62,896 nt of DNA, taken from positions 1 to 62,896 of the forward strand of contig JAGTXO010000086.1 of assembly GCA_019448385.1 (NCBI GenBank), in the 5' to 3' direction. Every line of letters starts with the position of its first letter. The stretch's first letter is position 1. Under the pieces are notes generated by a model. The model saw only the letters and a program-made list of their open reading frames with translations, searched no databases and had not been told where the DNA came from. The translations under genes and the position numbers were made by a program. The stretch comes from Diacronema lutheri. Lineage: Eukaryota; Haptophyta; Pavlovophyceae; Pavlovales; Pavlovaceae. Positions 1 to 62,896 of the stretch are shown in pieces.

Positions 1-451
1 TGGCGACGGCGACGTTTCGTCACTAATCTTGCAGCGCGACGATCGCGTATAGATGGTCAAGCCAAATCCGATCAGGGGCACGATCGCGCCCCGAGTGCAG
101 CGCGGGCCGTTCGGAAGGACGTCCTTGTGAGGGAGCTCTTCGCGTTTGGCGAGCGGGGGAGCACGACGCGCAGCGTTGCTGCGGCGGCGTGCGGGCGGCG
201 AGCAGCGGTCGGGCTGCTCGCGACGAGGCCGGAGCAGACGGCGCCGTGGCCGCCGGCGCAGGTGACGCGCGCCGACGAGCCGTAGCGAGCGTCCGTGATC
301 CGCACGGCGGTTGGAGCGGGCCGGCTGGTGCGGCGCGCTCGGCCACGGGTGGCGGCGTGCACGGTCGTGCCGCGCGCGGCACGCGTCGCCAGCCGCGCGC
401 GACCTGGGCAGAGCCCGCAAAGCGTCGACCGCTGCGCGGCTCGGCCGTGCG
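1..451. other. 3' flank of the Fanzor polyprotein gene, no gene seen
   Basis: No protein-coding gene is supported here. The stretch lies directly downstream, on the minus strand, of the Fanzor stop codon at 454-452. It contains a perfect 12-bp palindrome AAGGACGTCCTT at 115-126 and a GC-rich stem candidate at about 75-92 (GGGGC paired with GCCCC). In Fanzor and TnpB loci the guide RNA is usually encoded at or just beyond the 3' end of the nuclease ORF, so this is the natural place to look for one. That is an inference: no conserved RNA fold and no element terminus can be shown from one copy. The region is GC-rich with many fortuitous open frames on both strands. Confidence 0.4.
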
Positions 452-3200
452 TCAACGCCGGCCGCGCTTCGGCCCGCGCGCGCTGCCGCCGCCGGCACTG
501 GCGCTGGCAGCTCCGCGGGCGGGGGTGCGGGCGCGAGAGCCGCCGCCGCCACCGCCGCCGCGCCCGCCGCCGTCGTCGCCACCGCCGTCGCCGCCGCCGC
601 CTCCCCCGCCGTCATCGTCGTCGTCGCCGCCGCCGCCTCCGTCGCCGTCGCCGTCGCCGTCGCCCTCGCCGCCGCCGCCGTCGCCGCTGCCATCGTCGTC
701 GTCGTCGTCGTCGCCCTCGTCGTCGCCCTCGTCGTCGCCGTCGCACTCGTCGTCGCAGTCGTCGCCCTCGCCGTGCACCATGCGCTCCTCACGCTCCCAC
801 ACCTCGCCGCGCGCCCACCAGGCGAGCACGAGGGCAAAGCGCTCAGGCGTCGACGTGGTGTCGCGCCCGGCCGCGTGCGCCGCCATGTCGTGCACGTCGT
901 AGAAGATGTTGCGCGCGGCGTTGTAGTCGCGGTGCACGGGCTTCTTGCCGCCGTTGCACGCCGGGCAGATGACGAGCGCGTGCACCGTGCGCGTGCCGCC
1001 CTTTGCCACGGGCAGGCGCGGGTTCTGCGCGAGCTCCGCGCCGCAGCGCTGCAGCCTGCCGCCCTTGGCGAGCCGCGGCATCGAGCAGTGCATCGACGTG
1101 TACGGCTCGGGCACGAAGACGGCCGCGACGCCGCGCCGCCGCAGCTCGCGCAGCAGCCCCACCTGGAAGGCGGGCGGCGCGCCCTTGGGCTGCGCGCCCT
1201 TGTGGTCGCGCAGCCACTTGCCCACGCACACGAGCAGCCGGTCGCGCGTCACGCCGTCGACACAGTGCGCCGCGATGAGCGCCTCGGCGACGCGCGCCGC
1301 GTTGGACCGCCCGCCGCTGTCGCGCCGCCAGCGCTCCTTCCGGCGCGCCGGCGCGTCGTACACGTGCTCGGCGGCGCGCTCGCGCACCCGCGCGCTCTCG
1401 CGGTGGAAGGCGTGGAACTCGCCCTCGCCGAGCACCTTGGCGCTGTGCGCCTCGCCAAGCCGCGCCTCGTCCGCCTCCACGCTGAACTCCTCGCCGCGCC
1501 CGTCCTTGCGCACGCGCCGCCGCGCCGCGTTGGTCTTGGCCGTCTCGCGCGCAAAGCCCGCGGCGCGCGCGCGCGCGCGCTGCGTGAACTGCCGCCAGAC
1601 GGCCGCCCGCCCGACGTGCGCAGAGTAGGTGGTGATGTTGCCCATGTTCGGGTCGGCCGCGACGACGACCGCCGCCTCGACGTCGATCGCCCGCCGCAGC
1701 TCGGAGCCGAGCGCGACGGCGATGCGCCCGTCCGGCCGGCGCCAGCGGTGCAGGACGCCCGAGCCGCCGGCCGGCGCCTGCGCCTTCGGCACGAGGACGG
1801 TCCCGACGGCGTGCACGGCGACGCCATCTGTCACCACCGACTTGACGGGCTGCCGGCCCGGGAGCGGCACGCGCGGCAGCGGCGCGAGGCCAACCCACGA
1901 GCGCCGCGCGTGCCACGGCAGATCGGCCGGCGGCCGCTCGCGCCCGGCGTAGTCGAAGACGCGGTTGGAGATGTCGAAGCGCGTCGCAAAGACCGCGTAC
2001 CTGACGCGCACGTCCGACATCGGCGGGGTGTTGCCGTTTGTGCCTGTCCACTTGATCGGCTCGCCATCGTGGTCGCGCAGGTCCAGCGCCTTGAGCCGCG
2101 CGCGCAGCTCCTTGCGCTCGTCATCCGAAAGCGTCACCCAGATGGCGCTCGCGGCGAGGCGCACGTTGCGCGGCACCTGCGCGCAGCGCGCGGCGCGCGA
2201 GCGCGCGGGCGCGTGACCAACCTGGCCGCGGGGCGGCGCGCACGGCGGCGGCGCGCGCGCTTGGGCGCTCGGCGGCGGCAGCGGCAGCCGCGCCTCGCGC
2301 GCACATTGTGCGTGCGCAGCGGCGCCACATTGTACCGCGGCGGCCGTCCGGTCAGCTGCGTGTGGATGTGCGCGAGCCGGCAGAGCAGCGCCTGCCCCTC
2401 GGCCACGTGCTGCAGGGTGCGGATCTGCACGAGGAAGTAGCGCGTCGTGTGCCGGTCGTAGTTCCACCTTTTCGTGGGCGTGCACTTGTAGTCGATCTTG
2501 TGGAGGACCATGTCGGGCAGGTGGCGGTCGAGCGCGGCGGGGCAGCCGACGCGCGCGCCCTCCACGTCGCCGCGCAGCAGCCGCTCGCACAGCTCGCGCA
2601 CGCGCGCGTTTCGCTGCATCTCGGGCAGCGCGACGAGCGCCTCGTCGCGCTCGACTGCCGCGCGGACGACGTTGCGGAGCAGCCCGTTCACGACGCGCGA
2701 TGGATGCATCAGGCACGCGGTGGACACCTGCGTCGCCTCCGCCTCGAGGATCTCCGTGAGGCCCACCGCGCAGACGGGCTGGACGCCCTCGGCCATCTCG
2801 CCGACGGCGCGCGCCGTCGCCGCCTTGGTCTGCGCGGCGGCTTGCTCGGCGGGCTTGCCTCGGGGCGCTGCACCGTACGTGCTCTCGTCCTTGTGCCAGC
2901 CGATGGCCGAGAAGATCGCACGGACGGTTCCCTTGTCCATCGTGGTCGACGTGTGCACGCTGGTCGACGGGCCGCCCGACGCCGCGCCGACGGCCTGCGC
3001 GCTCGCCACCGCAGCCTCGTCGCGCACCACCTTGTTGATGACGCGGTACGCCTGTGTCGTGAGCCTGTGCACGGCCGCCGCGATGCGCCGCAGCTCCTTC
3101 CGCGCACCGGGCTGCGCCGTCACCGCCTGCGGCCCCGCGTTGAGCGTCGAGCGCTTGACCACGAAGCCCGGGAGCACGCTGACGCGCGTGCGCGCCGTCG
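452..3200 (-). other. Fanzor (eukaryotic TnpB-like RNA-guided nuclease) domain
   Basis: This is the C-terminal part of the polyprotein, about residues 5345-6214. An N-terminal helical region is followed by PPRYNVAPLRTHN, a form of the Fanzor block just before the RuvC fold. RuvC-I is ADPNMGNITT (Asp5815). RuvC-II is VPEPYTSMHC (Glu5997, with the E-x-x-T-S spacing typical of Fanzor). RuvC-III is HRDYNAARNI (Asp6057). Four cysteines, 6004, 6018, 6044 and 6047, form the zinc ribbon between motifs II and III; the first pair is spaced C-x13-C rather than CxxC. All catalytic acids are present and the frame is intact, so an active enzyme is plausible. Fanzors are known as RNA-guided DNA endonucleases carried by eukaryotic transposons and large DNA viruses. 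The acidic tail after the RuvC fold may be a disordered extension. Confidence 0.85.
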
Positions 3201-6200
3201 CGCCGCCGGCGGCGCGCGCGCTCGGCGCAGCGGGCTCGTCCACGCGCGCGCGCTCGACGCCGCGCGCGCGGGGAACGCTCGGCGCGCGCGCGCCCGCGGC
3301 GTCGCGCGCGCTCGCGGCGGCACCCGCCGCGGCGCGCTTGCCCGCGGCGCCCGACTCGCCGTGCGCGCGAAGCGGCGCCGACGCCAATGCCGACGCCGCG
3401 CCCGCGCCGCCGCTGCCGCTGCCCGATACGCCCGCGCGCCGCTTCTGCTCGTCGCGCGTCTTGCGGAACTGGGCGACGAGGTCGCTGCTCACGTTGGCCT
3501 CAGGCTCCCACGTGTCGGCGCTCTCGTCGTAGCCCCGCCACCTGATCCGGAACTGGAACGTCACCTTCTTGCCCGCCTTGCGGCGCTCGTCGACGACCGC
3601 CTCGACCTCGTACGTGCGCGCCTCCTCGTCGACGCTCGCGCCCGCCGCGCTCGCGCCCGTGTCCGGCCACCCAGCGACCGTGCCGCCCAGCCTCTCGGCG
3701 GCCGCGCGCAGCTGCCGCTCGCGCTGGGCGGCCGCGGCGCCTCGCGCGACCAGCGCGGGCAGCATGCCCGCGCCGCCCGCGAGGCCGTGCGCGCCGACGC
3801 TGGCGGTCATCAGCGCGTCGAGGCACGCGAACGTTGCGAGCGCACGCGCGCCATCGTCGCCGCCGCGCGGCTGCGAGCGCACGACGGGCGATGGCCGCGG
3901 CTCCCCCTCGGCCGCGAGCAGCGGCCAGATCGCACTGGCCAGCGCGACGGCATGCGCGCCGACCGCGACGGCCACGTCCGCGTCGAGCGGCGCAAAGTCG
4001 TAGCGCACGAGCGCGGCCGGGCGCGAGTCGTCCGTCGGCCGGTCGGCGACGAGCAGCCCGACCGGGCGCGGCGGCTCGCCGGACGGCGCGGCGACGGGCA
4101 CGCAGAGGAGCACGACGAGCAGGCGCGGCGTGCCGCCGAGCAGCGCGCGCGCGGCATCCGCCCCGTCGGCTCCGCCGCGCGCGGCCGCGGCGAGCAGCTC
4201 GGCCGCGCGCGTCGGGCCCAGCGCCGTGCGCGCGTCCTTGCGCGCGCGTGCGCGGGCCGTGTACGCGGCGCAGGCGTCGTCGAGCACCGCCGCGCTGGGC
4301 GCGGTGCCAGTCGTCGCCCACGCGCGCAGCGCGTCGCGCACCCGCGTGACGATCGCCTGGTCGACCGCCGCCTCGCCGGCAGCGTGCGCCGGCGCGCACG
4401 CCGGCGGTGCGGCGGCAGGCGCGAGCGCGGGCGCGCCGTCGGCGCCGTCAACGCCGACGGCGCCGTCGGCGCGCCGCCACGCGAGCTTCGCCTCGATCTG
4501 CTGCCGGACGGCGTGGCAGTGCCGGTCGATGCCGCGCGCGTCGTCGAGCGCGGCCAGCGCGTCCTCAGCGGCGGGACGGCCGCTCGCGTCCGCGACGGCC
4601 TGCAGGCAGAGCAGCGCGGCCGCACGCGCGTTGCACGCGCTCTGCGGCTCGGGCGCGAGCGCGAGCTCGAGCTCGAGCGGCGACGCGCCTCGCGCCGCGG
4701 CGATCGCGTCCATCAGCACGTCCAACCGCTGCACCAGCGCCCTGTGCGCGTCGCGCGGCGCGCCCGTCGACGGCGCGCGCGAGCGCGTCGCCACGAGCCC
4801 GAGCGCGCGCGCCGGCGCGCCCGCCGGCGTGTGCAGCACGAGCAGCGCCGCGCCCGCCAAGCTCGCGTTGCGCGTGACGAGCGCGAAGATGCGCGTCGCC
4901 TCGTGCGCGCCCACCGACGCCCAGATCGCAGCGCGATCGGCGTCCGTCTGCGCGTCGCACAGGTCGCGCACGTCGTCCGGCGCGAGCAGCGCGCCGCCGC
5001 CGGCGGAGCGCGCGACGATCGCCCGCGCCTCCGCCACGAAGACGGCCTGCGGCAGGTCGGCGTGGCGCGCGTCGACGATGGCGCGCGTCGCGTGCACGCC
5101 GAGCTCCACGCCGCGGTAGAAGGCGCGCGCGTTGGCCGCGCGCGCGTGCGCCGGCCGTCCGTCCGCGTTGCGCCTCGCGCGCGCCTGCTTGCTCGTGCGC
5201 GCGAGGCCGTCGCGTGGCAGTGGCGGCAGCGTGGCGAGGAAGCGCGCGGCGGGCGGCGGCGCGCGCACGCCGCGCTGCCGCCGTGCGATGGCCGCGAGCC
5301 GCCGGCCCGCCGCGCTGCCGCCCGCGCCGACGTGCTGCCGGCGGCCGAGCGCCGCCGGTGGCGGCGGCGGCGGCGGCGCGGCGGCGGGCGGCGGCGCGAC
5401 GGCGGGCGGCGGCGCGGCGGCGGGCGGCGGCGCGGCGGTGGGCGGCGGCGCGGCGGCGGGCGGCGGCGCGGCGGCGGGCGGCAGCGGCGGCGGCGCGGCG
5501 GCGACGGCAGCACCAGTCGGCTTGTCCGCCCACGCACCCGAGACTCTGTCCCAGACCTTGCCCCATGGCGCGCGCCCACGCGGCCGCGCGAACTGCCCCG
5601 GCTCGAGCGCCTGGCCGCGCTTGGCGGCGGCGGCGGCGGCAGGGGGCGGGCGGCCGGCGCGCCAGTCGAAGACAGGTGCAACCGTGGCGGCAGGCGCCGA
5701 GTGCCGCGCGTCGGTCACAGAGCGCGTGGTGCGCGCGGCGACCGTGGCACGCCTGGCGGGCGGGCGGTGAGCAGCGCCCGCCGGCGCGCCGGCGGGCGCG
5801 GCCGCCTCGAGCCCGGCGGAGGCGCCGCGCTTGCGCTTGCGCGTGCCGCCGCGCGTGCGCCTGCGCGCGCGCCCGCCGCGCGCCCGTTCGGCCTGCGCGT
5901 CGCCAGCCGCGTCGCCGGCCGCGTCGCCGCGCCGCACGTAGACGACCGCGAACGCCTCCTCGCCGGTCCCGTCGACGCCGCCGCGCGCGCGGCGCAGGAC
6001 CGACCGCCACTGCAGCCGCCGCGCGCGGCCGGGCTCGCACGCAAACCAGCGCCCACCGCGCCTGACGACGGCCACAAAGTCGTCGTCGCGCCGCCCGCGC
6101 CGGCGCGTGCGCAGCAGCACGCACTGCACGTCGAGCCAGCCCTCGTGCCAGTCGGCCGTGCTGGGGGCGACGCGAATCGACTGCGGGAGCTCGACGCCAA

Positions 6201-9200
6201 AGCCGGCGAGGCGCACGATGTGCGCGACGATGACGCTCGAAATGGCGGGGGCGCTCGACGGGTCGCCCGCTGCAGCGAGCACCGCCCCGCCCCAGTGCTC
6301 ACGCGTGACGCAATCCGCGTCCTCGACGTGCACGTGCGCCACGCTCGCGCCGAGCTGGTGCAGCAACGCGCAGATGTCGGCGTCGACCGTCCTCTCCTCC
6401 TCGGCCGCCTCGGCCGTGCCGCGGGCGGCGGCGTCGCCTGCCGGCTGCCCGAGGTACGCGATCGCCCGCTCGACGGCCGCGCGCTCCGCACGCGCTGCGC
6501 TGTCGATCGCCGCATTGCCGACGGGCGCGCGCAGCGCCGCGATCGCGTCTTGCAACGCCGTCGCGTCGCCCGTCGCCGCCGCCGCCGTCACCGCCGCCGC
6601 GCTCGCGGTGCCGTGCGCGACGGCGTGCAGCGCGGCGGCGCGCGCGGCGGGGATGCGCCCGTCCAGCGCGAGCACGAGCGGCGGCCCGGCCGGCGTCTGC
6701 TGCCGCCGGTGCCGCCGGCTCGCAGCCGGGTGGTCGGCGCGCGCGCGCTCGAGCCGCGCGCGCCGCTCGACGACGCGCGCCCAGAAGGCCTGCACCCTCG
6801 GCTGCGCGAATGCAAGCCAGCCGGCGCCGCGCGTCACGACGTGCACGACGATCCGGTCCTCGTGCCTGAGGTACTGCACGTAGAGCGCTTTGCTCACGCC
6901 GAGGACGTGCATGCCGAGCTGCAGCTGATCGCGGTGCGGCTGCGGCGGCCCGTCCTCGTGCGCCGTGGCGCCCGCCTTGGTGAGCGTCTTCACCTCGACG
7001 AGGACCTGCTCGTTGTTTTCGGGGAGGATGGCGAGCCCGTCCGGCGAGAAGGCGAACGGCGCGCTCTTGTCGTGCGGGTCCGCACGCACCATCGGCAGGT
7101 TGCACACGACGGTGATGCCGTACGCGGCCGCCAGCTTGCGCAGCGCGACGGCCTCGCCGAGGATGCCCGCGGTCGTCGCCTTGGTCCGCACCTCGCGCCG
7201 CCGCCGGTGCACGTACTCGTCGGTGAGCGTCTCGTGCGCGACGCCGGCGTTGTCGTTCACGACGTCGCCAACCTTGCTGCCCGTGACCTCCTCCCATCGC
7301 TCGTCGTGCCAGCGCGGGCTGCGCTGCGCGGGCGCGCCCGCGCCGACGGCGTCGAGCACGCGGCGCAGCGCTGTGCCGTCGGGCGCAGCAGGCACGCGCG
7401 CGCGGTCCTGGGCCTCGCGAGCGTCGAGGACGCGGCCCGTAGTGGAATCTTGGGGTAGGTCGAGCTTGCTCGCCTCGCCGTAGCGGCTCTCCAGCTGGCG
7501 CGGTGCGTCGGCAGGGCCGCCGTCCGTGCGCGCACCCGACGCGCCCGCCAGTGCACGCGGCGCAGCGTCCGAGGCGCCCGCCGCGCCCGCGCCGCCGCCA
7601 ATCGCGCCAGCGCACGCGCGCGCCGCGACCTGCGGACGGCCAGCCGCAGGGACCTCGTCCGCTCGGCCGGCCGCTGCGTCGGCCGTCCGCTTGGCCACCT
7701 CGCGCACGTCTCCGAGCGCGAGCGTGGCTGGCGCCGTCCAGCTCCCGTTGCGTTTGTCCCAACATTTGAGCAGCCCGCCAAGGAAGGGCGTGCCCGTCGG
7801 GCGGTCCTCGGGCACCTCCGCCAGGATCGCGTCGACGCGCAGCGCGGCCGCCACATCGCAGAACGCGCGCGCGGCGCGCGCCATCCGCTCGGCGCGCGCG
7901 CCGCCGTCGTCCGCCGCGCGGCGGATGGCGTGGCTCACGTGCGCGACGCGGAGCGAGACGACGGCGTGCGCCGGCGCGTCGGCGCCCGTGCCGAGCGTGT
8001 GCCGCCGGATGGCCAGCTGCCCATCGCCCATGCGCGGCGGCAGCGACGCGCACGCCGCGACGGTCGTCGTGCCGGCCGCGCTGTCGCACAGCCAGCTCGC
8101 CTCGCCGCCGCCCGCAAACTCAAAGGTCGCGAAGCCCTCGCGGCCGAAAAGCGCGACGAAGTGGTCGAGCACCGCCTTGTTGATCGCGCGCGCCGCCGGC
8201 CGCGTCGATGCGCCGCGGGCAGCGCCACCCGCCGCGCCGCGCGCATCGCTGCACGTCGCAGGGCAGGTGCAGCCGGAGGCGCGCACGCCGTCCGACCGCG
8301 TCCGCGGCAGCTCGAGCTCGCGCACCTTGGGGCAGAACCAGAGCGGGTTGGACGCCTCGAGGCACAGCACGACGAGCCGCCCGTCCGTGCCGGCCAGCGC
8401 GCGCGCGTCGCGCAGCAGCTCGACGGCGAGCTCGGACGTCGCCGCGTGCACCGCCGGCTCGCCCGTCGCGCGGTCGGGCGGGAAGAGGCCGCCGCCGACG
8501 AGCGGGCTGGGGCAGCGGCCGAGCATCACGAGCAGCGGCGGCGGCGGCGTCTGCGGCGCCTGCTGCCCGACCGCAGCCGCCGTCAGCCCGGCCAGGTCGG
8601 AGCTCGTGCGGAGGGCCTTGAGCGCGACGCGCGAGCCGGTGCCCGCCTGCTCGGAAAACGTGGCGAGCATGGCGCACGTGCTCGCCCTCGCGCCGCACTG
8701 CCAGCTGACGCGCGCGAGGAGGCCTTCCAGCGTGTCGTTTTCGCGCGGCCGCGTGACCGCGTCGAGCGCCGCCGGGCCGAGCTGGAGGCTGCCGGGCGTG
8801 ACGCACAGCACCGCCTCGTGGTAGGCGCGCAGCAGCTCCCTCGGCAGCTGCTCGGCGGGCGTCGCCGCCTGCCCGCCCACCCACCGTGCACCGTGGCCGC
8901 CGTCGCCCGCGCCCGCGAGCCGGACCGCCGGCCCGCCCGTGATCGCCGAGGTCGGTGGCGTGCCGAGCGCGTCGACGAGCGCGCGCACGGGCGCGACACG
9001 CCTGCGCGCAGCGTCCGCGCCGACGGCGAGCGCGGCGATCTGAGCGCCGTCCCATGCGCGCTCCCTCGCGTCGTCCCGCGCGGCCGCCGGCGCGGCGCCC
9101 GGCCGCGCGCCGGGCGGCACCGCGCACGCCGCCGCGACGACCTCCGCGCGCGCGCCGGCGGCGTCGGGCGCGTGCAGCTGCGCGAGCGCGCCAAAGAGCG

Positions 9201-11025
9201 CGGCGGCCGAGCGGTAGCGGCCGTGCGCCGCGACGAGCGCGTAGAGCACGCGCAGCGCGGCCACGCCCGCCTGGTCGGGCGCGTCGCCAGCGATTTGCTC
9301 GACCTCCCACGTGCGCGTGGGCGGCGGGCTGCCGTCGGCCGGGTCCGGACGCAGCGCCCACGCGCGCTCGACGATCGCGTTGAACACGCCGTGCGCGGCG
9401 CCCTCGTCAAACTCGGCGGCGCCCGCCGCGTGCGCACACCACCCGTGCACGCGCGACGTGGGCGCGTCCACGGCGCGCTGCACGACGAGCACCGCCGGCC
9501 GGTCGACGCAGCCGAGGCTCACCGCCGCGTGCTTGCCCTCGAGCAGCGCCGCCGCCGCAGCCTCGACCAAGGCGTCATCAGGCGCGTCGCCGACGACGAC
9601 GGCACAGCCGTCGCCGTACTCGGCCTGCATCGCGGCGACGCACGACGCGACAAAGTCGCCGCCCGCGGCCGCCGCGTGTCGCGCCGCCAGCATCCGGCGC
9701 GCGATGGCAAGCCAGACGTACTCGGCCGGCGCGCGCGCGGCGCGCGCGCGAGGCGCGCCGGCCGCGCCGCGTGCGCCCGCGCGTGCGCCTCCAGCGGCCG
9801 CAACGGCCGAGGCGGCTGGAGCGGCGGTGAGCGTGCGCCGCGCGCGCTTCGCCGGCCGCGTGATGGGCGATGCACCCGCCATCGCACCGCCCGCAGCAGC
9901 CGGTGCGGCCGCCACAGCGCCCGCCGCAACGCCACTCGTCACGACGCCCGTGGCGGGCGGCGCGGCGGCGGACGTGGCCGCCTCGACGGGCGTCGCGCAA
10001 CTACCGCCAGCGGTCGCGGACGCGCCCGGCGACGCGTCGGCGAGGAGGTGGCGCAGCACGCCGCGCGCGAGCGCGACTCGCACGGCGAGCGTCAGCGCGC
10101 GCAGGCGGTCGGAAGGCGAGGCGTCGCGCTCGGCGTCGGCGGACGTGGCGGCAGCAGGCGGGGCGGCGGGCGGCACGGCGGCGGGCTGGGCGGCCGTCGG
10201 CGCAACCTCGTCGGCCTTGGCCAGCCAGACGAGCCCGGCGACTGCGAGCACGACGCTGTACGCGCCGACATCGTCACCCGCAACGCGCGCCAGCCGGGCG
10301 TGGGCGTCGGCCTCGGACACGGCGACGTGGAAGAGCACGTCGTCGCGGGCAGCTTGCTCGGCAAACTGACGCAGCTGCTTGGCCATCGTCACGCCGGCGA
10401 CGCACGCCTCGCCCGCCTCTGCCTCGACCTGCTCGTCCTGGCCGATGGCGGACGCGCCGGCCTCGGCGCCAGCGTCGAGTGTCCGGCGGCGCTCGAGGGC
10501 GAAGCCACGCACACAGACGCGCTGGAGGCCGCCGAGCGCGCCCGCCTTCTCGTGCAGCGCGCACGACAGCTCGACCACCGAGTCCACGCGCCTCGCGGCG
10601 GCGCCCCCCCGCTCGCCGCGCGTGGCCGCGCGCACGACGAACACCGTGAATTGCGCGCGCTTCGCCGCGCGCGCCGACGCGCACGCGTGCTTCAGGAGCC
10701 GGCAAAGCGCGGGCCTTTGCGCCGCTGCGCCCCGCGTGCACAGCAGCAGTTGGCCGCGCTCGTCGCCCAGCTCCTGCTCGACGGCGGCCTCGAGCGCGTC
10801 GTCCGTCAAATCGCCGTGCTCCGTCGAGGCGAGCGCGCGCGCAGCCGCGAGCGCCAGCTCGCCTGCGCCCGCGCGCCGCCGGCGGCGCGCACCGGCGGGC
10901 GCGTGCGGCGCCGACGCGTGTGACGACGCCGCCGCGTCCGCGCGCGCACACGCGGCGCGCAACGCCTCACGCGCCGAGGCGGCCGCGCGCGCCCTGGGCG
11001 CGAGCTTCAAGAACGTGCGCGCGGC

Positions 11026-11101
<76 letters not shown>

Positions 11102-14100
11102 TCGCCCGCGTCGCCGGCCGGCGGCGGCGGTGGCGGCGGTGGCGGCGCGGCCACGGCGGCGGCAGCAGCGGCGGCGGCGGCGGTGGCGGCGGCGGCGGCG
11201 CCCAGCGCGGGCGGCGGCGGCGTGGCGGCGGCGGTGGCGGCGGCGGTGACGCCAGCGGCGGCCTTGGCGCCGCGCGTCTGCGGCGGCGTTTCGGCGCCAT
11301 CGGGGCTGCCCCCGCCGCGCACCGCGCTCGTGACCGCGCAGACGCCGCCCGGCGCACGATCGCTGGCCGCGCCGGTCAGCGCGACGCGGAGGCGCTCGCC
11401 GACAGCGTACATGTCCGCCACGCTGAACGTGCGCGGCGCGGACGAGCAGCCCGCCGCGGCGAGCGCGTCGTTGAGCGCGCCCACTATCGCGAGGCCGCAC
11501 GTCGCGCCACGCTGCGCCGCCTCGTTGAGCAGCAGCGCGCGGCGCACGCGCGAAATGTCGAGACCCGCCGCGTGCAGCGTGGCAGTTATCGCCTTGGCGA
11601 GCATGAGCGCCTGCCTGCAGGGCGACGCGAGCGTGTCGACGAGCACCGCGTCGTAGCGATGCTCGCCCGCGCGCGCGACGCGCACAAGGCGCAACGCGGT
11701 GAAATGGCCGGAGGCGAGCTGCGCGCCGTCGTCACCGCCCGCGCCGCCGCGCTCGTCCGACGGGCTCCACACGCCGATGACAGCCTGCGTTGTCGCCTCG
11801 CTGCGCAGGCGGTGCAGCAGCGCGGCGCGCTCGGCGTCGTCCTGAAACACCGCGGGTTGCGCGGCGAGCGGCACGTGGCAGACATGCCCGCCGCCGGCCT
11901 GCCCGTGCACGCGCAGCACGACCTCGCAGCACGCGTCGACGGTTGAGGCGAGCATGTCGCCGCTGGCGATGCGCTCCACCTCTGCCTGCGGGAGGCCGGC
12001 GCTCGCGGCGGCGGCGGCCAGCCGGCGCGCAGCCGCGTCGCCCGCCCACGCAAGCAGCGCCGAGTTGGCGGGTTGGAGGGGAAGCTCAAGGGCGGCTGGT
12101 TCGGTGGCGGTAGCCTCGTTGGCAACGGGCACGTTGGCGGTGCGCGCGTTGGCGGCGGGCGCGGCGGCGATGGCTGGTGGGGCGGAAGACGCGCCCGCGG
12201 CGGCGGGCGCGGACGCGGCAGCGGCAGCGGCTAGTGGGGCGGGGAAAACGCCGTCGGTGGCAGGCGCGGAGGCGAATGCAGGAGCAACTAGTGGGGCGGG
12301 AAAATCGGCGGCAGGCGCGAAGGCGGATGCAGCAGCGGCTAGTGCGGCGGGGAAAACACCGTCGGCGGCAGGCGCGAAGGCGGATGCAGGAGCGCCCAGC
12401 GGGGCGCAGAAAACACCGTCGGCGGCAGGCGCGAAGGCGACAGCAGCAGCGGCCAGTGGAGCGGAGGCGCAGGGCCACGCGCGCGCCAGCCGTGCAAGCC
12501 CAAGCCGCGCGCGAGCGACGCACGCGCCGATGGCCGAGGCGGCGGCGCAGGCCACGACGTGGCCTGGCACCGGTGTGGCCAGCCGCTCGCGGGTGTGCAC
12601 GTCGAGCCGCGCCCCACGCCAAGAGCGGCGGCGCGCTGAACGGAGGCGCGCGACCCCGATCGATCCGCCCGCGCACGCGCGCGCCGGCTCAGTGTGGCCA
12701 ACGCGCGCCGCTATGCAAGGCGCGCGCGCGATAACGGCGGCTGTCGGCCGTGGCGTGCGCGTGGCGGCGCCGCGGCGACGGGCGCGGCACACGAGCCGCT
12801 CGGGCGCGCCGCCGCCGCGCGGCACGATGTCGAGCAGCACGGTCACGCCGCGCGCGCGCGCGACCGCCGTGCACGCGAGCCGCACGGGCAGCGGCGGCCC
12901 GTCCGGGCGCGCGAGCGCCGCCACCTCGGCGTCGGTGAGGCTGTGCAGCTCGCGGCGCGCGCGCGCGAACGCGGCGATGTCCGCGCGCAGCTCCGCGTCC
13001 GTGCCGAGCGCGGCACGCGCGTGCACGGGGAGCGACGCGCGCAGCGCGTGGAGCACGCCGCCGCGCGCGCCGCGCGGCGCCGGCGCGCGCTCGCGCTCAG
13101 CGCGCGCGGCGCGCGTGAGCTCGCGCACCGCGCGCGCGAGATTGCGCCGCGCGGCCGCGACGGGAGGGCTAGGTGCGCGCGCGCGCCGGTTGTAGCGCGG
13201 CCGCGCCGAGTCGAGGGGCGGCGGACGCGGTGCGTACGCCGCGGCGCGGCCCGCGCGCCAAAAGGCCGGCGGCGGGCGCAGCTCCGTCGCGTCGACCGCG
13301 GCCGCGAGCGCGCCGAGCGCGGCGTCGCTGTCGCCCGCCGCGTCGGCCGCGTCGACGAGCACGAAGAGCGCGCCGAGCGCGCGCGACGCGGCCGCCTGCG
13401 CGGCGGTGGGGCGGGCGCAGGCAGCGACGCATGCGGCCGCCATGCCGCGCGCCGCGGCGAACGCCGGTGACGTGACGGCCGCGCCGATGGCAACGGCGGC
13501 GGCGGCGACGGTGGAGGCGGCAGCGCCGGCGATGGAGGTGGCAGCGGCGGCGGCGCTTGCCATCGCGCGGCGCGCGAGACGCGAGGCGCCACCGACCGCC
13601 GCCGCCGCAGCGCGCGCTGCGCGCGCGCCGGTGGCGCGCATCGTCGCCGCGCCAGGCGCCGCCGCGCCGACGCCGCCGGCGCCCGCGCCGTCGCCGCTCT
13701 CGGCCGTGCAGGGCTCCGATGGCGAACCCGGCGTGCGCTGGCGCGTGATGCGCGCGCCGAGGCGCGCGCTCCGCGCCGCGCGGCCGGCGACGTCGAGGAA
13801 GCGCCGTGCGCGCGCCGCGCGCAGGCCACGCGCGCGCGGCGGCGCACCGACAGGCGCCGAGCGCCGCGGCGCGCACGCCGGCGCGTCGCTGTCGGGTTGC
13901 GCAGCGCGCGCGCGGGAACTCGGCGCGGCGTGTGCGGGCGGCGGGCGCGCGCCCGCGCGGCGCAGAGGCGCGAGGCGCCGGCCGCAGACGAGGCGTGTGC
14001 GCAACCAGGACGGCGAGGGCCGCAGGGCGCCGTCGACGTCGCGCATCGGCGGGCCGCGAGCCCGCCGCGCAGCCGTGCGGCGCGCGCGAGGCGCTCGGCG

Positions 14101-17100
14101 GCGCGCGCGCCGCACGGCGCGCGCGGCGGCGCGCACGCCAGCGACGGCTGCGGCCACGCCGCGCGCCAACACGGCCGCGGCGTGCGCCATCGCACCGAGC
14201 ACGGCGCGTGGCGCGCCGAGCAAGCGCAGCAAGCGCGACGCCGTCGCGCGCGCCGGCGCACCGTGTGCAGGGGCCTCGCCAGCGCCAGCACCGACGCCGC
14301 CATCGCCGCAGCCGCAGGTGGCGTCGCCGCCGCCGCAGGCGTCGCGACGGACGCCGCCGCCGCCGAAACAACCGCCGCACACGTCGCCGCCGACGTTGCC
14401 ACCCCAGCCGCCGTTGCGTGCGCAGGTGGCTGCGGCGCGTGCGTGCGGGAGGCGTGCCGTGCGGCGCGCATCACACGGGCTGCGCGACGCGAGCGACGCC
14501 GCCGGGGTCCCCGCTGCGCCAGGCGCGCCGTGCGCGCCAGCCTCGCCGGCCTCGCCGGCGCGCGGTCGCGCGCTCGCCTCGACGTGGCCGCCTCCGCCGC
14601 CATCGCCGCCGTCGAACCGGGCGGCGGAGGGCTGCCGCTCGAACCGCTCGTCGGCGTCGGCCGCCACCGCCGCCTCGCGCTCCGCCGCCGCGGCGGCCGC
14701 ACGGCGCGCGTGGCGGAGCGCGCGGCCGCCGTCCGCTGCGCGGCGTGGCGGCGCGGGCGCGGGCTTCGGCGCGCGCGGCCCCTCGGCGCGCTCGCGGAGC
14801 ACGGCGAGCGGCGTGCCCGTGGCGACGCTCGTGCAGACGCGCCGCAAGGCGGCGCTTACGCACGCGTGGACGACGCGCGCCGTCCGCTTGTCGGCGGCGC
14901 GCGCGGCGCGGCGCGCGGCCTTGGCGGCGGCCTTTTTGGCGCGCCTCTGCTCCGCCTGCTCCGACAGCGCGCGCGCCTGGCGCTCGGCTGCGAGCGCGTC
15001 CTCGGGCGAAACGGTCGGCCTCGGCGGCCGCGCGCGCGCGCTGCGACGCTGCGCGCTGCGGCGGTCGGACGGCGGCTGCCGCGGCGGCGAGGACGGCGAG
15101 CGCGAGCTCGGCGTGGGCGACCAATCGCCGCTGACGGTTGCGAGCGGCGCAAACGGGTTGTCGTCCCCGCGACCCGCGGCGTGCGACAGTGCACGCGGCG
15201 TCGGGCGCCGGCCGACCGCTGGCGGGCCCCACTCGGACGGCGGCTCCGAGGGCGAGCGCGCCGTCGGCGCCGCGCGTTGCGCGGCCGGCGGCGCCTCCCG
15301 GTCCAGCGCCGCCTGCTCTCTCGCCGCGGCCTGCTCGTCACCCTCCGGCACGCCACGCGGCGCGAGCACCGCGGTGGCGCAGCGCGTCGCGTTGAGCAAC
15401 GCCGCCTCCATCTGCCGCACGCTGGCCTTGGCGCACGCCACACCCTGTCTCGCCCGGCGCAGCGCCTCGTGCGCGCGGCGCACTTCCGCGTCGGCATCTT
15501 CGCGCATGCCAAAGTGCGCCTGTTGCAGCCGCAGGTCCGCAGGGCGCCCCTGCGCGCGAGGGGCACGGGCGCGGCGGCGCGCAGGTGACGGAGCTGGCGC
15601 GCCGTTCTGCGCTGCGCGCACGCCAATCGACGGGCGCGCGCGCGGCGGGGCGCGCGCGCGCGCGCGCGCGCGCGCTGCCTACCCAGCCGCCGGCCGGCTC
15701 GCGCGAGCGCGCCAGCTGCTCCGCCGCCTCGGCGTCGAGCACGCGCTGCTGCGCCTCCTCCTCGCCCAGTGCAGCGAGGTGCAGCCGGCGGGCTGCCTTG
15801 CGGCAGTTGCCCTCCGCCTTGCCCACGGCCTTGCGCGCCGCGTCGACGGGGTCGTCGTTGGCTCTGGCGCGCCTGCGCTTGCCCTTGTCGGCGGGCGGCG
15901 GCTTGGCGCGCTGCAGCGTGCCGAGCGCGTCGTCGGCTCCGCGCGCGGCCGCCCGCGGGCGGCGGGCCCCAAAAAGCGCACCGGTCGCCGTGCGCGCCGC
16001 GCAAGCAACGACCAGCGCTGACATGCCGGCGAAGACCGCACCGCCCAGCGCCACGGTTGCCACGATGCGCAGCGTCCCGTGCGCAAGCTGCGCTGCCTCC
16101 GCCGCTTTGGCGGCCTCGCGCGCGCGCGCATCGGCGGCTCTCATCTCGTGCAGCAGCCCGGCCGCGCCGCTCGCGCCGTCGCGGCCGCGCGCGAGCTCGC
16201 ACAGCACCGCCGCCGCGCGCCGCGTGGGCTCGCGCGCGAGCAGCTGCGCGCCGCCGTCGGGGCGCAGCTTCTCAACGAACTCGACAAACGTCGCGTCGCG
16301 CCAGAGGGACATGCGGAAGGCCCTGTGCACCGCCCCCTCCTGCTCGCGCATCCGCCGTGCCGCCCGCCTGCCGTCGCGCGCGTGCGCGTGCGCGGCCGCG
16401 TCGAATCCCGCGACGCCGCGCTGCGCGTCGCGCGCGGCCGACGACGGCGCCGCCGCGCTGCCCGCCAAGGGCGCCGCAGCGGCGACGCGCGCGTGCGGAG
16501 CGACGGGATCGCCGGCGGCCGGCGGCTCGGCGCGCTGCGGCGTGCCGTTTGCTCCGCGCGCGGCCGTCCCGGGGGAGATGGCCGCGATGGCGCCGCCAGC
16601 CGCGCCGCGCGCCAGCCACGCGCATAGGCTGCCGACGAGCTCGCCGAGACCCCCGACGGTCGCCGCGGCGGCGAGTGCGCCGGGCTTGCCGGCCGACAGC
16701 GGCTCGCGAGCGTCGTCGTCGCAGCCGCCGGCACCCGTCTTGGCGAGTGCGTCGCGCTCGCCCTCGACGCCCGCCACGACCGCCGCCCCTCCGTCGTCCG
16801 CCGCGCCGGCCGCGCGCGCGGCCGGGCGCAGAGGAGGCGTGCCGGTGCAGCCGTCGCCGCTCGTCTTCGCCGTTTCCTCCACTTTGGTCACTTCGTCGCC
16901 ACCTGCGCCATCTCCGACGCCGGGGCCCTTGGTCACGCTTGCCGCCATGCGCGCCGTGCCCGCCGGCCAGCCCGCCGACTGCTCGAGCGCGGCGGCGAGC
17001 GGCGCGACGCGCGTCGACTCGGGCGCGCTCTCGTCATCGGGCTCGAGCGCGTTGTGCAGGCGCGCGAGCGCGCGCTCGACGGCCGCGGCGCCACTGCCGG

Positions 17101-19357
17101 GGGCGCGGCTCGCCGCGCGCACCGCGCGCCGCCAGGCCGGCGCGAACATGAGCGCCGGCTCGAGCGCCGCGAGCGCGCGCGCCTCGCGCGCGTCGCTCGC
17201 GCCGAGGCGCGGCGGCACGCGCGCGGCTCCGCGCGGCGCGGTGCCTCGGAAGCGTGGGCTCAGCGTGTAGGCGAGGTGCTGCGGCACGCCGCGCGCCTCC
17301 GCGCGCGCGCGTCCGTCCTCGACCTCGCGCCGCGCCTTCGCGATCGCCGGCGTGGCGCGCGCGAGCCAGTCGGGGTCGGCGGGCAGGTGGATCACGACGA
17401 GAATCGGCGCCCAGTCCAGCCGCGGGTTCTTGTGACGGTCGGGCACGACCCACACGAGCAGCACCGTGCCCTCCGCGCCGCACGCCGCCTCGTAGATCCT
17501 GGGCTGCGAGCGCCAATCGGGCCTGACGCGCAGCGCCCGCGCGTGGTCGATGGCGGCGGCGCGGTCGCCATTGAAGTGAACCGTCGTCACCTCGCCGATG
17601 ACGGACCGGCCGGACCGCCAGCAGAACACCGCGTCCGCCGACCCGCCGGCGATGGCCGCGAGCGATTCGGGCGCGGCGAGCCGCGGCAAGCCCTCGAAGG
17701 CGGCAAAGTCCTCGTGCGCATTGTACACGCCGCCCCAGCCGTCGTGCGCGTACGCGCGCGCGGCCGCTCGTACCGCGCGCGGCTGGTTCTCCACGCCCGA
17801 CGTCATGTGCCATGTCGTCCCCGCGAAGCCGGGCTCGCCCAGCTCGGCCCGCACGACGGCACCGTACCCCGCGCCCTGCGTCGGGGCGGCGAGGTGGTGC
17901 ATGCCCGCGCCGGTCACGCCCTCCGTGCGCTGCCGCGTGACGATCGTGCCCGTCGCGTGCGCGAAAAGCGTGTCGACCACGGCGGGCGCGCGCCCGCTGT
18001 TCGCCCGTAGCCGCGCCCTGCCCGCTTTTAGCTGCTCGGGGTCCTTGGCGTCGTACACGCGCGCGTCCGCGTCGCCCTCATCAGGCGCAGTGTAGACGCA
18101 GCGGCGTTCGAGCGGCGCCGAGCCACCGCCGTCCGCCGCCGCCGGCGAGGTTGGCGCCGCGCCCGCCGCCACCGCGCTCGTCGCCGCCGTGCCCGTCGCC
18201 ACCGCCGCAGCCGCCGCGCCCGCGGGGTCGTCGTCCCCGTCCTCCGCGCCCTCCCCGTCGTCAGCGGTGGTGGCGTCGCCATCGTCCCCGTCGCCCTCGC
18301 CCCCGCCGAGGCTGCTGAATGGTCGGGGCCCCCACGCCGAGGCGGCGCGCCGCTGCGGCGCACGCGGCGGTGGCGCTCGCGACGGCGGCCTTGGCGCCGC
18401 CGCGCCGCGCGGCCTGGCCGCCGTCGACAGCGCGCGGCCTGCAGCGCCCGTGAGCGCGTCGAGCGCGGCCGTGCGTGCGATGCGGTCGTCGGGCGCGCGC
18501 AGCGCCGCCTCGACGGCCTGCAGCAGCCCGTCGGGCGCGGATCCGCCGACACTGGCATCGCACGCCTCGGCGAGCCGCGCGGCCTCGGCGAGCCGCGCGG
18601 CCTCGCGGGTGAACGGGCCGAAGCGCCTGGCGCGGTCGCCGAGCAGAGCGCCGATGGCGGCGCGGAGCGTGCGCGCGCGGGTCTCCTCGTACGCGGCCGT
18701 CGTGAGGCGCGCGAGGCGCGCGTCCAAAGCCTTCTTGATGTCGACAAGGACACTCGCGCGGCGGCCGTAGAGCGTCGATGCGCTCGCCACGACCTCGGCC
18801 GCGACTGTTGCCGCGGCGAAGCAACACGCGGCCCCACTCTGCGGGGGCGCCTTGAAGGCATCGATGGGCGGCGCTGTTCTGCCGATGCGCTGCGCAAGCT
18901 TCTTGATGAGCACGCCGGCCGCCGTGGCGTACGCCGATTCGCCGTTGCCCAAGGTGCGCGAATCGGCGAGCAGGGCGAGCGCGGCGCCGGGCGGCGCGCC
19001 GCGCTGCGCGGGCGGCGCGAGGAGCAGGTACGCCGCCGTCCAGTGCACGAGGCCGCTGGACGCGCGGAGGCAGAGCGGTAGCACGACCACGAGCACCTGC
19101 CCAAACCGGTCCGCATCCGCGCATGCTTTGCGCAGGTTGCGCAGCGCCACCTTGAGCGCATGCTGCGAGCACCCCGTGTCGCCCACCCTAACCCTGCTCG
19201 TGCCGAAATCCGCGTAACGCAGCAGGGCGATGAGGCAAGTGGATGGGACCACGTGGGGGTGGGTATCTCCCGGCGACAGAATGGTGCTGAGGGCCAGCGA
19301 GAAACTGTCCGAGCCGCCCCGCCCGCCGGGCAAAGCGTCCTTCACGGAGTCCTCCAT
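452..19357 (-). CDS. Giant multidomain polyprotein ending in a Fanzor nuclease (about 6,214 aa)
   Basis: Three open exons, 19357-15683, 15549-2305 and 2176-452, join in phase 0 at both junctions across GT-AG introns of 133 and 128 nt. The start is the ATG at 19357; an in-frame TGA lies 21 nt upstream, although the bases before the ATG read CTGCAG, so an upstream exon spliced to it is possible. Predicted order: Ulp1-like peptidase (His105, Asp132, Gln173, Cys178/179); hydrophobic segment near 1092-1128; second Ulp1-like segment (His2507, Asp2530, Cys2576); polyalanine near 2656-2732; YqaJ-like nuclease (Asp4062, Glu4077, Lys4079); chromodomain near 5200-5255; Fanzor from about 5345 to the end (Asp5815, Glu5997, Asp6057). 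The C-terminus is an Asp/Gly-rich tail. Exon 2 alone is open for 4,415 codons, too long for chance even at this GC content. Alternatives are several genes in one open frame, or a polyprotein cleaved by its own peptidases. Single-gene status is less certain than the domain calls. Confidence 0.65.
2177..2304 (-). other. Intron 2, inside the Fanzor coding region
   Basis: The 128-nt segment starts GTGCGC at 2304 and ends GCGCAG at 2177 on the minus strand. It separates the Fanzor N-terminal part (ending PLRTHN) from the catalytic part (starting VPRNVRL). Both exon ends fall between codons. Without splicing, the N-terminal frame runs on through arginine-rich nonsense to a stop at 2134, and the catalytic frame has no sensible start. 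The splice restores one continuous Fanzor. Confidence 0.7.
3468..3624 (-). other. Chromodomain within the polyprotein
   Basis: Residues about 5200-5255 read YEVEAVVDERR, then FRIRWRGYDESADTWEPEANV, interrupted here for length, then a helix rich in Lys and Arg. The hydrophobic-aromatic pattern Y...(F/Y)xIRWxGY...TWEPE is that of chromodomains, including the aromatic residues of the methyl-lysine cage. Chromodomains bind methylated histone tails and in chromoviral integrases steer insertion to heterochromatin. Here the domain lies about 90 residues before the Fanzor. Confidence 0.85.
6720..7330 (-). other. YqaJ-like PD-(D/E)XK nuclease domain in the polyprotein
   Basis: Residues about 3966-4170. 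The family's opening motif is visible as RWHDERWEEVTGSKVGDV (W...R...T-S). The catalytic core is SPDGLAIL (Asp4062) followed by VLVEVKT (Glu4077, Lys4079), then a helix with HRDQLQLGMHVLG, matching the usual Gln-bearing helix. YqaJ/lambda-exonuclease family enzymes act in phage recombination and occur in eukaryotic viruses and transposons. All core catalytic residues are present. Confidence 0.85.
11026..11260 (-). repeat. GCC/GGC trinucleotide runs encoding polyalanine
   Basis: A near-perfect GGC run at about 11026-11100 and mixed GGC/GTGGC stretches to 11260 encode long alanine and proline runs (about residues 2656-2732). The tract sits between the second Ulp1-like segment and the next part of the polyprotein, as a linker would. 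Its copy number is probably unstable. Confidence 0.85.
11380..12100 (-). other. Second Ulp1-like peptidase segment
   Basis: Residues about 2376-2616. ASGHFTALRLV gives His2507, AVLVDTLASP gives Asp2530, and NEAAQRGATCGLAIVGAL gives a Gln and Cys2576 with the C-G pair typical of C48 peptidases. The upstream part (DMLASTVDACCEVVL) resembles the N-terminal helices of the family. All triad positions are filled, so it may be active. Confidence 0.55.
15550..15682 (-). other. Intron 1 of the polyprotein gene
   Basis: On the minus strand the intron begins GTAGGC at 15682 and ends GCGCAG at 15550, 133 nt in all, with a CG dinucleotide run inside (about 15655-15677). Both flanking exons are cut exactly between codons, so removing it fuses the 1,225-codon upstream frame to the 4,415-codon downstream frame. 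The frames differ without splicing, which is why an unspliced reading shows two separate ORFs overlapping at 15338-15621. Confidence 0.6.
18770..19180 (-). other. N-terminal Ulp1-like (C48) cysteine peptidase domain
   Basis: Residues about 60-195. A hydrophobic strand VLVVVLPLC precedes the histidine motif GLVHWTAAYLLL (His105). LLADSR supplies the aspartate (Asp132). PPQSGAACCFAAATVAAEVV supplies the oxyanion Gln173 and the nucleophile Cys178 or Cys179. The H-W / D-S / Q...C order and spacing match Ulp1/SENP peptidases, which cleave SUMO-like proteins and are common in large eukaryotic transposons. Sequence identity is low, so substrate is unknown. Confidence 0.65.
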
Positions 19358-21266
19358 CTGCAGACTGTGGGCACGTCAGTGTCCGGATGGCGGCCCGGAT
19401 GATACTTGGGAGAATTTACATGATGCCCTGGAGAATGCCCCGCTCTCCCACAACCAGGACCCGCCAGCGCGCCGAGCCTACTCGTTTGCCCGCGCCGCCT
19501 CTCTTTGCGCGCCCGAGCGCGGCCTCCGAGCGCGGCCAACGTCCTCCGGGGGCGTGCATCGTGGCTGCTCGGAGGGGCTGCGACGCGGCGAAAGCTCGCT
19601 GCGCGGCCGCAACGTGAGCGCGCGCGCGCGGCCGCGCGCCGGCCTGCGCTGCTCTGCACGGCCGCGCGCCGGCCTGCGCAGCCTCGTCGCGCAGCGTGAG
19701 CGCGAGCGCGCGCGAGGCGAGCTCGGCGGATGGGTGCGCGGCGGCGTTGGCGGCGGGTGCGGCGGCAGGCTGGGCGGCGGGTTTGGACGGAGAGTGTCGG
19801 GGAAGAACGGGGCGCATCCTGGCTGGGAGTTGGACGGCGCCCACCACGCGCTGGCGGATCCTGGTTGCCACCACCACCCCCCCCCCCCCCCCCCCCCCGG
19901 AGACGAGGACCAGGGGCATGGCCGACTCGCTGCGCCGCACAGCGCGCGGCGCGCGGCATGCTGCGCGACCTCAAGCACATCCAGCCGCGCTCCGCCCACG
20001 CAACGCGCGCAATGCCGCGTTGCACTGCAGGTGTGCACGTGCGGCTCTCACGCGCACTGTGTTGCACGAACGGCATCACGCCACCGAGCTGCGTCCGGAC
20101 CACGCGCCGCGCGCAGGCGACCACACAGGGGCGCGCCGCGCCGCGCGTGCGCGCCCTCGCAACCGTTGCAGCACGCTCTGCCTTGCACTGCGCCGAGCCG
20201 CCGCGCGCTGTGCGCGTGCATGCAGGGCGCACGCGTGCGACGAAGCGCGCGCGCGGCGAGGCGCGCGGGCGGCTCGCTGCGCGGGCGGCAACGCGCCCAG
20301 CTGCGCCCAGGCCAGGCGCGCGCCCGCGAGTGCCACCGGGACGCACTGCCCCCGCCGGGGTCGCCGCGCGCTCTGTGTGTGCGCTCGCGCGCTGCGAGCG
20401 CGGCGGAACGTTCGTGCATGGCGCGAAGAGCGCGGCACCCGAAGACGGCTGCCCCGAGCCCGCGCCGGGTGGCAGCGAGCGGCGGCACCTCCTCGGCGAG
20501 CCCGCCCCGCGCCTTCCCCTCCACGTGGCGTTTTGAGGCAGACGGACACGCGCCCACACTGCGACTGGGCACGCTGCTCGAGGCAGACACGCACCCAACG
20601 CGCGCGCACCACGCGCCCGCGTCGGCGGGCCGGTGTGAACGAGCGAGAGCTCGGTGTCGCCAACGGGGGCACGGGCGCGACTTCGGTCCGCCTCTCGACG
20701 GACGCAGGCGACGCTGCCGGGAACTTCCCCGACGCCTGCACATCCAGGGCTTCGAGGTACAGAGCTGGGCAACAGTGCCGCTCGTCACCGATGAGGCGGC
20801 CAAGCTCGCTATCCTTGCTGCCCTCGGCTCCACCAAACAGCCGGGCGACCCAACGGTTCGTGATCGCCTGGCCGCCAGGTGCGAACCGCGCCCGTGCAAG
20901 CGCTTCACCCGCATTCTCCGCCCCGCTGCGGACGTCCGCCTGCCGGCCGCGAACACGGCCGGTGCGCGTTGCCGCCTGGCCCAACACGAAAACCCGCCCG
21001 CCCCCGAGGCCGCAGGTCCTACCTGCCCAAGCGCAGCCCAACGGCACGCAGACAGCCCGCCTTGGCAACCGACTCGTGCGCGAGCGCTCCGCCCTCCACA
21101 AGAGCCTGCCCCACGCCACCGCCGACGCGGAGCCAGCGCAGCCGACGCCCCTCCGCGACGCTCGCGCCGCAAGGCGCAAGGGCCCCGGCGAGACGGCGTC
21201 AACCAAGCCCGCCGCTGGCACAGCGCCGGCACCCGGAGCCCACCCCAAGCCCCCGCGCACGCCTCG

Positions 21267-21299
<33 letters not shown>

Positions 21300-22080
21300 A
21301 TCGGCGGACCGATTGCGTTTTGGTGCGCCAGGCTCAATGCGCCATCGCAGTGGCGGGCCCGCAGACGCAGACGCTGACATGCCCAACGCTGGGCACTGAG
21401 GCCGCAGGCCGGCCCTCCTGGACCTGGCGGGCGAGCTGCCCGCGCAGCGGCCACGCGAGCCTCGCACTGACCGTGGCGGTCGCTGCCACCGTGATAGCTG
21501 CGGGTGCGGCGGCCTTGGCCCCAACCCCATCATCCGTCTTCATCCCCGCCCTGCTCGCGCTCGCGGCCTACGTCGGCAATCCCTGCACCGGGATCCGCCC
21601 CGCGAAGTCCACACAAGACTTATCCGTGCTGCACGCCAGCCGCGCGCGCCGACGCGCGCCGCTCCCACACGCTCACCTCCGTTTCCGCGGGCGGCCCAAC
21701 GCCCCCCCCCCCCCCCCCCCCCTCCCCCCCCCCCCCCCCCCCGGCAGGCGGCCATCGAGCCGCATTAGCACACCCGCCCGGGGCCTCCCGCCGCACCCGC
21801 AGCGGCTCGGCGCCTTGAATCCTCCCGTCCCCCGGGGTGAGGCCTTCAACCCGGGCCCAGCGCGCTCCGACTGCCTCACGCGCGCCAGCGCCAACCTCGG
21901 CGGCATGGTAGACCCCGAGCGAAAAGCCGCACTTCTCGCCGTCCTCGTCAGGCGCAAGTACGTTATCCTGCTCCTACTGCCGACGCGGCTCCCGCGCGCG
22001 CGGACTACTACGCCGGGCAGATCGCCGCAGACGCACGTGAGTGCACACGTGCGGACAAGGCGCACACGCTCGACGTCCAG
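19358..22080. other. Gap between polyprotein and USP-like gene
   Basis: No complete gene model can be supported. Short stretches look protein-like on the plus strand (for example GPDDTWENLHDALENAP near 19400 and LVTDEAAKLAILAALG near 20790) and on the minus strand near 20800, but none can be tied to splice sites with matching phase. C homopolymers occur at about 19877-19898, 21268-21298 and 21701-21742. The stretch may hold 5' exons of the polyprotein, remnants of another element, or nothing functional. Confidence 0.4.
21836..21995 (+). pseudogene. Possible remnant of a LINE endonuclease start
   Basis: The plus-strand frame reads EAFNPGPARSD, then RASANLGGMVDPERKAALLA, then VRRKYVILLL. Many non-LTR retrotransposons have an N-P-G-P motif before the endonuclease, whose first strand reads like S-x-N-V-x-G-L-x-D-P-x-R followed by a D-I-x-x-L-Q-E strand. 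Here the catalytic Asn-like strand is recognisable but the expected Q-E-T is missing. No reverse transcriptase follows in the window. This is a weak call based on one short match. Confidence 0.25.
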
Positions 22081-22287
22081 TTAGCGCACGTGCACGTGCG
22101 CGCCACTGGTCACATTTGAGCGTCCGTGCTCGCCCACAGCGTCGCCATCCACAAGATGCGCGCTGGAGCCATCCAAGCAGGGCTCTGCCTGCTCGGCTTC
22201 CGCAAGGCAATTTGGGCCGCGGACAGCGGACAGCGGACGGCGTGCGCGTGCGAGGTGCGAAAGGAGGAAGAAGGTAGGGAGAGTTGT

Positions 22288-22318
<31 letters not shown>

Positions 22319-23754
22319 GGGGGGGCACAGCGGCCGCCGGAGACGAGGACGCACTCACCGCTGTTGGCAATGCGCGCGTCACGGAGACAACTTGGCGGGC
22401 CTCGCACGCAGCTGGGCCGATCGCCGCCGTAGAGATGTCTGCAGCCGTCTCCGCGATGCCGATCGTCGCATCTGTTGGCACCGCTGCCATCTGCCGCACC
22501 CGCGGCCAGGCTGCCGGCAAGGTCGGCGCGTCGGGCTCCGAGCTCGGCCACGCAGGCGATGCGGCCGACGGCGGTGACGCTGAGCCCAGCGCCGGGTCCA
22601 ACGGCTCCACGTCCAGCCGGCTGTGAACGAGCATGCTCGCACCACTTGCCCACGCCAGCGCGTCGGACTCAGGCACGTTGTAGATCTGCGCGGGCAACGC
22701 GCGTGCGTGCGGCAGGCGCGCGCGCGAGCTTTCAGGCCACGCGCGCGTGCCGCGCGGGAGGACGGGGCGGTCGCGGCTGCGCTCGACCGCCGGTCGCGGC
22801 ACCGAGCGACCGTGCGCGCCGCCGCACGTTGTAGTCGTCGCACGGAAACCAAGCCTCGTTGCGGAGCACGATGGCGACAAGGTGCCCGCTCATCGGCCCC
22901 TCGCCCACGTGCACCACGCCGGCGACGGGGAGGTGGTCGCGCCCGCCGAGCAGCAGCCGCGGCGCGCACACGAGCGCGCGGTTGTTCTTGCACTGCGAGC
23001 CATTGCCGCGCGTCGTGCGCGGCGCCTCGACAGCAATGCTGGCTGGCGTGAGCACGCCCGAGTGGCCCGCGTTCGTGTGGCGATCCCGCGGCGGCCCAGC
23101 GGCGCCCCCCAGAGCGTGTGCAAGCGCGCGCGCCGCATCGCCGCCGACGCTGACGAGTACGGCGATGCCCTCGCCGGCCTCTGAAGGCACGGCGATCTGC
23201 TCGAGCACTGGCCCGACGCGTGTGTCGGCTTCAAAGGCCGCAGCGAGCCCGGGCACTCGGCCGAGCAGCAACCGGAAGAACTCAGCGGCATCCTGCGGCG
23301 TCCTTCGCGCGCCACGGCCCGAGATGACGTCGATGACGGACACAAGACACAGCCGTGTCGGCGCCCTGGTGTCCTCGATCAGCGTGCCAAAGTCCCGAAA
23401 ACGCGCCCTCTCGACGCTGTTGGCACGGCGCGAAGCGGAGCGAAGCATCGCACGGAGCATGTTCAGGGCGAAGAGCGATTGCATAAGGACGGTCGTGTAG
23501 CACGCGCTGCCCTCGTTTTTCGCGCCTGCGCCGCGCCGCGCAGCGCCGGGTGTGCGGGGTGCGCACGCACGGTTTGCGGCGGGATGGAGGGAGGCTGGCT
23601 GGGCGCGCGCCGAGCCCGGCAAGCCGTGCAGGCGCTCACCACGCGGCACGCCGGGCACTCTCACCGGCCACATCGGGCCGTCAAACGCGTCTTCCACAGG
23701 CTGCCGACCGACGACGTAAAACTTGCTCAAGGCGCCGCGCCGTGCACGCGCCAT
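22081..23754 (-). CDS. Ubiquitin-specific-protease-like (C19) cysteine peptidase, 415 aa, four exons
   Basis: Exons 23754-23640, 23525-22828, 22685-22359 and 22188-22081 join with matching phases across GT-AG introns of 114, 142 and 170 nt; the third donor is a textbook GTGAGT. The Cys box is AKNEGSACYTTVLMQSLF (Cys47), matching the N-x-G-x-x-C-Y start of USPs. The His box is GPMSGHLVAIVLRNEAW (His253) followed by FPCDDYN (Asp268/269), and after the intron ASGASMLVHSR supplies the closing strand. It lacks the full fingers region and is short for a USP. USPs remove ubiquitin. Next to the polyprotein with its Ulp1-like domains, the gene may belong to the same element. The ATG at 23754 is the nearest upstream Met in frame; longer N-termini are possible. 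Confidence 0.65.
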
Positions 23755-25229
23755 GCGCGCGCTGTTGCGGGCTGCGCAGCAGGGACGACGGGGGAATTGG
23801 CGAGCGAGGGTTGGGCGCAGATCAGCGTGGTGGCGCGGCAAGACGAGCGCGCGCCGGGCGCCTGGCGCGGAGGCGCCCCGCGCGAGGACGCGAGCCGCTT
23901 CTCGCACCGGACGGGCGCCCACGCGCAAGCCGGCTTTCGAGGGCTGGTGGATGGTGGCAGATGCCGAAACGGACACATGGAATGATGCGTCGGCGGCGCG
24001 AGCGCGGGACGATCTTGCCCGGGCAATTTTGCGCACGCTGCCAGCGCGCGTATGCGTGCGCATGCAGCGGGCGGCGCGCACGTTGCGCGTGACGGGGCGC
24101 CGAGCGGCACACCGGCGGGGACGCGCTCGCCGCTGCCGTGGCATCGTACGCTGCCTGCGTGCTGGCCCGCACGCACGTTGCCGGCGCGAGGGGACGGCGA
24201 GTGCGCCTCGGCCGAACAGGCGCGAACGTTACGCCCGAGCGCGTGGCCGGGCCCCGCCGACTGCACGCAGCGCCGGCCCAGGCGCGCATCCGCCCGACGC
24301 GGATTTGGACGACGCATCGACCGGCACGCCGAGCGTCTGCGCCCGCCTCGCGGCCGGTCGCGCCGGCCCCTCTTCGGCCCGAGGCCGCACGTCCGCCGCG
24401 CGCCGCTTTGGCGCGCGGCGCGGCGCTCCCGGAACGCGCATGGCACACGCGCGGTGCGCGGGCACGCCCGCAACGCGCCATTCCAGCGCGAGCAGTTCGG
24501 CAAGCTTGCAGCGCGCGAGCAGCCGGGCATGTGCCGCGGAAACACAGTTCGCTGTGTGCGCCGGCCGCGACGACACGGCGTAGCGGCGCGAGGCTGGCCG
24601 CCGGGGCCACGGGCGTACTGCCGTGGCGCGACGCCATGGTATGAGCATTAAATTCATCGGGGGGTGGGGTGGGGGGGGGGGGGGGGGGGGGCGCGTTGTG
24701 CGCACTTGGCGCGCGAGTAGTGCGAGTGGCGGGCGAGCCTCGTCGCCCACGGAGCCCGCCCCCGGCTCGGCGGCGCGCCGCCTGCTCGCCGGGTCGCGCA
24801 CCGCCGTCGCCGCCGCTGCGCACTTGCCCAGCTTGCCGGCAGGCGGCAGGCGGCGGCGACGGCGGCGGCGGCGGCTGCGGCTGCGGCGCGAGCGCGACGC
24901 CGGGCGGCGGCAGCGCCGACGGCACGCGCGCAGCGGCGACCCACGCGGCGGCGGGCAGCGCGCCAGCGTGAGGCCCCTGCGCGCCGGCCGCATTGGCGCC
25001 GCCCTGCGCGCCCTAGAAGGGCGCGCAGGTACGCGGGCCGGTCGCGCGGCGCGCGGTGCTGGCGAGCACCCGACGGCTGCGCGTCGGCGCGAGCGGCGCG
25101 GCGGGCGTCGCGCCGGCGGGTGCTGGCCAGCACCGCGCGCCGGCGGCGCGCCCGCCGCCAGCGCGCCGCCCGCCGCCGGCGCCGCGCGCGCCGTCCGCGC
25201 CCGCCGCCACCGCGCGCCGCCGCCGCGCA
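23755..25229. other. Spacer between USP-like gene and helicase remnant
   Basis: No gene is supported. On the minus strand the helicase frame stays open to 24654 but encodes only alanine/arginine-rich sequence after the last helicase motif. A G run lies at about 24669-24691, next to one of the few AT-rich spots in this region (about 24643-24657). Confidence 0.4.
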
Positions 25230-27660
25230 TTCGCGCGCGGCGGCGACGGCGGCCGCGGCGAGCGCCGCCGCCGCCGCCTCGCCACCGCTGACCGCGCGGA
25301 GCACCTCTTTGAAGACGACGCTGCGCGTCACGAGGTCCGGGCCGAGCGCAAAGCGGACGCGCGACGTGTGCCCGACGCGCGAAGCGGCCACGTGGAGCTG
25401 GCCGTGCGTGAAGCACGGCTCGGCGAGCCACACGCCCGCGCACCCGAGCGCTTGCCCCTGCGCCTCGTTACGCCGGCCGCACCGGGGAACTGGCGGCGCA
25501 TCCGCACAAGCGCGAACGTGCCGTCGTCGGGCGAGTGGTGGTCGACACGCGCGACGAGCACGGTGCTGTCGCGCCCGGCGGCCGCGCCGGGTCGTGCGCA
25601 CTCGAGCAGCCGGCCGCCGGCGCGCACGCCGCGCACGATCAGCCGCGTGCCGCCGCACAGCCCCTCGCCGGGCGAGAGGTTGCGCGGCAGCATCACCACC
25701 ATCCCGGGCTTCAGGTCGAGGACGCGGTGCGGCATCTGCGCGTGCTCGAGCGAGTCGAGGAATTCGACCGACGCCAGCGCAATCTGCTTGCCCGCCCCGT
25801 CGTCGCGCCAGCTCGTCCGCCGACGCGCACCTCGCCGCCGCGCCCGGGAAGCGGCCGATCGCCAGCCAGTTGATCCGCGCCACGTCCGTCTGCTTGGCGC
25901 AGAGCACCGCGCGGTCGCACAGCGAGCCGTCGTCGGTCCAACACGTCGCGCCGTGGACAAAGTCGTCACGAGCTCCGTCGGGTAGGCCGAGCCCACGCGG
26001 ATGGGGACGCCGCCGACGGCCTCGGGCAGCTGCACGGGATCGAGCGGGAATGCGCCGGGCATGGCCCCGGCCGCCGGCACCGCCGCGGGAACGGCGCCGT
26101 CGCCGGGGCTGCGCAGCAGCTCCGCCCACTCGCCCGCGCCGAGCGCGTCGCCCGTGTCGCGCGCCGCGCTCGAGGCGCGAACGTTCTCGACCAAGGCGTG
26201 CTGCCGATCGTGCTGCCACGGCGCCGAGTACTTGAGGCAGGAGCGCACGATCTGCGCGCGCGAGCCGCGCCGCACCACCGGCAAGCACTGGCGAAAGTCG
26301 CCGGCGAGCAGCAGCGTCTCGCCGCCGAAGCGCTCGTCGACGCCCGTCACGTCGCGCAAACACCGATCAGGCGAGTCGAGGTGGCACCGCGTCTGCATCG
26401 GCGCCTCGTCCCACACGACCAGCCGCCGCGGCGGCCAGGGAGCGCCCGCGCTCGGAGCGCGGCACGCCATTGAACGGCTTGCCCGTCGGAGTCGGCACCG
26501 CCGGGCACCTTGAAGGTCAAGTGGAAGGTGCGGCCGTCGGGCAGCAGCGTGGCGGCGACGCCCGAGGACGCGCCCACGACGACCGCGTGCCCATCCGCGC
26601 GCACGGCGGCGATAATGGCGCGCTCGACGAACGTCTTGCCCGTTCCGCCCGGCGCGTCGCAAAGATGCAGCCGGTTGCCCACGCCGCGCAGCGCCGATTT
26701 GACGACCGCGCCGTGGAGCGCGCACTGCTGGCCGCCCTCGGCCATCGCCGCGCGCGCCGCCGCCGCGCTCGCAGCCCGCTCGGCGCGATGGTAGCCCTGC
26801 GCGCGCGCGAGCTCGCGCCCGCCCGGCCCGGCCGGCGCGCGCGCCGTGCGCAGACCGGCCACCGCCGCGAGCGCCGCCGCGCGCTCGCGCTCGTCGGGCA
26901 CGTACAGCCCCGTGGAGTCGAACGTGTCGGCCCAGGCGGGCACGCCGTACGAGGCGAAGGCGTCCGAGCCGGGCTGCGGCCGCTGCTCGGCGCGCTTCAG
27001 GAGCATGACCCCGCACACGTTCCACTTGGTGCCAAACATCGAGCCCGTGAGCCCCGTGTAGACGCAGTCGAGCTGCGTGGCGATGGCGCAGACGTCCTCG
27101 TGCCGGATCTCGTCGACCGGTTCGCGCCGCGCGTCGACGAGCGGCACGACGCGCTCGGAGCCCGCCCACGTGAACGTGCGCGTCGACATGTTCAGCCGCG
27201 TGTGCGCGAGCGTGTCGTCCTCGTACTTGGGCTTGACGGCGGGCGAGAGCTTGCCGCGCACCTCCTCCTTCGAGAGGCCGCGCGTGTTGAGCAGCTCCTT
27301 CTGGCGCGCGTGCACCGTCTCGACGCGCTGATCGTCGATGGCGCGCAGGGCGCCAAAGTAGGCGTCCATCTGCGCGAGCGGCGCGCCTTCAATCGGCAGC
27401 TCCTTGTCGGTCACGCCGGCCGTGTACGCCGCCTTGTCGACGTCCGTCGGCCCGTACATGGTGCCAAAGTTGCCGTCGCCCGTGAGCTCGGGCCAGTCGA
27501 CGACGCAGGGCGGCGAGACGAAGGCGAGCGCGCGGCGCGACGGCCCGTAGCTCAGCTTGTCGACCGTGCGCGCCTGCTCGCTCGGCTTGACCGGCCGCGT
27601 GCTCACGATCTCGCAGTTGACGAGCGCCGCGTCGAAGGCGCGCAGGTCGATGGCGGCCAT
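25230..27660 (-). pseudogene. Pif1-family helicase with novel N-terminal domain, frameshifted
   Basis: Start at ATG 27660 (MAAIDLRAF). About 250 residues of a distinct N-terminal domain come first (GDGNFGTMYGP, TGLTGSMFGTKWNVCGVML), reminiscent of single-strand-DNA-binding proteins of large algal viruses; that similarity is from memory and unproven. The helicase follows: Walker A APGGTGKTF near 26645, Walker B RLVVWDEAPM near 26415, GDFRQCLPVV near 26290, NWLAIGRFPG near 25850, LKPGMVVMLPRNLSPGEG near 25690, and HGQLHVAASRVGH near 25390, all Pif1/Helitron-type motifs. The frame changes near 26440, 25958, 25815 and 25480 without usable splice signals. The motif normally reading TINKAQGQ is RRNEAQGQ, so Lys is lost and the preceding strand is shortened. 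The gene therefore looks decayed; sequencing indels are the alternative. Confidence 0.7.
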
Positions 27661-28135
27661 GGTCGTTGTGCGCGGGAGATCACGCTGCAGGCGGCTCCAC
27701 AGTAGGTTCGAGAAAAAAAAAAGCTGGGCCAACGGTCAGTCGAGCGCCACAAGCAATCCTCGGGAGCCGGTGGCCCAACCCAACCCAACGATCTTCGTCG
27801 CCACCCTTCGCGCGTTTTCCGTTCGCGCCCAAGCAGACAATGAGACCACAATCTCGGTGCTGCTCGGCGCGATGATGGGCCTCAGCGGCTCGGTGGCGAT
27901 CGTGCTCTACGTGCGCGCGCGACGTCGCGAGGTGCAGCACGGGCGCGTGGCGACGCCGCGCATCATCCAGCGCCAGCTCGAGCTGCAGCTGCCGTGGGGC
28001 CGGCCGGACGAGGCATCCGTCGCCTCGCGTGCCGAAACGCCGGGCGTCGAGGCCGCGTCGCGCTCGGTGCGCGACGCGGCGCCCGAGCCGGACCCGGACG
28101 AGGGCTACGTGCGCGTGGCGAGCGCGGCGTTCTGA
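27659..28135 (+). CDS. Small single-pass membrane protein, unknown function
   Basis: ATG at 27659 gives a 158-residue frame. The first half is basic and low in complexity (FEKKKS from an A run near 27712). After QADNETTIS comes a hydrophobic segment LLGAMMGLSGSVAIVLYV followed by RARRR, a typical transmembrane helix with positive cytoplasmic flank. The rest is soluble and acidic, ending EGYVRVASAAF. The start codon sits in CCATGG and overlaps, on the opposite strand, the ATG of the helicase, so the real 5' end may lie elsewhere or upstream exons may exist. I do not recognise the family. Confidence 0.45.
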   Translation: MVVVRGRSRCRRLHSRFEKKKSWANGQSSATSNPREPVAQPNPTIFVATLRAFSVRAQADNETTISVLLGAMMGLSGSVAIVLYVRARRREVQHGRVATPRIIQRQLELQLPWGRPDEASVASRAETPGVEAASRSVRDAAPEPDPDEGYVRVASAAF

Positions 28136-28218
28136 GGCGCGCACGACGTCGCCCAGCCAGAGCAGCCCGGGGCGGGGCGAGTCCGGCTGCGCGGAGGTCC
28201 GGCTCGAGCGGGCGGGCG

Positions 28219-28565
28219 CCATGCTCTGAGGCGCCGCCGCTTTCTAAAAGGGTGTAGGGTGTAGGGTGTAGGATGCAAAACAAGCCCTCCCCACATTTGG
28301 GCCCGACGTCATTCCTTCTTCGAAGCCGTGACGTTACTCACATACGAGTACTTTTACTTAGTGTAGGATGTATCTATTCTCTAAGTATTTGCATAGTGTA
28401 GGGTGTAGGATAAGTACGGTTACGAAAGTCCTACAGGGAGTGAAGGAATGACGCTGTGACGAAAGAAGGAATGACGTCGGGCCCAGATGTGGGGAGGGCT
28501 TGTTTTGCATCCTACACCCTACACCCTACACCCTTTTGAAAAGCGGCGGCGCCTCAGAGCATGGC
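28219..28565. mobile_element. MITE-like element, copy A
   Basis: About 347 bp with terminal inverted repeats of roughly 100 bp. Each end carries the GAGGCGCCGCCGCTTT block, three TGTAGGG-type heptamers, then GATGCAAAACAAGCCC and a GACGTCATTCCTTCTT block. The interior (about 28322-28460) is clearly AT-richer than the host and contains no ORF. Copy B (28769-29102) is nearly identical but inverted. A non-autonomous DNA transposon fits best. No clean target-site duplication could be read because the flanks are themselves repeated. Confidence 0.75.
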
Positions 28566-28768
28566 GGCTCGACAGCATGGCGCCTATACAGCATGGCGTC
28601 GTCCAGCGTCACGCCGCGTCGTGGTCCTGCCGCTCCTCCGTGGCGCACGGATGGCGCTCCTCCGTGACGCAGCCGAACGACGTCGCGGCGTCACGGCCCG
28701 GGCGCAGTCGCCATCCTGGACGCCACGCTGGACGACGCCATGCTGTCGAGGCGCCATGCTGTCGAGCC
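28566..28768. repeat. Palindromic spacer between the two MITE copies
   Basis: The spacer is itself an imperfect inverted repeat. GGCTCGACAGCATGGCGCC after copy A is mirrored by GGCGCCATGCTGTCGAG before copy B, and GGCGTCGTCCAGCGT is mirrored by ACGCTGGACGACGCC. The loop lies near 28620-28720. With the inverted MITEs, the whole 28219-29102 block can fold as one large cruciform or hairpin. No gene is seen. Confidence 0.75.
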
Positions 28769-29102
28769 GCCATGCTCCGAGGCGCCGCCGCTTTCTAAAA
28801 GGGTGTAGGGTGTAGGGTGTAGGATGCAAAACAAGCCCTCCCCACATTTGGGCCCGACGTCATTCCTTCTTTCGTCACAGCGTCATTCCTTCTCCCCCCT
28901 ATGGGACTTTCATAACCGTACTTATCCTACACCCTACACTATGCAAATACCTAGAGAATAGATACATCCTACACTAAGTAAAGGTACTCGTATGTGAGTA
29001 ACGTCACGGCTTCGAAGAAGGAATGACGTCGGGCCCAAATGTGGGGAGGGCTTGTTTTGCATCCTACACCCTACACCCTACACCCTTTTAGAAAGCGGCG
29101 CC
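28769..29102. mobile_element. MITE-like element, copy B (inverted)
   Basis: This is the reverse complement of copy A with few differences, including the AT-rich core (TACTTATCCTACACCC, TAGAGAATAGATACATCC) and the terminal heptamer runs. The right end reads CCCTTTTAGAAAGCGGCG, so its outer inverted repeat is shorter than that of copy A. Confidence 0.75.
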
Positions 29103-29517
29103 GAAGGTGGGAGGATGCCACCCGTATGCGCGCGTTTGAACGTGCGCGGACGGCCGTTGGCTTCGCGCCCTTTCGCCCACGGTTTGCGCGCCAACGGACC
29201 AGTCCTCCGCGGGCGCCGCGCATCGTCTCAGGGGCGGTCGGTGTGGTACGCCGCGCGCATCGTCAGCGCCGCGGCGTCGAGCTCGGCGAGCGAGGGCGCG
29301 TACGTGACGCCGCTCAGCACCTCGTCCGCGCCCGCCCTCGTCGCGCTCGCCGCCTCCGCAGTGCGCGCAGGCGGCTTCGTGACGGCACGCGAGGCCACGC
29401 CGCGCGCCGCAGGTGCCTTCGCGCGCTGCATCGTCTGTCTGCCGGTCCGACGCGCTCTGCTCTGAACGAACGGACGGCACGCCCGACGAGATCTCGTCGC
29501 GTGCACGCTCGCACAGC

Positions 29518-30350
29518 ATGTACCCCCAGAACGTCTCCGAGCTGCTGCCCGACGAGATCTTCGGCGACGAGCTGCTCGTCGACCGGCACTACCGCGTGCG
29601 CATCCTTCAGCGCGTCGCCCGCCGCCGCGATGCGGCCGAGGCCAACTTTTGGCTCGACGGCGGGCCCGCCGACTCGGTCGTCGGCGCGTGCATGTGCGGC
29701 CGAATCTACGCGCTCAAGTGCATGGGCCGGCTCGTCCGCGGCGCCCGGATCCTCGCGCTGCTGCGCAAAAATGTGGCGCTCGCCATGTGCCGCGCACACC
29801 TCATGGGCCACATGCTCCAGCGCATCGTCGGCGACAGCGGCGTCGCGCGGCTGCTGCAGCTGGTTGCAGCTCGTTCGCGAGGATCACGACACGCTCAACG
29901 CCGAGCACCAGGCCTTGGAAGCACAGCATGACACCGGCCAAGTCATGCGACGGCATGTGCGCGCGCGCCGACGCGCTCTCCAAGGACCTCGCACGGGCGC
30001 ACGAGCACGCTCACAAGCTCGATGGCTATCTGGTGTGGTGCAGCGAGCGCCTCGGTGAGAGTGACTCTTTCAACGGAGCGCTCGAGAACCTGAACACGCG
30101 GTGCAGCATGAGATGTGCTGGCTCCACGCCGAGATGTCGTCGCTCGTTGCGAGTTCGCCCGAGGCTTACGCGAACGACAGCGAGGCCACCGACTTCAAGG
30201 ACCACGGCGTGTGCGTCGAGTTCGATGTCTTCAACCGCGACGGGGTCGAGGGCGCGCCCGTGCCCGCGACCGCGCCCACGAAGGCAGAGCCGGGCATCGA
30301 GTCCGAGTGCATCGCGCCCGCACAGGCAGAGCCGGGCAGCGAGTCCGAAG

Positions 30351-30383
<33 letters not shown>

Positions 30384-30420
30384 GGCAGAGCCGCGCACCG
30401 AGCCCAAGTGAGCCAACGTG
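29518..30420 (+). pseudogene. Frameshifted gene of unknown function
   Basis: ATG 29518 opens MYPQNVSELLPDEIFGDELL and a clean frame continues to 29865. A 10-bp tandem duplication (29856-29865 repeated at 29866-29875, one mismatch) then shifts the frame. The continuation EDHDTLNAEHQALEAQHD sits in the next frame, ADALSKDLARAHEHAHKLDG in the third after about 29935, and HAEMSSLVASSPEAYAND after about 30100. Joined, these would form a helical, partly coiled-coil protein with an acidic Pro/Glu-rich tail. No family was recognised. The breaks are not at splice sites, so this appears to be a decayed copy. Confidence 0.5.
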
Positions 30421-31198
30421 CCGCCGAACTCGCCCAAGCTCTCGTCGGTCGACAGTCAGGCCACCGAGTACAAGACCTCCTACGCGAACTCACGTGCTCG
30501 CCACCTGCAACGCCTCGAGTTTACGCACGCGTTCGAGTCTGTGCAGGCCGAGGTCGCTTAGCCAAAGCGCGCCAAGGTTCCGGCCACCGGCGCATCCAGC
30601 CGCTGGCTGCGCAACACGGCGGTGCGCAACACCCGCAGCTCGGCCAACGGCAAGTAGCGCGCCGGCGCAGCGCACGGTATGCCGCGGCGAGCTCAGTCGC
30701 GAAGAGTGTCCGACTGGCCGCGCCCTCCACGGGGTGCACGCGCACTCGGCGCGGTCCGGTCAGTCAGGGGGCCTCAGCTTGCGCGATGCCAGTTGCGAGC
30801 CCCCCCGGAATCCGCCATTCTATTTTACTAGGCGTAAATCACCCAAGCCCTTCCGGTCGCCCGCATTCCGGGGTCGGACCCTCCGTCGGCCCGGCTCGGG
30901 CCCTCCGTCCGCCGCGCCCGCTCGACCCCGAATTCTACTCCAAATCGGCCGGTCAGGAGGGTGTCTCGGTCCTAGGCTCGTCATAAGCCTCGCCCCGACC
31001 CCTCGAGCGCTCATTGGCTGGCTTTTACCCCTTGATTGTACGACCCGGGTCGTACTCTCAGCCTTACACTGGCCGGACCAGCCCGGACCGCGCCGTATAT
31101 AGCGCGACGAAATCAACGACGTGGCCTCTTCCAGGACAGGAGTCGCAGTGCGCGCGTGGCCTCACGACGTGGCCTCACGACACACGATCCGTCACTTC
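30421..31198. other. Gene-free stretch with a TATA-like site
   Basis: No coding region is supported. GC content is lower than around it. A TATATA hexamer occurs at 31096-31101 in a GC-rich setting, and a short direct repeat GACGTGGCCTC flanks about 31119-31170. Because the hexamer is palindromic it could serve either strand, but no plus-strand gene follows and the next minus-strand gene ends at 31199. Confidence 0.4.
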
Positions 31199-32333
31199 CT
31201 AATGTCGTCGGCCGCCGCCGGGGGGGGCGACCGCGAGGACGACGGCCACGATGCAACCCACCGTGAAGAGCACGCACACGACGCACGCGACTGCGCGCGC
31301 GGGCGGGCGCGCGAGCAGGCGCAGGCGGTCGCGGCGCGCCGACATATCGGCGCGGTGCGTCAGCGCCACGAGGCGCGCGCTCGGCTCAACGGTACGCGTG
31401 CCCGGCCGTCTCGGCGCCGCCCCCGCTCGAGCCGATTCGCACGCGGCCCTCGCCCGCGCCGCGGCCCTCGTTCGCGCACGGCCCTCACCCGCAACGCGAG
31501 CCTCCGGGGCGCCTGCCGGCTGCAACGCACATCGCGGCGGGCAGCCGCGCGCTCGCGCGCCCGCGCGCCGCGCGCCGCGGTGCGTGCGCACCGAAGGCCG
31601 CGTGCCTTTGCAGGCAATTTCGCTTATAGTGCGTGTCCGGCACCTCGTGCACAGTGGAAAGGTCGAGGCCGTGCTGGTCCGAGAAGGACTGACGCTTGGC
31701 GATGGCGGCCGTCGAAAGCGAGCCGCCATGCGAGAGGCGCTGTAGCGTGCCGAGCACGCCCTGCGCGCCCGAGCGAGCGTGCGCGTGGTGCGACCCGGCG
31801 TAGTGTGAGCGCTCGCCGTGGGCATCGCGCGGTTGCGCGCGCGCGGTCGCACCTCGTGGTGCGCGCGCGGGTGCGGGTGCGAGGTGGGAAGGGGCGCAAA
31901 GTGGGCGACCGGCTCGTCCACGCGCTTGGGCGAGATGCGGTGCGAGGCACAGCCCGCCGCGGCGCCGCAGCCGTTGCCCGCGCCGCGCGGCGTCGTGAGC
32001 TCGTTGCCCGAGGGCGTGCGCTTGAGGATGCCGCTCGACGGCCTTTTGCTCAGCGGAAACGGCTCTTTGCGCTCGTATTCCACCACGTTGCCCCCGTGCG
32101 CGCTCCCGCTCAGCTGCCGCGAGACTCCGCTCGGCGTTGGCAGCGAGCTCGTCGGCGTCTGCCGGACGGGCACCGCCGGCGCGGCGTGCATGCCGAGCGT
32201 CGGCTGAGCAAAGGGCGAGCGCCACGCGCGGACCTCGCGCGGCGACAGCCGCGGCGCGGTCCCGGCGAGCAGCTGGCACTCCGTCTCCCCGTCCGTCGCG
32301 GCGAGCCCCGCGACCAGCTCCCGTTCGAGGCGC
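31199..32333 (-). CDS. Tail-anchored Ser/Thr/Pro-rich membrane protein, unknown function
   Basis: Exons (32333 or earlier) to 31853, 31760-31592 and 31512-31199 join in phase across GT-AG introns of 92 and 79 nt. From the ATG at 32191 the product is 273 residues. The frame is open and protein-like upstream (QQRLERELVAGLAATDGE) to an acceptor-like CAG at about 32334, so a 5' exon is likely missing from the model. The N-terminal half is rich in Ser/Thr-Pro sites (SSGILKRTPSGNELTTPRG). The middle exon encodes AKRQSFSDQHGLDLSTVHEV. The C-terminus has a basic stretch followed by VACVVCVLFTVGCIVAVVLAV and a short tail, which predicts a C-terminal membrane anchor. The pattern suggests a phosphorylated regulatory membrane protein; no family was recognised. 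Confidence 0.6.
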
Positions 32334-32474
32334 TGCTGTTTCTAGGGCGTCGTATGTCGTTGCGCAGAACCTTGCGAACGGCCTATCAAAGGATGAAGTG
32401 ACAATCGGCCACTCGGAGGGTCGAGCGACTGCGAGGCACGACCGGACCGCCGACCGCCATTGCTGCTCCGACGC

Positions 32475-33963
32475 TCACTCCTCCATCCGCCGCCGCGCCC
32501 CTTCGCCGTCCGCCTCGCCCTCCGCATCGGCGAACCGGCCCACGTCCGCCTCGAGCGCCGCGCCGCTCGCCCCGCCGTCGTCCGCGCCGAGCGGCGACGC
32601 GCCGCCGCCGCCGGGCGGGTGCGGGCTCAGGCCCGCGGCCCAGTCAGGTGCCTGCCCCTGCGCCTGTCCGGAGACATTCAGCATCGAATCGAAACGGTCG
32701 AGCATCGCCTGCTGCGCGGGCGTGAGCTCGCCGTCGCCCGCGAAGAAGCGCGCGGGCAGCGCGCCGGGCGGCAGCGCGCCGAGCCCATGGCCAAGTCCCC
32801 CGCCTCCACCGCCCGCGTCGAACGCGTCGCCCGCCGCGCCGCCCGCCGCCGACGGCACGTACTCGTCGTCGTCGCCGTCGTCTTCCCCGTACGTGCCCTC
32901 GTCCTCCCCGCCAAACACGCCGCCTCCCTCCTCGCCCTCCTCCTCATCGCCGCACGGGTGCAGCGCCGCGCACGCGGACATTTCGCGGAAAAGGCGCTCG
33001 AGCGCAGACGGGTCCTCCGGAACCAGCCGGACTTCGGACAATGGCTCGGCGCCGCCGCCATCGCCGTCGTCGTCGTCGTCGTCGTCGTCGCCAGCCTCCG
33101 CGCCCGCGTCCGCCTCGCCGATCGCACCGTTGGCGTCCGGTGCAGTCCGGGCCGTGCTATCGCCGGTCCGGCCCGTGCTGCCGCCGCCCGCATGCATCGG
33201 CGGGCCGTGCAGCCACTCGCCAATGCCGCTCTCCCGCGCGCGCGCACCGCCGGCCGCGCCGTCGCCCACGCCGCCAGCCGCGGCGTGCGCTGACGTGTCA
33301 ATCTGGAGGTAGAGGCATGGCGTCGGAAAATCCGTGGGATCGGAGCCTGCCGCCATCGTGTGCGCGCGTACGCGCGCGCGACACGCGCATGGAGAGCGGC
33401 GGTGAATGCGCGCGCGCGTCACACCGCGCGGTGTAGAAGCGAGGGCATGAAATGCGCGCGCGCGCGCGCGCGCGCGCGCGCGTACAGACGGCGTGCATGC
33501 CGATCGCCGGGTACCTAGAGCGCAGAAAGCGCGGACGCGCCGAATGGGCGAACAAGAAGCGGAGGAGGGGCGGGTCACGACACCGCGCCGCGCGATGCCA
33601 GGGCGCGATCGCGAGCGCAAAAGAGGGCGAGGGAGGGGGGAGGGGGGGCGCGCACTGGAAGGCGACGAGCTGGTCGTCGGAGGGTGGTGACGTGGCGCCA
33701 TCTTGGACCCATGCGACGCGCCTGCGCCGCGCGTGCGCGCACGTGCGCGCGCGCGCGCGCGGCGGGTGGCGCGTGAGCCTGCGCAGCCGCGGCGCGCGCG
33801 TGGGCGCGGCGCAGCATGGCGTCCGACGCGACTGGTGCGCACGCACGCACCGCGTTGTAATGCAGAGCGTGCCTCGCGCTGCGGCGCGCCCGCGCCCGAG
33901 ATGGATCGTTGTCCCCGGCTGCTCGCAGCGCACCTCCTCGTCGGGAAGGAGCGCGAGCGGCAT
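32475..33963 (-). CDS. CLNS1A: pICln (methylosome subunit, chloride-conductance regulator), 359 aa
   Basis: Exons 33963-33851, 33721-33656, 33514-33486 and 33346-32475 join in phase. The third exon is only 29 nt. pICln binds Sm proteins, recruits them to the PRMT5 methylosome and helps snRNP assembly in the cytoplasm. Its PH-like fold is readable: RGTLCITTRRVAWVQDG, YPAIGMHAVC, DPTDFPTPCLYLQID, then LSEVRLVPEDPSALERLFRE and the hallmark CAALHPCGDEEE (C-x-x-L-H-P then acid). The acidic linker and the C-terminal helix GELTPAQQAMLDRFDSMLN match animal and plant homologues. Human pICln is about 237 residues; the excess here is a longer acidic and Gly-rich linker and tail. Intron 3 contains a GC dinucleotide run. 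Confidence 0.9.
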
Positions 33964-34145
33964 CGTGCTCCCGTCGTCTTGACGATGGCGGCAGTGGGGC
34001 CGAGCTTTGTCCTCATGTCCTGTACAAAATGCCGCCTTTTGAAATTTGAAAGTCGAATACACACGTGCCTTGCGGACACTGGCCGCTTCCTGCTGGTGTA
34101 GCCTGGCGGCTGGCGCGGACCCCGCTCGCCGCCGGGCGCCCGCCC

Positions 34146-35902
34146 TCAGATCGCAAAGCCGTGCACCGCCGGCCCGCCGCCCTCCGCGCCGGCGTCCGCC
34201 GCGCGCACCCGCGGCACCAACTCGAATTGGCGGCGGATGGACGACGCGGAGCGCGGGCGCGCGGCGCGCACGGCGGGCACGCGCCGCGCGGCGCGCTCGC
34301 CCGCGCTCTCGGCCTCGCGGTTCGCCTCAGCCGCGGCGCGCGCCGCGTCCGCCGCGGCGGCGGTCGCGGCGGCGGCCGCGACGGTCGTAGGCAGCGGCGG
34401 CGGCGGCGGCAGCATGCCCGCGGGCAGCGCGGCGCGTGGCGCGCGCTGACCGCCGACGTTCTCGCCGTGCGCCAGCGCCGCCTCCTCCGCCTCCGCCCGC
34501 CGCGCGCGCCACGCGCGTTCGGCGACCGCCGCGCGTGCCGCCTGCGCCTTTGCGAGCACGAAATGGCGCTCGTTCGACCCGACCGGTTTGCCGTCAATCT
34601 CTCGCAGCGCCGTCGTCGCGTGCCGCAGCGCGAACGGGCGCAGCCCGCCCGCGCGCGCGACGAGGCCGGCGGGCGGATGCGCGGCCGCGCCGCGCGGCGC
34701 GCGCGCCGAGCGGCTCGGCCGCTCGGCGGCGAGCGGCGAGGGCGCGAGGCGGAGCGACGCGAGGCGCGGCGAGCAGTTGAGCAGCTCGGCGAGCTCGCGC
34801 GCGAGTGCATCGGACGCTCCGAGCGGGTTGTGTGACAGGTCCAGTTCCGTGAGCGAGGCGAGTCCGATCAGGTCCGACAGGTCCGATAGGCCGCACGCGC
34901 TCGCTTTGAGCGACTCGAGCGAGAGCGCGAGCGACGCCATCGACGCCTCCTCGAAGGTGAGCGCGCGCGGCCGGACGGCCGCCGCGCCGTCGCCGTCGCC
35001 GTCGCCGACGTCGTCGCCGTCGCCGTCCGAGCCGCGCGCCAGGCGCTGCGCGGGCGGCGATTCGCCGAGGCCGCGCTGCGCGCTCACGTTGAGCGCGAGC
35101 AGGGCGGTCGCGCCACGCAGCCCCTCCACGCGCGCGAGTCGGTTCCGCGCCAGTGAGAGGGTGCGCAGTGAAGGGGTGGGTGCAAGGTCGGACAGGGACG
35201 TGATGCGGTTGTCGTCGGCGTGCAGCTGCGCAAGGCGCGCCAGCTTGGTGAAAGGCGCGAGGCTGACAAGCAAATTGGAACGCACGTACGCAACCGAAAG
35301 CGATGGCAGCGCCTGTGCGCAGGCGCGAGGCGGCACGCGCGCGCGCGCGTCAGCGCGGGAGCGGCGCGCGGGTGCGGGCGCGAGCGCGGCGCGGCGCGGC
35401 GCGGCGCGGCGCGGCGCGGCGCGGCGCGCACGGTGACGCAGTCAAGCTCCGCGATGCCCTGCCCGTCGAGATGCAGGTGCGTGATCGACGCGTAGTAGGC
35501 GCGGCGCGAGAGCCCGCGCGCGGGCGGCGTTCGAATCCCGAGCAGCAGGACGTCGGGCAGAGGGCCGTCGCGCGCGCCTGCCGGCGGCGCGGCGGAGCGC
35601 GCGGCGGCAGCGTCCTTGCGCGCGAGCGCAAGCGCAGCGTAGTCGAAGCGCGACGACAGCTCGGCCGTCGCCGATGGGGCTCCCGCCTCGCGCGACTCGC
35701 CGTGCGGCGCGCCGAAGCCGTCGCCGTCGGCCGCGCCGTCTGCCACGTCGCCGCCGCGCTCGGCCCGAGCGGCGCTACCGGCGGGCGGCGCGGGCTTGGC
35801 GGGCGGTGCGAGCGCAAGACGCTCGAGCCGATCGGCCTGCGAGCCCTCGCCGCCCTGCGCGTTGCGCGGCGCGCTCGCGTCGAGCTCGACGAGCGTGGGC
35901 AT
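34146..35902 (-). CDS. Leucine-rich-repeat protein, 545 aa
   Basis: Exons 35902-35432 and 35312-34146 join between codons across a 119-nt GT-AG intron. The first 115 or so residues are low in complexity. LRRs of the SDS22 type begin with ITHLHLDGQGIAELD at the end of exon 1, then LARLAQLHADDNRITSLSDL and LRTLSLARNRLARVEGL. After an acidic insertion near residues 240-265 come LESLKASACGLSDLSDL and LTELDLSHNPLG. The LRR cap region LREIDGKPVGSNERHFVLAK resembles proteins of the PPP1R42/LRRC type that follow microtubules or regulate phosphatase 1. An Ala/Arg-rich helix and tail follow. It is divergently paired with the transporter at 36014; only 111 bp separate the start codons, so they probably share a promoter. 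Confidence 0.75.
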
Positions 35903-36013
35903 CACGACGTGGCGAGCTCCGCCGCTCCAACGGTTTTGGGGATGGCGTTCGGCTGCCGTTGCACAAGCGCTGCGGCTGCATTCCTTGATTCCTCACATCA
36001 GCGATCTAACAAA
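35903..36013. promoter_or_regulatory. Shared divergent promoter interval, LRR protein / MFS transporter
   Basis: Only 111 bp lie between the two divergent ATGs. No TATA box is visible. The stretch is less GC-rich than the flanking exons, as expected for a compact bidirectional promoter. Role inferred from position only. Confidence 0.45.
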
Positions 36014-39000
36014 ATGGGGTCGGACGAGCGGAGAGCGCCGCACGGCCGAGCGCACCTCTTCGCCGCGGCCTTTGCGTCGGTTGCGCTGCTCTCGGGCGTC
36101 GTGTACGGCTGGCCGTCGATGCGCAGGCTCCTTGTGCGCAATGCCGTCCTCGCCGAGGGCTGCGCCCGCAACGCGGACGGCTCGGTCGCGCCGTGCGCCG
36201 AGCAGGAGCTGCGCTTCGGCCTGGTCTACACGCTCGGCTCGTACGCCAACCAGTTCGCGCGCCTGCCCATCGGCATCGCGCTCGACGGGATCGGGCCGCG
36301 CCGCACGGTGCTCTTCTCTGCGATCGCGTTCGCCGGCGGCGCGGTGCGTCCGCGCGGCGCTCGCGCGCCCGCACAGCGCCACGCGCGCGGGCCCTGTGAA
36401 CAGCGCGGCCGCCCAGCGCCTCGCCTCGCGCTCGCGCGTCGCCGCGCATGCTCGAACGTCCCACGCGCGGGCCCGCACGTCCTCCCTTCCGCTCCCCGCC
36501 GCCTGCGCACCCCGCCGCCTGCCGTCCCCGCGCGTCAGTTTCTCTTTGGGCTCGCGGACAACCTCGCGGCGCTGGCCGTCGGGTTTGCGCTGATTGGCGC
36601 GGGCGGTGCCGGCGTGCAGCTCGCCGTCCAATCTACCGCATCCCTCTTTCCCGAGCGGCGCTCATTCATCATGGCGCTGTGCGTGCCGCCGAGCGGCGCT
36701 GCGCGGCGCGCGCGCGCGCGGGGGGGGGGCCGCGCGGCGCGGCGCGGCGGTTCGGCGGTTCGACCTCCGCCGCCGCGCCCTGCCGCGCCCTGCCACGCGT
36801 CGCGTTGCCTCCGCCTTTGCGCGCGCCACAGCCTCTCTGGAGCGTTTCAGGTCTCGTCAGTCCTATACCTGCTCGCGGAAGTTTCCGAACGCGCCTTCCC
36901 GGAAGCGGCCAGCCGCGTGGCGCTGCTCTGCGCGCACGCGGCCGTGGCGCTCGCCGTCGCCGCAGCCGGACTGCTGCTGTGGCCGGACGCGCCGTTTGGC
37001 GTGCGCGCGCGCACCGCGCCGCCGCCGCACGCCAATGCGTCGGGCGTGGCAGGCGCGCGCGCGGCCACGCCGTTCGTCGTCGTCGCCGCCGGCGCCGGCG
37101 CCGCTCCGCTCGCCGCCGCGCCTGCGGCGGAGGGCGCGCCGCCTTTTGCGCTGCGGCACGCGCGAGTACAGCCGCCATCGTTGCACGGCGAGCCCTTTTG
37201 GACACAGGCGTCGAGCCGGGAGTGCGCGCGCGCCTGCCCGTGCGCATTGCTGTGCTGCCGCCATCGTTGCACAACGATGGCGGCCCCTTCTCGCACAGCC
37301 GCTTGCGCCCCGCCTCATCGCGCGCACGCCGCCGACGCCCTCGCCGCGCGCCGCCGCGCGCGCGCCTGCGCCCCCAAACCGTCACCGTCACCGTCACCGC
37401 CACCGTCACCGTCACCGTCACCGCCACCGTCACCGCCACCGTCACCATCACCGTCACCGCCCCTTCCCCGTCAGGTATTTGCTGCAGCTCTGCTTCTTCT
37501 CAGTGCACATGCTGCCCGCGCAGTTCACCGTCGGCACCATCGGCGTGCAGCTCGAGGCGAAGGGCGACAGCAGCGGCTCGCACACGCGCGCATACTCGGC
37601 TGTCTTTGCCGCAGCCGCGCTCGCAACGCCCTTCGCTGGGCATGCAATCGACAGGTGGGTGGGTGGCGCAGGGGAGGGGAGGGGAGGGAGAGGGGAGCGG
37701 AGGGGAGCGGAGGGGAGCGGAGCGGAGCGGAGCGGAGCGGAGCGGAGCGGAGCGGAGCGGAGCGGAGCGGAGCGGAGCGGAGCGGAGCGGAGCGGAGGGG
37801 CTGTTGAAACGGCCATGCGCCCTCTCGCTCTGCCCTCGGGGGAGGGGAGGGGAGGGGAGGGGAGCGGAGCGGAGGGGAGGGGCTGTTGAAACGGCCATGC
37901 GCCCTCTCGCTCTGCCCTCGGGGGAGGGGAGGGGAGGGGAGCGGAGGGGCTGTTGAAACGGCCATGCGCCCTCTCGCTCTGCCCTCGGGGGAGGGGAGGG
38001 GAGGGGAGCGGAGGGGCTGTTGAAACGGCCATGCGCCCTCTCGCTCTGCCCTCGGGGGAGGGGAGGGGAGGGGAGCGGAGGGGCTGTTGAAACGGCCATG
38101 CGCCCTCTCGCTCTGCCCTCGGGGGAGGGGAGGGAGAGGGGAGCGGAGGGGAGGGGAGCGGAGCGGAGGGGAGGGGCTGTTGAAACGGCCATGCGCCCTC
38201 TCGCTCTGCCCTCGGGGGAGGGGAGGGGAGGGGAGCGGAGGGGCTGTTGAAACGGCCATGCGCCCTCTCGCTCTGCCCTCGGGGGAGGGGAGCGGAGCGG
38301 AGCGGAGCGGAGCGGAGGGGAGGGGCTGTTGAAACGGCCATGCGCCTTCTCGCACTGCCCTCGGGGGAGGGGAGGGGAGGGGAGCGGAGGGGCTGTTGAC
38401 ACGGCCATGCGCCCTCTCGCTCTGCCCTCGGGGGAGGGGAGGGGAGGGAGAGGGGAGCGCAGGGGCTGTTGAAACGGCCATGCGCCCTCTCGCTCTGCCC
38501 TCGGGGGAGGGGAGGGGAGGGGAGCGGAGGGGCTGTTGAAACGGCCATGCGCCCTCTCGCTCTGCCCTCGGGGGAGGGGAGGGAGAGGGGAGCGGAGGGG
38601 CTGTTGAAACGGCCATGCGCCCTCTCGCTCTGCCCTCGGGGGAGGGGAGGGGAGGGAGAGGGGAGCGCAGGGGCTGTTGAAACGGCCATGCGCCCTCTCG
38701 CTCTGCCCTCGGGGGAGGGGAGGGAGAGGGGAGGGGAGGGGCTGTTGAAACGGCCATGCGCCCTCTCGCTCTGCCCTCGGGGGAGGGGAGGGGAGGGGAG
38801 GGGAGCGGAGGGGCTGTTGAAACGGCCATGCGCCCTCTCGCTCTGCCCTCGGGGGAGGGGAGGGGAGGGGAGCGGAGGGGCTGTTGAAACGGCCATGCGC
38901 CCTCTCGCTCTGCCCTCGGGGGAGGGGAGGGGAGGGGAGGGGAGGGGCTGTTGAAACGGCCATGCGCCCTCTCGCTCTGCCCTCGGGGGAGGGGAGGGAG

Positions 39001-39754
39001 AGGGGAGCGGAGGGGCTGTTGAAACGGCCATGCGCCCTCTCGCTCTGCCCTCGGGGGAGGGGAGGGGAGGGGAGCGGAGCGGAGGGGCTGTTGAAACGGC
39101 CATGCGCCCTCTCGCTCTGCCCTCGAGGGAGGGGAGGGGAGGGGAGCGGAGGGGAGCGGAGGGGCTGTTGAAACGGCCATGCGCCCTCTCGCTCTGCCCT
39201 CGGGGGAGGGGAGGGGAGGGGAGCGGAGGGGAGCGGAGGGGCTGTTGAAACGGCCATGCGCCTTCTCGCTCTGCCCTCGAGACGTAACCCTCGCCGCACG
39301 CTCCCCCTCCCCCCCCCCCCCCCTTACTCCCTCACCACGCAGGTGGGGCTTCCCGCCCGTCATGGCCGCGATCAACGCCGCGCTGTGCTGCTGCTACGCG
39401 GTGCTCATGGTGCCGCTCCTCAGCGTGCAGCCCATCGCCTACGTGCTCTACTCAGTTGGGCGGGTCTGCCTGTGGGCGCAATTCTTCGCCTACTGCGCCG
39501 CCGAATTTGGATTCGCGCACTACGGCAAGCTGGCGGGCGGGGGCCTTGCGTTCGGCTCGTTCATCTCGCTGCTTCAGTACGCGGCACTCGCCGCCGTCCT
39601 CGGCCCGCTGCGGGGTGACTTCTTCGCGGTGAACGCCGCGTGGTGCGTACTTGCGCTCTCGCAGTTCGCCGCCGTGTACGCGCTCGCGACGAGGCTCCGC
39701 ACGCGCGAGGGCGCCGCCACAGTGGCAGTCGTGGCGTCCGCCGCCAAGCCGTGA
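36014..39754 (+). CDS. SLC43/FMP42-like major facilitator transporter, 483 aa
   Basis: Exons 36014-36343, 36539-36678, 36832-37221, 37475-37654 and 39343-39754 agree in phase at every junction. TM1 contains LLSGVVYGWPSM, the usual start of SLC43 and fungal FMP42-type transporters, followed by a Cys-containing extracellular loop (EGCARNADGSVAPCAEQEL). LPIGIALDGIGPRRTV matches the MFS loop 2-3 motif (D-x-x-G-x-R). VQSTASLFPERRSFIMAL and LSGAFQVSSVLYLL match the TM4-5 region. A central loop ends PFWTQASSRE and leads into TM7 (YLLQLCFFSVHML). The last exon encodes four to five TM helices. Animal SLC43 members carry neutral amino acids; substrate here is unknown. Intron 4 is 1,688 nt and almost wholly a minisatellite, unlike the 153-253 nt of the others. 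Confidence 0.8.
37222..37474 (+). repeat. CCGTCA hexamer repeat in SLC43-like intron 3
   Basis: About a dozen CACCGT/CACCGC hexamers at 37378-37462 directly precede the acceptor TCAG at 37474. Together with a CATCGTTGCACAACGATGGC hairpin near 37261-37280, they fill the 253-nt intron between the loop exon and the TM7 exon. Confidence 0.8.
37670..39295 (+). repeat. Intronic minisatellite, about 21 units of roughly 65-90 bp
   Basis: The unit has a constant core GGGCTGTTGAAACGGCCATG, then a CCCTCTCGCTCTGCCCTCGG block, then a variable run of GGGGA and GCGGA pentamers. About 21 cores are present, the first near 37800 and the last near 39241. Most are identical, with rare changes (TTGACACGG near 38396, CGAGGG near 39124). 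The array fills intron 4 of the SLC43-like gene. It stays open in several minus-strand frames, producing long false ORFs. Confidence 0.9.
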
Positions 39755-39792
39755 GTGGGTGACGCGTCCCAATGTACAGTAGCTAGCCCCAA

Positions 39793-39831
<39 letters not shown>

Positions 39832-40022
39832 CTTTTGTGACCGTGCACTCTTTTCGCTCGCTACGTGCCGCTTCGCCGCCTTGTGCAGCACGTCGTGACT
39901 CGTGACGAGTGATGAGTCGTGAGTCGTGAGTGAGTCTGAGTGTGTCGGCCGCCGCCATGCGGACTTCAACGAAACTGGAAAAAGGGCGAAATTTTGTGGC
40001 AGGACGGCGCCCGCCGCCTGCC
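39755..40022. other. Intergenic spacer with G39 run and GTGAGTC repeats
   Basis: Between the transporter stop and the phosphatase start lies a run of 39 G at 39793-39831, followed by short repeats of the type TGAGTCGTGAG near 39912-39938. No gene is seen. It must contain the phosphatase promoter. Confidence 0.6.
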
Positions 40023-41637
40023 ATGGGCACGGGCCAACGAGGATCGCGCGCGCTCACGGCCGTGGCAGCCGGCGCGCTGTGGTCGGCGTGCTCGGTATGG
40101 TTGGTGTGGTCGCTCGCACGCTCGCGCACCTCGCCCTTTGGCGCGCCGCTCCCGCCCGTCCTCCACGCCGTCCTCCCGCGGCCCGCTCGGCGCGAGCGGC
40201 TGATCGTCGTCGGCGACGTGCACGGTGCGCAGCCGCGGGCGCGCGGCACGCGCGGGGGGGTGCGTGATAGAAAAGGGGGCCAGAGCGCAATGCCGATCGC
40301 GGGGCTCGGCGCGATGTCGCATGCGCTGGCCGCGGGCGCGCCACCGCGCGCGTGCGGCGCCACCGCAGCCGCGTTCCCGCCTTCGCGCGCCGAGCGGAGG
40401 GCGCCCTCGTCCCGCCACGCGCGCGCGCACGCGCGCGCCAGGCTGCCTCGACGAGCTCCTCGAGCTACTCGCCGCGGCCAACTACTCGGAGAGCGCCGAC
40501 CAGCTCCTCCTCCTCGGCGACCTTGTCGACAAGGGCCCGCACGTGCCCGCGCTCGTCACATACGCTCGCTCGCACAAGTTTGCCGCCGTGCGCGGCAACC
40601 ATGAGGACGCGCTTCTCGGCGAGCTGCGCAGACTGGCGCGACGCGGCGTGGGCGCGGAATGGTGGCGACGCGTCGAGGATGCCGCGCGCGGCGGCGCCGC
40701 GGCGTTGGACGACGCGGACGCGACGGCCAGCGGTGCGCGCGCCGTGGCGTCGCGGGCAGACGGCGCGCGCGCGGTCGCGGCCGCGCTGCCCCCCGAATTC
40801 GGCTACGTGGCGAACCTGAGCGTGCTCGACGTGGCGTACTTGTACGCACTGCCGTACACGCTCTACGCCCCCGAGCTCGATCTGCTTGCCGTCCACGCCG
40901 GCGTGCTGCCCGGCAGGCCGCTGCACGCGCAGGTCCGGCCAGACCCGGATCGCGCGCGCCGCGTTGCGGGCGCGCGGCGCGGCGCGCGGCGCGCTGCGCG
41001 CGGCGCGCGGCCCGCGCGGCCAGCTGGCCACTTGCCCACCCGCCTCGGCCGCATCTGCGCGCCACCCCCCCCCCCCCCCAACCCACCCCTCCCACCACGC
41101 CTCGAGCGCAGGCTGTTGGCGACCTCCTCAGTGTGCGCACGGCGACACTGGCCGACCCACGTCGCGATGTGTCGGCCAAAGCCTACGTACGCGACCCGCC
41201 GCTAGGTAGCCGTTACGCCTTCCCGTGGGCCACGCTCTACGATGGGCGACTCGGTCACATCGTCTTCGGCCACGACGCGCACCGCGGGCTGCAGCGCTGG
41301 CCGCACGCGACAGGCCTCGACACTGGCGCGGTCTATGGCGGGAATCTGACCGCGCTCGTCCTGCCCACACGACGCACGCCCGACGCGCACGCGCGTGCGC
41401 CGAGCGAGCGCCGCGCCGCCGCGTCGCTCGCGGGAGGCGGCGGCGGCGGCGGCGGCGCGCCTCGGCCCAGCGCACTGCCGGGCGATGCGCTCGGCGGCGC
41501 CGACTCTGCCGTCGCCGCCGTCGCCGACCACGACGATGACGCGGGCATGCGCGGCGCGCAGCTGTCCGAGCTCCGATGGGCTGACCTCGGCTCGGACGAG
41601 TCGCCCGCCATCGTGGACGGCGGCGCGCGCGTGCGGC

Positions 41638-41683
<46 letters not shown>

Positions 41684-41792
41684 GCAACTCTCGCCGCGCC
41701 TCGTCGCCGTGCGCGCCGCGCGCGCTTACGCGCCGCGCACGCCCTTGCCTGCGGCCGAGGCCTCGGTGATCGCCCGCGTGGCGAGCAGATAG
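40023..41792 (+). CDS. Membrane-anchored ApaH-like metallophosphatase, 457 aa
   Basis: Exons 40023-40224, 40442-40932 and 41112-41792 join in phase; the first intron splits the Gly of GDVHG. The N-terminus has a hydrophobic stretch (TAVAAGALWSACSVWLVWSLA), a signal anchor. The calcineurin-like metal motifs are complete: VVGDVHGCLDELLELL (residues 64-68 for GDVHG), LLLLGDLVDKGP, AVRGNHEDALL, LLAVHAGVLPG, IVFGHDAHRGLQ and LDTGAVYGGNLTALVL. The last motif is typical of ApaH/ALPH enzymes, which split Ap4A or, in kinetoplastids, decap mRNA. Between NHE and AHAG lies an Ala-rich insertion. The C-terminal 120 residues are low in complexity with a polyglycine run encoded by GGC repeats near 41641-41681. 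An upstream in-frame ATG at 39957 is possible. Confidence 0.85.
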
Positions 41793-42058
41793 ACGCGCGG
41801 GCGAGTGGGCGTGCACGCGTGCAGACGCGCCGTGTCAAATAGACTTAGACTCCCGCACCTGCGCGTCGGACCTGCGCGTGGCCGCCCATGATGATGAGCT
41901 CAATCGACCGGCCGCCATGCTTCCGATCCGGAGGCCTTTCCGGACCCGACTTCAGAGCTCGCGGCGCAGATCGCGCTCCACCTGGAGAGGCGCGCGCACC
42001 CGCGCACCCGCGCAAGAAGGGGGTGGCGGAGGAGCGAGGCGCGAAGCGCCGTGGAGGC

Positions 42059-45000
42059 ATGAGCGGCAGGCCCCCGCACTACGCAAATCCTGGCGGCGGC
42101 CGCCCGCCGTCTGGCGGCGGCCGAGGCCCTGGTGCGCGCCGCCGCGTGCGCGCGGCCGGCGGCTTGTTCGCGCGCGCGCGCGCGCGCGCGCGCGCGCGCG
42201 CCGAGGCGCGTTGATCACCACCCGTGAGCTCCCGCTTGTCCCATCGCCGGCCTCTTCGCACGCCTAACGCACCCCGCGTGCGCCGCGCCGCCGTCGCCAC
42301 CGCCACTGCCGCTCGCCACGCCGCGCCGCGCCGCGCCGTCTCCGCGCCGTTGCCGCGCTCGCCGCGTGGCGCCGCGCGTCCTCAGGTTCGGGCCGCATGC
42401 TCGTCCTCGGCGGGCAGGGCCGCGGCGGCCGATTAACCACGCCGATGGGTGGCGCGGGCAAGGTGAGCGCGCCCAAGCCGTTCAACCTTCCTTCGCTCAT
42501 GTCGGAGGGGCGCGGAGCGTACGCCGACGCGGCGGCGCCCGGCGGCGGTGCGCATGGCGGCGCATCCGCCGCGCACGGCGCGGCCAGCGGCGGCACGGCC
42601 GGCGCCGCCGGCGCGCCGGGTGGCGCCGCGTGGGCGTCCGCTGCCAGCGCGGCGGCGGGCGCGCACGCGCACGCGACGCCGTCCGCGGACGGCGCGCCGA
42701 CGCCGCCGACGCCGGCCGCGGCCGGCGCGCCGCCGCCGCCGCGCGCGTCGCCCGCAGCCGACGCCGCAGCTGCCGAGGCGCGCGCGAGCGCGCCGTCGAA
42801 CGGCGCGGGCGAGCCGTCCGCCGCGCCACGGCCGTCGCCGTCGCTCGCCGCCGCCACCACGCCCGCGCCGCCGCCGTCGGCGCACGCAGCGGCGGCGGCA
42901 GCGCCCGCGGCGCGCGCCGAGTCGGCGGCGGCGTCGGCGGCCACTGCGCCGCGCAGCGTGCAGGACCAGTACATACCCGACGAGTTGGACGCGCGGCAGG
43001 CGCCCGCCGCGGGCGGCGCGCCACCGCCGCCGCCGCCGTCCGCCGCCGCCGCCGCCGCCGCCGCCGCGCCCGAGGACGCCGCCGCGCCGCCCGCGGCGGC
43101 GGCGGCGGTCGGCGGCGCGCTTTTGGGCGCGGGCGCGTCGACGAGCTGGGCGGACGCGTCGGAGGACGACGCGGTGACGAGCGGCGGCGACTTCCTCGCG
43201 GCGTCGCCCAGCTTCCGCGGCGAGTCGGCGGAGGCGGCGCGCGCGCGCGCCGAGCGCGCGCGCCTGCTCGCGGCCGAGCGCGCGCGCGACGCGGCATTGC
43301 TCGCGGAGTCCAAGTCCGCCTTCCAGCGCGAGGTGGAGGCGGTCGAGCGCGAGCGCGCGGCGCGCGCGCTCGACGCGCGCAGGCGGGCGGAGGCGGAGGC
43401 GGGCCGCACCGCCGCTGACCGGCACGAGCGCGTGCGCGCGTCGGGCGGCGTGGCGGCGGCCGCGCCGTCGCCGGCGGCGGGCGCGCCGCCGGCGCCGGCA
43501 CAGCCGGCACAGCCGCCGCAGCCGCCGCAGCCGCCGCCGCTGCACGCGGGCGGTGCGGCGGCCGCCATGCTGCCCGTCGATGCACCCGCCTTGCCGTCGG
43601 GTGACGCGCGGCGTGATGGCGGCGGCAGTTTCGTCACTGCCGCATACGCCGGGACTGCGCCTGCGCCGGGCGGCGGCGCGGGCGCGGGCGCGGCGGGCGC
43701 GGGCCGCGCGCCCGCGCGCGAGAGCGTCGGCTCGGGCGCTGATATTGGCTTCGAGGAGGCCTCGTACGATTCGGACGGCAACAGGATTCGCACGCGCCCT
43801 TCCGTTGGGCACCTGTCCGCCGCCGGCTCGCAGAACGGCGGCTGGGTTGCGCCGCGCGGCGCGGCGGGCGCGGCGGGCGCGGCGGGCGCGGCGCACGGCG
43901 CGGCGGCTGCGCCACCCGCTCTTCCGCCGCCAGCGCCGCCAGCGCCGCCGCCCATCGTGCGGCTCAAGCTGACGGAACAAGGCGAGGTCGACCTTGACTC
44001 CATCACGGACCCGGCATCCATCCCGCTCGAGCAGATGCCGCTGTGCGGGCAGCGCGCGCGCCGCGCGCCGCCGCCGGATGGGCGTGTACGCTGACGCGTT
44101 GGGCGCGCGCGCGCAGCCCGCTGGACTACGCACAGCCGTCGCGCGGCGCGCTCACAGCCGCCCGCCGCCCGCCGCCCGCCGCCGCCCGCGCCGCGCGCGC
44201 CGCTCGCGCTGCGCTGTCCGTGCCGTGCGCAGGTACATGAAGGCGCTCGCGGCGCGCACGGCCAACGAGCGGCGCGAGCGCGAGGCGCGCGAGGAGCGGG
44301 AGGCGAAGGAGCGCGCCGCCGCCAAGCTCGCGGCGATCGAGGCGCGCCGCGCCGAGCGCGTGGCCGCCGAGCGCGCGGCGCGCGACGCGGCGGAGGCGGA
44401 GAGGCTGGCGCGCGACGCGGCGCGGCGCGAGGCGGAGGCGCGTGAGAGGGAGGCGGCGGAGGCGGCCCGGCGCGACGCAATGGCCGAGCAGGCGCGCGCG
44501 CGCGCGCGGAGCGCCGGCGCTGCGCCGGCGGCGACGGGCGGCGCCGCCGCCGGCGCCGACGGCGGCGGCGGCGGCGGCGTGGCACCTCGACCGGGCGGCG
44601 GCCAGGGCGGCGGCCAGGGCGGTGGCCAGTGCCATACGGCGGACGAGGCAGCGGCGGCGGCGGCGGCGGGGCTCCCCGCCGCGACCGCCGCCGTCGTCGC
44701 CTCGCGCGAGCGCGCGCGCGGACGCGCGAGCGGCGGCGGCGCGGCGGGCGCTGGCGGCGAGCGCGCCGCCGCCGCCGCCACCACCGCCGCTGCCTCCAAC
44801 GCCGCCGGCCGCGAGGCGGCGGCCGACGCAGCGCCGTCGCGCGCGGCGGCGGCCTCCCAGTGGCGGCGCTCGGATGCGCCGCCCGCCGCGCCGCCGCCGG
44901 CCGCGCGCGACGGCGCTGGTCGCGAGCGCGGGAGTCGAGGCGGCGGCGGTGGCGCCGGTGGCGCAGGCGGCGCAGGCGGCAGCGGCGGCGGCGACGCGCG

Positions 45001-45737
45001 CGTTGAGAGCGCGCGCGCCGCGCGTGCTGGCGGCGGTGGCGGCGGCGGCTCGGCGCACGCGGCGCAGTCCGGCGCGGCGCAGTCCGGCGCGGCGCAGTCC
45101 GGCGCGGCGCAGTCCGGCGCGGCGCAGTCCGGCGCGGCGCAGTCCGGCGCGTGCACTGAGCACGCGCGCGGCACGGACGGCGTGCCAAGGTCGCCGCGCT
45201 GCGCCGCGGCACATGGCGGCGACGGCGACGGCGGTGCGGGCGGCGACGCTCCGACGGAGGCGGCGGCGCTGCCCGCGCAGCCGGCGGCGGGCCGGCGCGA
45301 GGCGCGGCGGCGGGGGCGCGGCGGGGCGGCTGGCGGCGCCGCCGCCGACGGCGGAGCGGGCGCGCGGCGCGGCCGTGGCGGCGGCGTGGTGGCGGCGACC
45401 GCGGCGGCAAGCGTCGTCAACATTGTACCGCCCACGCCCGCCTCCGCGGCTGAGTCGCTCGCCGCGGCGCGCGCGCGCGCCTTCGCCGCGCAGCAGCGCA
45501 CCGGACCAACCGCCGCCGCGCCGGACCAGCGCACCGGACCAACCGCCGCCGCGCCGGACCAGTCCGGCGTGGGCTGTGCCGGTGCGGCGAACTCGACGCT
45601 GCCGTCGGCGGCGGCCGCGGCGGCGTTCGCCGCTGCCGCGCCCGCGCGCGGTGCGCCCGCTGCGCGCGGGCGCGGCGCGCGCGGGCGCGGCAGCGGCGGC
45701 GCGCCGTTCGGCGCGCCGCCGCCGCCGGGCAGCGCGC

Positions 45738-45769
<32 letters not shown>

Positions 45770-47926
45770 ACCCAGCGCGCGCACGGCGGTGGCGGTGGCG
45801 GTGGCGGTGGCGGCCATGATGTGGATCCGTGGGTTGGCGGCGGCGGCGGCGGCGGCGGCGCTGGAGCCCATGCGGACGGGGTGCGCCGCGCAGCGCGAGC
45901 GCGCGCGCGCGCCACGGCCAAGTATGGCACCGCCCCCGCCTGCTCCCCACGGCCAACGATGGCACCGCCCCCGCCTGCTCCCCACGGCCAAATATGGCAC
46001 CGCCCCCGCCTGCTCCCCACGGCCAACGATGGCACCGCCCCCGCCTGCTCCCCACGGCCAACGATGGCACCGCCCCCGCCTGCTCCCCACGGCCAACGAT
46101 GGCACCGCCCCCGCCTGCTCCCCACGGCCAACGATGGCACCGCCCCCGCCTGCTCCCCACGGCCAAATATGGCACCGCCCCCGCCTGCTCCCCACGGCCA
46201 ACGATGGCACCGCCCCGCCTGCTCCCCACGGCCAACGATGGCACCGCCCCCGAGCGTAGCGCAAGCGGCCGCGTGACAGTGGGTTGGCTCGTGGGGGGCG
46301 CGCGTGACGGTCTGCGGTCCGGATGTGTGCTGCACTGTGGTCTGCGGTCCGGATGTTTGCTGGGCTGTGCTGGGCTGTGGTGTGCTGGGCTGGGCTGGGC
46401 TGTGGTGTGCTGGGCTGTGGTGTAGTGGGCTGGGCTGTGCTGGGCTGGGCCCGGGCGGAGGCGAGCTGCGCTCGCCTGCCGCGTGGTCCCTGCCGCCGCG
46501 CGTGGCGCGCTCTCGACGCCACGTCGCCATCTCGCCCCTACTCACACGCGACGCACGCCGTCACCCCGTCCTCACCCCGCCCCGCCGCCCCGCCCTCGCG
46601 TTCTCGCCCCGCGCGCAGCCGGAGGATTCCATTTCGCGCGATTGCGCCACCCTCTCCGAAACCGTCGCCGTTGCCGCCCTCGGCGGGCTGGGAGGCGGAG
46701 GCGGGGGCGGAGGCGGAGGCGGAGGCGGAGGCGGAGGTGGAGGTGGAGGTGGAGGCGGAGTTGGAGTTGGAGGCGGAGGTGGAGGCGGAGGCGGAGGCGG
46801 AGGCGGGCTAGCTTCGCAGGGCGGCGGGCGTGGCGGCGCGAGCGCGAACGCCTCGGCGCACGCGCGCGCGCAGTCCTCGGGCGGGGCGGCGGATGGCGAC
46901 GGCGCGGCCGCTGCGCGCGCCGCTGCGCTGCAGCGCGCGCAGGCGCAGGCGCAGGCGGGCGGTGGCGGCGGTGGTGACGGCGGTGGTGGCGGAAGCCGGA
47001 TGGTGCGCGCAGGCCGCTGAATGACGCGCGAGCGCTGCCCCCCCCCCCCCCCCCCCCCCCCCCGCCCCCATCCCTTCTGCGCTGCCCGTGACAACCCCTT
47101 ACACCCCACCCCACCCCCCCCATCCCTTCTGCGCTGCCCGTGACAACCCCTTACACCCCACCCCACCCCACCCCACCCCACCCCCCCCCCCCCCCTCTCC
47201 CGTGCGCGCAGCCGGGCGGCGCCGAGCGCGGCGCTAGCGGCGCGCGCGACCGCGCGGTCGCCGCGCGAGGTCGCGGCGCGTTCGCAGCCCGCGGCGGCGG
47301 CCGCGCGCCGCCGTCCGACTTGGCGGCCGCCGCCGCTGCCGCCGTGACGGGCGGCGGCGGCGGCGGTGGCGGCGGCGGTGGCGGCGGCGGCCTCGCGCCG
47401 CGCGTGGGCGCGTGCTGCCCCTTCGGCGCGGCGGCTGCGTACGGCGGCGCGTTCGCGAGCGCGCCCGGCGCGGGCGCAGGCGCGGCGCGCGTCGGTGGGG
47501 CCGTTGGCTTCGGCGCCACGCTCGGCGGCGGACTGGGCGGCACGTCGCTGTGGGCGGGCGGTGTGGACGGGGTGGGCAACGGTGGGCTCTCGCCGTTTGC
47601 GGTGGGCGGTGGCGTGATTGGAGGGCGGGCGGTGATTGGCCAACCGTGCTATTCGTCATTCCTGCCGCCGCAGCCGGCGTGCAGGGCAGTTTCCGCCGCC
47701 GCCGCCGCCGCCGCCGCCACCGGCGCCGCGCCCGTCGCGCAGGTCATCCTGTCGCCGCGCTCGCACGACGGCACGGCGGCGGGCACGGCGGAGGCGGCGG
47801 TGGCGGTGGGCGCGGGCGGCAGTGGCGGCGGCGGCGATGGCGGGCAGCGCGCGCCGGGCCGGCAGGCGGCGGCGCAGCAGCCGGCGGCGCAGCCGGCCGC
47901 GCACGCGGGCAGCGCGGGCGGCGCAA

Positions 47927-47959
<33 letters not shown>

Positions 47960-48051
47960 GTGGAGGCGGGCGCGGGGGGCGCAGCCGGCGGGCGCGCAGC
48001 GGCAGCAACGGCGGCGAGGGCGCGGCCGGCGGCAGTGGCGCGGCCGTATGA
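42059..48051 (+). CDS. Large low-complexity protein with BAT2/MOS1-like N-terminus, 1,533 aa
   Basis: Exons 42059-42131, 42386-44042, 44233-45880, 46619-47002 and 47212-48051 join in phase (introns 254, 190, 738 and 209 nt). After MSGRPPHYANPGGG the spliced N-terminus reads SGRMLVLGG, then GKVSAPKPFNLPSLMSEGRG. This resembles the BAT2 N-terminal domain of plant MOS1 and animal PRRC2 proteins (M-x-V-L-G...KV-x-x-P-K-P-x-N-L-P-S). Further on are SWADASEDDA, a Glu/Arg/Ala-rich helix around exon 2-3 (YMKALAARTANERRERE), IVRLKLTEQGEVDLDSI, and then Gly/Ala/Gln-rich repeats to the end. PRRC2 proteins act in RNA granules and translation. The family assignment rests on the first 70 residues only; the rest is mainly disordered sequence. 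Confidence 0.55.
45057..45152 (+). repeat. 15-bp coding tandem repeat (AAQSG)n
   Basis: Six to seven perfect copies of GCGGCGCAGTCCGGC encode AAQSG repeats inside exon 3 of the BAT2/MOS1-like gene. A second coding duplication of 33 bp (RTGPTAAAPDQ twice) lies at about 45498-45563. Confidence 0.9.
45915..46450 (+). repeat. Intronic minisatellites of the BAT2-like gene
   Basis: About nine copies of a 35-bp unit containing GATGGCACCGCCCCCGCC occur at 45925-46250, differing mainly as CCAACGATGG or CCAAATATGG. A second array of CTGGG and TGTGG words follows at about 46330-46450. Both lie within the 738-nt third intron. They stay open in many frames. Confidence 0.9.
46690..46806 (+). repeat. GGAGGC coding repeat (polyglycine)
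   Basis: GGAGGC and GGAGGT hexamers repeat about 19 times inside exon 4 and encode an almost pure glycine run. A pure C run and a 52-bp direct duplication (about 47069-47172, two copies) follow in the next intron. Confidence 0.85.
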
Positions 48052-48536
48052 CGCACACTGGGCGCAGTGCGCACACTGGGCGCACACTGGGCGCAGTGCG
48101 CACACTGGGCGCATCGCCGAGCGGTATTCCCAGTTGACGCTGACGCGACTGTGCAGTGGGACAGCGGACACGGGCTCGGCGTGGTTCGGTGCCTGAATCT
48201 GTGGGGCAACCGGCTGGGTGGCGCCATGGCGTTCGGACGTTCCGGGATGGCGGGATGAGGAAATGCCCGCCTTTGTTGATGAGCGACGGAGCGACGTGTG
48301 CGGCTGGCGCATGGCCGGGGCATATATAGGGCGCCTGTGCGCCCCATACATGATCGCAAGACGACCGCAAGACGATACGTGCCGCCCGCAACGCGCCCGC
48401 GCAGGGCAGCCGCTAGCAGTCGAACGACCGCCAGACTGAGTGTGTGACTGCCCAATCAGCTCAAGTTGCCCACACTGGAGAAGACGAGCAACCTTCGCCC
48501 CTTCTCACTGCACGTGCGCGCGTTTGAGCAAAAGAG
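48052..48536 (+). promoter_or_regulatory. Upstream region of the P450 gene with TATA-like box
   Basis: Right after the previous stop codon, the words GCGCAGTGCGCACACTGG repeat at 48052-48118. At 48323-48328 is TATATA, immediately followed by a perfect hairpin candidate GGGCGC-CTGT-GCGCCC at 48329-48344. The P450 ATG is about 210 bp downstream. A promoter role is inferred from position and composition. No other gene is supported in this interval. Confidence 0.5.
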
Positions 48537-49136
48537 ATGGCGCGCACGCCGACGATGACGCGGCGGCTGCTGCTTCTCGCGGCGCTCGTGGCCGGCGCGT
48601 GCGCGCTCGCGCCGGCGAGCGTCGCGCTCGGTGGCCACCGCACCGCGCCGCTTGCGCGCTACGCGCGCGCGCCGGTGCCGCTCGCACGCGCGCGCGCGCG
48701 CGCCGGCCGGCGGCCGCCGATCGCGGCGGTCGCGACGGAGGAGGAGGCGGCGGCGCCGTCCAAGGCGGGCGCGTCGCCCAAGGGCTCGTCGATCACCGAC
48801 GCCTCCGAGCTGCCTGACGCGCCCGAGTTCCTCGAGTGGTTCACCAACTTCCCGCTCGCGATGTCGAAGACGCTCGCGCGCCAGTCTGCGCCCAAGCCGC
48901 AGACGCCGATGCCCGGCATCTGGACGTGGGCGTGGGAGACGCTGCCCTTCCTCCAGCCGTCCGCGCCCGACGCTGACGTCTCGCTCGGTGACACGGCGCG
49001 CACTTTCAAGGCTAACATCGAGCAGCTCTTCGCGGGCTACCCGAGCCGCGACGGCGCGCCGCTTGCTGCGGCTGACGTGGAGAACATCGACTTGCAGGTG
49101 TGTGGGGTGGGTGGGTGGATGGGGGGTTGGGTTGGG

Positions 49137-49179
<43 letters not shown>

Positions 49180-49653
49180 CTGCTTGCATGGCCGGCAGGC
49201 GGGCGAGGCCGGGCGGGCGCGCGCCACGTGCGCTGCGCGCGCCGAGCGGGCGGGCGGGCGTACGGGCGGAGAGGCGGGCGCGGCGCGCACATCGTGGCAT
49301 CGGAGGCGGAGGGGCGGCTGCGGGGGCTGTCCGCACGCGCGTGGTCTGCTTGGACACGTGGTCTGCCTTGGACACGTGGTCTGCTTGGACACGTGGTCTG
49401 CCTTGGAGGCTGGGGGGCAAACGCCGCGCGCCCCGCAGCCGCCGCGAGCGGGGCGGGCGCGGCAAAGCGCCGGCGCGGCGCGCGGGAGCGCGCCGGCGGG
49501 GCGGTTGGGCGGTTGGGAGGGCGAGTCCGGTGGGAGGGCGAGTCCGGTGGGGGAGCGAGTCCGGTGGGAGGGCGAGTCCCGTGGGAGGGCGAGTCCGGTG
49601 GGAGGGCGAGTCCGGTGGGGGAGCGCGGCGCCGACGCGCCCCGCGGCGCTGCT

Positions 49654-49732
<79 letters not shown>

Positions 49733-50534
49733 ACGCTCGCGTCGCAGCCTTCAACTTTTCAGGCCAAGCCCGCCCAACCGCCCGCCCAACCGCCCGCCCA
49801 ACCGCCCGCCCAACCGCCCGCCCAACCGCCCGCCCAACCGCCCGCCCAACCGCCCGCCCAACCGCCCGCCCAACCGCCGCAGGCGCTCTTCCTCGGGATG
49901 AAGCAATACTTCGACCGGTACGGCTCGGTCTTTAAAATGTGCTTTGGGCCCAAATCATTCCTCGTGGTCTCGGACCCGGTCATTACGCGCCATTTGCTGC
50001 GCGAGAATAACCGGTGTGTCTCGCGCTGCCCCGTGGGGCCACCACCCGGCGGGCGGCCCCACCGGTGGGCGGGAAGGGGGGGCGGGGCGGGGGGCACCTT
50101 CGACCCCTCCCCTTCCTTTTCCCGCTCTGCGCCCCAGCACGGCGCGCCGCACGTGCGGTCCGCGCCGCGCGCTCGCGCGCGCGCGCGCGCCTCGCGCGCA
50201 GGCAGTGGCGAATTCGCCCGCCCGCCCGCCATCCTTTCCCCCCCCCCCCCTCCCCCCCACCCCAATTCGCCCGCCCGCCCGCCATCCTTTTCCCACCCAC
50301 CCCCCTCCCCCCCACCCCCCCTTCTTTTCTTCCCTTGCCCTTCCCGCGTAGTGCGTATGACAAGGGCGCCCTTGCCGTCGTCCTCGAGGACATCATGGGC
50401 AAAGGTTTAATTCCGGCGGACCCGGTCACGTGGGCACAGCGCAGGCGCGCGATCGCGCCGGCCTTCCATCGGCTGTACCTCGAAAGGATGGTGCGTGCCC
50501 GCCGCTCTTGCGCCCCCTCCCCCCCCCCTCCCCC

Positions 50535-50566
<32 letters not shown>

Positions 50567-52864
50567 TTTCTCCCCCTTCCCCCATTTTGGTCCCCACGCG
50601 CCCTGCTCACCGCGCGCCAACCGCCCCTCCGCCCGGACTCGGCCTCGCCCCGGACTCACCCCCCCCCCGGACTCGGCAGGTGTCTGAATTCGTCGACTGC
50701 GCAAACCGCCTCGCAGCCGATCTCGAGCGCAGGGGGGCCGCGCCGCCAGCGGCGGGTGCGCACGCGGCGGCGGACGGAGCGTTCGCGGGCGTTGACATGG
50801 GCGCGGGCGCGGGCGCGGGCGCGGGCGTGGGCGCGGGCGCGGGTGTGGGCGTGGGCGCGGGCGCGGCGTTTGACTTGGAGGAGCGCTTCGGCTCCGTGGC
50901 GTTGGACATCGTGGGCAAGGCGGTCTTCAACTATGACTTTGAGTCGACTGACAAGGAGTCGCCAGTCGTCAAGGCGGCGATTCGGACACTGGGCGAAGTG
51001 GAGCACCGCGCGCTGACGCCACTCGCCTATTGGAAGGCACGTGCAAGGCTCACTGCGATGGGGTGCTCACTGTGAGGGCTGCTCACTGTGATGGGCAGCT
51101 CACTGCGAATGGGTGCAGCAGCGGCAGCAGGTGGCGGCGGAGAGAAGGAGTTTCGGCGGGGAAGGGGGAGGGGGGAGGGGAGGGGGGGGGGGGGCGGGGT
51201 TGGAGGGTGAGCTTGCGCGCGCAGCCGCGCATGCACCGTGCGCTGTGCTCTCGCCTCGTCCCCGGCGCATGCACCGTGCTCTCGCCTCGTCTCCGCATGC
51301 AGCCGCGCATGCACCGTGCGCTGTGCCATCGCCTCGTCCCCGCAGTGTGGATGTGCTCTCGCCTCGTCCCCGCATGCAGCCGCGCATGCACCGTGCGCTG
51401 TGCCATCGCCCCGTCCCCGCATGCAGCCGCGCATGCACCGTGCGCTGTGCTCTCGCCTCGTCCCCGGCGCATGCACCGTGCTCTCGCCTCGTCTCCGCAT
51501 GCAGCCGCGCATGCACCGTGCGCTGTGCTCTCGCCTCGTCTCCGCATGCAGCCGCGCATGCACCGTGCGCTGTGCTCTCGCCTCGTCTCCGCATGCAGCC
51601 GCGCATGCACCGTGCGCTGTGCCATCGCCTCGTCCCCGCAGTGTGGATGTGCTCTCGCCTCGTCCCCGCATGCAGCCGCGCATGCACCGTGCGCTGTGCC
51701 ATCGCCCCGTCCCCGCATGCAGCCGCGCATGCACCGTGCGCTGTGCTCTCGCCTCGTCCCCGGCGCATGCACCGTGCTCTCGCCTCGTCTCCGCATGCAG
51801 CCGCGCATGCACCGTGCGCTGTGCTCTCGCCTCGTCTCCGCATGCAGCCGCGCATGCACCGTGCGCTGTGCTCTCGCCTCGTCCCCGCATGCAGCCACGC
51901 ATGCACCGTGCGCTGTGCTCTCGGCGGCTTTGCATGCACGCGGTCTCCACGGGCCCGCAGCTTATCGCCCGCGCTTCGCTCCGCGCGCCGTGCTGCGTGC
52001 AGGTGCCTGGCGCCAAGCAGCTGCTGCCGCGGCTCGTCGAGTTCGAGGCTGACATGGCGCTGCTCAACAACGTGAGATCCGCAGCGCCGCTTTTCAATCG
52101 AGGCTGATCCGCAGTGCCGCTTTTCAAACCATGCTGATCCGCAGTGCCGCTTTTTAATCCATTCTCCTCCCGCTCCTCTCCCCTTGTCGTGTCCCCTGCC
52201 CCTCCACAATCTCTCTTCCTGCGTCACGTGACCACCCCCCCCCCCTTCCTCCTCTGCCTCCCGCCCCTACTCGGCAGGTGCTGTACGACCTGATCGAGCG
52301 AACAGTCGCATCGCGCAACGAGGCGGACCTCGAGGCTTTGCAGGCCAAGGATTATTCGCAGGTGCGCTCAGAGTGGCGCCACGCCGGGGCTCGTCGCGCC
52401 ACGTCGCGGGGCCAACCGGGCGGCGGCCAGCCGGGCGGCCGCACGGGCGGTTGGGCACGAGCGCGTTACGGCGGCTGCCGGCGTGCAAAGACGCCCCTTT
52501 TCGAAATGGGCGCGCGCGCCCTTTTTGCGCGCGCACGCGTCCACTCACGCCGCCGCCCCCTGCGCGCGCTCTCATCCCGTCCTGTTGCACAATGTAACGC
52601 CGCGCTTGCCTTCGCCCCCGCCCGCCCCACCTCTCCGCCCGTTCCTTCCTTCCTTCCTTCCTGCCTTCCTTCCTGCCCGCCTCCCCCCCTTTCCCCCTGG
52701 CAGGTGAAGGACCCGTCGATGCTGCGATTCCTCGTCGACTTGCGCGGCGAGGAGGTCACCTCCAAGCAGATGCGCGACGACCTGATCACGCTGCTCATCG
52801 CGGGGCACGAGACGACCGCCGCTGTCCTCACCTGGGCCACTTACGAGCTCTGCAAGTGCGTGTC

Positions 52865-52898
<34 letters not shown>

Positions 52899-52964
52899 CA
52901 TCCCTCCTCTCCACCTTTCCCAAACGGGGCCCCATCCCCCCTCTCCACCTTTCCCGCCGGGGGG

Positions 52965-52999
<35 letters not shown>

Positions 53000-54316
53000 T
53001 CCCTTCTCCCCACCCCTTCCTCCTGCTGTTGGCAAGACCGCGTCTCGCGCTATGTGCCAATCCCTGCCGCGCTCGCGGGCGCCTCACGGCTCCGCGCTGC
53101 CTGCCCGCCCGCGTCCGCGCCAGCCCCCATGCCCCCCCCCCCTCCCCCCCCCCCTCCCCCTTCCCCCCCCCCCCCCCCCCCCCCGTGCGCGCGCGCGAAG
53201 CCTACGCCCCTTCCCCCCTCCTCCCCCTCCCCCCGCCCCCAACCTTTGCCACCTAACGACGGCCGTCCGTGCCGCGCGCAGGCACCCGGACTGCCTGGCC
53301 AAGGCGCGCGCGGAGGTCGACGCTGTGCTCGCCTCGTCAGGCACGCCGCACGCGCCCGGCACGCCCGTCTCGCTCACCTTTGACCAGCTCAAGCAATTAC
53401 GCTACTGCCAGAACCTTCTCGCCGAGGCCCTGCGCATGTACCCAGCTCCGCCTCTCCTCATCCGGCGCGCGATCAAGGAGGACGTGTGGCCCGAGGGCGG
53501 GACGGGCGTGGCGGTCAAGGTCGACAAGGCGTCCGACCTCTTCATCAGCCTGTACAACATGGGCCGCTCGCCGCAGATCTGGGACGAGCCGGACCACTTC
53601 GACCCGGACCGGTGGGAGAGGCCCCGCTCCAACGCGGAGATTAAGGGTTGGGCAGGTGCGTTCGCGCCGCTCGCCCATCCCCCCCCCCCCCCCCCCCCCA
53701 CCCCCCTCCCCTTTCCCCTACCCCCCCCCCCCCCTCCCCTTTCCCCTTTCCCCCCTCCCCCCCCCCCCCCCCTTCCCCCTTTCCCCCATGCCTCCACGCA
53801 TCGCCCGCGCCCGCCTCGAACCTGCCCGCGCGCGCCTCGCCGCGCTGCACGCGTGCCGCGCAGGCTACGACCCGGCCAAGCGCGCAGGCCTCTACCCGTC
53901 AGAGGCCGCGTCTGACTTTGCCTTCATCCCCTTTGGCGGCGGCGAGCGCAAATGCGTCGGCGACCAATTTGCGACACTCGAGGTGCGCCCAGATTCTTGC
54001 GTGCGAGTTCTTGCGTTCGTCCACCCACCCTCTTGCCCGCCATGTTGTGTGCCCGCGTGAAGAGGCTCGCGTTTCCCTCGAGGAGCGCTCGTCTGGCACG
54101 CCAGCTCACGCGCACGGCGCGGCTCGCCCCCACCGCCACCTCCGCCGCCACCTCGCGCCGCGCTGCGCTGCGCAGGCGCTGGCGGTGCTCGCCGTGCTGC
54201 TCCGCCGCCTCGACATCAACCTTGCGAACCCCGAGGCGTTCCCGGGCATGAAGGCGGCCGCGACGATTCACACCAAGGAGGGGCTCATGTGCACCGTGCG
54301 CGCTCGTGCCCTTTGA
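48537..54316 (+). CDS. CYP97: CYP97-type cytochrome P450 (carotenoid ring hydroxylase), 708 aa, ten exons
   Basis: Exons: 48537-49097, 49883-50013, 50352-50490, 50680-51036, 52003-52071, 52278-52361, 52704-52855, 53282-53655, 53864-53982, 54176-54316; all phases match. CYP97 enzymes hydroxylate carotenoid rings in plastids on the way to lutein or zeaxanthin-type xanthophylls. The N-terminus has [19 protein letters not shown], signal-peptide-like, then an Arg/Ala-rich stretch, fitting bipartite targeting to a secondary plastid. Family blocks: [65 protein letters not shown]. The I-helix is AGHETTA (480-486), ExxR is Glu546-Arg549, FDPDRW is present, and the haem loop [10 protein letters not shown] places the ligand at Cys653. 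It ends [13 protein letters not shown], also typical. Intron 4 (51037-52002) fits only as GC-AG. The long Gly/Val insertion in exon 4 is unusual. Confidence 0.95.
49098..49882 (+). repeat. P450 intron 1: G41 and G76 runs plus short tandem repeats
   Basis: The 785-nt intron holds a run of 41 G (49139-49179), repeats of TGGACACGTGGTCTGC (about 49340-49405), repeats of GGGCGAGTCCGGTGGGA (about 49515-49620), an uninterrupted run of 76 G (49655-49730), and about ten copies of CCGCCCAACCGC-type dodecamers up to the acceptor at 49882. Removing it joins codons exactly. Confidence 0.9.
51037..52002 (+). repeat. P450 intron 4: GC-AG intron filled by a higher-order satellite
   Basis: The intron begins GCACGT and ends GTGCAG. 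Its 3' two thirds (about 51228-51915) consist of a unit of about 46 bp containing CATGCAGCCGCGCATGCACC and GTGCGCTGTGCTCTCGCC. Variants (CCCCGCAGTGTGGATGTGC, CCCCGGCGCATGCACCGTGC) recur in the same order twice, so a higher-order period of roughly 310 bp is visible. Its 5' part has short repeats of TCACTGTGA-like words. Confidence 0.85.
52856..53281 (+). repeat. P450 intron 7 with long C and G runs
   Basis: The intron contains C runs near 52866-52897 and 53165-53184 and a G run near 52968-52997, with CCTCTCCACCTTTCCC-like words between. Introns 3 and 8 of the same gene also have C runs (about 50533-50566; 53681-53771). These lie upstream of the acceptor and may act as extended pyrimidine tracts, except where they are G. 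Confidence 0.75.
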
Positions 54317-54518
54317 ACTTGGAAGGGTCCGTCGACCCGCCGCGTCAGGGCGGGCGGGCGGGTGCATTGCGGGATGCGCGCCAGACGTCAGTCAAGGCGC
54401 GGGCGCAGCACACTCGCGACCCCGCCTTAAGCTGAGCACATCGCCGCTGTGAGTGCGCAGGTCTGCTGCAGGGCGCGAGAGCGGCGTCAGTGAAAGTCAG
54501 TCGCACGGGGGAAAGGGA

Positions 54519-56176
54519 TCATTGGACGGAGTGGTAGAAGACGAAATCGGCCGGGCACGCCGCGACGGGCGGCACGAGAAAGAGGCCCGCCGCGTCGAGC
54601 GCGGCGAGCACGGCGAGCACCGTCACGGGCAGGAGGAGCAGCCCGATGAGCACGTTGGCCGCGAGGAAGGTCTCGTCCAGCCCGTACTGCGCGACGAGCG
54701 TCGAGGGCGCCATCGTGATCGGCAGCGCGGAGAGCAGCACCGCCATGCGGCCGGGCTCGTCGTCGAGGCCAAGCGCAAGCGCGAGCGCGGCCATGAGCAG
54801 CGGGATGGCGGCACACTTTGCGAGCACGTGCGCGCCGATCTCGAGCGGTCCGGCATCGCGGATCGGCGCAAGGCCCACGTGCTGCGCCCTGCGCGGCTCG
54901 TGCGCCGCGCGCGGAGGCCGCGTGCGGCGAAGTGTCGCGCGCCGAGCGGCTCGACGCGCACGCGCGCAGACGGCCGGGAGCGTGCGGCGCGCGCCGCGCG
55001 CGCACCATAGGCCCATCGAAAAGAGCGCGACCGGCGTGATCGACCAGCTCAGCCCGCTGAGCAGCGCGACGGCGCGGTCGACGAGCGCGCGCGGAAGCGT
55101 GCCCACCACGGCGCGCAGCTGCTCGGCCGGCGCGGGCAGGCGGTCGCTGAGCGCGACGCGCGCGAGGGCGAGCGAGGCGCCGACGGCGACGCAGAGGAGC
55201 ACGGGCGTGCGCAGCACGTAGCGCCGCGCGCGCCGCCACGAGCCCGAGCGCGGCGCGGCGACGCTCGGTGCCACGCGCCGCCAGCCCGCGGCGGCCTCGG
55301 CGGCGCCTGGCGCGCCGCTGGCCAGCTCGTCGCGCTGCGCGACGCCGCTGGCCTCGCGGTGGCACTGCGCGCGGCGGAGGAAAAATGGTGCAGGCGTGCG
55401 GTCGGCGGCGTGCGCGCACCGCGCTCGACTGCGTGGTATTGGGCGCGATCGCGCCGCGCGCGCGGCTCGCGCGCGGCTCGCCCCGCGGCTCGTGCCGCGA
55501 CGCAAAGAACGCTTCGCGTGGGCCGTGCCGCACCTCGAGAAGCCACAGCAGAGACGGGAGCATGAAGGCGTACGACGTGATCGCCGCGAGCATGCCCCAG
55601 AGGAAGCCCTTGCTCGCGCTGCACGTGAGCGCGCTGACGATCGGCCCGCCCAGCGCGACCGTGCTCGCCCACGCGAGCGCGAGCCAGCGCGCGGCCACGT
55701 CCCCGAGCCCGCCGCGCGCCGTCGCGCGCGCGTGCGCGCGGCCGCGCTCGCCGCGCGCGCGCAGCCCGAGAGTGAGGAGTGCTGCGGCGAGCAGCGCCAG
55801 CACGCGCAGCGCGAACCACGCGCCCACGTAGGCGAGGAGCTGCGGCTCGCGCGCGTTGGAGCCGGCGGCGGTCACGCCGAGCACGAGCAGGGCCTGCGCA
55901 GGGACGGCGACGTTGTGCAGGTACCTGGGCCAAGGGTTCGTGCGCCGGGCGTCGGAGGCGCGCCGCACCTGCGGCCCGCAAGTGCGCGCGCGGGTCGAGG
56001 CGGGCGGGCGGCCCCGCGCGCGCGCACCTCGAGAGCGCGTCGATCAGCTCGGGCGTGGGCACGAGGCTGAAGTGGCCAAAGGCGACGCCGGCCGAGATGG
56101 TGAGCAACATCTGGACCGTCGTCACCACGACCGGCAGGTAGGGCCAGCTCGCGCCAGCGAAGGGCCACGTGAGCAT
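54519..56176 (-). CDS. Auxin-efflux-carrier (AEC) family membrane transporter, 422 aa
   Basis: Exons 56176-56028, 55924-55534, 55364-55006 and 54888-54519 join in phase across introns of 103, 169 and 117 nt. The fold is two sets of helices around a soluble loop, as in the AEC/PIN-like family. N-terminal half: VVVTTVQMLLTISAGVAFGH, then ELIDALSRYLHNVAVPAQ after splicing, ALLVLGVTAAG, GGPIVSALTCSASKGFLWG and YAFMLPSLLWLLE. C-terminal half: LLSGLSWSITPVALFSMGLW, LEIGAHVLAKCAAIPLLMA, VLLSALPITMAPSTLVAQYG and a final helix pair, ending FVFYHSVQ. Members export small organic anions or auxin-like compounds; the substrate here is unknown. It converges with the P450 gene (202-bp gap) and diverges from the PX gene (122-bp gap). 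Confidence 0.75.
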
Positions 56177-56298
56177 CGTGCGAGGCGGCGGCGAGTGGCG
56201 CACGGCAGTCCGTCCCGTCCTTACGGGACGGGCTGCGCGGCAGTCCGTCCTGTGCTTCTTTTGGAGGGAACACGGCCGCCATCGTGCGAGTGGGTCGG
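56177..56298. promoter_or_regulatory. Shared divergent promoter interval, AEC transporter / PX protein
   Basis: The two ATGs are 122 bp apart. The interval contains an inverted repeat: GGCAGTCCGTCCCGTCCTTA and, after an ACGGGACGGGCTGCG stretch, a further GGCAGTCCGTCC copy, so CCCGT and ACGGG words face each other at about 56209-56229. Promoter role is inferred from position. Confidence 0.5.
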
Positions 56299-57565
56299 AT
56301 GGCATCCTCGCTCGGCGATCTGCGAGTCTCCGTCGGCCACACGGTCGAGCAGGTGGACGCGCGCGGCCGGCGGTTCACGGCGTACGCGACCACCTCGCGC
56401 GTCGGCAACGCTGAGTATGCCGCGCTCCGACGCTTCTCCGACTTTGTCGCGCTGCACGCCGCGCTGCGCGCCGACTGCGCGGGCGCGGTGCCCGCCGTGT
56501 GCCCGCTGCGCAAGCTGCCGCCGGCGATGCCCGCTGCGCTGCGCGCGCGCGTCGAGGCGCTGCGCGTCGATGAGCTCGACGGATTCTTGCGCCGCACCGT
56601 CGAGGCGTGCGCGCGCTGCGCGAGCCCGTCCGCTTCCGAGCCGGCGACGGGCGCGGGCGCGCTCGCCGCGGTGGGTGCCGCCGCGGCCGCGCGACTTGGC
56701 GGCGGTGGCGGCGGTGGCGGCGGCGGCAGCGCGCGTGGTGCGAGCGGCGGCGAGGGCGCGCGTGGTCCGATCGCCGCCGCGTACCTCCTCGCCTCCTTCC
56801 TCGAGATTCCCGCCGATGCGCTGCTTTTCAATCCGCCGACGGCGGCGGGCTGCGGGTACGGCGCGGGCAGCGTTGACTGCGACGACGCCGACGGCTGCTG
56901 CGCCGTGTCCGGAGGCGTGTCCCTCGGCGCGCAGCGCGCGCTCGACGAGGCCGGGCGGTTGCCCGCGTCGCCGGCGACGCTGGGCGAGGAGGCGGCGCTC
57001 CGCGTCTTGTCGGACGAGTGCATCGCCGCCTCCGACGGCGCGGCTGCCCACTCAAAGGCGAGCGCCATCTCTTTCCATCCCTTCCCATCCCTTCCCATCC
57101 CTTCCCATCCCTTCCCATCCCTTCCCATCCCTTCCCATCCCTTCCCATCCCTTCCCATCCCTTCCCATCCCTTCCCATCCCTTTTCATCCCTTTTCATCC
57201 CTTTTCATCCCTTCCCGTCCCTTCCCGTCCCTTCCCGTCCCTTCCCCTCACCTTCACCCCTCACACGCACACAGATACGCACACACAGGGACACACACAC
57301 ACAGACACACACACACACATACACACGCGCGCGCGCCCCGCTGCGCCACCGCCCACCCCGCGGCGCGCAGATCCTGTGGCGGGCGGTCTGCGACGCTGCG
57401 GCGCGCGGCGGCGACGAGGCTGCGCGGCGTGCGGCGGCGGAGGTGGCGGCCAATGACTATGTGAGCGAGCTCGTCGCGCTGCTCGCACAGCGCACGGAGC
57501 TGCTGCGCAGGTGACCGCGGCGCTCGGCCGCGAGGCGCGGTCTCTGTGTCTGTCTGTGTGTGTGT

Positions 57566-57616
<51 letters not shown>

Positions 57617-57673
57617 CTGCTGCACAGGTGACCGCGGCGCTCGGCCGCGAGGCGCGGTCTCTGTGTATGTCTG

Positions 57674-57719
<46 letters not shown>

Positions 57720-58847
57720 TGTCTGTCTGTCTGTAAGTGTCTCGCGCGCCGCGCGGCCGAGCGCTCGCCGCTTGCGTTGCGCGGCGTGCACCGACATGAA
57801 CACCGCCTTGCATACCCGCCCGCCGCACCACCCAGGCCTCCGCCCACCACCCACCACCCTTCTTCCCCTTTCCTGACCCTGCCCTCACCGCACCCACCAT
57901 ATCTTTTCCCAATTTCCCATTTCCCTACCCCCCCTTCCCCTTCCCTTCCCTTCCCTTCCTTCCGCCGCAGCCACCTCGAAGCCACGCGCACGGTCGCGCT
58001 GCAGGCCGCTGCGGCCGCAGCCGCCGCCGCGGCCGCGCCGCCCTCGCCGCGGCCGGCCGCCGCCGCGCTCGGCGCGCGTCCCACGCCCACCGCCGTCCCG
58101 ACCGACGTCGCGCAGGCCGCCATCGATCTTGCCGCCGCCGCCGCCGACCCGCCCGCGCGCCTCGCCACCGCCCTCCCCTCCCTCGCGCGCGCCGCGCACG
58201 CCGTCGGCGCGCTCGCGCGCGCTCGCCACCCTCCCGGCCACGCGGCCGCGGGCGCCGACGCCGCGTGCCCGCCCACCGCCACCCCCACGGCGGCCGACGC
58301 AACGGACGCCGCCCCGGCCGACGACGCGCGCGCGGGCGGCGGCGAGCTCAGCGCGGGCGCGCCAGCGGCGTTGGTGGAGTGGCCACGTGGCCCGCGGTCG
58401 CCGCCCCGATCGCCACCGCCGCGCGCGAGCCGCGAGGTGGCCGCGGCGCTGCGCGGCGCGCGTGCGCCGTCGGCCCAACTCGTCGCGGCATATGCTGACG
58501 AAATCCGAGGCTGCACCTTCCTCGCGGCGCCAGGCGCGCAGCGACAGGTCGCACGCGACGAGCAAGGTGCGGGCGCGCGCGCGCGGCCGGGTGGCGGCGG
58601 CGAGGCGGAGGCGGGCGCGGGCGCGGCCGGCGGCGCGAGCGGCGCGATGCGCGACGCGGCGTGGCAGGAGGCGGACTCGGCCAGCGCCGACTCGTCCAAT
58701 GGCGACGACGGGAGCCAAAGCGGCCGCGGCGGCAGCCAACGGACACGGCCCGGCGCTCTTGTCGTCACGGACGGTCCGGCGCCGGCAGTGACCAACTGGG
58801 ACGATGCGCTCGCCAGTCTGCCGCCGCTGCCGCCGCCGCCTTTGTGA
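56299..58847 (+). CDS. PX-domain protein (sorting-nexin-like), 591 aa
   Basis: Exons 56299-57057, 57371-57510 and 57971-58847. ATG 56299 was chosen because the codon at 56284 is GTG. The PX fold, which binds phosphoinositides on endosomes, is at about residues 5-105: DLRVSVGHTVEQVD, FTAYATTSRVG, YAALRRFSDFVALHAALRA (the R-R-F-S-D-F motif that contacts phosphate), PLRKLPPAMPA, and ALRVDELDGFLRRTVEAC. A Gly run, a helical stretch (AAYLLASFLEIP) and, in exon 2, an amphipathic helix (ANDYVSELVALLAQRTELL) follow. Exon 3 is mostly Ala/Pro-rich with a helical core (AQLVAAYADEIRGC) and an acidic C-terminus. Intron 1 begins AAG-GCGAGC and fits only as GC-AG; intron 2 is GT-AG. No BAR domain could be recognised. 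Confidence 0.75.
57058..57370 (+). repeat. PX gene intron 1: CATCCCTTCC decamers and CA repeats
   Basis: About 15 copies of a 10-bp unit CATCCCTTCC at 57072-57195, then TTTTCATCCC and CCCGTCCCTT variants, then CACACA and ACACAG words near 57265-57325. The unit is a GGGA-rich motif on the other strand. Confidence 0.9.
57511..57970 (+). repeat. PX gene intron 2: TG repeats and duplicated splice donor
   Basis: TG dinucleotide runs at about 57555-57614 and 57674-57720. The exon 2 end and donor (GAGCTGCTGCGCAGGTGACC, then GGCGCTCGGCCGCGAGGCGC) recur about 116 bp downstream at 57614-57660 with one change (GCGCAG to GCACAG), so the intron contains a tandem copy of the exon-donor boundary. A pyrimidine-rich stretch precedes the acceptor at 57970. 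Confidence 0.85.
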
Positions 58848-58975
58848 CGCGACGAATTCCAGACGCAAATTCGACGCCTGAATTCTCAAGACGTACTGAT
58901 CCGGACGAAAGGGTGGGGGGGTCACCGCAAATGGATCGAACTGATCGCTCGTATCATACTCGACTCACATGGCCC

Positions 58976-59403
58976 TCACGTAGGGCTGTGCACGCCGCCC
59001 GTGCCCAACTCGGCGGGCACGTGCGACGCGTTGCTGGGCTGTGAAAGCAGCGGCGCGGCCACGCCGGGCACGGCGAGGACGGGCTGCTGCGCGGGCGCGG
59101 CGCCGCTAACGCCGGGCGCGGGCGCGGCGCACGCGCCCGAGGGCGGGGCGGGCGGCAGGAAGTGCTGCTGCTGCGGCGGCGGCTGTAACGGCGGCTGTAA
59201 CGGCTGCTGTAACAATTGCGGGCGATGCTGCGGTGACGGCGGCTGCTGCGCCTGCGCCTGCGCCTGCGCCTGCGCCTGCGCCTGCGCCTGCGCCTGCGCC
59301 TGCGCCTGCGCCTGCGCCTGCGCCTGCTGCACGGCGGCCTGTTGAGCGGCCGCCGCCTGCTGTGCCGCCTGCTGCTGCTGCTGCTGCTGCACCTGCTGCT
59401 GCG

Positions 59404-59438
<35 letters not shown>

Positions 59439-59880
59439 GCCACAACCTGCTGCTGCGCGGCGGCCGCCTGCTGCTGCGCCTGCGCCGCGCTCTGTGCGTA
59501 AAAGGCGGCGTACTGCGTGCCGCCCTGCGGCTGCTGCTGCTGCTGCTGCGCCTGCTGCTGCGCGTAGAAGGCGGCGACGGGCGCGAAGTGCCTGCCGCTG
59601 CCGTCGGCGCCGAGCAGCACGCCGCTCTCATCGCCCGCACCGGGGGCGCCACCGCCGCTTGGGGCAGCGGCCGGTAGTTGCCCCGCCTGCTGCACCTGCT
59701 GTGCCGCCTGCTGTGCGAGGAGAGCATGGTGCGCATGGTGTACCTGCTGGGCTTGCTGTACCTGCTGGGCTTGCTGCACCTGCTGTACCTGCTGGGCTTG
59801 CTGCACCTGCTGCAGCTGCGCCTGCTCGAGGGCCTGCTGCTTGTGCAGTTGGGCCTGCTGCGCCGCCTGCTTGCGCAGTA

Positions 59881-59939
<59 letters not shown>

Positions 59940-61794
59940 GCCTGCTGCTGCTGAGCCGCCTGCTGCACCTGCTGCTGCACCACCGCGGCGGCCTGCTGCT
60001 GCGCCTGCGCCTGCGCCGCCGCGTGCAGCGCTGCGGCCTGTAACGGCTGCTGCTGCGGCTGTAACGGCTGCTGCTGCGGCTGTAACGGCTGCTGCTGCCC
60101 ATGCCACTGGGCAAGCTGCCCCTCCCACTGCGCCGAGCCGCACGACTGCGGCGGCGACGCGGTGGACGGCTGCGGCTGTAACGGCTGCTGCTGCGGCTGT
60201 AACGGCTGCTGCTGCGGCTGTAACGGCTGCTGCTGCGGCTGTAACGGCTGCTGCTGCGGCTGTAACGGCTGCTGCTGCGGCTGTAATGGCTGCTGCGGTG
60301 GCTGCTGCGCGTACGCACCGCCAAAGCCGCCGCACCCGCCGACGAGCGCAGGCGGCGGTGCGCTGCCTTGCGCCGTTACACCAGCCGTTACACCCGTTAC
60401 ACCCGCCGTTACACCCGTTCCACCCGCCGTTCCACCCGTTCCACCCGCAGCAGCGAGCATTGGTGTCGGGAGCGCGCAGCTGCTTGGCGTCGCGCTGATG
60501 GGTAACGATGGAGGCGCCATGGGTGTCGTCGCCTGCTGCGCGAGCAGCTGCGCCTGCGCCTGCGCCTGCGCCTGCGCCTGCGCCTGCGCCTGCGCCTGCG
60601 CCTGCGCCTGCGCCTGCGCTGCGTACCCCGCGTGTGGCGCAAGAGGCAGCGGCAGCGGCAGCGGCTGCGGCAGCGGCTGCGGCTGCTGCTGCTGCGCCGC
60701 GAATGCGGCGGTGTCGGTCGACGTATGCGGCTGCGAGTACTGCGCGGCGGTGACGGGCGGTTGCATGCCCTGCTGCACGTACCCGCCAGCCGCCATCGTT
60801 GAATGCGCATAATCAAAATCGGGCGAGCCGTTACCGCCGTTACCGCCACCGCCTGCGCCCATCGCCCCGCCGCCGCCATGCATCGAAGCGCCGCCGCTTG
60901 CCACGCCCGCGCCCGCGCCGAGCGACGGGAGCGGCGGCGACGGGAGCGACGCGCTCGGCGCGGGCGGAGGCGGCGCGACTGCGGCGCCAAGTCCGACATT
61001 TCCGACATGCCCGGCATGTCCGACAATCCCGACGCCTTGGCCCGTCAGGCCTGCAGCGCCCGCCGCAAGAAGCAGTGAGGTGGGTGGCTGCTGCTGCTGC
61101 TGCGCGGCGGGCACGTGCCCGTTTGGCGCGAAATGCAACGGCTGCGCCTGCGGCGTCGGCGGCGGCGGCGGCGGCTGCTGCAGCCCACCGCCTGCGGGAT
61201 GGGCGACGAGTTGCGGCGACGGCGGCACGCCCTGCGGCTGCGCGGCGAGCGCGCGCTGCTGCGCGGCCATCGCGACGAGCGCGCCGTGCCCAAAGGACTG
61301 CGGGCCCGAGCCGTCGCCGCTGCTCGTGCCGAACCCGCCGCCGAACCCGCCGCCGCCGCCGCCGAGCGGCGCGCCGCCCGCGACCGGCGCGCAGCCGCCG
61401 CTGCTGCACGCGCACGCCACGCCGTTCACGCCGCCCAGTTGCCCGCCCGGACCGCCGCCCAGTTGCCCACCCGGACCACCGCCCAGTTGCCCACCCGGAC
61501 CGCCCGCGGCGGACGCCCCGGGCGCGGCGGACGCGGCGAAGGGCGCGGGGCCGCCACCGCCGCCACCGCCGCCACTGCCGCCACCGCTGGGCAGGGCGCC
61601 GTGCGGCATCAGCACACGCGGGCTGTGCGGTCCAGAGGGCGGCCCGCCGGCGCCGCTGCCCCCACCGCTGCCGTTGCCACCGCCGCACGTCGCGGCGAAG
61701 AACTGGGCGGGCGGCCCACCGATGCCGCCGCTGCCGAACGCGAGCGCGCCCTGCTGCTGCGCGACGACCGCCGCGTGCTGCTGCTGCACCTGCA

Positions 61795-61826
<32 letters not shown>

Positions 61827-61986
61827 GCCTGCTGCTGCACCTGCCTACGCGCGTTCAAAAGGCCGCTCAGCTGCGTGTGCACGCGCACGACGGCGAGGTT
61901 GTCGCGGCGCAGCGTCTCCGCGCGCTCGCGCAAAAAGTCGAGCTCCCACAACTGGCGCGTCGCGCGGAAGGGGAGCGCGCGAGGGC
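58976..61986 (-). CDS. Glutamine-rich protein, 3' exon (5' end beyond window), at least 1,002 aa
   Basis: A single exon from an acceptor at 61987 (GCGCAG) to a stop at 58978-58976. The start must lie in an exon beyond the right edge, because the frame has no convincing ATG and upstream DNA is a minisatellite intron. The first 40 residues are the only ordered-looking part: RQLWELDFLRERAETLRRDN then LAVVRVHTQLSGLL, an amphipathic helix possibly forming a coiled coil. The rest is Gln, Gly, Ala and Pro: polyglutamine runs, (QA)n runs, and a heptad repeat LQPQQQP. Such sequence is usual in transcriptional regulators and prion-like proteins. No DNA-binding domain is visible in this exon. Confidence 0.6.
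59240..59480 (-). repeat. (GCCTGC)n and CTG repeats encoding (QA)n and polyQ
   Basis: About fifteen GCCTGC hexamers at 59245-59330 encode alternating Gln-Ala on the minus strand, followed by mixed CTG runs at 59370-59480 (polyglutamine). A second (GCCTGC)n array is at about 60548-60616. Confidence 0.9.
59882..59938 (-). repeat. (CAG)19 trinucleotide run encoding polyglutamine
   Basis: Nineteen uninterrupted CTG triplets on the plus strand, CAG on the coding strand. Further shorter CTG runs lie at 59521-59545 and about 61797-61826. Pure triplets of this length expand and contract easily. Confidence 0.95.
60025..60295 (-). repeat. 21-bp coding repeat (LQPQQQP)n
   Basis: Units CTGTAACGGCTGCTGCTGCG occur three times at about 60037-60095 and six times at about 60170-60292, separated by a unique stretch. 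On the coding strand each unit gives LQPQQQP. Related CTGTAACGG words are also at 59183-59215. Confidence 0.9.
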
Positions 61987-61987
61987 C

Positions 61988-62034
61988 TGCGCGTAGCGGC
62001 GGGCGATGGCGGCGGCGGGGTGAGGGTCAGTGGG

Positions 62035-62081
<47 letters not shown>

Positions 62082-62896
62082 CGTGAGGGGGGTTGCAGGG
62101 GGCAGGGGGGCAGGGGTGCAGGGGGGGGGGGGGGGGGGGGGGGGGAGCAGGGAGGCAGGGGGGCGGGGGAATGCAGGGGGGCAGGGGGGGGGGGGGGGGG
62201 GATGCAAGGGGGGCAGGGGGCAGGGGGGGGGGGGGAATGCAAGGGGGGCAGGGGGGGGGGGGGGAATGCCAAGGGGGGCAGGGGGGGGGGGAATGCAAGG
62301 GGGGCAGGGGGGGGGGGGGGGGGGATGCAAGGGGGGCAGGGGGCAGGGGGGGGGGGGGAATGCAAGGGGGGCAGGGGGGGGGGGGGGGAATGCAAGGGGG
62401 GCAGGGGGGGGGGGGGGGGAATGCAAGGGGGGCAGAGGGGGGGGGGGGGGGGAATGCAAGGGGGGCAGGGGGGGGGGGGGGGGGGAATGCAAGGGGGGCA
62501 GAGGGGGGGGGGGGGGGAATGCAAGGGGGGCAGGGGGGGGGGGGGGGAATGCAAGGGGGGCAGAGGGGGGGGGGGGGGGAATGCAAGGGGGGCAGGGGGG
62601 GGGGGGAATGCAAGGGGGGCAGGGGGGGGGGGGGGGGGAAGGGGGGGGGGGGGGGGAATGCAAGGGGGGCAGAGGGGGGGGGGGGGGGAATGCAAGGGGG
62701 GCAGGGGGGGGGGGGGGAATGCAAGGGGGGCAGGGGGCAGGGGGGGGGATGCAAGGGGGCAGGGGGGGGGGAATGCAAGGGGGGCAGGGGGGGGGGGGGG
62801 GAATGCAAGGGGGGCAGGGGGGGGGGGGGGGGGAATGCAAGGGGGGCAGGAGGGGGGGGGGGGGGGAATGCAAGGGGGGCAGGGGGGGGGGGGGGG
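61988..62896. repeat. G-rich minisatellite, intron of the Gln-rich gene
   Basis: Roughly 30 copies of a 20-33 bp unit: GAATGCAAGGGGGGCAG followed by a G run of variable length. It continues to the window edge. On the minus strand it is a pyrimidine-rich C tract ending in an acceptor at 61987, so it is best read as the intron upstream of the Gln-rich exon. All long ORFs across it are artefacts of low-complexity sequence. Confidence 0.85.

Follow-up and report, generated by a model that had tools for sequence, protein, structure and literature searches.

Fanzors are described as proteins of 400 to 700 residues (PMC10432273), with Fanzor1 members mostly spanning 600 to 700 (PMC11423790), and a figure legend of the former paper states that their biological roles remain unknown. 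They carry the motif D-X(125,275)-[TS][TS]XX-C4-X(5,50)-RD, and the Fanzor1-carrying DNA transposons listed by Bao and Jurka in 2013 include the Helitron2 elements CRe-1, CRe-2 and CRe-3 of Chlamydomonas as well as Mariner, IS4-like, Sola and MuDr elements (PMC3627910). A second point of reference is the PHIS superfamily, of which ISL2EU elements encode a YqaJ exonuclease as their second protein and Spy elements are described, in the sections on these families, as lacking target-site duplications (PMC4482050).

Here we describe a mobile element of 31,057 bp in the marine haptophyte alga Diacronema lutheri, located on the minus strand at positions 46..31102 of the window, i.e., of the whole analysed stretch of 62,896 nucleotides of contig JAGTXO010000086.1. 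Like the Fanzor1-carrying transposons, this mobile element encodes a Fanzor in which the D...[TS][TS]xxC4...RD motif is present, and its coding sequence is interrupted by an intron, much as introns split the Fanzors of the algal CRe elements; unlike in those transposons, whose Fanzor is presented as a protein of its own in the sections that describe them (PMC3627910), it forms the C-terminus of a predicted chain of 6,214 residues that also contains a RecE-like exonuclease and a chromodomain, and the element is 31 kb long. With ISL2EU it shares an element-encoded YqaJ exonuclease and terminal inverted repeats, whereas the DDE transposase, the AT duplication, the size of about 4.8 kb and the animal host described for that family are absent (PMC4482050). 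The exonuclease domain is recognised by models of phage RecE/YqaJ enzymes (PHROG 434 and TIGR03033) but lies within a giant eukaryotic reading frame and not in a phage recombination operon. A sequence-only reading of this DNA had noted no described Fanzor of such architecture, and our own search of the open literature agrees in that it turned up none paired with YqaJ, while Fanzor and chromodomain are mentioned jointly in three papers.

Extent, ends and copy number of the element

Both ends of the element, 5' at 31102 (CTATATACGG...) and 3' at 46 (...CCATCTATACG), were defined by copy alignments and junction reads. At the 3' boundary, 38 of 40 scored matches (from 848 candidates) stop at window position 46 or a few bases past it, and of the remaining two, one is the window's own sequence and the other lies on contig C54, where the 45 bases outside the element are shared as well; at the 5' boundary, all 39 scored matches stop at 31102 or at most 8 bases beyond. 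The termini are precise, and they form imperfect inverted repeats of 10 bp. Junction reads place the copies at unrelated flanks, with no target-site duplication at any of 12 junction pairs. The joined flanks of five of seven pairs were searched and gave no clean empty site: one flank pair adjoins another repeat family, and the other pairs matched little except themselves. Short hairpins can be drawn by eye close to both ends.

Several of these features bear on the idea that the element is a rolling-circle transposon (Helitron or Helitron2) with a Fanzor passenger, as in green algae. Fanzor1 is known in both groups (PMC3627910), the element encodes a PIF1 helicase (see below), and the missing duplication and the hairpins would fit as well. 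However, its ends read CTATATACGG...CTATAC and not TC...CTRR, no A|T target preference is seen in the junction reads (10 on the left; 18 on the right, 16 of them distinct), and the Rep (HUH) domain, looked for genome-wide, gave a single match, on contig C63, and none in the window. We regard this origin as very unlikely.

Copies of the element in the D. lutheri genome number in the order of two hundred, with 248 matches to the 5'-end word and 218 to the 3'-end word (20-mers, at most one mismatch) against none for the reversed patterns used as control. The sequence-only reading had called the giant gene element-encoded, which is strongly supported: the gene sits within a repeat of 31 kb whose ends are fixed and whose end words occur more than 200 times in the genome. 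Among 56 end pairs in contigs C1 to C41 (mean 28 kb), 24 span 30.5 to 31.6 kb and 12 span 20 to 23 kb. Most sampled copies are 97.8% to 100% identical, an 801-bp exon-1 probe being 100% identical in all 40 scored copies (178 candidates), and decayed relics are present as well; judged by sequence, the element has been amplified recently. If the paired copies are typical, 218 copies would amount to roughly 6 Mb of 43.5 Mb, an extrapolation that is probably an upper value, and the element would be a giant mobile element forming much of the repeats in a compact algal genome. According to the genome paper, repeats account for 22.9%, LTR elements and LINEs making up 32.7% and 3.8% of masked bases, and its text contains no word beginning with "transpos" (PMC8379373).

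A giant gene of three exons

The giant gene is encoded on the minus strand by exon 1 at 15683..19357 (1,225 codons from the ATG), exon 2 at 2305..15549 (4,415 codons) and exon 3 at 452..2176 (574 codons and a stop, comprising the Fanzor core and an acidic, glycine-rich tail). These are separated by intron 1 at 15550..15682 (133 nt) and intron 2 at 2177..2304 (128 nt; it splits the Fanzor part), both GT...AG, and the gene takes up three fifths of the element. The three exons had been predicted to join exactly in phase, and they do: the spliced product would have 6,214 residues and 632 kDa with a single terminal stop, is alanine-rich, and consists of higher-complexity stretches set apart by long low-complexity linkers.

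Exons 1 and 2 rest on their open frames, G+C periodicity, shuffles and codon usage. The stop-to-stop frames of 4,514, 1,345 and 1,015 codons are longer than any found when each stretch was subjected to 100 dinucleotide shuffles, where the six-frame maxima were 1,734, 1,014 and 800 codons; this excludes a chance origin. Of the 31 blocks of 600 nt that cover the gene, 30 have a third-position G+C of 0.85 to 0.98 in the proposed frame (the outlier, 12502-11903, has 0.74), and the phase changes near 15.5 kb and again near 2.3 kb. At both introns (about 15,680-15,550 and 2,305-2,180), a codon-usage profile trained on sequence distant from the junctions shows all three minus-strand frames to be devoid of coding signal. 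Among other copies, one (L075) has a 2-nt insertion in intron 2, while the exon 3 indels of two others (L076 and L078) total multiples of 3.

Instead of one product, the locus might yield several: an internal promoter, an internal start codon or alternative splicing could give rise to the Fanzor, and possibly also to the chromodomain, with the long upstream frame serving other proteins. The exon 2 frame offers 28 internal methionines upstream of the Fanzor core, described Fanzors are far shorter at 400 to 700 residues (PMC10432273), and the low-complexity linkers suggest independent units. Against this, coding signal runs in one frame without a stop from 15.55 to 2.3 kb except in one 600-nt block, the 133 nt separating exon 1 from exon 2 could hardly accommodate a terminator and a promoter, the exon 1 frame stays stop-free for about 340 nt beyond the end of its coding signal, and the Fanzor is complete only once exons 2 and 3 are joined. 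We consider separate proteins unlikely, and at the level of sequence there is support for one continuous reading unit in which a recombination exonuclease is combined with a chromodomain and a Fanzor; that these three domains belong to one gene of a mobile element is, in our estimate, highly probable.

Domains of the predicted giant protein

The sequence-only reading had recognised an exonuclease, a chromodomain and a Fanzor by eye, and profile searches bear it out for all three. The YqaJ/RecE-like nuclease domain (lambda-exonuclease fold) at 6901..7311 on the minus strand matches PHROG 434 (RecE-like exonuclease) at 4.5e-16, lambda-exonuclease model TIGR03033 at 4.9e-7 (30 bits, far below the cut-off of 68) and Pfam YqaJ at 0.031 on the whole exon or 5.2e-4 on its own segment (20.7 bits, just below the cut-off of 22). 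It contains SPDGL, VEVK and DQLQLG in this order, which we take to be the catalytic D...ExK...Q layout of YqaJ/RecE exonucleases. Compared with solved structures by sequence, the segment found no exonuclease. A weaker PHROG match of the same segment carries the label virion structural protein (2.1e-7).

This exonuclease raises the question of kinship with ISL2EU/Spy (PHIS) DNA transposons, which the short inverted repeats and the lack of a duplication would suit. Yet all 15 genomic matches to DDE_Tnp_4 (PF13359) lie outside the window, the AAATTT target of Spy was not found at the element junctions, and the published ISL2EU families, with a mean size of about 4.8 kb, create AT duplications and are recorded from animals only (PMC4482050). 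We hold such a relationship to be improbable.

The chromodomain at 3460..3612 on the minus strand is recognised by Pfam (PF00385, 45.8 bits, E 5.7e-12) and aligns with the solved chromodomains of CDYL and HP1 at E-values down to 8.1e-9, with Y, W and Y presumably at the HP1 cage positions. Chromoviruses are retrotransposons whose integrases likewise carry a chromodomain, used to aim at heterochromatin. Unlike for those mobile-element proteins, neither reverse transcriptase nor integrase was found among the Pfam matches of the element's frames that were scanned.

The Fanzor moiety occupies 452..3177 on the minus strand, from about residue 5350 to the end and across intron 2. Its Cas12f1-like TNB domain (PF07282, 905..1144, minus strand) scores 27.3 bits against a cut-off of 26.3 (E 4e-6), and the published motif is complete, with TSMHC at residue 6000, RD at 6056 and D5815 (AADPNMGN) as one of six aspartates that fit the pattern; none of 500 shuffles holds the zinc-RD half. 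Alone, this part would measure about 750 to 865 residues, in frame with 5,349 residues upstream and thus outside the 400 to 700 that are a usual size and no homology criterion. In a phmmer search of solved structures, which has low sensitivity with a single sequence, the spliced Fanzor part retrieved no solved Fanzor (best nuclease Cas12f1, E 0.35), and exon 3 reaches only 14 bits with the NCBI TnpB model (cut-off 100). The Fanzor guide RNA would be expected in the 3' non-coding stretch at 46..451 on the minus strand, which has no Rfam match and folds no better than its shuffles (z -0.91 and z -0.80), a result that neither shows nor excludes such an RNA.

The peptidases of the sequence-only reading fared less well. 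Two Ulp1-like H-D-Q-C arrangements can be read on the minus strand, at 18821..19051 (residues 103-179) and 11494..11712 (residues 2505-2577), using a pattern that was fitted after seeing the sequence, and neither has a profile match: no Ulp1 or other peptidase family was found in the segments at E ≤10 (Pfam) or ≤1 (NCBIfam, a prokaryote library). The four residues of the second arrangement are retained in a relic (L063). No pair of putative peptidase copies scored above z 4, and AlphaFold runs on two segments without an alignment gave pLDDT values of 40.8 (one putative peptidase copy; too weak to use) and 32.8. Self-cleavage by Ulp1-like domains of the chain is unsupported beyond these motifs. 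The element's profile-supported peptidase domain lies outside the giant gene, in another open frame at 22735..24228 on the minus strand that has weak coding signal and no match to solved structures at 0.01; it is of the USP/UCH ubiquitin peptidase type (PF00443, 4.3e-8; best stretch 23260-23526).

Helicase gene and affiliation of the element

Upstream of the giant gene, a PIF1-like helicase is encoded on the minus strand by a first coding block at 26491..27660 (PF05970 3.7e-14 and coding signal; downstream end approximate) and a second at 25634..26530 (PIF1 1.8e-24, Pif1_2B 6.2e-13; exon limits approximate), with an N-terminal extension of about 310 residues that has no assigned function. Further shifts of the coding frame occur near 25.9 and 25.4 kb; with more than one such shift, the helicase gene of the window copy may be interrupted. 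Within the window there is no match to a Helitron Rep, a phage-type integrase or a PHIS-type DDE domain. Tyrosine recombinases (PF00589) have 16 matches in the genome, none of them in the window, and the scanned frames of the element gave no tyrosine recombinase among their Pfam matches either, although this profile may miss eukaryotic Cryptons because of their divergence.

PIF1 helicases and RecE-like exonucleases occur in large DNA viruses. An integrated virus or virus-like plasmid (polinton-like or derived from a giant virus) would also agree with the size of 31 kb, with insertion at unrelated sites without duplication, with the virion-protein label of the weaker PHROG match and with the presence of Fanzors in large DNA viruses (PMC3627910). 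However, the Pfam matches of the scanned frames include no capsid, polymerase or packaging family, scans of viral contigs with five queries, which reach close relatives only, gave no relative, and the genome holds more than 200 end words; we rate a viral origin as very improbable.

Selection and a proposed mode of maintenance

Compared with the window, four young copies have pN/pS values of 1.09, 1.27, 0.95 and, from 11 changes, 4.05, and five relics range from 0.75 to 1.36, four with frameshifting indels and the fifth with two stops; purifying selection is not visible in these nine comparisons. Such values close to 1 would fit a family no longer selected for function, in which the window copy looks intact but is passive and was spread in trans. 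Its frames are nevertheless open over 6,214 codons with strong codon bias, and of the four young copies that were read over 3.8 kb, three have no stop in the coding frames (L078 has one stop codon), which makes a passive copy unlikely.

Most likely, the locus is a DNA transposon of the Fanzor-carrying kind in which the Fanzor has become part of a giant polyprotein. Taken as a whole, the explanation that we favor, with a probability of about 55%, is a recently amplified 31-kb element with a three-exon giant gene that would encode a polyprotein acting in a break-and-copy mechanism. More tentative, and in our estimate less likely than not, is the mechanistic part, namely that an RNA-guided cut and resection promote copying. 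The chain would be made as one protein, possibly to be cleaved by a peptidase that the element encodes, and its chromodomain would retain it on methylated chromatin. The Fanzor, directed by an RNA that derives from the element's 3' end, would cut DNA at sites without the element or with another copy, and the RecE-like exonuclease and the PIF1 helicase would process the break for repair from a filled copy, so that copies would be kept and multiplied and element lineages mixed. Because copies lie at unrelated flanks, homing alone does not explain them; spread to such sites would need an additional recombinase or transposase, whether hidden as a domain within the chain or supplied in trans. Points against this explanation are the pN/pS near 1, the 3' RNA structure no better than shuffles, the lack of a match to solved Fanzors and of any transposase domain found.

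A bolder version appears very unlikely to us: one polypeptide would be an RNA-guided recombination machine, with cutting by the Fanzor, resection by the RecE-like exonuclease linked to it and a chromodomain that directs the chain to silent chromatin, and with the 31-kb element multiplied by break-induced copying from filled sites without a conventional transposase. That a recently amplified high-copy element joins a Fanzor in one reading frame to both a chromatin reader and an exonuclease able to process DNA ends suggests a role in the element's own break-and-copy maintenance.

Variant copies and minor features

One copy of the 21.6-kb class (C43) is a mosaic. It is 99.6% to 100% identical to the window in one 5'-near probe and three probes at 9.7-5.7 kb, shows 86% to 90% in three others (25.4-25.1, 23.5-23.3 and 11.7-11.5 kb), leaves one probe unmatched and lacks the sequence from about 23 to 12 kb. 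This could reflect recombination between element lineages, and ordinary recombination between repeats could also give it. By position it is colinear with the window from 9.7 to 0.9 kb, with the chromodomain and most of the Fanzor stretch among the parts read and the exonuclease stretch not, so a second form of the fused order seems to exist.

Four other interpretations of related sequences were rejected. LINE-like 5' truncation was suggested by a first count of 114 five-prime words (exact 14-mer) versus 218 three-prime ones, but three copies seemingly without the 5' word had variant 5' ends and the 20-mer count is the fairer one. Classes with internal deletions disrupting the Fanzor frame (open frames of 626 to 767) were dismissed for the four such copies that were read, since over 3.8 kb these are colinear with the window, and their shorter frames reflect stops in the frame non-coding upstream of exon 3. 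Short repeats starting CTATATACGGAGCG are no autonomous relatives, as three loci lack protein similarity and two share only about 190 bp, and a better-scoring second Fanzor family (L001 to L008) has no tblastn match at 1e-5.

A possible opposite-strand gene lies at 29383..29931 on the plus strand, with coding periodicity at 29303-29902 and no Pfam match. Inside the element, 28217..29103 holds a large palindrome with CCCTACA repeats that is also present in four other copies (L065, L079, L080 and L081).

A giant gene within a repeated element

Judged from its sequence, the giant gene on the minus strand of the window (exons at 19357-15683, 15549-2305, and 2176-452) is real and unusual and sits within a real mobile element, with a product that is predicted to be a single chain. 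The sequence-only reading had proposed one 6,214-residue protein from three exons (window 452-19357, minus strand) that combines peptidases, a YqaJ nuclease, a chromodomain, and a Fanzor. Exon lengths and frame held up: Spliced translation of 1,225 + 4,415 + 574 codons gives 6,214 residues with a single terminal stop, and both introns (window 15550-15682 and 2177-2304) start with GT and end with AG. Because stretches rich in G+C often hold long frames, we compared the frames of the gene with 100 dinucleotide shuffles of each frame's own stretch, and the stop-to-stop frames of 4,514, 1,345, and 1,015 codons exceeded the longest ones in 100 of 100 shuffles (1,734, 1,014, and 800). All but one of 31 blocks (600 nt each) showed the coding periodicity of the proposed frames, and the phase changed near both introns. 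We further used a codon-usage profile, training it on sequence 120 nt or more from the exon junctions. Its height is circular because the training sequence comes from the gene's own exons, but its change points are not. In this profile, the exon 1 frame stops at about 15,680, the three minus-strand frames are silent to about 15,550, and the exon 2 frame follows; the same silent gap on the minus strand separates exons 2 and 3 at 2,305-2,180.

The gene lies in a repeat. On the 3' side, this repeat ends at window 46, where 38 of 40 scored matches stop directly or a few bases further on; its 5' end, supported by all 39 scored matches, is at 31102. The 6,214-residue protein is therefore encoded by the main gene of an element of 31,057 bp. 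The remaining two 3'-end matches are the window itself and contig C54, which also has the outer 45 bases; since window 1-2400 is identical to G000:C54:105303-107702 over 2,400 bp including these bases, C54 and the window may derive from a single locus and overlap there. Besides the giant gene, the element holds two coding blocks for a PIF1 helicase, a UCH/USP domain, and, by coding periodicity, a possible small gene on the opposite strand. Ahead of the helicase domain, window 26926-27660 (minus strand) encodes about 245 residues without a family match. A nested near-perfect palindrome with CCCTACA repeats (window 28217-29103), also present in the copies L065 and L079-L081, may be a foldback insertion or a structure with a function.

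Searches with 20-mer end words (up to one mismatch) found 248 5' ends and 218 3' ends in the genome, compared with 0 for reversed controls. Among contigs C1-C41, for which both end lists are complete, 56 of 85 3' ends could be paired with one of 98 5' ends when the closest one on the same strand, up to 45 kb away, was chosen, leaving 29 3' ends and 42 5' ends unpaired. The paired copies measured 30.5-31.6 kb (24), 25-30.5 kb (15), or 20-23 kb (12), with four longer and one shorter. The Fanzor profile gave at least 148 matches, at least 109 of them with an identical E-value of 7.1e-6 (150 scored of 306 candidates). Seven contigs (C1, C8, C12, C14, C32, C33, and C90) have an edge at or no more than 45 bases from the element's 3' end, so the element probably limits genome assembly.

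Domains of the giant product

Profiles supported three of the proposed domain types. The chromodomain was matched at E 5.7e-12 and the TnpB/Fanzor TNB domain at 4e-6, and all parts of the Fanzor motif, as defined in PMC3627910, were found in order. Without the join of exons 2 and 3, the Fanzor would be incomplete. Two results point the other way: exon 3 scored 14 bits against the TnpB model of NCBI (cut-off 100), and the spliced Fanzor part, searched as a single sequence against solved structures, found no nuclease except Cas12f1 (E 0.35). The YqaJ match was weak on the whole exon (E 0.031), while the segment alone was matched in three profile libraries: Pfam (5.2e-4, slightly below cut-off), PHROG (RecE-like, 4.5e-16), and TIGR03033 (4.9e-7, 30 bits versus a cut-off of 68). 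Against solved structures, the segment found no exonuclease.

The proposed peptidases fared differently, with no Pfam peptidase among ten segments at E-values up to 10. Their Ulp1-like reading rests on motifs, namely two H-D-Q-C patterns (mean 0.024 per shuffle, for a pattern fitted after the sequence had been seen) and the retention of the second, motif B, in the decayed copy L063. Pairwise comparison of eleven segments, putative peptidases included, gave no pair above z 4.

Fanzors are known from algal Helitron2 and other transposons (PMC3627910) and YqaJ proteins from ISL2EU (PMC4482050); we found no description of the two together in the open-licence literature.

Ends and insertion

No target-site duplication was seen in any of 12 complete junction pairs. 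With small offsets allowed, the longest string common to a junction pair was 3 bp (mean 1.83 versus 1.35 in 132 mismatched pairs); flush at the ends it was 0-2 bp, with means of 0.50 or 0.42 versus 0.44 or 0.35 for mismatched pairs, depending on which of two possible 3' ends is taken. The terminal 10 bp at either end are imperfect inverted repeats (7/10 identical). Over 20 distinct junctions, the 3' end reads CTATACG in 16, CTATAC plus another base in three, and CTA in one, and variant 5' ends are CTATATAGGG, CTATAGAGGG, and GTATATAGGG. Short conserved stretches at L071:11, L072:104, and L073 (minus strand) start with CTATATACGGAGCG and have the first 10 bases of the element's 5' end in common with it; they may be a promoter-like motif or a small repeat. 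Among L045 and L066-L070, one copy has a left flank that ends precisely at the point where another repeat family ceases to be shared (...GTAAGCGCCGTTAGT).

The element was tested for the defining features of Helitrons and of PHIS elements and showed neither set. Helitron Rep had a single genome match, outside the window, and neither the 16 phage-integrase nor the 15 PHIS-type DDE matches fell in the window. Element 5' ends follow two of the integrase-like matches (G000:C17:194914-195378 and C69:95472-95945) on the same strand, about 4.5 and 1.5 kb downstream; with copies so numerous, this may be due to chance.

Age, decay, and a mosaic copy

An 801-bp probe from the 5' end of exon 1 was 100% identical in 40 of 40 scored copies (178 candidates). 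Nine of ten 5'-side stretches of about 9-10 kb each were 99.5-99.7% identical to the window (for one, L025, the match runs to window 26.3 kb and no further), and the remaining stretch, L021, was 90.9-98.7% identical in its main pieces. Four copies were 97.8-99.6% identical over 3.8 kb, with pN/pS of 0.95, 1.09, 1.27, and 4.05 (the last from 11 changes); given these values near or above 1 and one stop codon in copy L078, no recent purifying selection is seen in them. Nine further loci around other Fanzor matches comprised five with protein-level matches to the giant gene, one with the element 5' end only (L065), and three without a match. The five (L059, L060, L061, L063, and L064) look like relics of the gene; their pN/pS is 0.75-1.36, with frameshifting indels in the exons of four and two stops in the fifth.

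A 21.6-kb copy is a mosaic. Close to the 5' end, and again from 9.7 kb downward, it is almost identical to the window; at three intermediate probes it is 86-90% identical, and one probe has no match. It lacks roughly the 23-12 kb stretch, exon 1 included. By position, its exonuclease-chromodomain-Fanzor stretch is colinear; the sequence read there includes the chromodomain together with most of the Fanzor. Upstream, a 901-bp piece has three of three forward and two of three reverse frames open, which says little in DNA so rich in G+C, so a different N-terminal part is only possible. The mosaic fits a recombinogenic element, and ordinary recombination between repeats could also have produced it.

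A possible mode of maintenance

TnpB-type elements keep their copies by cutting, and by analogy this element perhaps works in the same way. Starting from what was observed of the ordered parts, the copies, the element's ends, and the one mosaic, we envisage that the giant product would be made as one chain, processed by peptidases (either the USP-type one of the element or Ulp1-like ones), and tethered to chromatin. With a guide RNA supplied by the element's 3' end, it would cut empty or variant sites; the RecE-like part would resect and PIF1 unwind, and the break would be repaired off a filled copy.

Other Fanzors and neighboring sequence

A second, unrelated Fanzor family (loci L001-L008, e.g., G000:C9:378667 and C69:650235) has a higher TNB score, with at least 13 places at 43.9 bits and one at 44.5. 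A different Fanzor-like match (L065:348-554, minus strand) precedes, by about 1.8 kb, an element 5' end whose variant start is GTATATAGGG. Outside the element, the window holds a 67-bp tandem repeat in about 21 copies (37769-39279) and, as an ordinary host gene nearby, a cytochrome P450 gene fragment (52158-53912, plus strand; PF00067, 4.7e-25).
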